Of a stretch of 64,000 nt of DNA, positions 1 to 64,000 are shown piece after piece. Both the position numbers and the translations under genes were made by a program. The stretch spans positions 5,405,556 through 5,469,555 of the forward strand of contig NC_135187.1 in NCBI RefSeq assembly GCF_041146795.1. Direction: 5' to 3'. Each line of letters begins with the position of its first letter. Positions within the stretch are counted from its first letter, which is position 1. Source of the DNA: Maylandia zebra (taxonomy: Eukaryota > Chordata > Actinopteri > Cichliformes > Cichlidae). The notes under the pieces are model-generated. The model was not told the origin of the DNA. It searched no databases and saw only the letters and a list, made by a program, of their open reading frames with translations.

Positions 1-736
1 TGTTCTCTATATTTAACATTATGCATAATTAAGCGCTCTCTTCTGTAATAAATATAATGGTTTCATATTAGTCACATATGTATTCCCCCATACTTCAACA
101 CAATAACTCAGATAGGGTAGAAACAATGAAAAATATAATATTCTCATTGTCTTGGAATCTAATATATATCTTACATTACCCAGGATATAAATACTTTAGC
201 CAGGATATAAATACTGATTCAGTTAGCATTATTGGCGCTGGAGTCAAAGGAAATTAGTCTAAAAGAGGACTGTTTGATCGGTGATCAAATGTGACAAGAG
301 AAAAGCAAAACAACGACAAAATTAACCCCATTCTTTTTACTCTGACGAAGATGTTTGACCAAATCTGGTCATCTGGTTTGCATCTGTTTTGCATGCGTTT
401 GTAACATCGACATTAAATTATTAAACCAACATCTATAAAAATGTGTGTAATGTGCGTATTGATCCAAAAACCTTCTAAACACTTGTTCAACGGGGCAAAT
501 ATGTTATGGCACGAAATATACCACGTTATACAGTAAAGACTTTGCTACCGTCGACGATAATCAAACACAGCTGTAGTTTCCGTTATCACACAGTGAGTAA
601 TAAAAAAGGTACTCGTTTTGGTGAGGTTTTTATCCGCAGTTATTTTCGTGAAAATCAGGCTAAAAAGAGCTTTAAAGTAAAGCGAAAGTTGACGCCCTGC
701 TCTGGGTCAGATGAGTTCAAAATATTTTCTCTTTAC

Positions 737-794
737 CTGCAGATGACGTGGAATAAAAAAAGAAGCAACATGAATAAAAACATATTGTCTTCAT
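737..794 (-). CDS. Leader exon of a further MHC class I gene (partial, rest off the left edge)
   Basis: Reading right to left, an ATG at 794 opens 19 codons ending ...STSSA plus one base, followed by a GTAAAG donor at 736. The peptide begins MKTICFY and is hydrophobic, as a signal peptide should be, and the phase-1 end matches the leader exons of genes B, C and D. The sequence just upstream is clearly related to that upstream of gene A, which supports a real class I 5' end. No alpha-1 exon is visible in 1-736, so the remaining exons must lie left of the window or are lost. Whether the gene works cannot be judged. Confidence 0.6.
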
Positions 795-839
795 CGTGAT
801 CCTGTAATTACTGCTAGAATAATTTTGCTGTTAATTTTC

Positions 840-940
840 GCTGAGCGGTTCAATTCTAGAAACCCGTTAGGTTTTATGTACCGTACGTGTAAAAACAGCG
901 TCTTCCTGTTCCTTTCTTTCACAGTAAAAGTCCTCGAAAT
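840..940 (-). promoter_or_regulatory. Class I promoter segment upstream of the left-edge leader
   Basis: This stretch aligns by eye with 6400-6530 upstream of gene A: both share the core around 'aaacccgttaggtt' and a block around 'gtcttcctgttcc'. On the minus strand it contains a TGAAAGAAAGGAA stretch that resembles an interferon-stimulated response element. Class I promoters usually carry such a site. The match is visual only. Confidence 0.4.
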
Positions 941-1098
941 CAAGACTAGCGTCCAGTGTTAAAAAAGACAGATGTTTTCCTTTTTTTAAAAAAAAACAAA
1001 AACAAAAACAAAACGGTAACGTTTATAACATTCTCACGTGCTTAATTCTGACCAGTCGTAGCAGTCCATTTCACTCTCGTTGATCAGCACAATTTTAA

Positions 1099-1395
1099 CC
1101 CTTTCACGCATAGTGGTCACTACAGTGGACAGCTATTCATAGGCTGTTTTCTTGTATTTGTATCAGTGTTGATGGTATACTTGCACATAAAGACAACACA
1201 ATGTATATTATTCATTCATTTGTCAAAATCATAAGTCAAAACATATGTTGTCCATTTAAGTGGACATGTAAAAACATGAAAAGTACATGTTTAAAAAAAA
1301 ATCAAGTTCAAAAATCTTTTTTTCATGCCTAATGATGAATAAAAATACTTATGAAAAAAACTGATTAAGGTTGTCATAATTCATGCATGAAAGGG
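1099..1395. mobile_element. piggyBac-like MITE with TTAA target duplication
   Basis: The segment begins CCCTTTCACGCAT and ends with the near inverse, ATGCATGAAAGGG. Both ends abut TTAA (1095-1098 and 1396-1399). TTAA duplication with a CCCTTT terminus is characteristic of piggyBac-type elements. It is 297 bp long with no coding capacity. Confidence 0.65.
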
Positions 1396-1449
1396 TTAAA
1401 TCACTCTCTGCTGAGCAACCTCTGAACCATGGTCAAACTTTGTATACAC

Positions 1450-2050
1450 TGTCAGTGGGATTTTTTTTTAATGAACTTTATTGAACAAACAATGAGTACA
1501 AAACATACAAACAGATGAAGTATACAAAAAAAAAGGACATGAACACACAAAACCAGGGGTAAAGAAATAATTATATGAATACATGCAAAAATTCACATAT
1601 TTGTATTGTTTTGAGGGCCTTTTTGTTGGTGGAGTCTGATATTGATTTTATGTACAATTCCACATCCTTTAGAAAATGACAGCAATATGATATTTTATCA
1701 GAAAACTTACATTTATGGATAAAAAATTTAGCAAAAAGTATTAACAAATTTATTAAAAAAAACATTTATCGCTCTTCTTGGGGAACTTAAAGAAACAGAA
1801 TAAAACATTTTCTCATCGTAAACTCCCCTAAAATATGGACAAAAACAAACCTGCTAAATTCCTTCCAGAATCTCTGTCTAGAAGAACAGTACCAAAAAAG
1901 ATGTGTCACAGTTTCTGGATGATCCCCACTGAAAGTGCAATTATTATTTATGTCTCTTTTAAATTTTACAATGTGGTGACTGGCTGGGTAATATTTATGA
2001 AGAGTTTTAAATTAAACTTCCTTCACCTTATTTACAGTTAGATATTTATG
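1450..2050 (-). mobile_element. Possible 3' fragment of an L1-like LINE
   Basis: An AT-rich stretch starting with a T-run (a poly-A tail if read on the minus strand), with low-quality coding resemblance to the 3' part of fish L1-type elements around 1840-2040. Several stops interrupt every frame. The assignment is weak; it could be ordinary intergenic DNA. Confidence 0.25.
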
Positions 2051-3005
2051 GGGGATCATCCAGACTGTCTTCCAGTTGATATCCGAAACATATCGATTTC
2101 AGTACGATATTATATATGGGAGAGAAACGATATCTTCTTGGAATAAACTACATATTCTCTTATTGTTCCTGGGAAAAGCAGATTTTTCCCACTGCTGACT
2201 CAGCTGGATCGGGGAGAGCGACTGAGGTAGATATTGAGCTGTCAGTGTTTTTATATAACATTAAAGTATCTGAGGAAATGACATCAAGCACCACTGAGAA
2301 TTCCACCGACTGGAAAATGATATAGTGCAAGGAATTTGTTGTATGTAAGTAATTGTCCCTCTTTATTAACAAGCTGAGCCACCAATAGGATCCCATTTTG
2401 GACCCAAGTTTCTCCTCCCGGTGGGACAACAATAATTAGACAACAATGCAAACAGAATTTGTAAATGTGAATAATTAATAACACCTTCAGAAAGACACAA
2501 GAATGTTCATTAAACTGCCTAGACTAGCATAACAATGCTGGCCACCACACAGAAGGAAATGTCCAGTGCACCGTAAGGCTCAGAATCACTAGTTAAATTG
2601 GCTGCTGTGTTGCTTAAGCTGGAAGAGCAACGAGTGATTGTGATTAACTTCACAAGGTGTCACTGATAGGCTTCCCAACAATAGTACTTGTTATTTCTTT
2701 ATACAATACTGACTAATTGAACTAATTGAAATACATCCATCCATTCTTTTCCACTTATCCTTGTAACAACCACCCCTGTCTTGTTGTTTTCATGCTAATC
2801 TCTTCTTTATCTTTCCTGCTTGTTTGGTGTCACGGGTCATAAGTTTGACACCCCTGGTATAAACTGTGAACCTGAAATTTAAACTGGATTCATTTTAAGA
2901 ATACTAATAACATTGATATCTTGCATTTTTGGAATAAAAAAAGTTATAACTTTATATATACAAGCACTGAATTTGTTTCTTCTTGTCTATTAGAATCTCC
3001 ATTAG

Positions 3006-6000
3006 TTATTCAGTAGTAACAGCTGCAATTCTTGGATTCCAAACAAAAACTTTGGTGAGAATGTTCTTCTTGAAATCAGAGACCTGAAACACACACTCGT
3101 ATCTGCTCCAGTCTTCTGGTCTAACTGATAAAACATTCAGATCAACACTCATCTGGAAGGTCCCATCATTGTTGGGGAGGATCTCTCTGTGGGGCACAAC
3201 TTCATCGATCTCCTTTCCATCTTTCCTCCAGAACATCACGGCTCTGTCTGGGTAGAAACCTGTAGCGTGGCAGCTGACTGGAGAGGAGAAAGTCCTCTGG
3301 AGGAGAGACACTGAAGGAGGAACTGGAGAGTGGGAGGGTGGGAAAGTCAGAGAGTGAGAATGGATGAAAGAAATAATAATGAGAAAGGAAAAACAGGTAA
3401 AGAAAGAAGATGAGAATAAACAAGAAATTCAATAAAGAGAAAAAGAAACACTGACAGTGAAACAAGTGTTAGATGAAAAACATGGCTGCAGCAGTAGAAA
3501 ATAACTGACATGAACTGTGAAGATGTGAAAATCAAAACTAAATCTGTAATTCAAAACAGAGTGAGTGTCACCAGCTTATTAGCAGCTGGATACGGATGTA
3601 TCATGGCACAATCTAAACTAAATGCAACTTTAGAAACACAGATATATTATCAGTAACTACTGCACGAATGGAAATGTTGAACTCATGAATGCACTAAATG
3701 AAAACACATGGGTTCAGTTCATGTAAAATCATTCTTTTAATCACAAACATTAATATAAAATCATGTAAATCCATCCATCCACCAGCAGCTGAAGCTAAAA
3801 GAAAAGTTGGAGAATACACTGTTTGGAAAACGCTGAAGAACTCTTTCAGTTCCTCTCCTTACGGGCACAACAGCAGATTATCTACCTCAGTCTCACCTCT
3901 CTGTCACACCAACCCTCTGCTTGTCCTTCACTACATCCATGAGGCTCCTCTTCTCCTCCGGCCTGGCACCTTCACATTTAACATCCTTCATCTTAAAATA
4001 TCCTCTATCCGTCCGGTGCACACGTCCAAACCATTTCAGCTTCGCCTCTTTAGCTTCATCTCCAAACCGCCCTGCCTGAGCTGAGGGATTCATTTTTAAT
4101 TTTGTCCATTCTGAACATCTTAACATCTTCAGCTCTGCCTCCTGTCTTTTCGTTAATGCCACTGTCTCCAAACCATACCTCATAGCCTGTCTCACTGCCA
4201 GTTTGTAAACCTTCTCTTTCAGTCTTGCTGAATGCTCCTGACACTCGTCTCCACCCACTCCACTCTGCCTCTTTCTACCTGCCTCCCACTCATTCACACG
4301 TGTATATTCTCTCGTGCTTTAACAGAGTTTCATTCCTCTTTTCCTCAGAGCACACCTCCACCTCTCCAGGCTCTCTTCCACTTGCTCTCACTACAGATCA
4401 CAACATTATTTGCAAATATCACAACCCACAGAGACTCCTGCCTGCTTCCATCTGTCATATGATCTATTGTACACTCTATCTGGATCCACAAAGACACAAC
4501 TCGTTCTGAGCTTCTTCTTCTTCTTCTTCTTCTTCTTCTGGCTTTACTTTTCCTCCCTGGTTTCACATGTGTCCAATCAGCTCTGTGTGTGCATGCAGCC
4601 GTGTCTCTTCCTCTGACAGTTGTCAGTTTGTCTGTTTTGACTTTGATTTGACCCAGTAGTCGACTCCATAGTCTTTGTTCTTTTCTAGATTCTTTTTTTG
4701 GCAGCAGTTTGTTCTGATCAGCTTTCATCAGAGCTCCTGTTTTCTCAATTCAAGTCTGCATTTGAGTTTGTTTTTTTGTTTCTTTTGTTGAAGCTTGACA
4801 TTTTGCTGCCCATGCAAATAACTGATTATCAGTTATGAATATCTAACTTTTTCAGAGAGGCCCCTTACCTACAAATAAAGGATAAAAACTACCCAATGGA
4901 TTGATATCCATAGACTTAGTGTAGAACTATAAAGAATATATGTTATAATGTTAAAACTGGAGAAAACCACGAGCGTCCATAATGCTGTGTGTGCTGGTCA
5001 CCTGGTCTTGATTATTAGAACACTATAAGTAACAGTGCACCACAAATTTCTGTTTCCTTATTTGTGTCTTGTGTCAAACTTACTGATAGAAATGTGAAAC
5101 TATAATTGTCCATAAAATGTAGCAGTACAGCAGTGTTTGCACACAGCTTCTTTCATTCACCTTCAAAATCATTAAATACAAAATTAGCCTCAAAGCTTTG
5201 TCCTTTAAAAGATAACTGTGTTGTTAGAAAGATAACTCAAAATAAAATAAACACCACTGCATTCATGAGGTCATGTGATTCTACCTGTTCTCTGCAGGGA
5301 GCTGTTCCCACAGTCCAAAAACATCTTCAGCCGCTCTGGACAGATGTCAGTGAGGAAAACTTCATTTAGCTTTGTTTTATTACTGTCAGCATCCCAGCTC
5401 TGTTTGGTAGCGTCAGCCTTCAGTGAAGCCCATGACAGTGTCTTCAGATCCGGTTCAATAAAGCCATACTTCAAGAAGCCAGACTTCTCTCCAGTGCTTT
5501 CCTCATATTCACAGCCACTTCTAATCTGTAAGATGCAAAAACGTGGAACGAGAGAGAGAGAATGAACTATGATACATATATTAATCTAAAAGACTAAAAT
5601 TTTGAACAATTCTGTAAATGCATTGTTTTGTCATGCTTTTTAAGAGATGTTGATATTAGTAAAGTCTGATCATTCCTGATCTCATCTGAGAAGCACAACA
5701 TTAGAACTTTAAATCTTTCACGATTAGCAAAATAGTTTTCCTTAGGTGTATCTCATGGTTTATAATAATCAGACAGAAGGTATATAAGAAGAAATAACCA
5801 CATACCGTAACCTTCACTATGGTTGAACTGCTTTTTCAAACTAATAATCCGCGCTCTGTAGGCGCTTGGCTGAATGTTAAAGCACTCACGTTTGTACCAC
5901 TCCAAGTAAACTGCCTCGACGCCATAAACCACAGCAACACCCACAAACTGTGTGACGTTTGGGACTCCAGCAGATCCAGTGAAGTGATTTATCGGCGAGT

Positions 6001-6364
6001 GTTTCACTGTGAAACAATCATTTTAATATGTTATAAGATTAGATAAATAAAATATCCAAAAAGTATGAAAAATATAACTCCTGTAGTTATTTTTTTAGTT
6101 ATTTCAAGTGTGAGCAAAGACCAACTGTGAGACAAGCTTAGCAATAAAAAACTACGTTTAAATCTATAAGAAGAGGATTCGGTTATTATTCCTGAATGTG
6201 GGTGAGGAAGTTCAGTTAACAAAGGTCAGACTAACACAACGTTAAAGCAAACGCGCTGCAGATGTGAAAAGCTGTTAGAGCTCAAAGATTCAAAAGGTTT
6301 TATTACCTGCAGATGAAACAGAAAGAAAAGAAGCCGCGAGAATAAAGTCATCCTGTCCTCATCT
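3006..6364 (-). pseudogene. MHC class I U-lineage gene A, decayed
   Basis: Recognisable parts are the leader (about 6307-6364), alpha-1 (5812-6006), alpha-2 (about 5275-5545) and alpha-3 (about 3045-3322). The alpha-3 exon keeps the immunoglobulin core (VSCHATGFYP and YECVFQ). Several defects are visible. The leader is 2 nt shorter than that of the left-edge gene, and its upstream ATG runs into TGA. Alpha-1 has 65 codons instead of 89-91, lacking the segment around the QDW motif. The alpha-2 acceptor AG is gone, replaced by a CT-run ending 'gttccac', and about five residues are missing after 'KYGF'. The alpha-3 tail runs directly into sequence that is intronic in gene D and stops at 3006. No transmembrane exon is seen. 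An RTE LINE lies in the alpha-2/alpha-3 intron. Probably a pseudogene. Confidence 0.75.
3893..4440 (-). mobile_element. RTE-type LINE ORF2 fragment in gene A intron
   Basis: Minus-strand translation gives the reverse-transcriptase palm remnant VVIFANNVVICSES (normally FADD followed by VICSE), then a C-terminal region with GLETVALTKRQEAELKMLR and a GRFGD...WFGRVHRTD block. These are typical of RTE-like fish LINEs. The catalytic DD is mutated to NN and frames are broken, so it is inactive. Confidence 0.7.
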
Positions 6365-6399
6365 TGTAGTTACTGTTAGAATAACTGTTGATCTTGTTT

Positions 6400-6530
6400 A
6401 CTCCCGATGTACCGTTACCGGAAACCCGTTAGGTTCAGTACGTGAATAAAGTTAAAAAAAAAAAAAAAAAAGGTTCAGTGTGTGTGGGATAAGGGCGTCT
6501 TCCTGTTCCTTTCACAGGAAAAGTCCTAAT
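6400..6530 (-). promoter_or_regulatory. Gene A promoter region with kB-like and ISRE-like motifs
   Basis: This lies directly upstream of the gene A leader and is homologous to the left-edge promoter. It contains GGAAAAGTCC (6517-6526), which resembles an NF-kappaB site, next to a TTCCTTTCAC stretch (GTGAAAGGAA on the minus strand) like an ISRE/IRF half site. The Enhancer A plus ISRE order is known for vertebrate class I promoters. An A-run of about 18 bases interrupts the homology at 6452-6470. Confidence 0.4.
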
Positions 6531-6559
6531 TATATAGACACATATACATTTATAAGTGT

Positions 6560-9100
6560 AGGTCGTTTTCTCTCTTTTATCCTGTCCCTGACATACATGC
6601 TAAGTGACGAGCGTGCATAAAATTGTTTCTAAAAATGTAGTATCAGTTCAACACTTTTTTCTTCATAAAGAAATAATATCATTGTTTTGGTTTAAAAAAA
6701 ATGTAATTTAATATGAAAATATAATAGGCAAAAATTGAAAAGCAGGTTTTATTCCCCATGAAATAAAAAAAAAGATGATTCGTCGACAATAATGTTTCAT
6801 AATAATAATAATGATAATAATGTGTTGGGCTGAGAATTACACTAAAGACTGAAGACTGGACTCAAAGTGAAACGTTTGGTTATCTGTTGGCAGGTAATCC
6901 ACAAAGGTAAAAACATAAAGTCCAAATACGAATTATTGAATCATAGGGTTTTCTTTCCGCATGGCTCCTTTCCTCGGTTAAACTACTGGAACAATGCACA
7001 ACAGCAAACGTATGACATTTTCTTCTTGGTGCCACATCCTCTTTGCTACTCAAAGCAGGACTTACCAGTCTTCCTCATCCCCATTTATTTAGGAATTAAC
7101 TTTCTGATTTTACACCCTGAATTATTTTCCTGTGAAAGATTTATGTTACAATACTGCCACAAACTCCACACACATAATAATTATCTTGCTTGTTAAATTT
7201 CTCAAGTCTGTTATGTCACAAATCCACGCTCCTGTGGAACTCTCTCAGGTCTCAACCACCTGACCTTTGAAATCGCTGTTGCCATTTCCCCTTAACACAT
7301 ACGTGCACTGATGCCTCTACACCACAGAGCGCTCCTTTTATTTACACCTATTTCCTCAAGTCAGTTGAGCTCTACTTTTCTGCATGGATTATCTATTATA
7401 TTTCACTTTCCAGCCAAAACGTCCAGTTCAGATGCAGTGTCTATTACCCTGAAAGTGATGATATCTTTAACAAACCTCCATGACTCCTGGAGGATCTGTT
7501 TCCTCATTCTAACTGAAAATGAGTTGTTTCAAAAAAGGACCATTGCCAATCAAGCTTCTAGCATTCCACCATTGGTTATATCCTTATTCCCACTCACCCA
7601 GACTTTGTCACTTCCCGATAGAGTTCTTTTTATTTATTTATTTTGTCAGATACATATAGAAACAATCAAGCCACTCATTTTCTTAACCTTTTATGAGAGG
7701 AGGTACACTGGTTTGATAAGCACTCTCATGACTATCTGCACTCTCATGACTGTGTCTTTTGGGAAGGTGATCTTTTGTACAGTTTGCAAATGTTACTAAA
7801 AATATTCTTGGTTGAGAGAAAAAGTTCCAGACGTAACATAGATGTGGTTTTAACACATGAGATAAGAAACAACTCATCAAGACAGTTGACAAAGTAGCAA
7901 ACTTTATGCACCAAATCAAGTGTTAAATCTTTTTACATGTTTTTTTTAAACAGAAACCTGTCGAATTTCTCTCTCCCACAGTCTCTTTTTTTAAGAAATA
8001 CAAATTCATTTACAAAAGGAAAATAAAAAAGAAATCAACAAGTAAATGCAAAAATGTGTACTTATTTTTTTTTAAATAAATAGTTCCATAACTGAATTAT
8101 GAAGGTCTGTTATGCAGCCTCAATGAGTTTCTTGTGACAAACTGTGCCAGTTCCAGGAATTCATTAATAAGTGTTAATTGTGTTGTTAACTTTTTATTTG
8201 CCACTGACATGTCACAGATTCTGCCTGAGCATACATGTTTCTCAGTTACTTTGAAATGTATTTTCAAATATTTATCAGTTTTCAGAGTTTTTAAGAAAAC
8301 TTTCAACAACTGCCAGAATTGTTTTGAGGTTTTGATGCAATCTGACACCTGACTCTACAGTGACACCTACTGGCCTCTGTTATCATTGTCATATCTTAAT
8401 GTTCCATGTAACATGAATTTTACACTCATTATCTATGAGTAGATGTTATCCAGTTTGATCTTCACACTGTCAAACATAGCTATTCCATGTCAGTGTTTTT
8501 TATTTTCAAAAGCATGTTTCTCTGATGGACAGTGGATGGACCTCAGTGTCTCTTTATGTTAGAAAACCCAACAATTCTCAGCATTGTTTAAACTAAACAA
8601 TGGTCAACAGAAAACAGCAGTGTGTGTGTGTGTGTGTGTGTGTGATTCATAAAGAAATAGACACATAGCACCTCTTGCAATGTTTGTAATACCATTAAAA
8701 AGGAATTATTTAACTGAGAATATAACTCCATGAAGAAAACAGTTTCAACTTTAAAATTTCTAATAAATAGCAGAGTTGAAAGAAAAAAAAAAATTAAAAA
8801 AATGAAATGTAAATATTTTACCTTTATTACTTTTTATTGTTGCTGTTATTATAAGCCAGGTCTCCAGTCATGAAAATATAATGAAAGAAACCAACGTGAT
8901 GAAGGAGGTGGTTACGTTATTGACCGTCTCTGCTGAATAAATGAATAACCAAAATGGTGCAAGTAAATTATTTATAGACAGAACAGTTAAAATATAGTGA
9001 AACATGAAAACTGTTTGACTTGAATGACTGAACAATCCTTTGGATTAAAAAACAAAAAGAGAAAAACGGTTTTCCACAAAAAGTAAAGTTCACATAAACA
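6560..9100. other. Intergenic between genes A and B
   Basis: About 2.5 kb with no supported gene. The longest open frame (7311-7799, plus) has no recognisable domain and low-complexity composition. A TG microsatellite is at 8621-8644. The right part should contain the 3' UTR of gene B. Confidence 0.6.
8621..8644. repeat. (TG)n microsatellite
   Basis: Twelve uninterrupted TG units. Confidence 0.95.
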
Positions 9101-9125
9101 AACTATTCTTCTTCTATGTGTTCGT

Positions 9126-12100
9126 TTAACTGAAGATTTGAACATTGTTTTCCGGGTCCTGTGTTTGTATGTGTGGATCTTGTTTCAGTTTCTCCAACAG
9201 TTCAGCAGTGTTGCCAGGCACTGTTATTTCCAAAGAAGAAAAATCACTGGTATTCTTTATAAAATACATAAACTGTATATCAGAGTAAAACAAGTTGTAC
9301 TTACAAGGTGAACTTGAGTTTCTGCCTGAAATAAAAAGAAAAGCAATCATTTCAGGCATTTGTTCTACATTACAATCAAAGTTTCTGTCATATATATTCA
9401 AAAATAAAAGTGTCTAATATAAACAATACCAAAGAAATAATATAACTGAACCATGCACTGCTGGTCCTGGTTCATTGATAAACTCGGCTCCTTTGATTCT
9501 CTGACCTTTCCTCTTCTTGTAAACAGCAAATCCAACAACAGCAAAAAGGATGAGAAGAACTGGAACAACCACTGCAGCAATGATGGAGATCATCCTGTCA
9601 GAGGGATTCTCTCCTCAGTAAAAACAGACAAACAAGATTAAATCTGCAGATGAAGCAGGTTAGAATAAACATATTTACGAGTAATATTAAAATAAAGTAA
9701 TATTTAAAATATCCTGGAAGAGTAGTTGTAAAACAGCTAACTGATCATTTGTTCTGTTTTGAATCTATCTGATAGTTTTCAGTTTGTTTAGGTAAATGAA
9801 GAGTAATTTGTCACATATTTGATACAAATCTCTTAAACTGACAGCATATCTTAAAAACATAGAAGCTTGCATTTGCCTGTAAAAATCTTCTAACCAGATA
9901 TTTAGTCTGGATGGCTTTGCTGAAAAATCTCTGAGTCATTTTTGAACAGGATATATCCTTCAGTGTTCATATTAAATTAATATGTAGTGTGTGCAATATT
10001 TCTAAATTGAGAAACATCTCTCTGGGTGATCCTAAAAAACTAGTTCATAGATTAAATACTTCTCGGCCGGATTACTGACATTCATTATTATCAATTTCCC
10101 CTAAATATTTCCTAAAAAGCTTTAAAAAGCTACAGCGAGAATATTGACAGAGATGAGAAAGAGAAACAATATTTCTCTCATAACATACTCTCTACAGTAT
10201 TTACAAGTAGAATGGGAGACAGAGCCTTCAGCTTTCCGGCCTCTCTTCTGTGGAACCAGCTCCCAGTTTGGATTCAGGAGACAGACACTATCTCTGCTTT
10301 TGATAAAGCTTATAGTCAAGGCTAGATCAGGTGACTTTCTATACCTCCTTTAGTTATGCTGCTATAGGTTCAGATTGTTCTAGGAAGTCACATGATACAC
10401 TGTGATGCACTGAGCATTTCCTCTTTACTCCCCATATATCACTGTAACATGTCATCACATTGTTCTCTTCTTTCTACGTTAGTCTGTGATTTATCTGCTT
10501 CATGCTCTCTTATATCTCTTCTTTTCTCTTTCCCTCACCCTAAACCAGTCGATGCAGATAGCTGCCCCTCTCTAAGCCTGTTAAAGTGTTGCTTATAGAC
10601 AGTAGTTTGATTGCTGGGGTTTTCTTCTTTTATTCTGATTTGGTGCTATGTAAATTAACCTGATTTGAAACTTTTGCAACAATGGGTTTCTTAATAATAA
10701 TAATAATAACAGTAACAGTTTATATTTACAATGAAAGAGAGAAAATGATTGTAATACATAATAATTAAAAAAAATTCTTCTGTTCCTCCTGGGATTAAAT
10801 ATAGGACAAAAAAGTCAAGCATTATATTGGAGACAGCAAACAAAACGTTTCTCTCACCTATGACAGGTATTATTTTTCCACAGTTGGTTCTGATCACTTT
10901 TTTATCCAGTTTGGTGATGATGTCATCGCCGTCAGAGAGCTGAAACACACAGTCGTACCTGCTCCAGTCTTCTGTTGTGACTGATGAAACATTCAGATCA
11001 ACACACATCTGGAAGGTCTCATCATTGTTGGGGAGGATCTCTCCAGGATCCACACCATCATGAATCTCCTCTCCATCTTTCCTCCAGAACATCACGGCTC
11101 TTTGAGGGTAGAAACCTGTAGCGTGGCAGCTGACTGGAGAGGAGGACGACTTCTGGAGGAGAGACACTGAGGGAAGAACTGGAGAGAAAGAAAGAGAAGA
11201 AAATATCAAAAGGATAAAAAGAAGGGTTTCATTTTTTCCAAATCTGACAATGTTATAGCATCTTGATAACATCTAATAAATAATTGCAGACATTTATTTG
11301 ACAAACAAATGACACATTAGAGCATCATCAGTCAAAACACTGTCATACATACAAGACAAAAATGTATCTGGGAAAATTAAACAATAAATAGAAAAGAAAT
11401 AACAGAGTGGTTGCTGATGCATGTCGTTTGAAAATTCTACTTGTGCCTGAAAATGTTTCTGATCAAACGTTAAATTGGAAGTGTTGATAAAATCTTACAA
11501 ATGTACAGGAGATCCAGCCCAGTTTCAGTTACTTTCTAAATCATTAAATATGAAATCAGCTTAAACTTTTGTGCCATTTTCTTTTAAAAGAGACCTGTAT
11601 TATTAGAAAACGATGCAACATAAAATAAACACCACAGCATCCATGAAGCTACATCAGGTTATGTGACTGTACCTGTTCTCTGCAGGGAATGTTTCCCACT
11701 TTCCAAAGACATCTTCAGCCACTTTGGACAAGTCGTACTGAGGAACTTGACGGTGTATTTTATTCTATTTTCGTCAGTGTCCCATCTCTGTTTGGTAATG
11801 ACAGCCTCTGGTTTCAGTACGATCCACCTTAATGTCTTCATATCAAATTCAAGAAAGTCTTCTCCATTGTAAGCATACCGTAAAAAGTTGATCATCTCTC
11901 CAGTGCTTTCATCCCATTCACAGCCACTTACACTCTGTAAAATGTGGATGCCTGATGAGACAGAAAGAAAACAAAGACTGCAGTGAACTGCATTAATGTT
12001 GTTCATTGTATGAGGCACTACTAATCTCCAAGATTTGAGTATTAATAGTTGAATAATTTAATCAATTGAAAAACATTGCAGATTCAAATTAACGTCTGGT

Positions 12101-13920
12101 TATTTGTGTTTAAAACAAAAAGGTTTAGAAGGACAAGAGAAAGAAAATGATTCAGCAGAGGAGTCATCTTAGAAGAATGTAAAGATAGAGATATGTATAT
12201 TTTCTTAAGATTGTTATATTATATTATATTATTATTGTTAAAATAAGTAAAATTGAAATCTTAACATTTTTTAACACAAACTTTTGTATTTTTATGATGG
12301 TTTTAAGGTCTCAAATAAGAAAGAGGCCAACGAAATTAAAACTTGAAATCTTTCATGATTAACAAAATAACTTTTTGTTATAAAGTCTTTATTTGCTTTG
12401 GTATATCTAATGTTTTATAATGATCTGACATGAGGCATAACAGGAAATACTTTACCTCCAGCAGGTTGGTTGAACTGCTGCTGTAAACCAAAAATCCAGG
12501 CTCGGAATAAGTTTGGCATAGTCACAAAACACTGTACAGTCAAAGACTTCAGCTGCTGAGGGTTGTCATCTAATATTTTCTTTGCCCAGTCCTGTCTTGG
12601 TTCTAGTATTTTGTTCCTGCTGTCACAGTAACCCGCCTGAATGCCATCAAACACCATTTCACTCAAAAACTCTGATATGTTTGCGACTCCTGACGATCCA
12701 GTGGCCACATGCTTCAGTGAGTGTTTTGCTGTGAGACAAACAATATTGTTTTATAATTAAAAATATGCAAACAATGTCAGCAGCCTATAGGTGTAGTCCA
12801 CTTTGTTTTTTCTAAGTGAGGACAAAAAAAATATTATATTTAGGTTGATCATTTGAAATTCAGTTGTTACTTTAAGAGTATTTCATGGATTAAATAAAGA
12901 CCTAATCAGTGATCTAGTATATCTAGATAACGAGTGCCAAATTTAATACGGTCCAGTCAAAAGAAAAACTGCTGTTTCATCTCATTAAAGAGATGCAGTG
13001 TCAGTTTTGTGACTGACAGGCCAAATTAGCATGATGATGCACTTGCGAGTCTTTGAGTCGTCTACCAGAAGTGCGCTAATGTGTATACACAGATGCAGTT
13101 AGTTTATTTCAGTGATTACATAAAAGAACAACTCATATTAGTGGCTTAAATATTGACCAGATGAGGCCACGTGTCCAAACGAAATTAATACAGTGTAAGC
13201 GACAGTTTTACATGTTGTTCTCACTGGAAACGGAGGTAAGATGAATGAGAGAAGAAGAATGATGGTAAAGAAAAATCAGTATGGTTTTCTATACAGGTAA
13301 ACTCATTTGTTAGAAATGTGTGAGGACTTATCCAGAGGAGAGCTGTATTATTACATTGTTATTACTTTTCCACTATTAAACACAAATAGTATATGTGTAA
13401 CAGCTGTACTATAGAAGAACACAAGACATCTGATATCTGTGGTAATGAAGATAATGTCTAATATGTAAAAATGCGGGGGGGGGGGGGGGGGGGGGGGGGG
13501 GGTGTTAAGCTATGGAACTTATTAGTCTATTTTACATATTTTAAGATTCAGACATTAAAATGAAACACTAACACTGTCACGTTATCAGCTCGTTATCAAC
13601 TCACAGAGCTTGAAGGAGAAGGGGGGAGAAAAAAAAATAAAAATGCTACAGTGCCAATAAAATTCCATTGCTGATCCACGTCTGATAAATTGGTTTTGAT
13701 CCTGAATCGGTTTTCATCCTGTTCTGTATCATTATTATTCCACAAAGTGAATATTAAAATTTACATTGGGATCATGGTAATTATCGACGCTGACTTATTA
13801 AATTAAAACGAAAGTAAACTGGTCGAGGTCAGGTGAGCCTGCTGTCACAGCTTCAAAATTTAAGTTTTTCTTACCTGCAAATAAATCACGGCAGAAGAAA
13901 AACAGCAAAAATAACTTCAT
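9126..13920 (-). CDS. MHC class I U-lineage heavy chain, gene B (intact, 7 exons)
   Basis: Exons: leader 13875-13920 (signal peptide MKLFLLFFFCRDLFA), alpha-1 12456-12728, alpha-2 11673-11951, alpha-3 10858-11178, TM 9506-9613, short tail exon 9305-9325, last exon 9126-9220. All joins are phase 1 with GT/AG borders, and the exons sum to about 380 codons plus stop. Class I heavy chains sit at the cell surface with beta-2-microglobulin; classical ones present peptide to CD8 T cells. Alpha-2 has the canonical cysteines (GCEWDE, TCPKW) and alpha-3 has CHATGFYP and YDCVFQ. The membrane segment is about 25 residues ending at YKKRK. Of the terminal peptide-anchor residues it keeps T143 and W147 with R146, but has His at position 7 and Ser near 171, so a non-classical role is likely. 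The TM exon donor is a weak GTCAGA. Alpha-1 has an extra Cys35/Cys67 pair. Confidence 0.88.
9900..10640 (+). mobile_element. Degenerate LINE 3' region in gene B intron
   Basis: Plus-strand fragments such as MGDRAFSFPASLLWNQLPVW (about 10210-10270) resemble the end of ORF2 in fish L2/CR1-type LINEs. They are followed by a decayed 3' tail ending with 'tttggtgctatgtaaatt', akin to the tail at 48150-48200. No intact frame. It lies between the alpha-3 and TM exons. Confidence 0.5.
13475..13502. repeat. Poly-G tract of 28 bases
   Basis: An uninterrupted G-run in intron 1 of gene B. On the transcribed (minus) strand it is poly-C. Confidence 0.9.
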
Positions 13921-14061
13921 TTCCTCGTTATCCTGAAAGCAGCATTGGTAACCGTGAATTTGGTGGACGTTGCTTTTGAAAGCCCGACAGAGTACAAGGT
14001 TCAGATTCCTCCCCTCTCCTTCTATGTTGCATGTCCACTGATATGGGATTAATAACCTGCC

Positions 14062-14076
14062 ATAAACTGAAACTGG
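14062..14076 (-). promoter_or_regulatory. ISRE-like element upstream of gene B
   Basis: The plus strand reads 'ataaactgaaactgg', one base away from a GAAANNGAAA interferon response element, about 145 bp upstream of the gene B start codon. The position and sequence fit an interferon-inducible class I promoter. No TATA box was identified with confidence. Confidence 0.4.
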
Positions 14077-14099
14077 AAGAAGAAGCTTTGATGATTTAA

Positions 14100-15877
14100 A
14101 TAAGTCTAATTCCTGTTATAAAAAATAAGTCTTGTAGTATGCGAGAAATTTTATTGTCTCTATGTAAACATTAGGAAACCAGAGTTCCGGAGACTGTTAG
14201 GATATCTATTATGTATTATTCCTGTCAATGTAACATTTGGTGCAGTATTGTCAGCCTGCAGACACAAGTGATCCAGTGAAAAGTCACAATACAAACGGTT
14301 AATACTATTATGGCCAGAATTAAATTCCCCTCACTGACACAGCTATTTGTCCATTTGTGCTACTTAATTGTATATGACGTTAATTTAAAAAAAAGAATAC
14401 ATATTACATATACATATGCATAATACATATACATACACTTCATATCTCGGAAACGATAGGATCGTGAAAGACCCCGATTCCCTCCCATTTTCGTGCCATT
14501 TTGCTGTGCTAAAATAAGTTCATATTTGCCTGATGGTAATCTTTTTTATAATATTTTAGACTTACCCCAGTTCCTTAAATTAGACTAAAATGTCTAAGCT
14601 ACACAAAAGCGACACATTTGATTCTAAGGACAAAAAATGTCAGTTAATGTATTCCTTTTTATTATGACTTTATTCTGCACTACGTGCTTTCAATGTTTAT
14701 GTTCGTCCACCAGTTGACGCTACTTGTTTTTATTATTCATAGCAGCTTGTGGTCAAGTTTATAATTAGGTTATGATTAGGTTTAGGCTCAGGGTTAGGAT
14801 TAGGCGTTCATATTTTAATGCTTAGGGTTAAGGAAAGCATTATGTGAATGAGATGTCCTCACTAAGATATGAAAACGAGTGTGTGTGTGATGTCTAACTT
14901 ATTTTGTCTTAGAAGACCATTCTTTGAATTATAAACTAGTTTAATAATAATAAATTATGCTAACCTTTTGGAGCTGCAAAAGTTATCCCGGGAGCAAGAA
15001 CTAAAGTAAAACTAGACTGTACAGCATACAGCAGACTCTGGAAATGATTGTGCACTCTGAGAGAGAAAACTGCTCTCCAGCCTCCTCTGAGGACTCGTCC
15101 ATGTCAGTCACAGAGGCAGAAAGAGACCAGCTGGACTCCAGCTCTGGCATATGTGAATATGGATAAAGGAGCAACAGGATGGACTTGTCCATCTCCACAT
15201 TTTGGTGTCCCCACACAAGACTATGTCCTTGCACCCAGAGGTTTAGTCTGGGGACACTACACAGCTTTGATGAGTGACCATGAGTGACCCAAAGTCCAGC
15301 TTTGCAGATCCCTCTCATCAGTAAATGTAAGGGCAGTGTGATGTTTTTTGTCATAAGGGTCAAATGCATTAGCATTTTAAGGCTTAAAGAAAAACAGGCA
15401 ATGACACAAACTTATGGGACAGAGTGCTCTTTGAGATTCTATGAAAGCGATCACTTTATTTTGAGTTTAGCTGTTGTTTATTTAGTCAACAGACGGATCA
15501 TCTTCCTTTAAGGCCAAAGACTTGTATGACCCGAGTAGCAGGAAAATAACACCAACATATAGAAGGTTGTTGGTTATGACTTGTACACAGTAGCTGGCAG
15601 TGGAATGGATACTGTCCATAAAGACCTGGAACAATAATAAGGGCAATGTTTCCTTCTTTTTTTAACATGATCATTGTTTATATAGTAAATATTTAGGGTT
15701 TGGAACAGGATTGACCTGTTCTTTGTTTAACCATCCACAACTGTGCTAGTTCTGCATATCTGGTCTCTCTCAGGTGTCCACGGGATGAACAGATGTTAAT
15801 GAGAGAGTGACTATGGATAAATTGAAGATTTTACAGAACTACAACAACAAAAAAATTTCCAACACACCGAAAGCACG

Positions 15878-15920
<43 letters not shown>

Positions 15921-16700
15921 CAGATTAAAAGCAAAAAAATAAATAAGAAGAGATTTATGAAACACTATTGATGGAGTCTGATCTGAATTAGTTTCATCAG
16001 TTTGGGAGTGCTGTTGGTAAATGGTCCATCTCCTCTGGTCATCAAACAGAGACCTTGAAATAACCACCACAGGATGCTTTAATAATAATAATAAAAAAAA
16101 AATAAAAATCAATACACACATTAACTTGTAGCCAGAGTAGTTCAACAGCTATTGCAATGTTATATTCAAGTCTCTCACTGCTTTGCAATTTTCAGGTAGA
16201 AGCTGCAGTCTGTAAGTGTCTGAGTGAAGCCAGCATAAAGTGATTTACAGCAGTCAAGGTGAGACAGACAGAAATTATAAAGATTTCCTTTTTTTAATGG
16301 AACATGAAAGCCAAATTTATTTTGACAACAAACCAAGCTTATTTTCAATTTTGAGACCAATGATTAAAACAGCTGGGACTGATGAAGTGTGTCATCTCCA
16401 TATCATTGGTGAAATATACTGTATTTTGAATGATCTTGCTGATAGCAGTGCACCAGGTTCTTGTTTGACAGGTAAGAACATAATACATGTAGAGCAGATT
16501 CTGTAATATCAGACATAATTTATGTTGATGCAGGAGAAAGTGTTTAGAATTATTTAGTAAAAGCAGATTCAGGTTTAACAACTGAATACTCATGCTGGAC
16601 AGAAATACCAGAAATTGAAGAACTGTTATCAATAAAAAAAGATAAAATAATGAAATGATCAACAATCTTCTCTGCTTGTTACTTGTGTATGTGTTGGTGT
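14100..16700. other. Intergenic between genes B and C
   Basis: No gene supported. It contains degenerate GGTTAG-type repeats (about 14765-14840) and a CA microsatellite (about 15878-15917). A 124-codon minus-strand frame at 15001-15375 has no recognisable domain. Confidence 0.55.
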
Positions 16701-16730
16701 GTATATTGGACTATAGGGTGCTGTGTTTGT

Positions 16731-19179
16731 TCACGGGGCCTCTGGATTCAGTCTCTCTGAGAGTCCATAGATGTTGCCCGAAGCTGTAAAATCCAAAACA
16801 CACTGTTACTCACACTGCTGTTGGACTTGCTTTTATATGCAACACCATTAATACAGAGTAAATAAGAAAAATAGTTTACTTACTTTGTTCACTTTTTTTT
16901 TCTGGAAATAGAAAGGGAAGAAATATTTCAGAACGTCAGAGAAATTCTGTTTTGCAGTTTGTATCAGAGTATAAGCTCTGCTCATCTGAATATCTCACCT
17001 CTCTTCTTTTTGAAAACACAAAATCCAATGATGAAGAAAACAACAGAAACAACCACAGCAGCAATGATCATCATGTGCAAGGACCTCTCTGCTCAGTCAA
17101 AACAAACAAACCAGATAAAATGTGTACAAGAAGCAGGTTAGAGTAGAAGTAGTATTATCCTAGTTCTAATATAAATCCCATAATGGTGAGGGGAAGTAAA
17201 TACACCATAATTTCTCAGACTCATATACCATGACATATTTCAGTTCAGCAGAGCAGACACACTAAAATTATGTGGCTGACTTTTAACACCTATTATGTTC
17301 CCCGATTGAAAGGCTAAAAATAAATAACCAATGGTTTTATGGATTAGAGACACTGTTGAATTTTGAAATTTATTTAGATCCTGCTTTAGGCGCAAACAAA
17401 AACAGGATAAAACATTCAAACACCACAATAACAAGAATCCAGAGTCCAAGCAAACAAAATAAATCAAATGATTTTCCCTCACCTTTTGTAATGTTTTCAA
17501 CCCAGTTGGTTCTGATCACTGTTTTATTCAGGCTAGTGATGATGTTGTCTTCACCATCAGAGAGCTGAAACGCACAGTCGTATCTGCTCCACTCTTCAGG
17601 TGTGAATGATGAAACATTCAGATCAACACTCATCTGGAAGGTCTCATCATTGTTGGGGAGAATCTCTCCAGGATCCACACCATCATGAAGCTCCTCTCCA
17701 TCTTTCCTCCAGAACATCACGGCTCTGTCAGGATAGAAACCTGTAGCGTGGCAGCTGACTGGAGAGGAGGGAGTCTTCTGTACGAGAGACACTGAGGGAA
17801 GAACTGGGGGTGGGGGGTGGGGGAGAGCGGCACGGAGAATGCATGGAATAACATGGGAAAGTAAAAACAGAAAAGGAAAGAGGAACAAAGGTGGAGGAAT
17901 TGAATCGGGACATATGAAGAAAATATCTGCCCGAAATCAGTCTCATAAAAATAAAATTTAAAGTGTATCAGGTCATGTGATTCTACCTGATTTCTGTAGG
18001 GGGCTTTTTGCACTGTCCACATAGGTCTTCAGCCACTCTGGACAAATCTGAGTGAGGAAGTTTTCATTGTGTTTAGTTCGAACTCTGTCAGCATCCCATT
18101 CCTGTCTAATAAGGTCAGCCTCTGGTTTCAGTGCGATCCATGTCAGTGTCTCCAGATTGAATTCAAGAAAGTCTTCTCCGTTATAACCAAAGTGTACTAA
18201 GCCAGTCAGCTCACCAGTGTTTTCATCACGTTCACAGCCGCCTATCCTCTGTAAAACATGGACGCCTGAAGAGACAGACAGAAAACAGCGATCGTAAAGA
18301 GCTGTTATATATTGCACCTTGTGTTAAGCACTGCGATTTTCAAAGGTTTGAGTCCAATAATTAGATGGTCGTCATCATTTTTATTAGCATGAACTAACTG
18401 GAACACTGCAGCTTTTAAAGGCAGGCCTGATGTGAAGATCACAGGACCACAAGAAAACGATAAAAGAAGGAAAAAAACACAGAAACCGATTGATCGCATC
18501 AGTCATGTGACAGATGTCTTGATTATAGCAACAGCTGTAAAAAGCTGAAAAAGTGTTAAAGTACAATTTTTCAAGGCAAACTCTAAATTGAAAATTTGTC
18601 CTTTTAGGAGTACAGAATGTAAAATGTAGCTTTTCACATCAGTCTGTTTTGTTTAGATATATCCCATGATTTAAAATGATCTGAGGTTCACCTTCACTTT
18701 TGGTGAATTGCTTCAAATGAGAAATCATGTTTTTGAAGAAGTTTGGCTGTTCCTTGAAACACATGTGATCGTACCACTCCTTCTGCTCAGGACTGGTTTG
18801 TAATATTTTCTTCGCCCAGTCCTGTTTTGGTTTTAATGTCATGTTGTTGCTGTCACAGTAACCCGCCTGGATGCCGTTAAACACCAGTACACCCATGAAC
18901 TCTGGGATGTTTGGGACTCCAGAGGATCCAGTGACAAAATACTTCAGTGAATGTTTCACTGTGGAGCAAACAATATTTATAATGTTAGTGAATTAAGAAA
19001 ATAAACATTAGCATAATACACTCAGTATGATTAAGGTAACATATTCTCAGTAACATTACAGTAACAGTCACATGAGTCTAACATACTTTTATTTTCATTA
19101 AAAATAAAAGTCACTGATCTGGTTTGAGGGTGTTCTGCACAGCAAACCTAAAAGTTATCAAGAAAAACTGTCATCTATC

Positions 19180-19254
<75 letters not shown>

Positions 19255-19255
19255 C

Positions 19256-19290
<35 letters not shown>

Positions 19291-19585
19291 TTAAATCATC
19301 CTAAATCTCCAGTAAGCAGTAAACAGAGTGCATGTGACAGGAGACGCCTAACTTTGCTGTTCTTATACACCAAGCTGTTTTTTCAGTACTAATAAGAAAA
19401 TTCTGTCCTGTTTCATGTTCTTATTATTCCAGAAACTGTCTTCTAAACTTCAATTAAAAATGTCAAAAGTGCTTTAAAGTACAATGAAAGTAAAAGCTGC
19501 TCAAGGTTACTGCTGTTAGAGATAAAATATTTTTCTTACCTGCAAATAAACTACGACAGAAGATAAGCAGCAAACACAACTTCAT
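16731..19585 (-). CDS. MHC class I U-lineage heavy chain, gene C (intact, 7 exons)
   Basis: Exons: leader 19540-19585 (signal MKLCLLLIFCRSLFA), alpha-1 18692-18958, alpha-2 17987-18265, alpha-3 17483-17803, TM 16999-17091, short exon 16884-16901, last exon 16731-16783. All joins are phase 1 with GT/AG sites, summing to about 358 codons. The mature chain starts VKHSLKYF and keeps Tyr7. Alpha-2 carries GCERDE and ICPEWLKTY (Cys pair, W167, Y171), but the 143/146/147 triad reads I, E, W instead of T, K, W and Tyr59 is not retained. Alpha-3 is canonical. The TM runs from about HMMIIAAVVV to FCVFKKKR, and the tail contains IYGLSERLNPEAP. Extra Cys35/Cys67 are in alpha-1. Probably a surface glycoprotein with beta-2-microglobulin and a non-classical groove. 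Confidence 0.88.
19183..19290. repeat. (TG)n microsatellite in gene C intron 1
   Basis: About 108 bp of TG units with a short CGTG interruption near 19251-19260. It gives spurious open frames of Cys-Val repeats. Confidence 0.95.
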
Positions 19586-19702
19586 CGTTTCTCTATCTTT
19601 AAGGTCATAACTATTATTCCTTTTCTTTACAGAAATGTGAATCAACAAGTCGTCGTCCACCGACAGTAAGTGACCAACCCGTGTCCCTCCCCCTGTTCCT
19701 CC

Positions 19703-19738
19703 AGTTTCTCCAGTTAGCACGCTTGTAACCATGGAAAC
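19703..19738 (-). promoter_or_regulatory. Gene C promoter motifs: ISRE-like and X-box-like
   Basis: 'agtttctcc' (plus strand, from 19703) resembles half an ISRE, and 'gtaaccatggaaac' (19725-19738) is close to the RFX-type X-box consensus GTNRCCNNRGYAAC. RFX5 binding at an X1 box is known for MHC promoters. The motifs lie 115-155 bp upstream of the gene C start codon. Visual match only. Confidence 0.35.
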
Positions 19739-20426
19739 ACTTAAATCTGCAGTTCTTACATACAAAACCTTTTTTTTTAAATTGCAATAATAATAAGAAA
19801 CCATAGAAAGTCTTGTGAAACTATGCAAACTACTGAATGATTTAACATTGCGTTGTTTCAAAGTTTTCATCAGTGTTGCCTAAATTGAAAATTGGCGCAG
19901 TTTATGTCTGCAGGGGTCTGCAGAGATGTTTTCTATCTGTTTCCTTACCCTGGACCTGTACAGACGTGCAAAGTACAGACTGGATAACGGCAGTGTAAAA
20001 CAAATAACCAGCAGGTCCTGCAGATGAACTTGTTGAGCTGCCACAGGAAGTAGGAAGGTTGAATATTATTTTTGTTTGTGGCTTATTGGCCAATATATGA
20101 TCGCTGAATAGTCTTGTTAAGCAGACTGGACAACAGCGACGCCTTGTGGCAAAGACCCAGAAGGTTCACTCAGTCAATCTGAAAGTAGCTTTTTTAGTGG
20201 GAGAAACTTTTCGTAACTCATTAAAGTGACTTCCTCAGCCTTGCCTGGATGATGAACCATGCACCAAGACTTGTGGCAAAGAGTTTAATTACGGTAACAT
20301 GAGCAGCTCCCTGACATTCATCTCTAGCTTTATTGTCAGGAATCTAAGACCACGATACAATTAAAAGAAAATAGGAATGAATTAAGTTTTTTATTTTTTA
20401 TTTTTTAGGTTTTTAAAGTAGAGCCT

Positions 20427-20985
20427 CATCTGGAAGGTCCCATCATTGTTGGGGAGGATCTCTCCATTATCCACGCTTTCATGAAGCTCCTCTCCATCTT
20501 TCCTCCAGAACACCTTGGCTCTTTAAGGATAGAAACCTGCAGCGTGGCAGCTGACTGGAGAGGAGGAAGTCTTCTGGAGGAGAGACACTGAGGGAAGAAC
20601 AACAGAGAGAAAGGAAAAAAGCGACAAATGTTAGATTCTGAATTGTACTCTATCTTAGAAAAAGGAAGCCATATGAATTTCCCCGCTTACTACATCAGAT
20701 TATGTGATTATACCTGCTGTCTCCAGAAAGCTCCTCCCATAGTGGAAATGCTTCTTTAAAAACCTAGGGCATAAATGGCTTGAAGAGCTTTTATTATGTT
20801 CAAATCGGGCATGTTCCATATTCCATCTTAGTTTGGTGATGACAGCCTGTGGTTTTGGAGTGATATGCAGTGATCTGCAGGTCAAACACTATAAAGTCTT
20901 CTTCATCATAACCATACTGATTGTATCCATCAATTAGTCTCATCACTCCATTTACAACCACTCATCCTTTGCAAAATATGAACAT
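20427..20985 (-). pseudogene. MHC class I relic E (alpha-2 and alpha-3 only)
   Basis: Alpha-2 remains at 20714-20985 (272 nt instead of 279). It has a stop after 'WSDETN' and a frameshift near FDLQ; the stretch KPQAVITKLRW is still readable. Alpha-3 remains at 20427-20599 with an in-frame TAA (20523-20525) directly after GFYP, a lost acceptor AG, and truncation after NNDGTFQM. No leader, alpha-1 or TM exon is nearby. A clear unitary or duplicated pseudogene fragment between genes C and D. Confidence 0.85.
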
Positions 20986-21599
20986 CTGAAAAAAAAAATA
21001 AAGCCACAAAAGCTGCAATAAACCAGTAAGATGTCAGCAGAGGCCATAGCTAACATCATATCTGCAGACACAAAAATAGAGGCTCTACACCCACTGCACT
21101 GTTACAGGAACAAAACCAAACTACCAATTTGCGGGTGGAGTGAAAGGCTGATATTTTAAAGAACTTTTACTCTCTGGATTCTTTTGTTTTATTTCAGCAG
21201 TGTGGTAGGTTGACCATGACATTTCAGGGCTGCATACATGTCCTGCTAACACCGGGGATAGCCTTTAACAATAAAAAAGAGAATTAAATGAAGCTTATGC
21301 CAAATTTTAGTAAGTATGTGAGTGCATACAATCACTATGATAAATTGTAAATGGACTGATTCTTATATAGCGCTTTTCTTTTCTCCCGGAGCAGTCAAAG
21401 CGCTTAAGTCGTCTGCCTGCTTTCCCAGGTGTTTAACTCCTTCTCTATTCTTTACATCTTTTCCACTTTACCACACTGTAAAACTCAATGCCAACATCAG
21501 CATTGTAGTAAAATAATTTTCATGTCCATCTTCTTCAAGCCAATCAGTCTCCACTCAGCATAGTTTAAATCACACTACTTACCTTTGATCCTCCTTTGC

Positions 21600-22535
21600 A
21601 TTCACTTGCATACACCAAGAAAACAAAGGAAGTGATCATGGACTTCCGCAAAACAAGAACTGATCCCCCTCTCCTATCCATAAAAGGTACTATGTGGAGA
21701 GGGTGTCCTCCTTTAAGTTCCTCGGCACCCACATATCCGAGGACCTATCCTGGTCCACAGACACATCAGCCCTAGTAAAGAAAGCCCAGCAGCGCCTCCA
21801 TTTCTTGAGGGTTCTGAGATGGAACAGGCTGCAGACTGAACTCCTAGTGTCCTTCTACCGTGCCACTATCAAGAGTGTGCTGGTGCACGCCATCCCTGTG
21901 TGGTACGCTGGTTGCACAACAGCTGACAAGAAGAGACTACAGAGGGTCATCAGAACTGCAGAGAAGGTGACTGGCTGTCCACTCCCCTCCCTGGACTTAA
22001 TTGCCAGCTCAAGATGTCTCTCCAGAGCCAGGGCAATTATAAAGGACCACCTCCATCCTAACCACCACCTCTTCAACATCCTGCCCTCTGGAAAAAGGCT
22101 CAGATCCATCAGGTGCAAAACCAACAGACTAAAGAACAGCTTCTTCCCGAGGGCTGTCAGAACTCTTAATGCAAACTAAGAGTGTGTAAAGACTTCCCCA
22201 ACACATCCACCCTGACACTGCTGTTGATCATCTATGTGCAACATCTCAGTCTTTCCATGTTCTGTGCAATATTTTTGGCTCATGTGCAATTATTTTGGTC
22301 CCAGTCTGTTTCAATGTTTCCTACACATACACCATGTATATAGTTCCACTCACATATGTATACATATACACTGTTTTTTATTTTATTCTATTTATTTATT
22401 TAATTATTTATTTATTTTCCGCCTTCGTTGTATATTGGTTTCTCTTCTTCTTACTTTAGCACCTTTGTGGTTCAGCTACCCAATTTCGCTGTGCAAGAAA
22501 CTGCACAATGACAATAAAAAGCTCTAAGTCTAAGT
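21600..22535 (+). mobile_element. L2/CR1-like LINE, ORF2 C-terminal part and 3' tail
   Basis: The plus strand encodes NTKKTKEVIMDFRK, then after a frameshift SFKFLGTHISEDLSW, KKAQQRLHFLRVLR, VWYAGCT and SGKRLRSIRCKTNRLKNSFF, a well-known ending of fish non-LTR retrotransposons. The tail has an AATAAAA and a short tandem CTAAGT motif, typical of L2/CR1-like elements. The element is 5'-truncated and carries a frameshift, so it is inactive. Confidence 0.8.
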
Positions 22536-22549
22536 CTCTATTCTGCCTT

Positions 22550-24770
22550 AATTTCTGGCATAGCTTCGATTTCATTCAGCTGTGATAGACCATCAGAGTC
22601 TAACAGCCAAGCAGCTTACAAGGACATGAACTGCTGCACATAACAAGGCTGATTTACATCGTGGAGCCCTGGTCTCAAAAACTGGCATAGATGTACCTCT
22701 GTCTGTAAGCTGGATTTAAGTGCTTCAAGTTTTACCAACATGTTTAGTGGCATCTTCTGTTAATACGGAACATGACGTCATGTGGTTGGTTGGTTGCGGC
22801 TAATTGATTTACATTCGTTTATGTTGGCTAACCAGTGGGCGACCTTGCCATGCACCTATAAGGAATGTGGCACATCACGAACCAAAGCACCATCATGAAT
22901 TGTCTGAAAATCACAACCATTTCTTTGGCCACCATGAGGTGGGGGATTTAGAGACTGGGCACCCAGCAACAATCTGGTACTTGTCCTGCAGACTGCTAAA
23001 GTACAATAAACACTCTGTAGGGTCAGCTTATGGAAAGCACCTCATCCTGATGGTGTACTGGGATGAGTACAGCAAGACTGCACCATGGAAGTAGAGAGGT
23101 CTTCACAAGCATCTTTAACACATCTTTGTCACATTGCTCTGTTCCCGCCTGTTTAAAAATATCTTTAATATGCCATTACCTAGGGTGACCAACTGTCTTC
23201 TTTTCATTTTTCACGTTCTGTCCAGGGCGTCCAGGGGGATTTTCAAGATTGATAAAAATGTCAGTGATTTCCTATATTCCGACAGAGGACCCATGTGTGT
23301 GACATCATCCCTGAACTGCTGCTTTGCGAGTTGTTCTGCGCTCACAGACGGGACAGACAGCAACGTGCCTAATGATGTTTAAACGATCCCAAAGCGTAAG
23401 TGCATCTTTTCAGATGAACTGCAAAAGAAGTTTCCCTCGTACCAACCTGGTAATTTTTCTTTACCAACTTTGAGGAATCACCAGTCGAGACACTTTTTTA
23501 AAGATTATTATTTATTAAAGCATTGAATAATTAAAAAGTATCATGGATCTCTTCTGTTCAGAAAACCACAGATACAGCTAACTTCCCAGAAGTGAGTACT
23601 CAAGCTTAGAGGTACAGCTGCTACTCTGTTACACGTGTACTAGATGTTTTTCTCTATTCTTTCATCCTTCACCCAATAACTTGTTGTTTTAGTGACCATG
23701 AGAGCAACCGTGGCTGAGATACCTGACGATGTTTATGTCTCACATGGTACCGATGACCCACCTTATCATAGTACTTAGTGTCCCTTTACTTTGAAACTTC
23801 TACACTGTCACCATTTCTAACAAAACACTGTGTAGACATCTAAATTCTTAAGCTCTTATTTGCTATAATACTTAACACATGAAAAAATCCGATTTGAGCT
23901 GACCTCGTTGTTCTCTTTCCCCCTCACCCCTTTAGTAAAAGCTATTTCCTTACAATTGACACATACTTAGCATAATTCACTCGATTTAGCATTATTTCAA
24001 CAGGATTTCTTATTTTAAACAAAAATACATTGTTTTCCTCCATCATTCTATTCTTTACACTCACATACAGCGTTTAAGGTGACATCTGCACAGAAAGAGT
24101 GCAGATGTGACATTGTGCAGTACACACACAGAGAAAGTCTGGGTTGAAAGGTTATTAGAATTATTTCATTGTAGTGATAATTTTCTTGTTCGACTTTATT
24201 AATTCTTGATTATATTTTGATTACGTTTCTGATGTGATTAGAGCAGAAATAACTATCAGCAAAAACACTTACATATAACTCTACATATACCCCCAAAGGC
24301 TGGATTTCAGGCCCTTTGCTTAATTTCTGACTGCATCAGGGCTGAGGAATCTCATTCTTCTTTACATTATTTTACCGAATGTTATTTTAACACATTCAAA
24401 ATAACCTACAAAATAAAAAAAGATTCTTAAAAAACGGTGTGAACAAACGTGTGTCTACTCGTTTTTTCTCAATCAACGACACCCCCACCAAGGAACACGT
24501 CTGTCCAGCATTATCCCCCACCACCTGATCATCAGGATAAATACACCATACAAATTATATATACATTATATCATTAATAGCTATAGCAGTGCTATAGGAA
24601 ATATGATATGATAAAATATTAAAATGCATTTTACCTGAGTTATTACAAGTTAACTTGAATTTAAAACAATAACAAAGGAAAAAAAGATTTTGTGTAAAAA
24701 GTCATGTTTACATAAAACAAAACTGAAATAGAAAATCTTCTCAGTTCTTGTTTGTTCAGTGTTAACTGCA
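22550..24770. other. Intergenic between the LINE and gene D
   Basis: No supported gene. Small open frames at 22804-23094 and 23134-23382 (plus) show no recognisable domain. The last few hundred bases should hold the gene D 3' UTR. Confidence 0.5.
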
Positions 24771-24774
24771 GGTG

Positions 24775-27700
24775 TCAACACTGTGTAGACTCCTCTGTCT
24801 GTCTGTGTGGTCTTTCGGAGAGTTCTATCGTGTTGTGAGGAGCTGTTACATCCAAAAGTCCAAATAATAATAACAATAAAGTTAACAATAAATAAAATTA
24901 GCACAATATTAATCAAATAATTTAAATCCAGGGTGAGAATACCAGATTAGAGGGGGATAGTGTACTTACAAGAGGAAGGGCATCTGCCTAAAATAAATTA
25001 AATAAATCAATAAAATTCATTTTGGACAGTTTTAAATGCCTAACAATCAAACCTTCTCTTACAAAAATCAGAAGTAACAATGTTTAACATGTAGACTATT
25101 ATATTGCAGAGATAATGAAATTAAGCATTTATGTCTCTACTGACTGGTAAATAAACTTTAAATCTCTTACCTTCTTTCATTTTGTGAATGGCAATTACAG
25201 TGACAGCAACAATGATGACAACAAGAACAACCGCTGCAGCAATGATGAGGATTTCTGCTCAGTGACAACAAACAAGATAAAATGTACTGATAAATAAGAT
25301 GGAATAAAACTGCATCCAATTATTGAAAATATTTTTTTTGACAATTTGTTTGATCATGAAGCCACACACTCAACCTGATGAAAGAAATCTAATTTAAATT
25401 GTTCCCTTTCGAGGTCACCACAGCGGATCATCTGCCTCCTTCTCAGCCTGTACCTAACATCCTCCTCTGCTATCGTCTCCAAACCAAACATTGTAGCAGG
25501 TCTCACTGCTGCACTGGCCTTTGCTTTGAAATCATTGACCCCAAGTGTTTTACTACATCTGCTCCTTGCATCACAGCTTCACACTCTGCACCGTCTTGAA
25601 CCAACTTTCTCTAGAATTCCTTTTTTTTCTTCTAACTAATATCCAAATCTGTGGGCCGTACACACTGACAACATTGAGCATTACCTCTTTGAGTTCCAGC
25701 TTCAAACTCATGATCCTGTCTGATACTGTTCAGCTCCAGAACACTCTTCACATGCTCTTCTTTCTAGATTACTCAGTTTCTCTTCCCAAATGCACCATGA
25801 TAGAACAGTTTGAATAAACCTGGCACCTGTTCATTTTACACAAAGTACCTACATTCTCTCTGTTATATCAGCCAGCTTTCTCCCATAATCTCTATATTTA
25901 AAATCCCACTCATGATGATGATGATGATCCCATGCATTCTTTAGTGTGAATACTTTTTTGATAACATATGTCACATGTTGGATTTAAATATGGTATGATA
26001 TCTATGTCAACTCGACTGATGTAACCACAAATGCAGCAATATACAGTGCTTAACAGACACACCATAATTCATGTCACTGAATTTTTAACCCATTTACATG
26101 AGCTGTTTTTCACCAAACAAAATGCTCCTAAATGGGCCACAAATAAACAACCAAGGCTTTCATAGACTGCAGATGCTGAATTTGAAACATAGAAGTACTA
26201 AACTAATTTCAGCTTGATGGTTTTCTTGAGAATATTAATTTCAGTTTTGTTGAAGTGCTGGAAATTTTTTTTTTTTTTAGGATCTCCATCAGTAATTCCC
26301 ATAGTAACAGCAACTCTTCTTGGGATCCGATAAAACATTTAAGCGTAACATTAAACATGATCCACAATAACAGCAAACAAAATAACTCAAATCTGTTTGT
26401 CTTACTTTGATCATGTCTAATTTTGTTTTTTCGCCAGTTGACGGTTTTATTCAGGTTGGTAATGATGCTGTCCTCAGCGTTAGAAAACTGAAACACACAC
26501 TCATATCTTTTCCACTCCTCAGGTGTGACTGATGAAACATTCAGGCCAACACTCATCTGGAAGGTCCCATCATTGTTGGGCAGGATCTCTCCAGGATCCA
26601 CACCTTCATGGATCTCCACTCCATCTTTCCTCCAGAACATCAAGGCCCTTTGAGGGTAGAAACCTGTAGCGTGGCAGCTGACTGGAGAGGAGGGAGTCTT
26701 CCAGAGGAGAAAAATAGAAGGAAGAACTGGAGAGAGGGAATGTGGGAAAGAGAAGGTGTGAGAATCGGTGAAAGAAGCAAAGCAGTATACATCAAAGAAG
26801 AAGTAAATGTAGTACACTTGTTTGATGAAAAATGTTAATCAAGAAAGACTGTAATAGTAATAAAAAAGTAATAATTTAAAATGGAACAAGCAATTTGAGC
26901 AAAAGTTTCACTTTTTGTCCCTCTGTTTTCTGTGCACAGGTACCTGCCTAACTGTGAGTGTGAGATCTGTACATATTGGATGCCTGGAAACCCTTCCTCC
27001 CTTGATCCCCTCAATTCCAATAATACTTTTTGTATTTAGTTTGGACCACTGTAAATAAACACACTAAAGTGAAATTTTCCAAGTCTGTGTCTGGGTCCAT
27101 TAGCCTTGACACTGATGACTGAGGGACTATTTCATGTTATTTAGATTTTGTTTTATTTGTTTGCACACATATGTGTGTACATGCATACATGTAAATGAAG
27201 GTATGTGTGTATATTAAGGGTATACATGAACTCAAGGTAGTGACTGAAAGAGTGTTATAGTGGCTACAAATGGTGGAAAATTGTACCTAAGGGGGGAGGA
27301 GTTTAGTAAGTATGGGGTCAGAGTAGACCTGCTACTCCCTGGTTTAGACTGCTGCCCCCATAATCTGGACCAGAATAAGAGGCAGAAAATGAATCGGCGG
27401 ATTTATTTTGATAATTTATTTTCCTTGTGTGTCATTTACTTCCCAGTTTTCACCACTAATTTTCATTTTGATCTGCATAAAACAACACGTTAACACACGT
27501 TGCCGTTTTTTTTTTTTTAAAGATCATTAATAGAAAGATAAAGGATGTAGTTTACACACTCATGTGATTCTACCTTTTCTCAGCAGGGTGCTGTTCCCAT
27601 TTTTCAAATATTTCTTCAGCCAATCAGGACAAGTCTGAGTGAGGAAGATTGTTTCTGCTGAGTTTCCATTAGCATTCCAGTCCTGTTCGATAATGTCAGC

Positions 27701-29078
27701 TTCTGGTTTCAGTGCAATCCATTTCATTGTTTTAAGATCAAATTCAAGAAGGTTCTCTGCATTATAACCATACTGTATCACACCATTCACCTCTCCAGTG
27801 TTTTCATCCCATTCACAGCCTTCTATCATCTGTAAAGTGTTGACAGCTGAAAAGTGAATTAGAAATTAATTAAAATGAATAATATTAATACTGTGAGGCA
27901 CTGCTATTCTATCTTTGTTGTGTTCTTCCTGTGATTTAACTGATCTGACAACATTATATTGGAAAACAGGCGCAATTCATGAGTAAAAGAAAAAGATGAA
28001 GGACAAGAGGAAAAAAAACAATTCAACCATCTAGGGTATCCGTAAGAACCAGAAAAATAATTACAGGCACTTTGAAGGCACTAATAATTAATGCAATTAA
28101 TGTAAGGCAACTATTTAGAACAATGTGTACATGTATTCTTTTGTCTCCAAAAGTTGATTCTGTTCATCTGAACGTAGCATTTTCAGTGGGAGAAACGTTT
28201 CGTCACTCATCCAAGTGACTTCTTCAGTCTCAGCTGCAGGTTTCCCTTTTCTTATAAATGGTCCAGATGAACAGAATCAACTTTTGGAGATTTACTTACC
28301 TGGATGATTGTGAATGCAACAAGATATTCTTTTGTCATGCAGTTTGAAGCATGTTCACATTAGTAAAATTTCTGGTCACAATCAAGATGCACAAAATTAC
28401 AATTTAAAATCTAGAGACTAACAACATGATGTGACATAAAGTATAAGAGAAAATACTACACCTTCACTTTGGCTGGCCAGCTGCTGCCACTTTGAAATCC
28501 ACTTTCTGAAGACGTATGGCAGTATCGCAAAGCAAAGTTCATTGTACGAATCCAACTGAGCCTTGTCATTATATAATGTTTTTTGGACCCAGTCTTGTCT
28601 TGTTTCCAATATCTTTTTGCTGCTGTCACAGTAACCAAACTCAGTGCGTTTAACCTCTGCAACTGCCATAAACTCTGGGATGTTTCGGACTTCAGAGGAT
28701 TCAGTAATAAAATACACCAGTGAGTGTTTCACTGTGGGAAACAAACATTGATAACGTGATACATTAAATAAGAAAAACAATATAGACATTATTAGAAATA
28801 TGAGTCATTCATTGTGATTCAGCTTGAACTTTTTTAAATGTAAGCTGCATGCGTTATATGCTGCAGAACGCTGGTTATAAACATTGTTAGATAGAATTTT
28901 TTGAGATCCTAATAAATATTTAAGATCAAAAGATGAAATGCAATTTCACCAGCTGTTCATAATCCTGGACCTATTCACATTTTTTCCCCCTAACTGTGGG
29001 TGTTTTATCTGATCCACATGGTGGCAGTGTAATTAATAATTTCAGGAAAAAAAATCCTGACAGACAGAAACACACGCA

Positions 29079-29123
<45 letters not shown>

Positions 29124-31533
29124 CAACTTTGTCACAATCAGTGGGGCTGACTGTGTGTAGAGTCAAAGGTGGACCCAAATGCAGATGAAACAAAACGTGA
29201 CTTGAATAACTAAACACGAGCCGTTTATTGAGGCTGGCAAATGAACTGCACACAAAAGGCAAAAGGCAAGGCTAACAATAAACTAAACTGGGTGAGCTAA
29301 ATTAAATAAAAAGTGACAACAGGAACATGGACCTGACATAAGAAAACTTGACATGAACTCTTGGCCTAGAAACCAAGCAGACGATCTGACAATGACACAC
29401 TGAAAACAGAGGACTACACAGGAGGTGATTAGGGGACGTGGGAACACATGGGGGAACAGCTGACTGACATGAGGGTAATGACAGGACAGGGGAAGTGAAA
29501 CTAAATACAATGAGCAAAGAACACACGACTCCTTCAAAATAAAACAGGAAACATGAGACGCAGACATGACAAAACAAACTTGATAACATAAGACACGCAG
29601 CATAAAACACAAAGGGTGAGGGGAAACTTAAATACAGGGGAAGAAAACACAAGGAGTCTAATAACCAAATGAACTTCGCTAATCTAATGAACTTAAACAT
29701 AAACAGCATCCAAATACTGTAAACTAAACCTAAAACGCTGGGTCAACATACCCAGGAACATGACAAACGTAGAATAAATATTCTATTAAAAATAAAGTTC
29801 TACTAAAAATAGTTCCTTAGTTCCAATAGTTCCAAATTTATATACTCATAATGAGTTTTTTTAGAGGCAATGAGTTTGCATATTTCTTTTTCTTTATTTC
29901 TTTTTCTTTATTTCTATTCTTTTAATATCAATTTTATAAAAATTAATAATGTAACAGCATGATAATATTTTTTCATCCTCCTGTTAGCATGAATTACATA
30001 TTTGTGTGCATATTTGTACTTTGGTGTTCTGTGGCAGCTGCAGAGATTAGGAATTATCATAGCCAAGAGTTACTTTGTATTTTTTCTTGCTTTTCCCTTT
30101 AATGCTGATGGACATGATAACCAGATGCCAGGGCTGTTTAGGGGAAATTCCAGGTTCATCTTTGCTTCCTTTTTCCTAACTTAAAGAGCCACCCCTGGTG
30201 ACCATCGCCCGATTCTCCTGTCTCATTAAAACCAGGACCATCACAGGTGACCCCCTTGCACCCTGCCCACCACCTGTCCCACACCCCCAGACTCACAAAC
30301 AGCTTCTTCCTCTGGGCTATTCAGACTATTACCGAACACAACCTTTACTACTTAAGTAAGCTTTACTTAGTTTTTTAGAAGCAACAGGTTTGCATATTTC
30401 TTTTTAGTTCTGAGAACTACTTAGCTTTTACAGTGCACTTTACATCATTTAAAAAACTTTGTTGCTATATTCTTTAACATTTTCACTAAAGCTTCTGCTA
30501 AACACTTTTGAGACAGAGTCTTTGGATTTGCTAAACTGCAAATGATGAAGAATCATCTGTTTAACAGAAATATGTATCAGGAAACTATTTCACGTGTATT
30601 AAAAGCATTCTGCCTAAATCTTGTGGGAGTGTAGGAGTCTAGCAGTGTAAATAAACCATGTTTAAAATATATGTTTTTTATACTACATACCAACCCTTTT
30701 CTACTACATCACTAATGGACAGTGCAGAAGAGTTGTAGTGCAAATCAAATTCAATTGTTAATCACTGGCTGATAAAACATGCATTTGTGTTATCCAATTT
30801 TTTAATCCTAATTATTTCAGAAAATCAGAGCTAAAATGTTTTGGCTCTCCCAATAAAATAAAGCAAAAGTAAAACCACTGCTCGAGGTCAGATTATATTT
30901 CTGTTAGAGCTTGAATGTTTGAATGCATTTCTTAGTTGCACTAAGAAAAGACGCCATGGCAGAAAAGACGCAATAAAAATAAGGTATCTTTTCTTTATCT
31001 TTAATGTTAACTATTGTTGTTCTAACATTTGAAAAAATCTTCAGGGCTGGCAGTACTTAGTTTAAACGCTTATCTATTGTTGCATCTGTTCCTGCTTTCA
31101 CCCACTGAAGCATGAAGTGCTTCACTTGCCTGCTTGCCAATACCTGCCTATGTCCAATACAATGTGCCAAATTCTTTGACTGTAACACAAAGAACCTGAC
31201 ACACAAACTCGAATGTAACAAGTTCAGAGTGAGTCCCAGCATGTATGTATTGTAGCTGGGATGTTTGCTACATCAGTAGATATTGTGATTTAAACCTTCA
31301 AGGAGTGCAGAATAAATATCATTTATACAACTGTTTGACTAGCTCTGATGTCGGAGTGCAAGTGAGTTTTTTTGTTTGTTTTTTTTTAAGTTGTGCTAAA
31401 TCCCTATATACATGTCAAAGTTAGCATACTTTACTAAAAAATAATTTGCTCCAGTAAAAGGATTTTGGTTCATGATCTTACCTGCAGAAGCAATGTGACA
31501 GCTAAGGAGCAGCAGCATTAGCTTCATCGTCAT
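24775..31533 (-). CDS. MHC class I U-lineage heavy chain, gene D (intact, 7 exons)
   Basis: Exons: leader 31482-31533 (in-frame ATGs at 31533 and 31527; hydrophobic MKLMLLLLSCHIASA), alpha-1 28462-28731, alpha-2 27574-27846, alpha-3 26406-26726, TM 25171-25257, short exon 24970-24987, last exon 24775-24842. Phase-1 joins throughout give about 360 codons from the second ATG. Intron 1 is long (about 2.75 kb) and filled with repeats. Tyr7 (VKHSLVYF), W147 and Y171 (CPDWLKKY) are kept, while T143 and K146 are replaced by I and D. The TM is ILIIAAAVVLVVIIVAVTVI; the tail ends TEESTQC. Cys35/Cys67 are present in alpha-1 as in B and C. The leader-proximal promoter is duplicated upstream at 32359-32560. 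Probably a functional non-classical class I chain. Confidence 0.85.
25390..25830 (-). mobile_element. Degenerate RTE-like LINE remnant in gene D intron
   Basis: Blocks such as 'cgtctccaaaccaaacat' and 'caggtctcactgctgcac' resemble the RTE fragment in the gene A intron (4160-4200). No open frame remains. Possibly inherited from a common ancestral class I intron, but the position differs (TM/alpha-3 here, alpha-2/alpha-3 in A). Confidence 0.35.
28145..28289. mobile_element. 145-bp element with perfect 26-bp inverted ends
   Basis: It starts CTCCAAAAGTTGATTC and ends with the exact inverse. The 26-bp arms are 28145-28170 and 28264-28289. The interior holds 'gagaaacgtttcgtcactca', which also occurs in altered form at about 20195-20220. 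This looks like a short MITE or the fold-back end of a dispersed fish repeat, sitting in the gene D alpha-1/alpha-2 intron. Confidence 0.6.
29079..29121. repeat. (AAAT)n microsatellite
   Basis: About ten tandem ATAA units within gene D intron 1. Confidence 0.9.
29140..29760. repeat. Unassigned dispersed-repeat-like stretch in gene D intron 1
   Basis: A-rich, stop-dense text beginning near 'agagtcaaaggtggaccc' and ending near 'acccaggaacatgac', of a style common in teleost repeats. No terminal repeats or coding domain were identified. The overlapping minus-strand frames are compositionally biased and unlikely to be genes. Confidence 0.3.
30180..30400 (+). mobile_element. Short L2/CR1-like LINE fragment
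   Basis: Plus-strand HPAHHLSHTPRLTNSFFLW matches the pattern HPNHHLF...NRLKNSFF of the LINE at 22050-22150, with an internal deletion. In gene D intron 1. Confidence 0.55.
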
Positions 31534-31696
31534 ATTTAGAAAGATGGAGTTGAAGTGAAGACCTGAGAGAAGAGTTGTGTGGTTTTACAGGTTTGTTAAG
31601 GTTTGTTTCCCGGTGCAAGTTTAGTTCACACTATCAGTATATGAGGTGTGCTTAACCTCAGCTGACACTCAGCATACTTGAACAAGGGTTTAATTG

Positions 31697-31697
31697 A

Positions 31698-31773
<76 letters not shown>
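31697..31773. repeat. (ATT)n microsatellite
   Basis: About 25 ATT units upstream of gene D, between its leader and the duplicated leader block. Confidence 0.95.
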
Positions 31774-31989
31774 GAAAAGGCATTTCTTTTGTGTCCCAAA
31801 AAACAATATAAGCATTTATCTATATGTTACCTGTTCCTGCCCGTTTCCTGGAAAATAAAGATGCATCTTCTGATGCATGCATCCATCAGAAAATGATCCA
31901 AGATTTTCTCCTAATAATATTAATACATCTATCAAGTTCCTTACAGCTTATGCCATTTAAGACTGCCATTGTTTCATGGGGATAACATA

Positions 31990-32355
31990 AGTAACATATT
32001 TTTTATATACATCTTTCTAGACAAAAGATCACAAAGTGCTTCAAAAAGAGATAACAAGATATAAAACAAAAAAAGACAAAAAGTTAACGAAATGTAATTC
32101 TAAAAAGATGTGTTTTTAGTTGTTTCTTGAAAGAGACTACTGAGCCCACAGATCTTAACCTCAGTGGGAGAGAGTTCCACAGTCTGGGGGCCACAGTGGA
32201 AAAAGATCTGTGTCCCTTAGTTCCCAGCCTTGTATGCTGTATGACAAGTAGGCCCTGATCACATGACCTCGAGGACCTGCTAGGGACATAGTGCTGTAGA
32301 AGTTCAGTGGCGTAAGCTGGTGCGTGTCCATGAAGAGCTCTAAAAGTCAGAATCA
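31990..32355 (-). mobile_element. Dispersed teleost repeat separating the duplicated leader blocks
   Basis: The region contains 'gacaaaagatcacaaagtgc' and 'gggagagagttccacagtct', phrases typical of multicopy fish retroposon-like repeats. It lies exactly between the two gene D leader/promoter copies. Family and orientation are uncertain. Confidence 0.35.
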
Positions 32356-32358
32356 GAT

Positions 32359-32560
32359 CCCTATATACATGTCAAAGTTAGCATACTTTACTAAAAAATA
32401 ATTTGCTCCAGTAAAATGATTGTGGATCATGATCTTACCTGCAGAAGCAATGTGACAGCAAAGTTGGGCTAAATCCATTGTTAAGGTTTGTTTCCTGGTG
32501 CAAGTCTAGTTTACATTCCCGGTATATGAGGTGTGTTTAACTTCAGCATATTAGAGCAAT
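32359..32560 (-). pseudogene. Duplicated class I leader exon and promoter without start codon
   Basis: It is almost identical to the gene D 5' region: 'atacatgtcaaagttagc', the leader end encoding CHIASA with its GTAAG donor (exon end 32439), and then 'ttgttaaggtttgtttcc'. The segment carrying the ATG and the start of the signal peptide is deleted, so this copy cannot start the same protein. It could still act as an alternative 5' exon or promoter of gene D. Confidence 0.75.
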
Positions 32561-33227
32561 TATTATTAATTATTAATCATTACATTTTTTTAAATTAAAA
32601 AGGCATTTCTGTTATGTTGTTACGGTCGCTGACCTTTAGTGGCTCTCCCTCTGTGAGAGAGTTTTTTTCTCCTTTCCTGTGTTACAGGTCTGCCTCATGA
32701 GCCACAGCTGAGGTGTGTTGCAGCTTGTCAGCCACGGCATATAGTCTGCCATCCTAAACTGCCACGCCCCTGCCACTTCCCCCATTTTGCCAGAGCTGTG
32801 AGCTACAGTGCTTTGGGCAGCAAACTTTAGTGTGTGTGAATTTAAACTCTGTGTAACTTTGGCTTTCTTTCTTTTATTGTGAGCAAAGGTGTGCCTTTAC
32901 AGTGGTAATTAGTTCATCACAGTGGAAGCAGGTAGGGGTTCTCCTGTTTTTGGCTCGACAGGGAGCTCAGCCACTGTGTTTTGTTTTCGGCTAGAGAGTT
33001 CTTGGTTTGATTTTTAGTTAAAGGGGGTGTTTTGTTTGTTGTTTTGGCCGGAAGACTCTGAAGATAAGCGCTTCCCTGTGTTCATTTTTACTTCAGTAGT
33101 TTTCTGCAATAAATCATGTTTAATGACATGATTTATGTCCCCCCCCTCACTTCAGTCAGCACTTCGTTTTTAAGTGGGGCATATTTTTTAAGTCTAAAAA
33201 CTACAATATAAGCATTGATCTACTTAA

Positions 33228-33530
33228 ATGGTTAGGTATCTTGGGACAGGGGAGCGGGACATCAACAAACAGACTGTAGCGATGTGGACAGTGTACCAGT
33301 CAGTTGTGATGAAGAGAGAGCTGAGCATAAAAGCAAAGCTCTCAATTTACCAGTTGATCTATGTCCCTACCCTCACCTACCCTCATGAAAGAATGAGACC
33401 CCGAAAACAATTGGCGAAGGGTGGCTGTCCTCACCCTTAGAGATAGGGTGATGTGTTCGGCCATCGGGAAGGGGCTCAGAGTAGAGCTGCTACTCATCCA
33501 CATCCAAAGGAGCCAGACTATTGTCTTATA
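33228..33530 (+). mobile_element. LINE ORF fragment
   Basis: The plus-strand peptide MKRELSIKAKLSIYQLIYVP is typical of the palm-to-C-terminal region of a common fish LINE family. It is followed by 'agagatagggtgatgtgttc', also part of that family. Short and interrupted. Confidence 0.6.
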
Positions 33531-34115
33531 GTCTCATACTGTTGCTTCAGATTTTCAGTGTCTGCAACCACATTAGGCAGTTTAGATTAAAAAAAATAAG
33601 CTAGAAAACCAATGTCATTTCCTGTGCTGAGAATGATCACTTCAATTATATGATTAGATTTGCCTCGGTAAATTTGACAATGGTCACCATATCACACATG
33701 ACCTCAGAATTTTTTTTTTTCATGTAAAACTCTTACACCATTAAAGAAACCCTATAATCCATCGATCCTTGGGTGAGAACACTTCAAAGGAAAAGGAAGA
33801 GCTAGCACAATGCACAAACTGCAGGTCAGATCCTGAAATGGACTGGAGGCCAGTGTAGGTTTAACACTCTTTCTTGCCCAACAAAAGGCAAGTTGCTGCA
33901 TTTTGAACAGCAACAGCAACCCGACCAATCAAGTCCACACAGTTGAGCTTAACAGTTGGGCAGAACTCTTTTGGCTCTCAGCGAAGGCGGTCACACTTTT
34001 CTCCTCTCCTGCCCTTATCTTCCCTGCTTAGCTTCTTATGTCCTTGTCTTGTGTTTTTACTTACTTTTCCCTGGAACACTCTCTCACAGTCTGTTCTCTA
34101 AAACCTAAAAGAGGA

Positions 34116-34266
34116 ATTATGGATTTGATCACCTGAATGCAATTGAAAGCCCTTCTCAACGAGACGTCTGGGCTCGGGTGAGCCTGACTGCTGAAGATAT
34201 CTACCTATTCGGAACCATGATAACAGGGTTCTTGCTGATCGGAGCTGGCTTGGCCCTGGCTTATTG
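34116..34266 (+). other. Short open stretch ending in a predicted membrane helix, unknown
   Basis: From about 34116 the plus strand reads DHLNAIESPSQRDVWARVSL, then EDIYLFGTMITGFLLIGAGL and a stop at 34264-34266. An amphipathic segment followed by a hydrophobic helix looks like the end of a membrane protein, possibly a retroelement-derived piece. An upstream stop limits it to about 48 codons. I do not recognise it. Confidence 0.3.
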
Positions 34267-35387
34267 AAGAATTAATGAAGCATGGGCAAATGTTCCCATA
34301 ACTCACATTGCAACACCTGGTCTGTTCTATTTACTTTTTTTTATTTATACATTTGATAAGCATTCCAATATCTTAATGAATACAGAATATAGATCTAGCA
34401 CAAAGCAAGAAAGCGCGAGATAAAGCTAATCAAAAAGGTATTGGCTGAAGCAAATGTGTGTTATGCCAACCCTTTTAACAAAAGATAATTTAGGAAGCAG
34501 CTCATTTACAGGCCTTGAAGCAAAAGAGTAAAACAAAACAAACAAACATAAAAACAAAACAAAAAAAGTCCATCTTAGATGAGTAAGTACTTTAAATTAA
34601 ATTTCATGAAGATAATCCACGCAAAACAACCAAGAGTTTTAGTCTTATTATTATTATTATTGCTCTTCTAATTCTTGATTTATACATTTTTCTAATCTCT
34701 GGTTTTAAACATGTTTTAACCACCAGCAAGTTAGGTAAACCCAGATGAGCAGGAAAGGCAAGATGGATCCACTGAAGCCCCAGTGATCGTTGAGTTGGGA
34801 AAAAAAATCCACCTGAATAGCAGAAAGAATTAAACCAACAGCCACATCTCAGGTAAGATTTAGCTCTCAGCAGAAGACCTACACATCTCCCCCTTCATCT
34901 GAAAGATTAGATGACAGCAGGCAAGTGAACAAGTGTGCTGGTTTAAACACCAGTAAAGGGGTTGAGGTTTGATCACCCACATTATGCTTTATCCAAGTTT
35001 TGTGGGACGACTTGATATCAAAGAGTGCTTGGTCGTCATATACCACAAGAGCAGACACACATTGGCAACAAACACAGAATAAAACAATAGCAACTGCTAA
35101 GTAAGTTTCAGTAATTACAACAATGAGAAACTACTTCTTAAGTATGTATGGTGTGCCATACTTGAGGGTGCAAGAACACATAATGCTTACAGTAATCAGT
35201 ATTGAGAGAGGGTTTACTCTTTTGTGCTAATATTTTGGGTTGAAAGAGGAGTGCTCATAGCTCACACAATCACTTAATCCCAGTTTTAACCCAGGCTAAA
35301 CTGTACATTGATTAATACATTGATTAAAAGGCAAAGTGACAGGATTTGCTCTAAAAGCTAGAGTGCATAGTTATTGTCTTCAAAACA

Positions 35388-35822
35388 CTAAACTGTAGTG
35401 TTACAACCACTGCAGTTTAGTGTTTTGTCCAATTTGATGATGATGTTCTCATTTGCACCGGAAAAGTGAAACACACAGACATATTCGAACTGAGCTTTTT
35501 CAGCTTCCCATCGCAGTTTGGTGGTGACAGCCTGTGGTGATGTGGCGATCCACGTCACTGTTTGCAGGTCAAATGATAGAAGACTTTCTACATCATGCCC
35601 ATACTGATTGAAGCCATTTATCTCTCCAGTCTCAACACCCCATTCACAGCTATTCATTCTTTGCAAAATATGAACACCTGAAAAAGAGAGACAGATGAGA
35701 TCTCAGCACATCTTACAACTGATATCCACTCCAGGTGCCGAGGATCGTTCTTCATAAGGTTTTTAATCCACTCTGTTTTGAGTTCTGGTCCCCTTCCATT
35801 GCTGTCACAGTTACCTCCATTA
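35388..35822 (-). pseudogene. MHC class I relic F, alpha-2 fused to alpha-3 tail
   Basis: Alpha-2 starts at 35677 (after a CAG acceptor) and reads well through QAVTTKLRWEAEKAQFEY, then passes without a break into the end of alpha-3 (VCVFHFSGANENIIIKLDKT). A deletion has therefore joined the two exons in frame. Upstream, 35731-35822 keeps part of alpha-1 (CDSNGRGPELKTEWIKN), joined to the end of intron 2. No leader or TM is visible. A deletion-riddled pseudogene at the edge of the class I cluster. Confidence 0.8.
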
Positions 35823-35999
35823 TTGTTTTTTATTAATCTTTTATAAAATGTTACTAATCATTGTCACATTATTGAAGTAAATATGTGGCTTAATTTAGAT
35901 TAAAAAGCAGAAAAAAAATTACTTAGTTTAAACATTTGTAATTCTGTTAGAGCTCTGAAAAAAAATCTACTTCTCGCAACTTACATATATGTTATCGTT

Positions 36000-36900
36000 A
36001 ATTGATGCATTCATCACTCGGTAACTTACAGAATCTTCTTGATAGCCAAACTACTTTGAGCTAACAGGAAGGCAACAATAACTCAAACAATCACCCATTA
36101 CAACCAAGCAGAAGAACATCTTTGAATGAACAACACACTGATCTGAGAAATATAGGGCCAGTCTCATCAAGTGCTGACACAGATACACAGATATATAAAT
36201 TACATAGGCAAATCTATGTACTGAATGCATAATGTACTGAATATATGATATATATTGATAATAGCCACTGGGGGAGGGGAGCAGCTCTGCTTGCCTTTCT
36301 GTAAAGCCCCCACAGGTCACTGCAAAAACCCACGGTATGCTCCGCTTTCTCTCTCCCATCACATTCAGTGTTTTGAGCCTCCCCTGTGTTTGTGCAGCAT
36401 GGCTGAGTCACGTGATGACACAACAACAAAACACAGCAAAGCAGTTATGGTTAAGCTGCTTTCACAGACATATCAGACACATCTTTGATGAAACTGAAAC
36501 AGTCTTCTGAACGTAGAAGAGAAAATTGACTGAGAATTGATTTAACCACGCTATTACTGACCAATGCCAATGTTGGTATTAATACTATTGATTTAATAAT
36601 TGGAGGTTATCATTGTGCAGCCAGCACATATCAATACTTACCTAAATTTATTTATTTATTAAGAAAAAATATGTATATGTAAATGAGCTGCTTGCTAAAT
36701 TATCTTTTGTTAAAAGGGTTGGCATAATAAGCACGTGCTTCACCCAATACCTTTTTGATTAGTCTCTTGCTTTCTTGCTTCGTGGTCATTTTTTTCTTCT
36801 GTATTCACTGAGACATTTGAATGATAATAAAACCCTCCACTTCTACAGCTTCTCTCAGCAGAGGAATAGCAGAAAGAAAGAAAAAAATGGACTGAAAGAT
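36000..36900. other. No gene identified
   Basis: AT-rich intergenic DNA with only short, domain-less open frames on both strands. Confidence 0.5.
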
Positions 36901-36929
36901 TCATAACCAAATTCAAGGCCTATACTCTC

Positions 36930-37040
36930 TGGCCAGTTTAATAGGTACACCTGTTCAACTGCTTATTAACACAAATATGTAATCAGCCAATCAGATGGCA
37001 GAAAATGCAATTTAGTGTATTTAGGGATCTAGACTTCTTG
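36930..37040. repeat. Dispersed fish repeat
   Basis: Contains 'ttaataggtacacctgttca' and 'aatcagccaatcagatggca', phrases of a widespread vertebrate DNA-transposon-derived repeat. Boundaries are uncertain. Confidence 0.45.
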
Positions 37041-37468
37041 GAAATATAAACATAGCATATAACAAAAATAAAAACATAATAAAAAAAAAAGAAATCAAAT
37101 GTTATGGTGTACACGTCACAATCGCGCCCTCTCTCTCTGACCCAAAAATAGTCATTGTGTATAACTTTAATTTAACCAGGAGTGGGCAGTGTTGCTTTCC
37201 TTTTGCGTGATTTACACGTGTTTTTGTTGTTGTACAATATCAACCACCTGGGATCCCAAATTCTTAAATCCACTGCAAATGTAATAACCTTCCAAATAAA
37301 GCTGAGCTCTGTGTATTGCTGAATTCTAAATTTCAGTGCTAGACTAAAAATAAATCAAATAAATGTATTGTTTTGCTGATACAAAATATCATTTTAACTC
37401 TTTTAAATTCCACTGACTGCAATCTGTCTGAGTGTATAACTGAAATCTAACAAAATTGTAAAAATCTA

Positions 37469-37523
37469 TTTGAGTTAATCTGAAATCATACAGATTAACT
37501 GTATGATTTCAGATTAACTCAAA
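37469..37523. repeat. Perfect 25-bp stem, 5-nt loop hairpin
   Basis: The left arm 37469-37493 is exactly complementary to the right arm 37499-37523, with loop ATTAA. AT-rich (stem begins TTTGAGTTAATC). It may be a fold-back relic or a small-RNA precursor. Confidence 0.85.
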
Positions 37524-38190
37524 AAATGTAAAAATTAAACATAATTTATGGACACCGTTTGATTTCTTTGCATGTAGCTATATTAACATTTATACATTTA
37601 ATAAATCATGAAATTAATACGCGCACGTTCTCGTAACAATGCAACTAACTGTTTGCTCTTCATTCAGTGAAGTGAGCATCACACGCTGCTCATATAAAAC
37701 ATATTCTGACAAACAGCCGCACAGCTGAGGAGCCTTTTTTTTTTTTAAAGAAACTTGAGGGATAACTTCCCAAAGTCTGACCTGCATCGGACCATCCGCT
37801 CAGTGTCCGTGGTTACCATGGTTACTGCAGAAGCTGCTATGAATTAAACAGTTGTCCCTGAGATAACTTACCGGAGACATGAATGTTTGTTTTTCCTTTA
37901 CAAAAGAATTGGATGACTTGGATAACTTATAAGAGTATCAGACTCCACGTGCCATGTCCTCGGAAATCTGGACTCGTGTGGATTTTTCAAGGACAAACTG
38001 GTAAGAGTCGCACACCACTATACTGAAATAAAGAAGCTATTACTGAAATACACGTGCTATATTATAAACTATGATATAAAACTTAAGGTTTAGTTATAAA
38101 GGACACCTTCCTACCTTTAGTCTTATTCATGAGCAGTATCAGTTGTCTTCTAACATCCAAGAGTCTGCACGATGTTACATAGGTCCTAAC

Positions 38191-39411
38191 TAGAGATGGA
38201 CGGTCCGATACTGACCTCAATTACTAGATCGGATATCGGAGAGAAATAAAAAATGTAATCCGATCCATTAAATATCAAAAAAGCACCTCACAAAACTTGC
38301 GACCTGGCGTAACTCGGCTCATAACCGTAGCACGTCGGAGCAGTATGCATCAAGTGATAGAGCGGCTGTGGCGTGCGAGACCTGTCACGGTCTGGTTGAG
38401 CATTTGGAGCCTCGCCACCAAACCGGCATTTCATCTCCAAGAAAGTGATCCCAGAGAGAAGTAAAGCAAGTGTGTAAGTTCATCTCTGAATGTTTGTAAA
38501 GCATTCCAGCGTTAAGCTTAACAAACGATATATGGAGCGACTGCCTCTTCTCTCCCCCTCCCTCTCCTGCTGCTACTTAAATCATGAAACTGATTAATGA
38601 TCAGCTGATCGGCTTTTCTGTCGGGAGTCCATCTCTCTTGTTTGTTTGTGCCAGAAAGAGGAAACAAGCGGCTGAACAACAGCAGCATGTTTAAGCTTGA
38701 TAATTTGTTGTTAGAATTTATTTAATATTACTTTCTACACCAGGATCTTTTTCTACGTAGCTGACGGCTGGTAACTGTGCAGGGGCGGATCTAGCAAAGT
38801 TTAACCAGGGGGCCGATAGGGCATGAACAGGGAAAAGGGGGGCACAAAGATATACTTTTCTTTCTTATTCTCTTTTAAAATGTCTGGCTTTTTCCTTTGG
38901 GACGGTACCATCTGTGCATTCTGCAATTCTGTTGAAGAAAGATGTTGAATCTATTCAAATATTGTAGAAAAATAATTGATTTCTGTGCATTTTTTTTCAC
39001 ACTGCATCAAATTAAAGTTGATTACGTTGATTAAGCATCATGAGGTGGGGGGTGGTTCCCTTTTTTTATTTATTTTTTGCTGGGAGTTTGTAACCCTATT
39101 AGTTAGGTTGCTTACTCTTTTAAATACCAGAATAGGGAGGATGGAGTAGGTTTAAGTTTATTAGATTCATCAGTTTTGCTGAACTATGGAATATTTTGGG
39201 TGCAGTGTATTTTTTGCTTACAGGTATAACAGAATAGCATTAGTGTTTTTTGTAAACTTGAGTTTGGACCCATACAAAATGCAGCAAGATATTTAAAAAA
39301 CAGTTTTATTGATTATAAAACACACTATATTGGATTCATATCGGTATCTGCCGATATTCAAATTTATAATATCTGTATCGGACATAAAAAAGTGGTATCG
39401 TGCCATCTCTA
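38191..39411. mobile_element. hAT-type non-autonomous element with 8-bp target duplication
   Basis: It begins TAGAGATGGACGGTCCGATA and ends with an imperfect inverse (GTATCGTGCCATCTCTA). It is flanked on both sides by GTCCTAAC (38183-38190 and 39412-39419). An 8-bp duplication and TAGAG... ends fit hAT. About 1.2 kb with no transposase frame. Confidence 0.85.
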
Positions 39412-39539
39412 GTCCTAACATGAGGATCCCAGAACCAAAAAACAACCCAAAGGGTTAAAAAGATTTCCACATTGATGCAGATGATGTATATGATTGTGGG
39501 ACTTGTATAAAAAAAATGTATATGCCATATTTGTCTGTG

Positions 39540-39900
39540 GAGGTTCTCAGTCATCCAGGTCATCGTAGTCAAAGGAGCTTGCAAAGAAAAGCGTCTGGAC
39601 TTCTTTAAGCTGCTTGAAGACGTTTCACCTCTCATCCTAGAAGCTTCTTCAGTTCTAAGGTCAAATGGCGGAGAGTCCCAGATTTAAACCCAGTGGGAGT
39701 ATCCCCCCAAAGAGGGACAAAAGGACCCCCTGATGATCCTCTAATCACGGTGTGAAAATGGGTGTGGGTCCCAATCAGCCAGGGTTTCAGGTGAGCTCAT
39801 TGTGAAACCTGGCACCACCTTATCATGCAATTTCCTGAGGTCAGATGGCCCAGGAAGTGAGTGGGCGTTAAGGCGTCTGGGGAGGGAACTCAAAACTGGA
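39540..39900. repeat. Dispersed fish repeat
   Basis: Contains 'gaagacgtttcacctctcat' and 'agaagcttcttcagttctaa', typical of a multicopy teleost repeat. No coding capacity. Confidence 0.4.
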
Positions 39901-41660
39901 TTATAGATGGCAGACAGTTGGTGTCGTAAACCACCCTCTGTTCAAAGATGTTCACTCACAGTGAACGTAAATGGCTTCTTTCACTCCTCTTTCAAACCAT
40001 CTGTCCTCTCTGTCCAAAATGTGAACATTGGCATCCCATTTCACCGAAACAATAACGTAACGCACAGTGTGATGTCAAAAAAGGCGCACACATTTGACGC
40101 TGCGCTTGTCTGGAGGAACGGAGTTTTCGAAAATCTCCACCCTGGCAGGAGGTTTTAAAAATCTCAGTTTTCAGTGACCAAAAACGCCGTTTACGTGTGG
40201 ACGAAAGGTGCAAAAATATGGGTTTTCAAAAATACCCGGGTACATGTGGATGTGTGGACAAAGCCTAAGGCTACGTCCACACTAATGCGTTTTCGTTTGA
40301 AAACGCATCCTTTTCTCTCCGTTTTGGCCTCCCATCCACACTGAGATGGCGTTTTCACAGATGGAAAACACAGCGTTTTGAAAACACATACATTTCAAAA
40401 GGGTGCTTTCCGTGGCAGTGTGGACAGCGAAAATGGAGACTTTCTAAAACGATGACGCATGATGCAGTCATGTGATCAATTAAACTAAGGCTACGTTCAC
40501 ACTGCAGGCAAAGCGCATCAAATCCGATTTTTTTGACCCTATGCCACCCATATCCGATCATGGTATGACAGTGTGAACGGCACAAATCCGATATTTTCAA
40601 ATTCGATTTGGGTCACTTTCGTATGTGGTACTGAATCCGATACATATCTGATGTTTTAGAAAGCGACTGCTGTTTGAACGGTCATGTCGCATTAAATCCG
40701 TCTTTTATGTCACTGACACAAGACAGACGCCAATTATCAGCGCCGGGGAAGCGCCCGAGAAGACATCGCGAACGCTTCCTGGCCATCCCGTGTAGATGTT
40801 AGTGAAACTGTTGGAAAGACAACGTGAACATTTTATTTGTACTGCATAATCTGCAGATTCTGACAGAAATCTGCAGCTATCCTTTGAAGCACCGCTCCTC
40901 TCTAAAACAGCAATAAGGATCATTATTAGGTTATCTACATTATTATGTAAATAACAAAATAACTTAAAGCAAAATTTGGGAAACGTAAAGTCTGAAGTCT
41001 TTCTATTAAGGGCCATCAGTCAAACAATATTGTTTGCTTTGGGTCTAAACAGAGCGCGTTGTGTATGACATCTTCTTTTGCGCATGCGGGCCGCATCGAG
41101 CGTTCACACTAGAGCACGTTTGCTGTCGCATTTTATTTGTAGTGTGAACAAGCAGACAAAAAAAATTGGATTTGTTCAAAAAAATCGGAATTGAGCATTA
41201 AGACCTGCGGTGTGAACGTAGCCTAAGATAGCGGAGGGCATTATACAGCAGTGGTTTTGTTTGCTCTCAATTTTGACAGCCTATTAAAGATTAATATCAG
41301 TCTGTACATGCTCCAGATAGCTTTTCTTCAAATTCTTTAACTTTCACTCGCTTTTGCAACGTTGTACTTTTGTGTTACTTGCAGCAACAACTGTACCTCA
41401 TTGTTATTCCATTTAAAAAACTTGGTGCTTTTCCTCAACATTTTGCTGCGACGTTTCAAAGAGCCGGAAAGTAAATAAGCGGCAGACAGAAATGAGGCAG
41501 GTCAAATCATCTTGGGTTTCACATATGAGCAGTACTGGAACGTAAGCGTTTTCGGCTGTTTCAATGTGGACGCACAACTCTGTGAAAATGACTGAAAACG
41601 CTACTGTGGACGCGGAGCGTTTTCATACACGAAAACGCCTTTCAAATCTATCCGGGCTAC
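39900..41660. mobile_element. Nest of Harbinger-like MITEs
   Basis: An outer element starts at 40269 (GGCTACGTCCACAC, preceded by TAA) and ends near 41660; its interior is rich in GTTTTC-type inverted motifs. An inner 735-bp element (40489-41223) has inverted ends GGCTACGTTCACAC and a TAA duplication on each side (40486-40488 and 41224-41226), as PIF/Harbinger elements make. A partial right end of another copy lies at about 40180-40265. Confidence 0.6.
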
Positions 41661-42089
41661 TATTAAAAACCAAAACAAACAAACAAACAAATAAAAAAAA
41701 ACATTAAAAGTCACAAAAACCTACAAGGGCACTTAACACCACACACAGTCAAACAAAATACACAAAAAAGTATTAAACAGAAAAAAAAGTATACAATCCT
41801 AGTAATTTGCACCCCCACAGGTGAACTGCTGCCTGAGCCAAATGTAGTTGTTGTGATATTTGATCCCAGCGCACTCCAAAAAGGAATGTAGAATAGTTCT
41901 GTGGCGACTGAAACAAGTCAAACATTGCTGTAAACAACCATCAAAACGCACGGGAAGGGATCACGAAAGCCCGACTACTTGGGCACAACAATTATAAACC
42001 GTCTCACAAAATAAAACTGTAGACAGGACAAGATAGCAGTTCCTTAAAGGATGGGCCCAAAACAGTGGATGCTGCAGGCGTTTCCCTCA

Positions 42090-43045
42090 TCCTGACACAT
42101 ATCTTTATATTTTGCTGGGCAAATTTGGTTACCAGGAACAGTAATTTCTTGACAAATGTGCAATCATACAGGTGTGGTGAAAAGTTTAGATTCACTCCTT
42201 ATGGGTATGAGTGTTATGGGAATTTGGGTTTTTAATGATTTAGCTGAACTGTTTTTTGTTTTTTTTACCTGAATGGTATGATTGTACAGTATTGTATCTT
42301 TAATGACTTTAAAAAGTAAGAATTGGGTGCACACGTTTTTAATTTACTGAGGAGAACAAACGGCTACATGGCAGCTGTGTCACTGACAACTGACAATCTA
42401 AATGTTCTTGCTTAACAATGACTGTAAAAAAATCAACATTGATCAGAAACTTTTATTCCTCATTTATGCAAACAGATTGAAAATTGGACTTATTTCAAAT
42501 ATACAGTTATGTTGTTTAAAACTGTTCACTATAAATGAGTTTTTAGCTTCAGCCTAAACTGAAAATGTATACACAATCTGAAGACAAATAAAACAAAGCT
42601 CAAAATCAAGATCTTTTTTTTAATTTTTTGTTTTTTATTATTTGTTGGTAATAATTTCATGTGGTCTTTAGTGAACAGTTCCACAAGTTCTTGTTACTCT
42701 TCTGGGCTTTTAAATAAAGTGAGTAATCTTCTTTGTAACGCCAGGTAAACTTTAGCGTACACATGAAAACATCCTAGAGAAGATATTTGGTCTCTTAAAT
42801 GGTGCATTTCTTATGAAACTTTTGACAATCTCTTTGTCAACATTTCGGTGGCCAATTTTCATTAACTGCATGACAGTGTTTGGATATTTCCACTTATCCT
42901 GGAGTTCATTGTATACTGCCACGCTGACCTCTTCAATGTCCTCCAAGGAGATTTTGAGCTTTTTGGACACAATTTTAGCCCAGACTTTTTGGGCAAGCCT
43001 CTGTTTAATGGCTTCATCAGCCCCTAGAGGCAATTTCCCTGCTTC
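42090..43045 (-). pseudogene. Inverted, 5'-truncated third copy of the 564-codon gene
   Basis: Coding sequence at 42752-43045 gives about 97 codons equivalent to residues about 470-564 of the 564-aa protein, ending with the shared signature RRPNIFSRMFS/KRPNIFSRMFS and stop. Protein identity over this part is only about 55-60 percent by eye. By contrast the 3' flank down to about 42090 is nearly identical to the flanks at 47865-48730 and 53238-54440, apart from insertions in those copies. The 5' part is cut off at a TA microsatellite. It lacks a promoter and start, so it is probably a broken paralogue. Confidence 0.75.
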
Positions 43046-43076
<31 letters not shown>

Positions 43077-43090
43077 TACATATATACACC
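43046..43090. repeat. (TA)n/(CATATA)n microsatellite, left flank of the LINE
   Basis: About 45 bp of alternating TA with ACATAT units at the 3' end of the LINE. Confidence 0.9.
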
Positions 43091-45812
43091 CAGCACGCCC
43101 CTACGGGCGGTTTATCCTTCAAGCTCGGGTCCTCTACCAGAGGCCTGGGAGCTTGAGGGTCCTGCGCAGTATCTTAGCTGTTCCCAGGACTGCGCTCTTC
43201 TGGACAGAGATCTCCAATGTTATTCCCGGGATCTGCTGGAGCCACTCGCCTAGCTTGGGAGTCACCGCACCTAGTGCTCCGATTACCACGGGGACCACCG
43301 TTACCTTCACCCTCCACATCCTCTCGAGCTCTTCTCTGAGCCCTTGGTATTTCTCCAGCTTCTCGTGTTCCTTCTTCCTGATATTGCTGTCATTCGGAAC
43401 CGCTACATCGATCACTACGGCCGTCTTCTTCTGTTTGTCTACCACCACTATGTCCGGTTGGTTAGCCACCACCATTTTGTCCGTCTGTATCTGGAAGTCC
43501 CACAGGATCTTAGCTCGGTCATTCTCCACCACCCTTGAGGCCATCTCCCATTTTGACCTCGGGACTTCCAGGTTATACTCGGCACAGATGTTCCTGTACA
43601 CTATGCCGGCCACTTGGTTATGGCGTTCCATGTATGCCTTGCCTGCTAGCATCTTGCACCCTGCTGTTATGTGCTGGATTGTCTCTGGGGCATCTTTACA
43701 CAGCCTGCACCTGGGGTCTTGCCTGGTGTGATAGACCCCAGCCTCTATGGATCTTGTGCTCAGAGCTTGTTCTTGTGCTGCCATGATTAGTGCCTCTGTG
43801 CTGTCTTTCAGTCCAGCTTTGTCCAGCCACTGGTAGGATTTCTGGATATCAGCCACCTCCTCTATCTGCCGGTGGTACATACCGTGCAGGGGCCTGTCCT
43901 TCCATGATGGTTCCTCGTCTCCCTCCTCTTTCTTGGGTTTCTGCTGCCTGAGGTATTCACTGAGCACTCGGTCAGTTGGGGCCATCTTCCCAATGTATTC
44001 TTGGATGTTTGTTGTCTCATCCTGGACTGTGGTGCTGACACTCACCAGTCCCCGGCCCCCTTCCTTCCGCTTAGCGTACAGCCTCAGGGTGCTGGACTTG
44101 GGGTGAAACCCTCCATGCATGGTAAGGAGCTTTCTTGTCTTTATGTCAGTGGCTTCTATCTCCTCCTTTGGCCAGCCTATTACCCCAGCAGGGTACCTGA
44201 TCACGGGCAGGGCGTACGTGTTGATGGCCCGGATCTTGTTCTTACCATTCAGCTGACTCCTCAGGACTTGCCTGACCCTCTGCAGGTACTTGGTGGTTGC
44301 AGCCTTTCTAGCGGCCTCTTCATGGTTCCCATTTGCCTGCGGGATCCCCAGGTACTTGTAACTGTCCTCTATGTCTGCAATGTTGCCTTCTGGTAGTTCA
44401 ATCCCCTCAGTTCTGACTACCTTCCCTCTCTTTGTTACCATCCGACTACACTTCTCCAGTCCGAACGACATTCCAATGTCATTGCTGTATAGCCTGGTAG
44501 TGTGGATCAGTGAATCGATGTCTCGTTCACTCTTGGCATACAGCTTGATGTCATCCATGTACAGGAGGTGGCTGACAACTGCTCCGTTCCGTAGTCGGTA
44601 TCCGTAGCCAGTCTTGTTAATGATCTCACTGAGGGGGTTCAGGCCTATGCAGAACAGCAGTGGGGACAGAGCATCTCCTTGGTAGATCCCGCACTTGATG
44701 GTGACTTGTGCTATGGGCTTGGAGTTGGCCTCTAGTGTTGTACGCCACATCCCCATTGAGTTCCTGATGAAGGCTCTTAGGGTCCCATTGATCTTGTACA
44801 ATTCTAGGCATTCCAGTATCCAGCTGTGGGGCATTGAGTCATAGGCCTTCTTGTAATCAATCCAGGCAGTGCACAGGTTGGTCAGTCTGGTCTTGCAGTC
44901 TCGGCTGACTGTTCTGTCTACCAGTAGCTGGTGTTTTGCGCCTCTGGTATTCTTGCCAATTCCTTTCTGTGTCCCACTCATGTATTGACCCATGTGCCTG
45001 TTCATCTTAGCCGATATGATGCCTGACAGGAGCTTCCATGTAGTACTGAGGCAGGTTATTGGTCGGTAGTTGGAGGGGACCGGTCCCTTCTTGGGGTCCT
45101 TGGGGATCAGGACCGTCCGACCTTCGGTTAGCCATTCCAGGTGTCTCTCGTTAACTAGCAGCTGGTTCATTTGTGCTGCCAGACGCTCGTGGAGTGCAGT
45201 CAGCTTCTTTAGCCAGTAGGCGTGAACCATGTCGGGCCCTGGTGCTGTCCAACTCTTCATACTGGAGACCCTTTCTTGGATATCTGCCACTGTGATGGTT
45301 ACTGGACCCTGTTCAGGGAGGTTGCTGTGGTCTGCCCTCAGATCCACTTGCCACTGAGCATTGCCGTTATGGGTTGCGTCCTTCTCCCATATGCTCTTCC
45401 AGTATTGCTCCGTCTCCAGCCTTGGTGGTGCTGTTCTCTTATTATTGTTCCCTTGCCACTGAGAGTACACCTTTGCTGGTTCTGTGGAGAACAGCTGGTT
45501 TATTCTCCTGCCTTCTATCTCTCTGGTGTACCTCCTCAAGCGGCTGGCCAAGGCTGTGAGTCTTTGCTTGGCAGTTTCCAAGGCCTCAGGTATGGACAGC
45601 TTGCTGTATTTCTTTTGCACCTTCGTTGTCGCACCTTTCTGCAACTCCGTTAGTTGGCTAACCTCCCTCCGTGCTACTTTGATCTTGCCCTCTAGCCTCC
45701 TTCTCCATGGAGGGTACTGCCCCTTGTGGCTGTTCAACTTGTAGCCAAGCATCTCACTGATCAGTGCTGCCGTATTGTAGATCAGCTTGTTAGTGTCGGT
45801 AATCGTGGTTGT
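43088..45812 (-). mobile_element. RLE-type non-LTR retrotransposon (R4/Dong/Rex6-like), long ORF
   Basis: An almost 900-codon open frame (stop at 43134) includes reverse transcriptase with PSNYRPITCLSTTWKLLSGI, AWIDYKKAYDSMPHSW, IYQGDALSPLLFCIGLNP and the catalytic LLYMDDIKLYAKS (YMDD at 44550-44561). It is followed by a CCHC knuckle (CRLCKDAPETIQHITAGC, about residue 715) and a C-terminal restriction-like endonuclease (QPDIVVVD...AVVIDVAVP, about residues 799-818). This order defines the R2/R4-type LINEs with a site-preferring endonuclease. The 5' end starts in microsatellite without the usual N-terminal zinc fingers, so it is 5'-truncated. The frame has no stops, so the insertion is young. 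It reverse-transcribes its own RNA at a nicked target. Confidence 0.85.
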
Positions 45813-45882
45813 AGGTATATATACATATATATATATATATATATACACACACATATATACATATATATATATATATAATTAA
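45813..45882. repeat. (TA)n/(CATATA)n microsatellite, right flank of the LINE
   Basis: The same microsatellite type as on the other side, then the unique sequence that begins the duplicated unit (attaagtagcttctcatt). Confidence 0.9.
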
Positions 45883-45986
45883 GTAGCTTCTCATTATTAT
45901 TAATGTCCTGCAGCTGTGTCAAAGTTTAGCTAAAAACACATTTCAAGGTTCTTTGTTATCAATTGCTGAGCAGCAAGAAAGCCGGA

Positions 45987-46121
45987 TGACGTCACAGTGG
46001 CTGCACCCATCTGTGCTACTGTCATCTAGCGGTTGATAGGCAACAGTCATTCTATGTGGGCGGGACTTGGCAATTATCAAAGGGCAGTGGGCGGGGCCTA
46101 CAGGACCCGAGCCTATAAATA
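45987..46121 (+). promoter_or_regulatory. Promoter of the 564-codon gene, copy 1
   Basis: Contains a perfect CRE (TGACGTCA, 45987-45994), an X-box-like GTTGATAGGCAAC (46032-46044, one base off the palindromic form in copy 2), GGGCGG-type GC boxes and a TATA box (TATAAATA, 46114-46121). The TATA lies about 50 bp before the start codon, so the 5' UTR would be only about 20-25 nt. The motif set looks like a real RNA polymerase II promoter. Confidence 0.65.
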
Positions 46122-46169
46122 GAACTCCAGAACTCCATAAACACCTGCGATTTAGTTCAGAGCGCATTC

Positions 46170-47864
46170 ATGCATCAGAACAGCGAGCAACATTTAAACA
46201 CATTTAGTTCACAAAGAGCAGACATACCTGCCACAACATCAACCCCCCAGCAATTTGTTTCCACTTCTCCAATTCAGAGTCAAAGAAGTAGAAATACAAC
46301 CTTCAACATGACAACTCCACACAGTTACTCCTCAGAGGAAACATGGAAGTCCTTAAGCGACTACTTTTTTGGTACAATTGTACCACAGTGGAGATCTCTG
46401 CAGTTAAACCCAGAGTACTGCAACTCTAAGCTGCCTTCCACTTTGTTAAAGGACATGTTGAAACTTTGCTCCATGTTAGTGGATGCAACAGAGACAACCA
46501 TGGAGAAGGGAGCTCCTGTGTCCACACAGTCAGAGGAGTGTCTTGAGTCAGTGGACACTGATTCCCATGAGAAAACAGGGGTAACACGAGCAAAGGAAGA
46601 CATGGTAACAGAAATATCTGTAGACAACTGTGTTGATAATAAAAAAACAGGTACTCCGGAACTGGAGACAGAGGCCAGTGCAAGTCTTCAGCATGTGGAC
46701 ACACAATCCCAAACCACAGCCACAGCAGAACCAATAAAGAGCTGTATGAAGAAAAAGTCCACAGCTGATACAAAAGACTGGGACAAAATAGAAGCTTGTC
46801 CCATGAAAAAGCCTGCAATGCCAGCTGCATATGAGTCAGACGTTGATAAATGCAAGGAAACGGAGGCAAAAGGAGGAAAAGACAGCATCCTGAAAGAAAT
46901 ATCTGTAGACAACTTCAGTGATAATAAAAAAACAGATACTGCAGAACTGAAGACAGAGGCCGGCAAATGTCTTCAGCATGTGGACACACAATCCCAAGCC
47001 ACAGCAGAACCAAAGAAAAGCTGTATGAAGAAAAAGCCCACAGCTGATACAAAACACTGGGACAAAATAGAAGCTTGTCCCGTGGAAAAGCCTGTGATTC
47101 CAGCTGTACGTGAGTCAGAAGTTCATTCTTCTTCTGTCATCAGTCTGGCATCTGATGATGTGTCTGCAGAAAAAATGTTTGTTTATGCACTTACTCAGTT
47201 GGTAGTTTCACGGGCCTTAGAGAAAGTCTCCTCTAAACACAAAGACTCCACAAGGATTCCCAACTGTTATCGTCTGATGGAGAAAATCTGGCCTGAAATT
47301 GAGGGAAAACATTTGGATCTATGTCCAAAGAGGCTGCCCAGTATTGCGAAAGCCGTTTTCACCAATCTTTGTAAAGTGCATAAGTGCAAGGAAAAACATT
47401 TGATTTCAAGTCTGAAGGAAGAGCTTGAGGATGATATTACTGTCCCAACATTCACCAGACATCTGCTGGCATTACCCAAAAGAATACTCACTTTATCTAA
47501 AAACCGAGACGAGTACAGAGAACTTGTGGAACGCTTTGCCAGAGATCTGGTTATGCACGCAATGAGCAACATAAAGGGGTTGAAGGAATGGGGTCCAGCT
47601 GAAGAAGTTATACAGAGGCTTACCGAAAAGATCTGGGCTAAAATTGTGTCCCAAAATCTTGAAATCTCCTTGGAGAACATGGAAGACCTCACTGTGACAG
47701 TATATAATGAACTCCGGGAAAAGTGGAGAGGTGCTGACAATGTCCTGGGGTTTATGAATAATGGAAATCCAAGACTTGACAAAATGATTGTCAGAATTTT
47801 CAAAAGTAAGGCCCCATTGAGAAGACCAAATATCTTCTCTAGGATGTTTTCATCTGTACGCTAA
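46170..47864 (+). CDS. Unrecognised intronless 564-aa protein, copy 1
   Basis: I do not recognise this protein. The ATG at 46170 is the first after a TATA box, and the frame runs uninterrupted to the stop. The layout is a Ser/Thr-rich N-terminus (1-60), a hydrophobic-aromatic segment (SDYFFGTIVPQW, about 63-74), then two copies of an approximately 95-residue hydrophilic repeat (about 148-242 and 243-330). Each repeat has EISVDN, LQHVDTQSQ, SCMKKK, DKIEACP. These are followed by two related alpha-helical domains (about 337-436 and 451-550) with the shared core EKIWPEI/EKIWAKI, and a basic tail RRPNIFSRMFSSVR. No signal peptide or membrane segment is evident, so an intracellular role is likely. 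Copy 2 differs at 10 residues. Confidence 0.75.
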   Translation: MHQNSEQHLNTFSSQRADIPATTSTPQQFVSTSPIQSQRSRNTTFNMTTPHSYSSEETWKSLSDYFFGTIVPQWRSLQLNPEYCNSKLPSTLLKDMLKLCSMLVDATETTMEKGAPVSTQSEECLESVDTDSHEKTGVTRAKEDMVTEISVDNCVDNKKTGTPELETEASASLQHVDTQSQTTATAEPIKSCMKKKSTADTKDWDKIEACPMKKPAMPAAYESDVDKCKETEAKGGKDSILKEISVDNFSDNKKTDTAELKTEAGKCLQHVDTQSQATAEPKKSCMKKKPTADTKHWDKIEACPVEKPVIPAVRESEVHSSSVISLASDDVSAEKMFVYALTQLVVSRALEKVSSKHKDSTRIPNCYRLMEKIWPEIEGKHLDLCPKRLPSIAKAVFTNLCKVHKCKEKHLISSLKEELEDDITVPTFTRHLLALPKRILTLSKNRDEYRELVERFARDLVMHAMSNIKGLKEWGPAEEVIQRLTEKIWAKIVSQNLEISLENMEDLTVTVYNELREKWRGADNVLGFMNNGNPRLDKMIVRIFKSKAPLRRPNIFSRMFSSVR

Positions 47865-47989
47865 AGTTTACCTGACACATGGTGGCGTTACAAAGAAGAT
47901 TACTCACTTTATTTAAAAGCCCAGAAGAGTAACAAGAACTTGTGGAACTGTTCACTAAAGACCACATGAAATTATTACCAACAAATACC

Positions 47990-48210
47990 AACAAATTACC
48001 AACCGGTCGCAGCAGATGGCCGCCCCTCCCTGAGCCTGGTTCTGCCGGAGGTTTCTTCCTGTTCAAAGGGAGTTTTTCCTTCCCACTGTCGCCAAAGTGC
48101 TTGCTCATAGGGGGTCATATGATTGTTGGGTTTTTCTCTGAAGCGCCTTGAGGCGACTTTTGTTGTGATTTGGCGCTATATAAATAAAATTGAATTGAAT
48201 TGAAATAATA
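47990..48210 (+). mobile_element. LINE 3'-end type repeat in copy 1 3' flank
   Basis: Contains 'cctgagcctggttctgccgg', 'gggagtttttccttcccact' and the tail 'tttggcgctatataaataaa' followed by ATTGA repeats, a very common fish LINE tail. It is absent from the inverted third copy, so it inserted after that copy split off. It may supply the polyadenylation signal (AATAAA). Confidence 0.7.
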
Positions 48211-49341
48211 AAAAACAAAAAATTAAAAAAAGATCTTGATTTTGAGCTTTGTTTTATTTGTCTTCAGATTGTGTATACATTTTCAGTTTAGGCTGAAGCT
48301 AAAAACTCATTTATACTGAACATTTTTAAACAACATAACTGTATATTTGAAATAATTCCAATTTTCAATCTGTTTGCATAAATGAGGAATAAAAGTTTCT
48401 GATCAATGTTGATTTTTTTACAGTCATTGTTAACCAAGAACATTTAGATTGTCAGTTGTCAGTGACACAGCTGCCATATAGCCGTTTGTTCTCCTCAGTA
48501 AATTAAAAACGTGTGCACCCAATTCTTGCTTTTTAAAGTCATTAAAGATTCAATACTGTACAATCATACCATTCAGGTAAAAAAAACAAAAAAACAGTTC
48601 AGCTAAATCATTAAAAACCCAATTCCCATAACACTCATACCCATAAGGAGTGAATCTAAACTTTTCACCACACCTGTATGATTGCACATTTGTCAAGAAA
48701 TTACTGTTCCTGGTAACCAAATTTGCCCAGCAAAATATAAAGATATGTGGAGGGGCCAACGACTTTGTACATTACCATACATAAAACAAAACTATGATCT
48801 CTTTAAGGTCTGCCAATATCAAACATTAAAATAGTTGACAGCAAAGGGTCCACAATTAAAAAGTTTTTCTAGCAATACAAAGTGCTGTGTCACCCCTAAG
48901 GTTCAAACATGTAAAGTCAAACACACACTTGTTTCATAGCACATGAAAATAAAAACTAACTAACTATTAAATCATGATACATCCTAAGTGCAGAGCCAGC
49001 ACTGGATAGTTCAGGTGTACTATAATCAAGTGGTAATGACAAGAACTGCTAAGATACCAAGAACATACCCACAGAAACAAACAATGCTGTTACCAATATT
49101 CTTATCTGTACGATATCAATGGAACTGATAATATGAAATATTAGTCAGATATTGCTTTTTTTTTCTAGTATGAATATAAAAAGAAATAAATTAAATAATT
49201 ACTGAAGTGTATGCAGTGACTTTTAAGATGACTTTATTGACCAAATCATGGTCAAATCATAGCACTGGGTTACTTAAAAAAACCCAGCATGAGAACAGAT
49301 TTTGTTATCACGAACACTTTTCTGCCCACTGTTTCAGCAAA

Positions 49342-49612
49342 TTATTCTTTAAAGCATGAACCCCAGGCAGAGCACTGAGTACCAAGACCCACGAACACCT
49401 TTTGAATTACTTCAAAAGTGTACCTTAAGTCCTTTAGATAGTCCAGGTTAAGTGCATAGATGAGTCCAAGCAAAAGTGCAGCTGCATTACGGAAATCACA
49501 GACGTCATTGAGGACAATCTGATCCTCAATCACCAGGGCAATGCTTGTTATTGTTGGGCTTGAGCAGATGGTCCGAAATTGTGTCAGTAATTTTTCTCCA
49601 GAAAGTGAAAAA
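49342..49612 (-). pseudogene. C-terminal exon relic of a multicopy fish gene family, copy 1
   Basis: The minus strand reads YFSLSGEKLLTQFRTI, then VIEDQIVLNDVCDFRNAAAL and LDYLKDLRYTFEVIQKVF to a stop at 49342. The pattern resembles the C-terminus of a widespread uncharacterised fish family (SAM-domain-containing 3-like). A single open exon with no visible partner exons; probably a relic. The repeat at 55047-55300 is its duplicate. Confidence 0.45.
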
Positions 49613-49757
49613 TATAACCTTCATACCAATCCCCCCCCGCCCCGAAATATTATTTAGGCTCCAAGTTTCTTCTAAGTTAGCATGAAAGGGCTTTTACAAT
49701 TTTGTTTTCTTTTAATTCTTTACCAGAAATCTATTGTTCACAATTTAAAAGAAACTA

Positions 49758-50350
49758 ACGGTGTGTTCACACCGGACGCAATAGAAGCGACCAAAAAGCG
49801 CCACACGCCCCTAGCTGGTCGCTTGCACATTCGCACCTTGAAGCGCATTCAAAGCAAACTGGTCGCACTTTAAAATACGCAATTTTCACGTGCGTGAACC
49901 AGAAATGTGGGAGGAAGTAGTGCCAGACGGTATGTTTGCAAGATGGCAGCTGTCGATCTAGCGTTTGAAGAGAGAGTCTCCCTTCTCTATTTACTGTGGA
50001 GAGCAGAGCAGCGGCGTAAAGGACGTCCTGACCGTACCTGGGTCCATCAGGTCCTCCACGAGTGTGAGCAGTTTGGTGAGTTTCACCACTTGCTCCAGGA
50101 GATGCGTCTGACTGACGGCCACTTTCAGCGGTACCACCGTCTGTCCCTCGCCCAGTTTGAGGAGCTGCTGTCCCGCGTCGGTCCAAGCATCGCCCGCCCA
50201 GACATCACAGACGCACGGACTGCAATTAAATTTAAATCTTGAAAATATCTTAACCCATTGTTGCGACTTCTATCCACAAATAAAGCCGCTGCCGGCTGAG
50301 TTTGTTTCTGTACTGTGACGCGTCTCCAATAAGCCATACTAAGTCCCACT
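49758..50350 (+). mobile_element. PIF/Harbinger transposon fragment with transposase N-terminus
   Basis: It starts with the Harbinger-like end GGTGTGTTCACACCGGACGC. The frame 49907-50242 encodes VHQVLHECEQFGEFHHLLQE and LTDGHFQRYHRLSLAQFEEL, typical of the N-terminus of fish Harbinger transposases (HARBI1-related). It stops after TAIKFKS, well before the DDE catalytic region, so it is defective. No right inverted end was found. Confidence 0.7.
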
Positions 50351-50990
50351 TGTGTTTCACGTATTTATTTGAAACTAAAACAATAAACGTTTGCTTTCAA
50401 TCAAAACAAATAGCGCATGTATTAACTTACATCGTTTGTGAGCATTTATTGAATCTTTATTTTAAACATGTTTAAATAAAAACAACAGGGGAAAAAGAGA
50501 CAAACAAACAAAAGGAAAACAAAGCAACAATATGTATAAGTAACTTACATGTTCAAAAGGACTAGGAAGAAGCATAAGCTTATTTAATCCCACCCCCTTT
50601 CCACTATTTAGTAATTAATAGTCAAATTAATAGTCAACACTTTTTCTTCCCTCAGAAATTCAATACAATTACATTACATAATGCATGTAATTTTTATTTA
50701 TTTAACCCCAGTAATACGTCAAAAGATATACAATTTACAGACATATATGCATACTTGTGCACCCACAACACACATATATACACATCACTGTTGTGAAAAT
50801 AGTGGGTGAACACCCGATCAGAGCCACCACCTCCCTGATGAGTACGCCTGTGTCACGTAAATAACACGCGATCACCTGAGGTGCAGGAAAATCTAAACAC
50901 CTGTACAACCACAAAAAATAATCAAAACATAAACATTCACTTTGGCTCTTACACACTTTTTAAAACCCTTTTTGTATTTATCTATTTATT

Positions 50991-51117
50991 GCAGGGCATT
51001 AATAATAATGAGAAGCTACTTAATAATAATGAGAAGCTACTATATATATAAACACACATATATGTGTATATATGTGTATATATGTATGTATGTACATACA
51101 TACATATATACATATAT

Positions 51118-51188
<71 letters not shown>

Positions 51189-51217
51189 CACATATATACA
51201 TATATATATATACACAC

Positions 51218-51253
<36 letters not shown>

Positions 51254-51284
51254 AAGTAGCTTCTCATTATTATTAATGTCCTGC
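50991..51284. repeat. Palindromic AT-rich repeat: 34-bp inverted arms around a TA microsatellite
   Basis: The left arm 50991-51024 and right arm 51251-51284 are inverted copies with one mismatch (core AATAATGAGAAGCTACTTAA). Between them are about 225 bp of (TA)n/(CATATA)n. It directly precedes the promoter of copy 2. Such palindromes form cruciforms and are known rearrangement hotspots. Confidence 0.85.
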
Positions 51285-51359
51285 AGCTGTGTCAAAGTTT
51301 AGCTAAAAACACATTTCAAGGTTCTTTGTTATCAATTGCTGAGCAGCAAGAAAGCCGGA

Positions 51360-51494
51360 TGACGTCACAGTGGCTGCACCCATCTGTGCTACTGTCATCT
51401 AGCGGTTGCTAGGCAACAGTCATTCGATGTGGGCGGGACTTGGCAATTATCAAAGGGCAGTGGGCGGGGCCTACAGGACCCGAGCCTATAAATA
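51360..51494 (+). promoter_or_regulatory. Promoter of the 564-codon gene, copy 2
   Basis: CRE TGACGTCA at 51360-51367, an inverted-repeat X-box GTTGCTAGGCAAC at 51405-51417 (RFX consensus type), GC boxes, and TATAAATA at 51487-51494. Read on the minus strand the X-box contains CCTAGCAAC, the core of the MHC X1 box. CRE plus RFX sites are also typical of male germ-line promoters. Either reading is inference. Confidence 0.7.
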
Positions 51495-51542
51495 GAACTC
51501 CAGAACTCCATAAACACCTGCGATTTAGTTCAGAGCGCATTC

Positions 51543-53237
51543 ATGCATCAGAACAGCGAGCAACATTTAAACACATTTAGTTCACAAAGAGCAGACATAC
51601 CTGCCACAACATCAACCCCCCAGCAATTTGTTTCCACTTCTCCAATTCAGAGTCAAAGAAGTAGAAATACAACCTTCAACATGACAACTCCACACAGTTA
51701 CTCCTCAGAGGAAACATGGAAGTCCTTAAGCGACTACTTTTTTGGTACAATTGTACCACAGTGGAGATCTCTGCAGTTAAACCCAGAGTACTGCAACTCT
51801 AAGCTGCCTTCCACTTTGTTAAAGGACATGTTGAAACTTTGCTCCATGTTAGTGGATGCAACAGAGACAACCATGGAGAAGGGAGCTCCTGTGTCCACAC
51901 AGTCAGAGGAGTGTCTTGAGTCAGTGGACACTGATTCCCATGAGAAAACAGGGGTAACACGAGCAAAGGAAGACATGGTAACAGAAATATCTGTAGACAA
52001 CTGTGTTGATAATAAAAAAACAGAAACTCCGGAACTGGAGACAGAGGCCAGTGCATGTCTTCAGCATGTGGACACACAATCCCAAACCACAGCCACAGCA
52101 GAACCAAGAAAGAGCTGTATGAAGAAAAAGTCCACAGCTGATACAAAAGACTGGGACAAAATAGAAGCTTGTCCCATGAAAAAGCCTGCAATGCCAGCTG
52201 CATATGAGTCAGACGTTGATAAATGCAAGGAAACGGAGGCAAAAGGAGGAAAAGACAGCATCCTGAAAGAAATATCTGTAGACAACTGCAGTGATAATAA
52301 AAAAACAGATACTGCAGAACTGAAGACAGAGGCCGGCAAATGTCTTCAGCATGTGGACACACAATCCCAAGCCACAGCAGAACCAAAGAAAAGCTGTATG
52401 AAGAAGAATCCCACAGCTGATACAAAACACTCGGACAAAATAGAAGCTTGTCCCGTGGAAAAGCCTGTGATTCCAGCTGTACATCAGTCAGAAGTTCATT
52501 CTTCTTCTGTCATCAGTCTGGCATCTGATGATGTGTCTGCAGAAAAAATGTTTGTTTATGCACTTACTCAGTTGGTAGTTTCACGGGCCTTAGAGAAAGT
52601 CTCCTCTAAACACAAAGACTCCACAAGGATTCCCAACTGTTATCGTCTGATGGAGAAAATCTGGCCTGAAATTGAGGGAAAACATTTGGATCTATGTCCA
52701 AAGAGGCTGCCCAGTATTGCGAAAGCCGTTTTCACCAATCTTTGTAAAGCGCATAAGTGCAAGGAAAAACATTTGATTTCAAGTCTGAAGGAAGAGCTTG
52801 AGGATGATATTACTGTCCCAACATTCACCAGACATCTGCTGGCATTACCCAAAAGAATACTCACTTTATCTAAAAACCGAGACGAGTACAGAGAACTTGT
52901 GGAACGCTTTGCTAGAGATCTGGTTATGCACGCAATGAGCAACATAAAGGGGTTGAAGAAATGGGGTCCAGCTGAAGAAGTTATACAGAGGCTTACCGAA
53001 AAGATCTGGGCTAAAATTGTGTCCCAAAATCTTGAAATCTCCTTGGAGAACATGGAAGACCTCACTGTGACAGTATACAATGAACTCCGGGAAAAGTGGA
53101 GAGGTGCTGACAATGTCCTGGGGTTTATGAATAATGGAAATCCAAGACTTGACAAAATGATTGTCAGAATTTTCAAAAGTAAGGCCCCATTGAGAAGACC
53201 AAATATCTTCTCTAGGATGTTTTCATCTGTACGCTAA
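51543..53237 (+). CDS. Unrecognised intronless 564-aa protein, copy 2
   Basis: Same length and architecture as copy 1. Differences (copy 1 to copy 2) by my reading are G161E, S172C, I189R, F249C, K289N, W297S, R314H, E315Q, V403A and E473K, with about three silent changes. Four of these touch or create Cys/Trp/Arg, and none breaks the frame. The X-box in its promoter is intact. The function is unknown; the two helical C-terminal domains suggest a protein-interaction role. It may be the better expressed copy if the X-box matters. Confidence 0.75.
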   Translation: MHQNSEQHLNTFSSQRADIPATTSTPQQFVSTSPIQSQRSRNTTFNMTTPHSYSSEETWKSLSDYFFGTIVPQWRSLQLNPEYCNSKLPSTLLKDMLKLCSMLVDATETTMEKGAPVSTQSEECLESVDTDSHEKTGVTRAKEDMVTEISVDNCVDNKKTETPELETEASACLQHVDTQSQTTATAEPRKSCMKKKSTADTKDWDKIEACPMKKPAMPAAYESDVDKCKETEAKGGKDSILKEISVDNCSDNKKTDTAELKTEAGKCLQHVDTQSQATAEPKKSCMKKNPTADTKHSDKIEACPVEKPVIPAVHQSEVHSSSVISLASDDVSAEKMFVYALTQLVVSRALEKVSSKHKDSTRIPNCYRLMEKIWPEIEGKHLDLCPKRLPSIAKAVFTNLCKAHKCKEKHLISSLKEELEDDITVPTFTRHLLALPKRILTLSKNRDEYRELVERFARDLVMHAMSNIKGLKKWGPAEEVIQRLTEKIWAKIVSQNLEISLENMEDLTVTVYNELREKWRGADNVLGFMNNGNPRLDKMIVRIFKSKAPLRRPNIFSRMFSSVR

Positions 53238-53362
53238 AGTTTACCTGACACATGGTGGCGTTACAAAGAAGATTACTCACTTTATTTAAAAGCCCAGAAG
53301 AGTAACAAGAACTTGTGGAACTGTTCACTAAAGACCACATGAAATTATTACCAACAAATACC

Positions 53363-53580
53363 AACAAATTACCAACCGGTCGCAGCAGATGGCCGCCCCT
53401 CCCTGAGCCTGGTTCTGCCGGAGGTTTCTTCCTGTTAAAAGGGAGTTTTTCCTTCCCACTGTCGCCAAAGTGCTTGCTCATAGGGGGTCATATGATTGTT
53501 GGGTTTTTCTCTGAAGCGCCTTGAGGCGACTTTTGTTGTGATTTGGCGCTATATAAATAAAATTGAATTGAATTGAAATA
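53363..53580 (+). mobile_element. LINE 3'-end type repeat in copy 2 3' flank
   Basis: Orthologous to the repeat at 47990-48210, including the ATTGA tail and AATAAA. It was therefore present before the duplication. Confidence 0.7.
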
Positions 53581-53927
53581 ATAAAACACAAAAAATAAAA
53601 AAAAATCTTGATTTTGAGCTTTGTTTTATTTGTCTTCAGATTGTGTATACATTTTCAGTTTAGGCTGAAGCTAAAAACTCATTTATACTGAACATTTTTA
53701 AACAACATAACTGTATATTTGAAATAATTCCAATTTTCAATCTGTTTGCATAAACGAGGAATAAAAGTTTCTGATTAATGTTGATTTTTTTACAGTCATT
53801 GTTAACCAAGAACATTTAGATTGTCAGTTGTCAGTGACACAGCTGCCATATAGCCGTTTGTTCTCCTCAGTAAATTAAAAACGTGTGCACCCAATTCTTG
53901 CTTTTTAAAGTCATTAAAAATACAATA

Positions 53928-54253
53928 ATGGTAAATGGCCTGTATTTATATAGCGCTTTACTAGTCCCTAAGGACCCCAAAGCGCTTTACATATCCAGTC
54001 ATCCACCCATTCACGCACACATTCACACACTGGTGATGGCAAGCTACATTGTAGCCACAGCCACCCTGGGGCGCACTGACAGAGGCGAGGCTGCCGAACA
54101 CTGGCGCCACCGGGCCCTCTGACCACCACCAGTAGGCAACGGGTGAAGTGTCTTGCCCAAGGACACAACAACCGAGACTGTCCAAGCCGGGGCTCGAACC
54201 GGCAACCTTCCGATTACAAGGCGAACTCCCAACTCTTGAGCCACGATCGCCCG
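53928..54253 (-). mobile_element. tRNA-derived SINE
   Basis: Reading from 54253 leftwards there is an A-box-like TGGCTCAAGAG (54233-54243) and a B-box GGTTCGAGCCC (54190-54200), then a body ending in 'ggccatttaccat'. This is an RNA polymerase III-type SINE head. The insertion is absent from the matching place in copy 1 (about 48548-48556), so it is younger than the duplication. Confidence 0.8.
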
Positions 54254-55046
54254 TATAATACTGTACAATCATACCATTCAGGTAAAAAAAACAAAAAAAC
54301 AGTTCAGCTAAATCATTAAAAACCCAAAGTCCCATAACACTCATACCCATAAGGAGTGAATCTAAACTTTTCACCACACCTGTATGATTGCACATTTGTC
54401 AAGAAATTACTGTTCCTGGTAACCAAATTTGCCCAGCAAAATATAAAGATATGTGGAGGGGCCAACGACTTTGAACATTACCATACATAAAACAAAACTA
54501 TGATCTCTTTAAGGTCTGCCAATATCAAACATTAAAATAGTTGACAGCAAAGGGTCCACAATTAAAAAGTTTTTCTAGCAATACAAAGTGCTGTGTCACC
54601 CCTAAGGTTCAAACATGTAAAGTCAAACACACACTTGTTTCATAGCACATGAAAATAAAAACTAACTAACTATTAAATCATGATACATCCTAAGTGCAGA
54701 GCCAGCACTGGATAGTTCAGGTGTACTATAATCAAGCGGTAATGACAAGAACTGCTAAGATACCAAGAACATACCCACAGAAACAAACAATGCTGTTACC
54801 AATATTTTTATCTGTACGATATCAGTGGAACTGATAATATGAAATATTAGTCAGATATTGCTTTTTTTCTAGTATGAATATAAAAAGAAATAAATTAAAT
54901 AATTACTGAAGAGTATGCAGTGACTTTTAAGATGACTTTATTGACCAAATCATGGTCAAATCATAGCACTGGGTTACTTAAAAAAAACCCAGCATGAGAA
55001 CAGATTTTGTTATCACGAACACTTTTCTGCCCACTGTTTCAGCAAA

Positions 55047-55300
55047 TTATTCTTTAAAGCATGAACCCCAGGCAGAGCACTGAGTACCAAGACCCATGAA
55101 CACCTTTTGAATTACTTCAAAAGTGTACCTTAAGTCCTTTAGATAGTCCAGGTTAAGTGCATAGATGAGTTCAAGCAAAAGTGCAACTGCATTAGGGAAA
55201 TTACAGACGTCATTGAGGACAATCTGATCCTCAATCACCAGGGCAATGCTTGTTATTGTTGGGCTTGAGCAGATGGTCCGAAATTGTGTCAAACATTGAT
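55047..55300 (-). pseudogene. C-terminal exon relic of a multicopy fish gene family, copy 2
   Basis: Reads LTQFRTICSSPTITSIALVI, then EDQIVLNDVCNFPNAVALLL and LRYTFEVIQKVF, with stop at 55047. The exon is cut at its 5' side by the duplication boundary near 55288, and a minisatellite replaces the rest. Confidence 0.45.
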
Positions 55301-55575
55301 ATTTGACATCACAACATAGAGATGAATCTGGCAGGTCTACCAGAACGAGTAAGAGCTGACCTAGAAAAGAACCCAGACTTTGTGGTCGCAAATTCTACAA
55401 AATGGGAGAGACACGTAATACATAGACTTCAGCTTGATATTTGACATCACAAAAGAGAAGCGAGTCTGGCATTGATATTTGACATCACAACAGAGAAGCG
55501 AGTCTGGCATTGATATTTGACATCACAAAAGAGAAGCGAGTCTGGCATTGATATTTGACATCACAGCAGAGAGAC
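55288..55575. repeat. 38-bp minisatellite
   Basis: Unit approximately ATTGATATTTGACATCACAA...GAGAAGCGAGTCTGGC. About four units at 55430-55575 and a diverged one at 55290-55340. Confidence 0.8.
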
Positions 55576-55636
55576 TGGATGTGATGTCAGAAAGATGACT
55601 GTGATGTCAGAACCCTCTAAATGTTGTAATTTACAG

Positions 55637-55785
55637 ATGGTAAATGGCCTGTATTTGTATAGCGCTTTACTAGTCCCTAAGCACCCCAAAGCACCTTACA
55701 CATCCAGTCATCCACCCATTCACACACCGGTGACGGCAAGCTACATTGTAGCCACAGCCACCCTGGGGCGCCCTGACAGAGATAG
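55637..55785 (-). mobile_element. 5'-truncated SINE fragment
   Basis: Matches the 3' half of the SINE at 53928-54253 ('atggtaaatggcctgtattt', 'aagctacattgtagccacag') but lacks the tRNA-like head. Confidence 0.75.
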
Positions 55786-55911
55786 TTAATTCCAAATGAT
55801 TTGACTGCATCATTGGGTCTTTGAGTTATGACCCAAACTCTCTATCAACTTTGTGAATAAATTCACGTCCCCCTGTGACCTCATAATTACACCACAGTTC
55901 AGATAGCATGA

Positions 55912-56280
55912 ATGAGTCATGAGGTCACACCAACAGTGACATCAGCAGTTAGAACCCGTGACATGGAGCAGGTACCGCCATTTTGGACCTTGTCCTTGCA
56001 GCAGCCTGAAAGTGAGCCAATGGAGAGAATAGCTCAGCGCTTAGAGCTCCTCATAGAGCAAAATAGAAGGATTAGTGCTAGGATGGAGAACCTTGAATCA
56101 GAGCTGAGAAAGGAACAGACTGAGAATGTGAGGCGTGAAGGGAGGCGTGAGAAAGCACCACAGAGTGCCCTTGCTGACCTCGCAAGCAACGTAGGTCTAG
56201 GTCTAGGTCTAGGTCTTGCCATAACGGGCACTATTTTCGGTGCAGTTTACCTGCCCACCCAGATAGCAAGGAGACATTGA
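55912..56280 (+). CDS. Hypothetical 122-aa ORF with coiled coil and hydrophobic end
   Basis: The frame encodes a likely coiled coil (about residues 38-80: ERIAQRLELLIEQNRRISAR) and then a Gly-rich hydrophobic stretch (LGLGLGLAITGTIFGAVYL) encoded in part by a short AGGTCT tandem repeat. The last residues (PTQIARRH) are encoded by the terminal repeat of the transposon that starts at 56258, so the original C-terminus is lost or replaced. No known family recognised; it may be a fragment of a repeat-borne gene. Confidence 0.3.
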   Translation: MSHEVTPTVTSAVRTRDMEQVPPFWTLSLQQPESEPMERIAQRLELLIEQNRRISARMENLESELRKEQTENVRREGRREKAPQSALADLASNVGLGLGLGLAITGTIFGAVYLPTQIARRH

Positions 56281-59200
56281 ACAGATGTTGATTTTCCATC
56301 TGAACCATCAGAATCGTCAGGATTGAAATGTCAACACAAAACCAATGTTGAAACAACATTGAAATACTGATGAAACCTTACACTGACATTGAAATAACAT
56401 TGATTCACTGTTGTTCTGTCATCGTTGATTGTTGATCTATTTATAGTTGACAAGGTGACAACAATCACGTTGAAAAACCATCGATTTATGGTTGAGCGGG
56501 AAATTAAAGCTGCTACCACTTGGACTATTCCGCAGCACCCCTATCACATTGGTACATCCCTCCAGGTAACCATTGTCTTGTACAGTAGAGCGGGACATTA
56601 GATTTACTCTCAGCGGAATTGACCGGAGAAGGCATCAGTTCATGCACTGCACTGGCCTGCACCACGATTAGTATAAGGTAAGAATGAATGACTTTTGTTC
56701 TATTCGTTATTTCCACGGTTGCATTTGGATAACAGTAAAAAAAAAAAAACTTGTTAATGTAAAGTTTCGGATAAAATGTGGGAGCCCGAAATTGTGTCTA
56801 CTTTCATCTTACAATCCGGCAACAAATAAATTGCACTGCAAACAAAGTCTATCAACAAAGAAAACATTTTCGTTTCATACTTTTCCGTTATATTCCCTTA
56901 CAAAGCTAGCTTTAACGCTTCGAGGGTTCCTTTGTTCTTGCCGTCGCCTCGGCGCTTGACCCAGACTTTCGCTCTGTAGTTGCTTTTTAGCGTAGTACTA
57001 CAAAAAAACTGTAAATCTGTGATATATGATTGATAAACGTAAAGGTAACTGTATAAATGTGTTCAATGACTTTGTTACTTTTAATGATTGGAGAGCACCC
57101 GCTTCGATTCGCACTCAATTCAAACTTAACGTTGCACGCTCACCTAACTTTACGCTGCACGCTCACCTAACTTGCGTTTGCACCTTTTGTCCACACGTAA
57201 ACTGCGTTTAGCATTTACGTGTGGACGAGGAAGACGGAGAAAACGCAGCGTCAAAGGTGTGCGCCTATTTTCACGCCACACTGTGCGCCAAGTTTTTGTC
57301 TCGGTGCCATGAATTCCTACAATGGCAGACTTAGACAAAATACTGTTAATTTTATTATCTTCAGTGTTTAAATGCTTACATATACGGGTTTGCTTGTAAT
57401 TGTTGCCTATATACATTTTAAGCTATTATTTATTATTTAGTTCAATCAATAGATCAAGTTTTGTAGTGACTATGAAATATATTGTAATTATCTGTTTCCT
57501 GTTTATCCTAGACAGGGCAAAAAAGGACTCCAAATTTAAAAAAAGATAAAAATGAAAGACTGGTGCATTGTGCAGTTTAGCACTGGTGGTACAGAAATAG
57601 TCCCTAGATCATGGATAAATGGGGAGAAATTGTCATGGCCTCCATATCCTCCGTGAGACACATTCAGGATCCACGACGCAGTAAAGAGGAGAGTTCATCC
57701 TGGTGCAACATGGCTCACCTATGCACCAGTCCGACTTCTAATAAGCCATGGTGGGTATCATCTGGATTGGTGTTGTATAAATGTAACAATAACAAGTTTT
57801 TCGTGTCCTAATTTATGTCTGGCCATACATTGTGTTTGTACTTCCAGACACATTTCACGAAGCAGAACGCAGTCTTCAGAAATATCTAAGTGAACACTGT
57901 GATATGTCTGACCTTCAGTCCGAAGCTGAAACTCAGACCAGTCATAAAAGAAAGCACAAGTAAAACTTTTTTTATTTCACAAACATATCTTTGATTGCTA
58001 AGAATTTATGATCTTGTCTTTTATACATATCTGTGGTGCTTGCATACTGCAATATCACCACATAATATAGTCCAAAAAGTGGAAGCTTGTAAACTTTTTA
58101 TAAATGCAAAGCCGTGTACACTTGTGCACTTCAAAAATTCCTTGTATACTGTACCTTCTTGCACATCTCCGTTTCCTGTGTGTGTTGTTATAAATCAAAC
58201 TGTAACTTTAGGAAAAAATATTCCAAAAGCACATTTGTAATTACTTATGACCGTTTTCAACTTTTTTTCTTTAGACCAAATCCCCTGTACACATATAGTG
58301 ACTCAGAGGATGAGCAGCCCACAAAGAAATGGTTTCCCCAGGCCCCTCGAGTGAAAATACCAGGTAATAAAATACTGTCTAGTGTCTTTGTACATATCTG
58401 TGTGTGACACAAGGAAACTTTTGATAAGTTGTCTGTATTCTTAAATACTTAAAAAAATTTTATCTTTTTCTGTCAGACCTGACGAGAGCTGTTAACGAAC
58501 TCCGTGAGGAGGTCAGAGCCATCCGCAATACCGGCTGCAATGAATCGGTAGATGCTGGGGTACTGCCTCTGGATTTGCCCTTGCACAACATTGAGGAGCT
58601 AAACAATGCAGAGCCAGCTCTTCAATCACAAGAGGCAAATAAGGCAATGGTAAGTATATAAAGGTTATATACACTTTGTAACTATAAAGTGTAATAGCTG
58701 TCAGATGTGATTTAAATACATAACAACGGCCTGTTGATTAAACACACAAGCACTTGCATACACATTTAAGACATGAGACACGCTAATTCCATCTCTTAAA
58801 ATGTGTCTATAGGTGAGACGCTTTGCCTTGATTGGAGCCTGACGCAGCAGTTAGGGGCAAACTCTATGTCCGAGTTTGTCTTTGCACAAGCAGTGCAGAA
58901 ATGGCTCCGATACGCCCCAGATCGTTTGGGTGGTGCAGGACGCACATCATGCAAAAAATTACAAACTTCTGTGAATCATATAAACGTAAATAGGAAACTG
59001 TCTTTTAATAAAGTATTTAGCAAACGAAACATGCCTATTGACCTTTTTTTGTTTATTTTTTTTCTCTCTTACATCACATGCAATGCTTTCTTATTTTAGG
59101 ATATTAATATTGACATGATACATTGTGAGACATTTGGGGTTTTTTTTATAAAGGGTGTCCAATTTAAGGAATAAGTACAATTATGTGTTTAGGTGGTTGA

Positions 59201-59570
59201 AGTATTGATGGAAACATGCAGTAGTTTAGTATTGGTTAAAATACCTATAAAGAAAGGTAGATTTCCAGTCATGATTTAACTGTTGTTTTAATAAAAAGCA
59301 AATATGCGAAAGAGGTGGAAAATCAACACCATAGCTCAACAGTGTTTCAATATCAGAATCTGACATTGTTTCAATGTCAGCAGTATTAGAAAATATAACG
59401 TTGAATCAACGTCAGGTTTCAACATTGATTCAACATCAAAACCTGACGTTGTTTCAACGTTAAAAAAGGGTGCAAGAGTGACGTTAGGTCAACGTCACAC
59501 TTCAACGTTGATTCAATGACACAGCCTGATATTGACTCAACATTGTTTCAATGTTTCCTTGCTATCTGGG
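56258..59570. mobile_element. 3.3-kb DNA transposon with inverted ends, superfamily unassigned
   Basis: The left end CCCAGATAGCAAGGAGACATT and the right end, inverted (CCCAGATAGCAAGGAAACATT), match with one difference. Subterminal regions (56300-56480 and 59310-59560) carry many short AACGTTGA/TCAACATT motifs. The interior holds a degraded spliced gene on the plus strand. The target duplication is not clear to me. Confidence 0.75.
57600..58980 (+). pseudogene. Degraded spliced gene inside the DNA transposon
   Basis: Exon-like blocks with splice borders: 57846-57960 (FHEAERSLQKYLSEHCDMSD), 58275-58362 (YTYSDSEDEQPTKKWFPQAP), 58477-58650 (LTRAVNELREEVRAIRNTG, then LPLHNIEELNNAEPA), and 58812-58970 (starts VRRFALIGA, then stop). 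The middle part resembles DUF4806-type proteins often carried by animal DNA transposons, where a PLxxxEELxxxE helix is followed by an LIGG-like motif. The last block has stops and a frameshift, so it is inactive. Confidence 0.4.
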
Positions 59571-59649
59571 CACCTTGATAACATAATAACTATACTGTAC
59601 TCTCATTTATGTTCATTTTTATTTTGCCCTCACCTCCCAACCAGTCATG

Positions 59650-59800
59650 ACAGAAGACTGCCCCACACTGAGCCTGGTTCTGTCACAGGTTTCTTCCTGT
59701 TAAAAGGGAGTTTTTCCTGTCCACCGTTGCTCATAGGGAATCACTTGATTGTTGGGGTTGAATTTTTGGATTGAATTTAATTGCCTTAAACTGAAAATCA
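59650..59800 (+). mobile_element. LINE 3'-end type repeat, degraded
   Basis: 'ctgagcctggttctgtcaca' and 'gggagtttttcctgtccacc' match the repeats at 48030-48110, with a decayed tail. Confidence 0.6.
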
Positions 59801-60370
59801 AAAATTGAAGTGAGGGGTTGAGCAGGGCTTGTTAGGTGGGTTGTTTTTTTATTTGTAATTTGCTAATTAAAATAAAGAAAAATTATATTTTAAAATATAT
59901 ATTAATTGCTCTGTGTGTTTACTTCAATGAAGACGTGTATTTTTTGTGATAGAAAAATATAAATTGTCCAAAATATTTGAGAGTTTTTAAATTAGCACTG
60001 CATGAGTTTAACTGTGGCACAGACAGCTGTCAATCCTGGTGAGTGAGAGTTCAACCTCCAAACTGAACCCAGTGTGTTACTCGCAGAATCACAGATTTAC
60101 ACACATTTACTGATTGTTCTGTAGGGTCTTTAAAATCTTCAGCCCCTTCAGGTGACTGTTGTCTTCTGACTCCATCTTTAGGGTTTAGTTAGATTAAATA
60201 TTTAACTAGTTAATTCAAGAATGAAAGACAAATTTATAAACTATTTAAACTGACTAAAGTCAGTGTAAATATATGTGGCCAATATTCTAGTTATTATATT
60301 AATCATTATAAGTTATTACAGCAGTGAGTTTGAACTCTCAAATCAAATCACTTATTGTCACATCACATGT
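59800..60370. other. No gene identified
   Basis: AT-rich DNA between repeat fragments, with no open frame of interest. Confidence 0.5.
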
Positions 60371-60373
60371 GCA

Positions 60374-60900
60374 GGTAGGGCTGGGCCATATTATACCGTT
60401 CACGGTAATACCGGTATAATGTTAGGCAACGATAGGAAAATGAAATATCGCGATAGAATGGGAGTAAAGCGCGCATGCGCAGTGCCTTTGTTTTCATACG
60501 CACATGGCCGATTGTTGAGTGAAACAGATGAACCAGAATTGGTTTGTAAAAATGGTGCAACTTCAGTGATGTGGAACTGGTTTGGTGTTTGTCCGTCAGA
60601 TACGCAACAAAGCACATTTTTTTGCAGAACATGCAAGCGGCCGTCGTTATTGTCATATTTGTCGGACTAAGATGCTCTTAAATCTGGGAGTAATCTGGGT
60701 CCTAAACGCCGTATTCTTCAGGTCAAACAACACTGCAGCATCACTGGGAGTTAAAAACTGTCTAAATTCTTTCATCTTTAATAAAACGATCAGCATTGCT
60801 GCTTTACCAGGTGTAACTATAAAGTTTAACTTCCAGGCATCCATGAAAACAAAAGTCATTACATTTAACGGAGTTAGAAGTTAGTAGGAAGCTAGCGGAA
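60374..60900 (+). mobile_element. hAT transposon 5' part with BED zinc finger
   Basis: After a hAT-like start ('tagggctgggccatattata') with a GGTAATACCGGTAT inverted motif, the plus strand encodes VMWNWFGVCPSDTQQSTFFC followed by RTCKR. This fits the N-terminal BED finger of ZBED-type hAT transposases (aromatic WNWF, then CxxC). The frame breaks soon after and no catalytic domain follows. Confidence 0.6.
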
Positions 60901-61285
60901 GTTAGCTCGCTAGTTTTGCTAGTTACCTAAGCATGATATACCATGTTCTGACTGAGAGATTTCTGAAAAAATTCAAACGTAAAGCTCTGCTATCACTTCC
61001 AACATAAATGAAGACGGGAAACTAAACAGCAGTGACGTTTGTAGGGTTACTGAAGTTGGGCTAGCTGGTATACAATGATGTGCTACGTGTTCGCTAGCGA
61101 CACAGCTATGTTAGCATAACATAAACAGTGAAGCTGGAGGAAGAACACTAACACTTTTCAACTTATAAACGTTAACGTGAAGGTTCCTCATGGTTAGAGA
61201 CAAATGCAATCGCATGGCAGGATGCTGTAAACGGACCAAACTTCAGTCAGGAGAACAACTGAGATAATCCATCCACAATACAAGG

Positions 61286-62285
61286 TTAGTTCAGTTCAGT
61301 TCAGTTCAGTTCATTTTTATTTCAAACATTTCAAACATTTGCCTTCACAATCATTACAAAATATCATTCCATTATTTGTTTGAAAAGGAGTAGGCTGAAG
61401 TATTTACTTATTTGTCCCTACCCCCTCAAGTTTTACCTCTCATTCATTTAATTTTTTTTTTTGTCTTAAATTAAACAAACAACATATGAAACATATGAAG
61501 TAAAACAAAACATAACATACATAAATCAAAAACAAGAAATTAGCAAGCCCCACCACAGTATAGTTTCTTTCATATGAAAAATACAGAATGTGTATATTTG
61601 CAGATACACAAGTTATGGAAAAACAACAAACCAAAACAAAACAAAAAAACAAAAAAGAACCGCAACACCATTACCAGCAACATTACCGTCCTGGGTTAAC
61701 CCCGTTTTCTTCATTCTTATACTTATTTAAAATTAGGTTTTTATATTTTACTTTAAACTGTTTTATGTTTTGACTGTCTTTTATTTCTTCTGTTAGACTG
61801 TTCCATAATTTAACTCCTGCAATTGAGATAGACATAGTTCTTAAAGTTGTTCTAGCACTTTGTATTTTTAAATTCCATTTCCCTCTTAAGTTATACCCAC
61901 CTTCTCTTTCTATGAACAATTTACAGATTTCTTTGGGAAGCAATTTATTTCTTACTTTATACATTATTTGCGCTGTTTTAAGCTTCACCAAGTCTTGGAA
62001 TTTAATAGCTTGCATTTTGACAAAGAGTGCATTTGTATGGTCCCTGTACCCTACATTATTTATTAATCTAATGGCCCTTTTCTGTATTATAGTTATTGTT
62101 TGTGTGTTACTTTTGTATGTGTTTCCCCAGACCTCTACACAGTAGCTCATATATGGCAGTAGTAAAGCACAGTATAAAATGTGCAGTGCTTTCTGATCCA
62201 ACATATGCTTTGCTTTCCCCAGGACAGCAATGCCCCGTGCCAATTTCCCCCGAACATAAGTAATGTAGTCATTAATATACTGCAA
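61286..62285 (-). mobile_element. CR1/L2/Jockey-group LINE, RT C-terminal part and 3' tail
   Basis: The open frame 61683-62291 encodes LGKAKHMLDQKALHILYCAL, LPYMSYCVEVWGNTYKSNTQ, IQKRAIRLINNVGYRDHTN and VKLWNSLTEEIKDS, typical of the end of LINE reverse transcriptase. The 3' tail ends in tandem GTTCA units at 61286-61312. It is 5'-truncated and appears inserted into a pogo fragment. Confidence 0.75.
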
Positions 62286-62450
62286 CAACATGGGAATAGA
62301 GCAGCTGCCAGAGAATTCAACATTAATGAATCAATGGTACAGAAGTGGAGGAAGCTTGAATAAAGTTTGATTTATCTGACTGCTTTGTTTCGCTTAATGT
62401 GCCTTATAATCCCGTGCACGTTATGGTCCGAAAAATGCGTACTGCACACT
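62286..62450 (+). mobile_element. pogo-like transposon fragment
   Basis: HGNRAAAREFNINESMVQKWRKLE-type helix-turn-helix coding (62290-62363) is followed by 'cttataatcccgtgcacgtt' and 'atggtccgaaaaatgcgta', a typical end of fish pogo/Tigger-like elements. Only the N-terminal DNA-binding piece and an inverted end remain. Confidence 0.55.
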
Positions 62451-62680
62451 GCAGTTTAATGTTGCAAAGCACCTCTTTTTAACTTCAGTGGATATTATAC
62501 ATGGTTATGCTCAGGATATGTCAGCCCATTTCTACTGGAAATGCCTTTTGGTTAAACTTTCAGCAAGGAATTTGCATTTGCACTGTTACATTTTTATAAA
62601 GTCTTATAAAGGTACACTGGTACAGCACATGTGAGTGAAATCAACCCGTTCTCACTCCCGACGCGTAAAATAATGACGAC

Positions 62681-63634
62681 AGAAACACACGCTTCTTTTT
62701 TTTTTTTTTTTTTAATTTATGTTTTATTAGTTTTCTTATTTATACAACATATACAACAAATTCAATTTAATCACCGTGAGGGGGAAAGCAAAACCAAACC
62801 GAACCACAACAGAAGAGACAAACGGACCAAAACAAGACAAAACAAAACACAAGAATAAACAAACCAAGAAATACAATGACATTATACAAAATCGGGCCTC
62901 CCATTTTGTACATATTTCAACCATTTCAACCAATATTCTTCAAAAGAGTCCGCCTGGCACTTTAGCCTAAAAGTTATTCTTTCCATAACAAAAATATTAT
63001 ATATCACATCAATCCATTCATCTATGGTAGGAATATCCTCTTTAATCCAAAGGCGAGTTATGGCCTTTTTGCAAGCTACCGACAGCACACTGAACAAATA
63101 CTTATCCGGTTTGCATAGATTAAGACTCTCTAGGTTGCCTAGGTACAATAATGCAAAATGAAATTGTACTTTCTTTTGGAAGATTGTTTCCATGACCTTA
63201 CGTATTTCCTTCCAAAATGGTACCACACGGGGACCTTCCCAAAAAATGTGAAAATGATTTGCTGTTGCATGTCCACAATGCCTCCAGCATGTTGTATTCT
63301 GAGAATAATTGGATTTTTGGGCTGGGGTAATAAAATAACGAAATACATTCTTCCAGCTGAATTCCCTCCACGAGGGGGAGCTTGTTACTGACCACTGCTG
63401 CCTACAAATCCCATCCCATTCCTCTCCTGTTAAGACTAGATTGCTCTCTGTTTCCCATCTTACTTTAACATATCTTGTATCATGACCCCGTAGATTGATC
63501 AGTGAACAATATAATTTGTAAATGATTTTTTGATAGGGTCCATCTCTATATGCATTCTCGAATATATTTATAATCTCTTCATTCCCAGTCGATAACAGAG
63601 AATTTTTTTGCTTTTTTTAGAAACACACACTTCT
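62681..63634 (-). mobile_element. 5'-truncated L1-type LINE with target-site duplication
   Basis: The poly-A tail (T-run 62695-62713 on the plus strand) and body 62697-63618 are flanked by AGAAACACACGCTTCT (62681-62696) and AGAAACACACACTTCT (63619-63634). The body encodes the ORF2 end on the minus strand (FWKEIRKVMETIFQ, KKAITRLWIKEDIPTIDEWI, MERITFRL). This is a target-primed insertion product. Confidence 0.85.
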
Positions 63635-63820
63635 TACCGAAGAAATGAATATTATTTTACAGTGTTGCTGAATCACATGGATGAATTTAACACCTGGACA
63701 CAGTTATAGGGCTTTGGAGCGTGATGTCACGGGGTTGGGCTTGGAAAGGATTTTGGCCCGATCCGCCATTTTGGAGGTCTAGCACAAGTGAAGAGGGAGC
63801 AAAGGCACACACCAACAGCC

Positions 63821-64000
63821 ATGGTTCGTTCTTGCTGTGTGGTCGTCTGCAATGTTCGATCGCACGATCGGCAAGAGAATAAGCTTGAAAAGGGTTTATC
63901 TTTTAATTCTTTCCCAACCCGGAAGCAACATGAGGCAGCTCGTGTATTGATGTTACCAAACGAAGGTGTCTAGCCTGGATAGCAGCTGTGAGACGAGCTG
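63821..64000 (+). pseudogene. THAP-domain start, frameshifted and cut by the window edge
   Basis: From the ATG at 63821 the frame reads MVRSCCVVVCNVRSHDRQ, then LSFNSFPTRKQHEAARV, a clear zinc-binding THAP start (C..C, then F.FP). The continuation TKRRCLAWIAAVRRA lies in the next frame, so about one base is missing near 63945, and the original frame stops at 63973. THAP domains bind DNA in P-element-type transposases and host regulators. The upstream text 'gatccgccattttggaggtc' is typical of multicopy THAP units, so this is probably transposon-derived. Confidence 0.6.

Follow-up and report, generated by a model that had tools for sequence, protein, structure and literature searches.

A large unclassified gene family in the cichlid Maylandia zebra, a candidate ampliconic family of the germline

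Two near-identical open frames in a 64,000-nucleotide stretch of the Maylandia zebra genome (the window) are part of a wider family. The same 962-Mb genome contains at least 136 related loci, spread over 18 contigs, and many of them lie in tandem arrays. We read the two frames as members of a large, unclassified ampliconic gene family, probably expressed in the germline and possibly shaped by genetic conflict, and assign this reading a probability of about one half. Because the sequence has multiplied, often in tandem, with most copies readable, the family probably consists of working, fast-evolving genes and not of a transposon. Near-identical coding copies are numerous in the tandem arrays, as expected of an ampliconic tandem family.

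The window copies and their protein

Copy 1 (46170..47864) and copy 2 (51543..53237) are intact frames of 564 codons on the + strand, as an earlier note on this DNA had described, and their proteins are 98.2% identical; copy 1 has a 100% match at C21:5451725-5453416. They would be recent copies within the larger family, and each forms one continuous coding frame, in agreement with the intronless gene proposed before. The surrounding duplicated units, both on the + strand, extend from 45816 to 49586, with the left edge inside an AT-rich microsatellite, and from 51183 to 55291, with an extra insertion at about 53931-54256. Outside the insertion they are 98.6-98.8% identical, which bears out their description as near-identical.

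Two things had been overlooked: an inverted third piece on the - strand (copy 3, 42755..43024) and, outside the window, no fewer than 134 further loci. Copy 3 contains the last helical repeat and the C-tail alone, and its C-terminus is of another type, with 99% amino acid identity to a copy at C1:44.47 Mb and 53% to copy 1. Its 3' flank (42096..42743, - strand) is, in pieces, about 96-99% identical to the 3' flank of copies 1 and 2. Copies 1 and 3 have a non-LTR retrotransposon (43134-45854, - strand) between them, with a reverse transcriptase domain (PF00078, E 3e-26 in Pfam). It shares their AT-rich tract, but that Pfam scan did not detect PF00078 in copy 1, and the element appears to be a separate insertion. 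Tandem MHC class I-like genes, identified by eye, also adjoin the window copies. The Rfam search of window positions 40000-60000 gave nothing at the gathering threshold.

In copy 1, all on the + strand, the protein has an N-domain of about 50 residues (approximately residues 55-105; 46332..46484); a profile built from four remote members detected it with E 7e-4 in a set of 16 proteins. Two hydrophilic lysine-rich repeats of 92 and 90 residues follow (46570..46847 and 46855..47126), 82% identical at the DNA level. These had been called Cys/Lys-rich; the repeats are real and rich in lysine (12/92 and 15/90), but each has only three cysteines. The two related helical domains of the earlier description were recovered by a repeat profile as helical repeat 1 with an EKIWPEI core (47166..47474, E 6e-31) and helical repeat 2 with an EKIWAKI core (47508..47819, E 1e-36), both of which were in the profile seed. 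All eight proteins left out of the seed had at least one repeat below 1e-20. The frame translation ends in a basic C-terminal tail (47820..47861). Family proteins carry one to three helical repeats of about 100 residues each, and some have the N-domain. A single helical repeat was modelled confidently as five helices (repeat 2, pLDDT 84.7, pTM 0.78); a three-sequence model of the double helical domain reached a pLDDT of only 51 and was discarded as poor. Such a layout would probably be that of a soluble adaptor: a small helical N-domain (in one branch a coiled-coil-like stretch), then a linker that changes fast, and finally between one and three five-helix repeats with a basic tail.

The protein had been called unrecognised, and it stayed so in our searches. 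No match rose above its cut-off for 14 whole family proteins in Pfam or for five in NCBIfam; the strongest was NCBIfam NF009142 on the linker of the window protein (E 6e-4, 20 bits where the cut-off is 377). Among the 14 proteins, Pfam gave no transposase, integrase, reverse transcriptase or other mobile-element domain, and no immune domain (MHC, NLR and the like) over cut-off. Thirty single repeats gave scattered Pfam matches to 29 families, each with at most three of the 30 members; the best was PF25714 (E 5e-4, one member), with cut-offs seen for the first member only. Against the PDB, one protein searched by sequence reached E 0.075, which is not convincing, and of two profiles one gave nothing up to E 10 and the other a best E of 0.17. 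The window protein in IMG/VR and alignment A3 in prokaryote genomes gave 12 and 84 pattern matches, respectively, with no relatives among them. Nothing was recognised as this gene family in searches of an open-access literature collection; one paper (PMC8207432) reportedly deals with single-exon genes of sea bass.

One fold comparison, with 760 chains aligned, gave no strong relative, from which novelty of the fold does not follow. The repeat weakly resembles TFIIS domain II in this comparison, and the TFIIS central domain (PF07500) has, at a low structural score, a similar small five-helix arrangement. Family search and profile comparison gave no sequence relation to PF07500, which was also absent from the 25 of 29 families listed for the single repeats, and the family repeat is present one to three times per protein. 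We consider it very improbable that the repeat derives from the TFIIS central domain and that these proteins work on RNA polymerase II.

Family size, open frames and selection

The figure of 136 loci is a lower bound, counted from the best candidates scored among the matches listed; it includes some loci with short or stop-bearing frames and excludes 17 shorter, broken or frame-poor places, copy 3 of the window among them. The earlier picture of a single duplicated gene finds no support, because copies 1 and 2 belong to a family of this size. At least 78 close loci lie on 11 contigs, 71 of them stop-free over the part matched, and 53 of the 78 lie off C21 (among the matches listed). A further 33 loci are at least 91% identical to a C15 protein, L043, with 26 stop-free in the matched stretch. 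The remoter loci (eight on C9, eight on C19, two on C5, one on C22, five at C21:7.4-7.5 Mb and one on C4) are stop-free in 25 of 25 cases, and a C9 protein matches window copy 2 at E 1e-16 with 31% identity over 230 residues. A 2691-residue frame at C11:6.43 Mb was rejected as parent gene since it crosses a stretch that reads N. No multi-exon parent was recognised among the matches listed, where a remote one could be missed.

The matched stretch is stop-free in 122 of the 136 loci, although at least one of these carries a frameshift and another is interrupted by unread sequence. This count overstates intactness, because the copy adjoining the window at C21:5471776-5473211 is listed as stop-free yet is frameshifted. 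When 475 blind substitutions were simulated on copy 1, a mean of 13.4 stops arose and none of 1000 runs stayed stop-free; the frame of the C7 relative at this distance is open. Frames are thus open beyond chance in diverged paralogues only, and with openness kept over such divergence the protein is very probably translated.

The earlier note took the frames kept open after duplication as a sign of a working product. Copies 1 and 2 are uninformative here because they differ by only 14 changes, with a 0.55 chance of staying stop-free; the diverged paralogues do show selection. For helical repeat 1, dN/dS was measured in five older pairs and lay at 0.36-0.52; purifying selection is clear across older paralogues only. 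Close pairs range from 0.12 to 3.7 on few changes, which would fit relaxation as much as conflict. The L042/L051 branch, with a dN/dS of 0.12, looks like a case of ordinary purifying selection.

The shared promoter block

Each window copy has its own TATA box, CRE and X-box, as proposed earlier, and these lie at the same offsets in both. On the + strand, a motif scan placed the CRE TGACGTCA at 45987..45994 in copy 1 and 51360-51367 in copy 2. The X-box is at 46032..46044, with one mismatch to GTTGCTAGGCAAC, and at 51405-51417, where it is perfect; the GC-box GTGGGCGGGGC is at 46087..46097 and 51460-51470, and the TATA box at 46114..46119 and 51487-51492. The block of GC-box, CRE and TATA box, sometimes with an X-box, is also present in remote paralogues. 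Over 16 upstream regions, GC-box, CRE and TATA box were nearer to consensus than in single-base shuffles, for motifs picked after inspection of those promoters and with some of the 16 still close relatives after L044, L046, L050 and L051 were dropped as near-duplicates. An X-box with at most two mismatches occurred in only six of the 16 representatives, and L048 had no promoter element upstream of its assumed start.

A combined X-box and GC-box pattern matched 11 times genome-wide, always upstream of family members, against none for the reversed control, and it accompanies the family as far as C9. The eleventh match is not directly in front of its member, a frameshifted copy whose start is some 960 bases away beyond an inserted repeat. 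A short-spacing CRE-to-TATA pattern is not family-specific, because it gave three matches, all at C8:18.40 Mb and outside the family matches, versus four in the control.

The promoter of GC-box, CRE and TATA box, to which some branches add an RFX-type X-box, would point to restricted expression, with male germ cells as the likeliest site, and testis expression would fit a promoter of this RFX/CRE type. MHC class II promoters, too, contain a CRE-like box. According to PMC4498915, RFX2 and CREM in mouse have mostly separate sets of targets, which weakens the case for taking X-box and CRE together as a single testis signal. The same paper traces the original description of the X-box to MHC class II promoters, a history that would suit an ordinary lineage-specific multigene family in which a somatic role, for example in immunity, drives fast evolution in the absence of genetic conflict. 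The MHC class I-like neighbours in the window, the CRE-like box of class II promoters and the strongly conserved appearance of the L042/L051 branch point the same way. We regard this explanation as unlikely, though the strongest of the alternatives: most loci lie on other chromosomes (the 53 of 78 close loci off C21), no immune domain exceeded its cut-off in the proteins scanned, and the X-box and GC-box pattern goes with the family to C9.

Arrays, copy edges and the mode of spread

Adjacent units were 99.0-99.9% identical in the three arrays compared. The C7 array has a spacing of 3788-3796 bases, and four of five gaps in a C17 array measure 11,003-11,005 bases. Among the matches listed, members of the C15/C16/C17/C48 type form eight pairs in inverted orientation, separated by about 12-23 kb, and the tree places near-identical copies on different chromosomes. 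The C5 copy has 46-base inverted repeats (82% alike) on both sides of its frame. Inverted pairs, near-constant gaps, flanking repeats and dispersed copies are all features that a mobile element could produce, with the units as its cargo or themselves behaving as an element carrying a gene, moved by proteins from elsewhere.

The copy edges argue against this in the single subfamily for which they were aligned at base resolution: they are ragged and differ among its C3, C5 and C16 copies, and neither fixed terminal sequences nor target-site duplications were found there. The limits of the segment shared by the C5 locus vary with the partner: 1572-4003, in C5-locus coordinates, with the C3 copy, and 761-4039 and 1797-4260 with two copies at C16:20.9 Mb. 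Edges 761 and 4260 appear again in the comparison with the C16 array and may be those of the C5 copy itself. The dispersed C3 and C5:33.2-Mb copies retain CRE and TATA box, which speaks against a retrocopy origin, where the upstream promoter is lost. The earlier note would have taken high copy number across the genome with transposon ends, or a strong match to a known mobile-element protein, as refuting its reading; the high genome-wide copy number is there, but neither fixed ends in this subfamily nor a mobile-element domain in the proteins scanned was found. We consider a mobile element an improbable explanation.

Under the preferred reading, that of an ampliconic gene family, growth would have proceeded by DNA-level copying of a unit of gene plus promoter, with tandem array expansion and homogenisation and occasional jumps of units to other chromosomes. 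Copy 1 and a copy at C21:5.36 Mb form a mosaic pair, 97-100% identical over most of the frame and 67-85% over 47540-47839. The high copy number, the homogenised arrays and the apparent swapping of the last repeat between copies would resemble ampliconic germline families under conflict. Mouse Slx/Sly and Drosophila Stellate are ampliconic multicopy germline families and share with the fish family homogenised arrays of numerous near-identical coding copies, rapid change of the protein and a presence on several chromosomes. Unlike them, the fish family occupies at least 18 contigs and is only a candidate for germline expression and drive, and its protein is unrelated as far as tested. Family membership, the minimum copy number, the open frames, the shared promoter, the ragged edges in one subfamily and the mosaicism in one pair are observations; germline expression, the adaptor role and genetic conflict we infer. 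A bolder version, in which self-copying units of promoter and frame are co-activated as a selfish or counter-selfish germline family and swap the last repeat against a rival, as more than 100 weapons or shields, seems to us improbable as well.

With at least 136 loci, most of them open, and a repeat that no Pfam model recognised in these scans, the family would leave a large gap in the reading of this genome. Because the copies share a promoter block, expression can be tested in one step with ordinary RNA data. If it is germline-specific, the family would offer a vertebrate system outside mammals for the spread and evolution of ampliconic genes.

Copies within the window

The two 564-codon frames reported in the earlier note are both present, at 46170-47864 and 51543-53237 (+; copies 1 and 2), and their proteins are 98.2% identical. 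They lie in blocks of 3.8 and 4.1 kb (45816-49586 and 51183-55291) which are 98.6-98.8% alike once an insertion in the second block is set aside. Self-comparison of the window places a repeat in unit 2 only, at 53928-54256, and a relative of its first part (87%) lies 1.5 kb further on at 55637-55781. The described order of hydrophilic repeats, helical domains and basic tail also holds: two repeats of 92 and 90 aa are followed by two helical domains and the tail. The repeats are Lys-rich as claimed but contain only three cysteines each. A third family piece, absent from the earlier note, is an inverted fragment (copy 3, 42755-43024, -) with its 3' flank (42096-42743).

The AT-rich tract separating copies 3 and 1 contains a reverse-transcriptase element at 43134-45854 (-), a non-LTR retrotransposon whose 906-codon frame has an RVT_1 domain in a domain scan and which presumably resembles the restriction-endonuclease type. 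The 3' flanks of copies 1 and 2 carry an insert that we take to be SINE-like (47996-48202 and 53369-53575), which is absent from copy 3; a 75% alike relative occurs at 59637-59759. At the left edge of unit 2, an AT-rich microsatellite between inverted copies of one short sequence (50990-51285) could form a long hairpin. An open frame between the units (49907-50242, +) has a presumed likeness to the beginning of a Harbinger-type transposase. Several tandem repeats of MHC class I-like gene pieces (Ig-like domain plus alpha-domain exons) lie at 3009-28804 (-), as recognized by visual inspection of open frames and repeated segments.

Copy 1 and a copy at 5.36 Mb on C21, the contig holding the window, are 97-100% alike over most of the frame and 87-100% in the 3' flank, but only 67-85% over 47540-47839; they also diverge upstream of about 46040. 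Copy 3 carries the last helical repeat of the 5.36-Mb type (93-99% aa identity to two copies having it). Because the frame-wide likeness is broken at 47540-47839 and copy 3 has the other last repeat, the last repeat has apparently been swapped between genes that are near-identical elsewhere.

Family size and spread of copies

What had been described as a duplicated gene turned out to be part of a much larger set. Searching the 962-Mb genome, in which the window occupies C21:5405556-5469555, with the 564-aa protein yielded 106 matches (E up to 0.001), several being pieces of one gene, and further searches with relatives raised the count to at least 136 loci on 18 contigs, excluding 17 fragments or broken places. 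The matched stretch contained no stop in 71 of 78 close loci on 11 contigs, in 26 of the 33 loci at least 91% identical to the C15 protein, and in all 25 further loci (C9, 8; C19, 8; C5, 2; C22, 1; C21:7.4-7.5 Mb, 5; C4, 1), a measure that overstates intactness, since the 71 include a frameshifted locus (C21:5471776-5473211) and another that a stretch of N interrupts (C11:6.43 Mb). The latter copy spans G000:C11:6432487-6440560, G000 denoting the same genome. At G000:C21:5471776-5475662, just past the right edge of the window, the frameshifted member and a C-terminal fragment with 3' flank lie head to head with a promoter block between them. Working the other way, four copies at C21:9.54-9.56 Mb count as stop-bearing, and in the two that were read the stop falls three codons short of the usual end.

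Many members form arrays: 13 copies on C7 (spacing 3788-3796 bases), 12 on C21 (mostly 3830) and 17 on C16 (many gaps of 4065-4069). Adjacent units compared in three arrays share 99.0-99.9% identity over stretches of 2.9-4.2 kb that take in the spacer, and these arrays are therefore young or homogenized. In a tree of last repeats, near-identical copies from different chromosomes stand side by side.

The mode of copying was examined in one subfamily. Numbered along the C5:33.2-Mb locus, the segment common with the C3 copy is 1572-4003, and those common with two C16:20.9-Mb copies are 761-4039 and 1797-4260. Edges 761 and 4260 come up again in the comparison with the C16 array and possibly mark the ends of the C5 copy itself; no common terminus was visible among the edges compared for the C3, C5 and C16 copies. 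Because the edges are ragged and the dispersed C3 and C5 copies retain CRE and TATA, segmental or array-based DNA copying would fit this subfamily better than transposition or retrocopying. For the C15/C16/C17/C48 branch, a carrier element is possibly involved. The branch's eight inverted pairs, with members about 12-23 kb from each other (e.g., G000:C16:17681145-17700894, C15:21688950-21708793 and C48:95931-111965), and the C17 array (15.99-16.05 Mb; four of five gaps 11,003-11,005 bases, one 18,422) may belong to larger units, either mobile or duplicated.

Family membership, domain searches and evidence for coding

Judged from sequence, the tested proteins are one family. A profile of the helical repeat found at least one repeat, and at most three, in all 15 proteins tested, with a repeat below E 1e-20 in each of the eight outside its seed; three further stretches matched weakly (E 8e-6 to 0.01). 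A match with 31% identity (E 1e-16) links the C9 protein to copy 2. An N-domain profile from four remote members matches copy 1 (E 7e-4) together with two proteins related to copy 1 and two related to the seed, with no match in 7 of 16 proteins; in one branch, a coiled-coil-like N-terminus, read from the sequence, takes the place of this domain. The protein is indeed unrecognized: all Pfam and NCBIfam models stayed below cut-off on the whole family proteins scanned, single repeats gave only scattered weak domain-model matches, and PDB sequences gave no convincing match.

The argument that frames kept open after duplication indicate a working product fails for the window pair, which differs by 14 changes and would both be open by chance in 55%. 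It holds for diverged paralogues: a C7 relative at a distance of about 475 changes has an open frame, whereas 475 random changes to copy 1 introduced a stop in every one of 1000 runs. Over larger distances, the sequences thus make a strong case for coding. In five older pairs, dN/dS was 0.36-0.52 for repeat 1; the last repeat was looser in three (0.83-1.01), with 0.34 and 0.43 in the other two. Close pairs, with few changes each, gave 0.12-3.7. The 5' untranslated part of the genes may contain an intron.

A shared promoter and what the family may do

As the earlier note had proposed, TATA, CRE and X-box occur in both window copies; their offsets are the same in each. Across 16 upstream regions, left after removal of 4 near-duplicates, best matches had fewer mean mismatches than single-base shuffles for GC-box (0.94 vs 3.73), CRE (1.06 vs 3.46) and TATA (0.94 vs 2.47), with motifs chosen after viewing these promoters. 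An X-box with up to two mismatches was present in 6 of the 16; L048, a family representative, had none of the elements upstream of the start used. A genome-wide search for the exact X-box plus GC-box pattern gave 11 hits, against none in the reversed control. Eight hits immediately precede the eight C9 members, and two immediately precede C21 members, copy 2 among them. The eleventh, about 960 bases upstream of the frameshifted C21 member, is separated from it by an inserted repeat. Since the pattern was built from family promoters, finding members is expected, and its absence elsewhere is the informative part. Three CRE plus TATA promoter matches 7-9 kb apart at G000:C8:18397657-18413826 are not among the family matches and perhaps mark another tandem gene array with a similar promoter.

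From its promoter, the family is predicted to be germline-expressed, probably. Testis is favored because PMC4498915 describes both RFX2 and CREM as master regulators in mouse spermatids; the same paper describes their target sets in mouse as largely separate, which counts against testis. Copy number, homogenization and the swapped last repeat would suggest that genetic conflict shapes the family, and relaxed selection would explain much of the same. The domain layout prompts the guess that the proteins may serve as adaptors. The family is best understood as an ampliconic one whose copies share a coordinated promoter.
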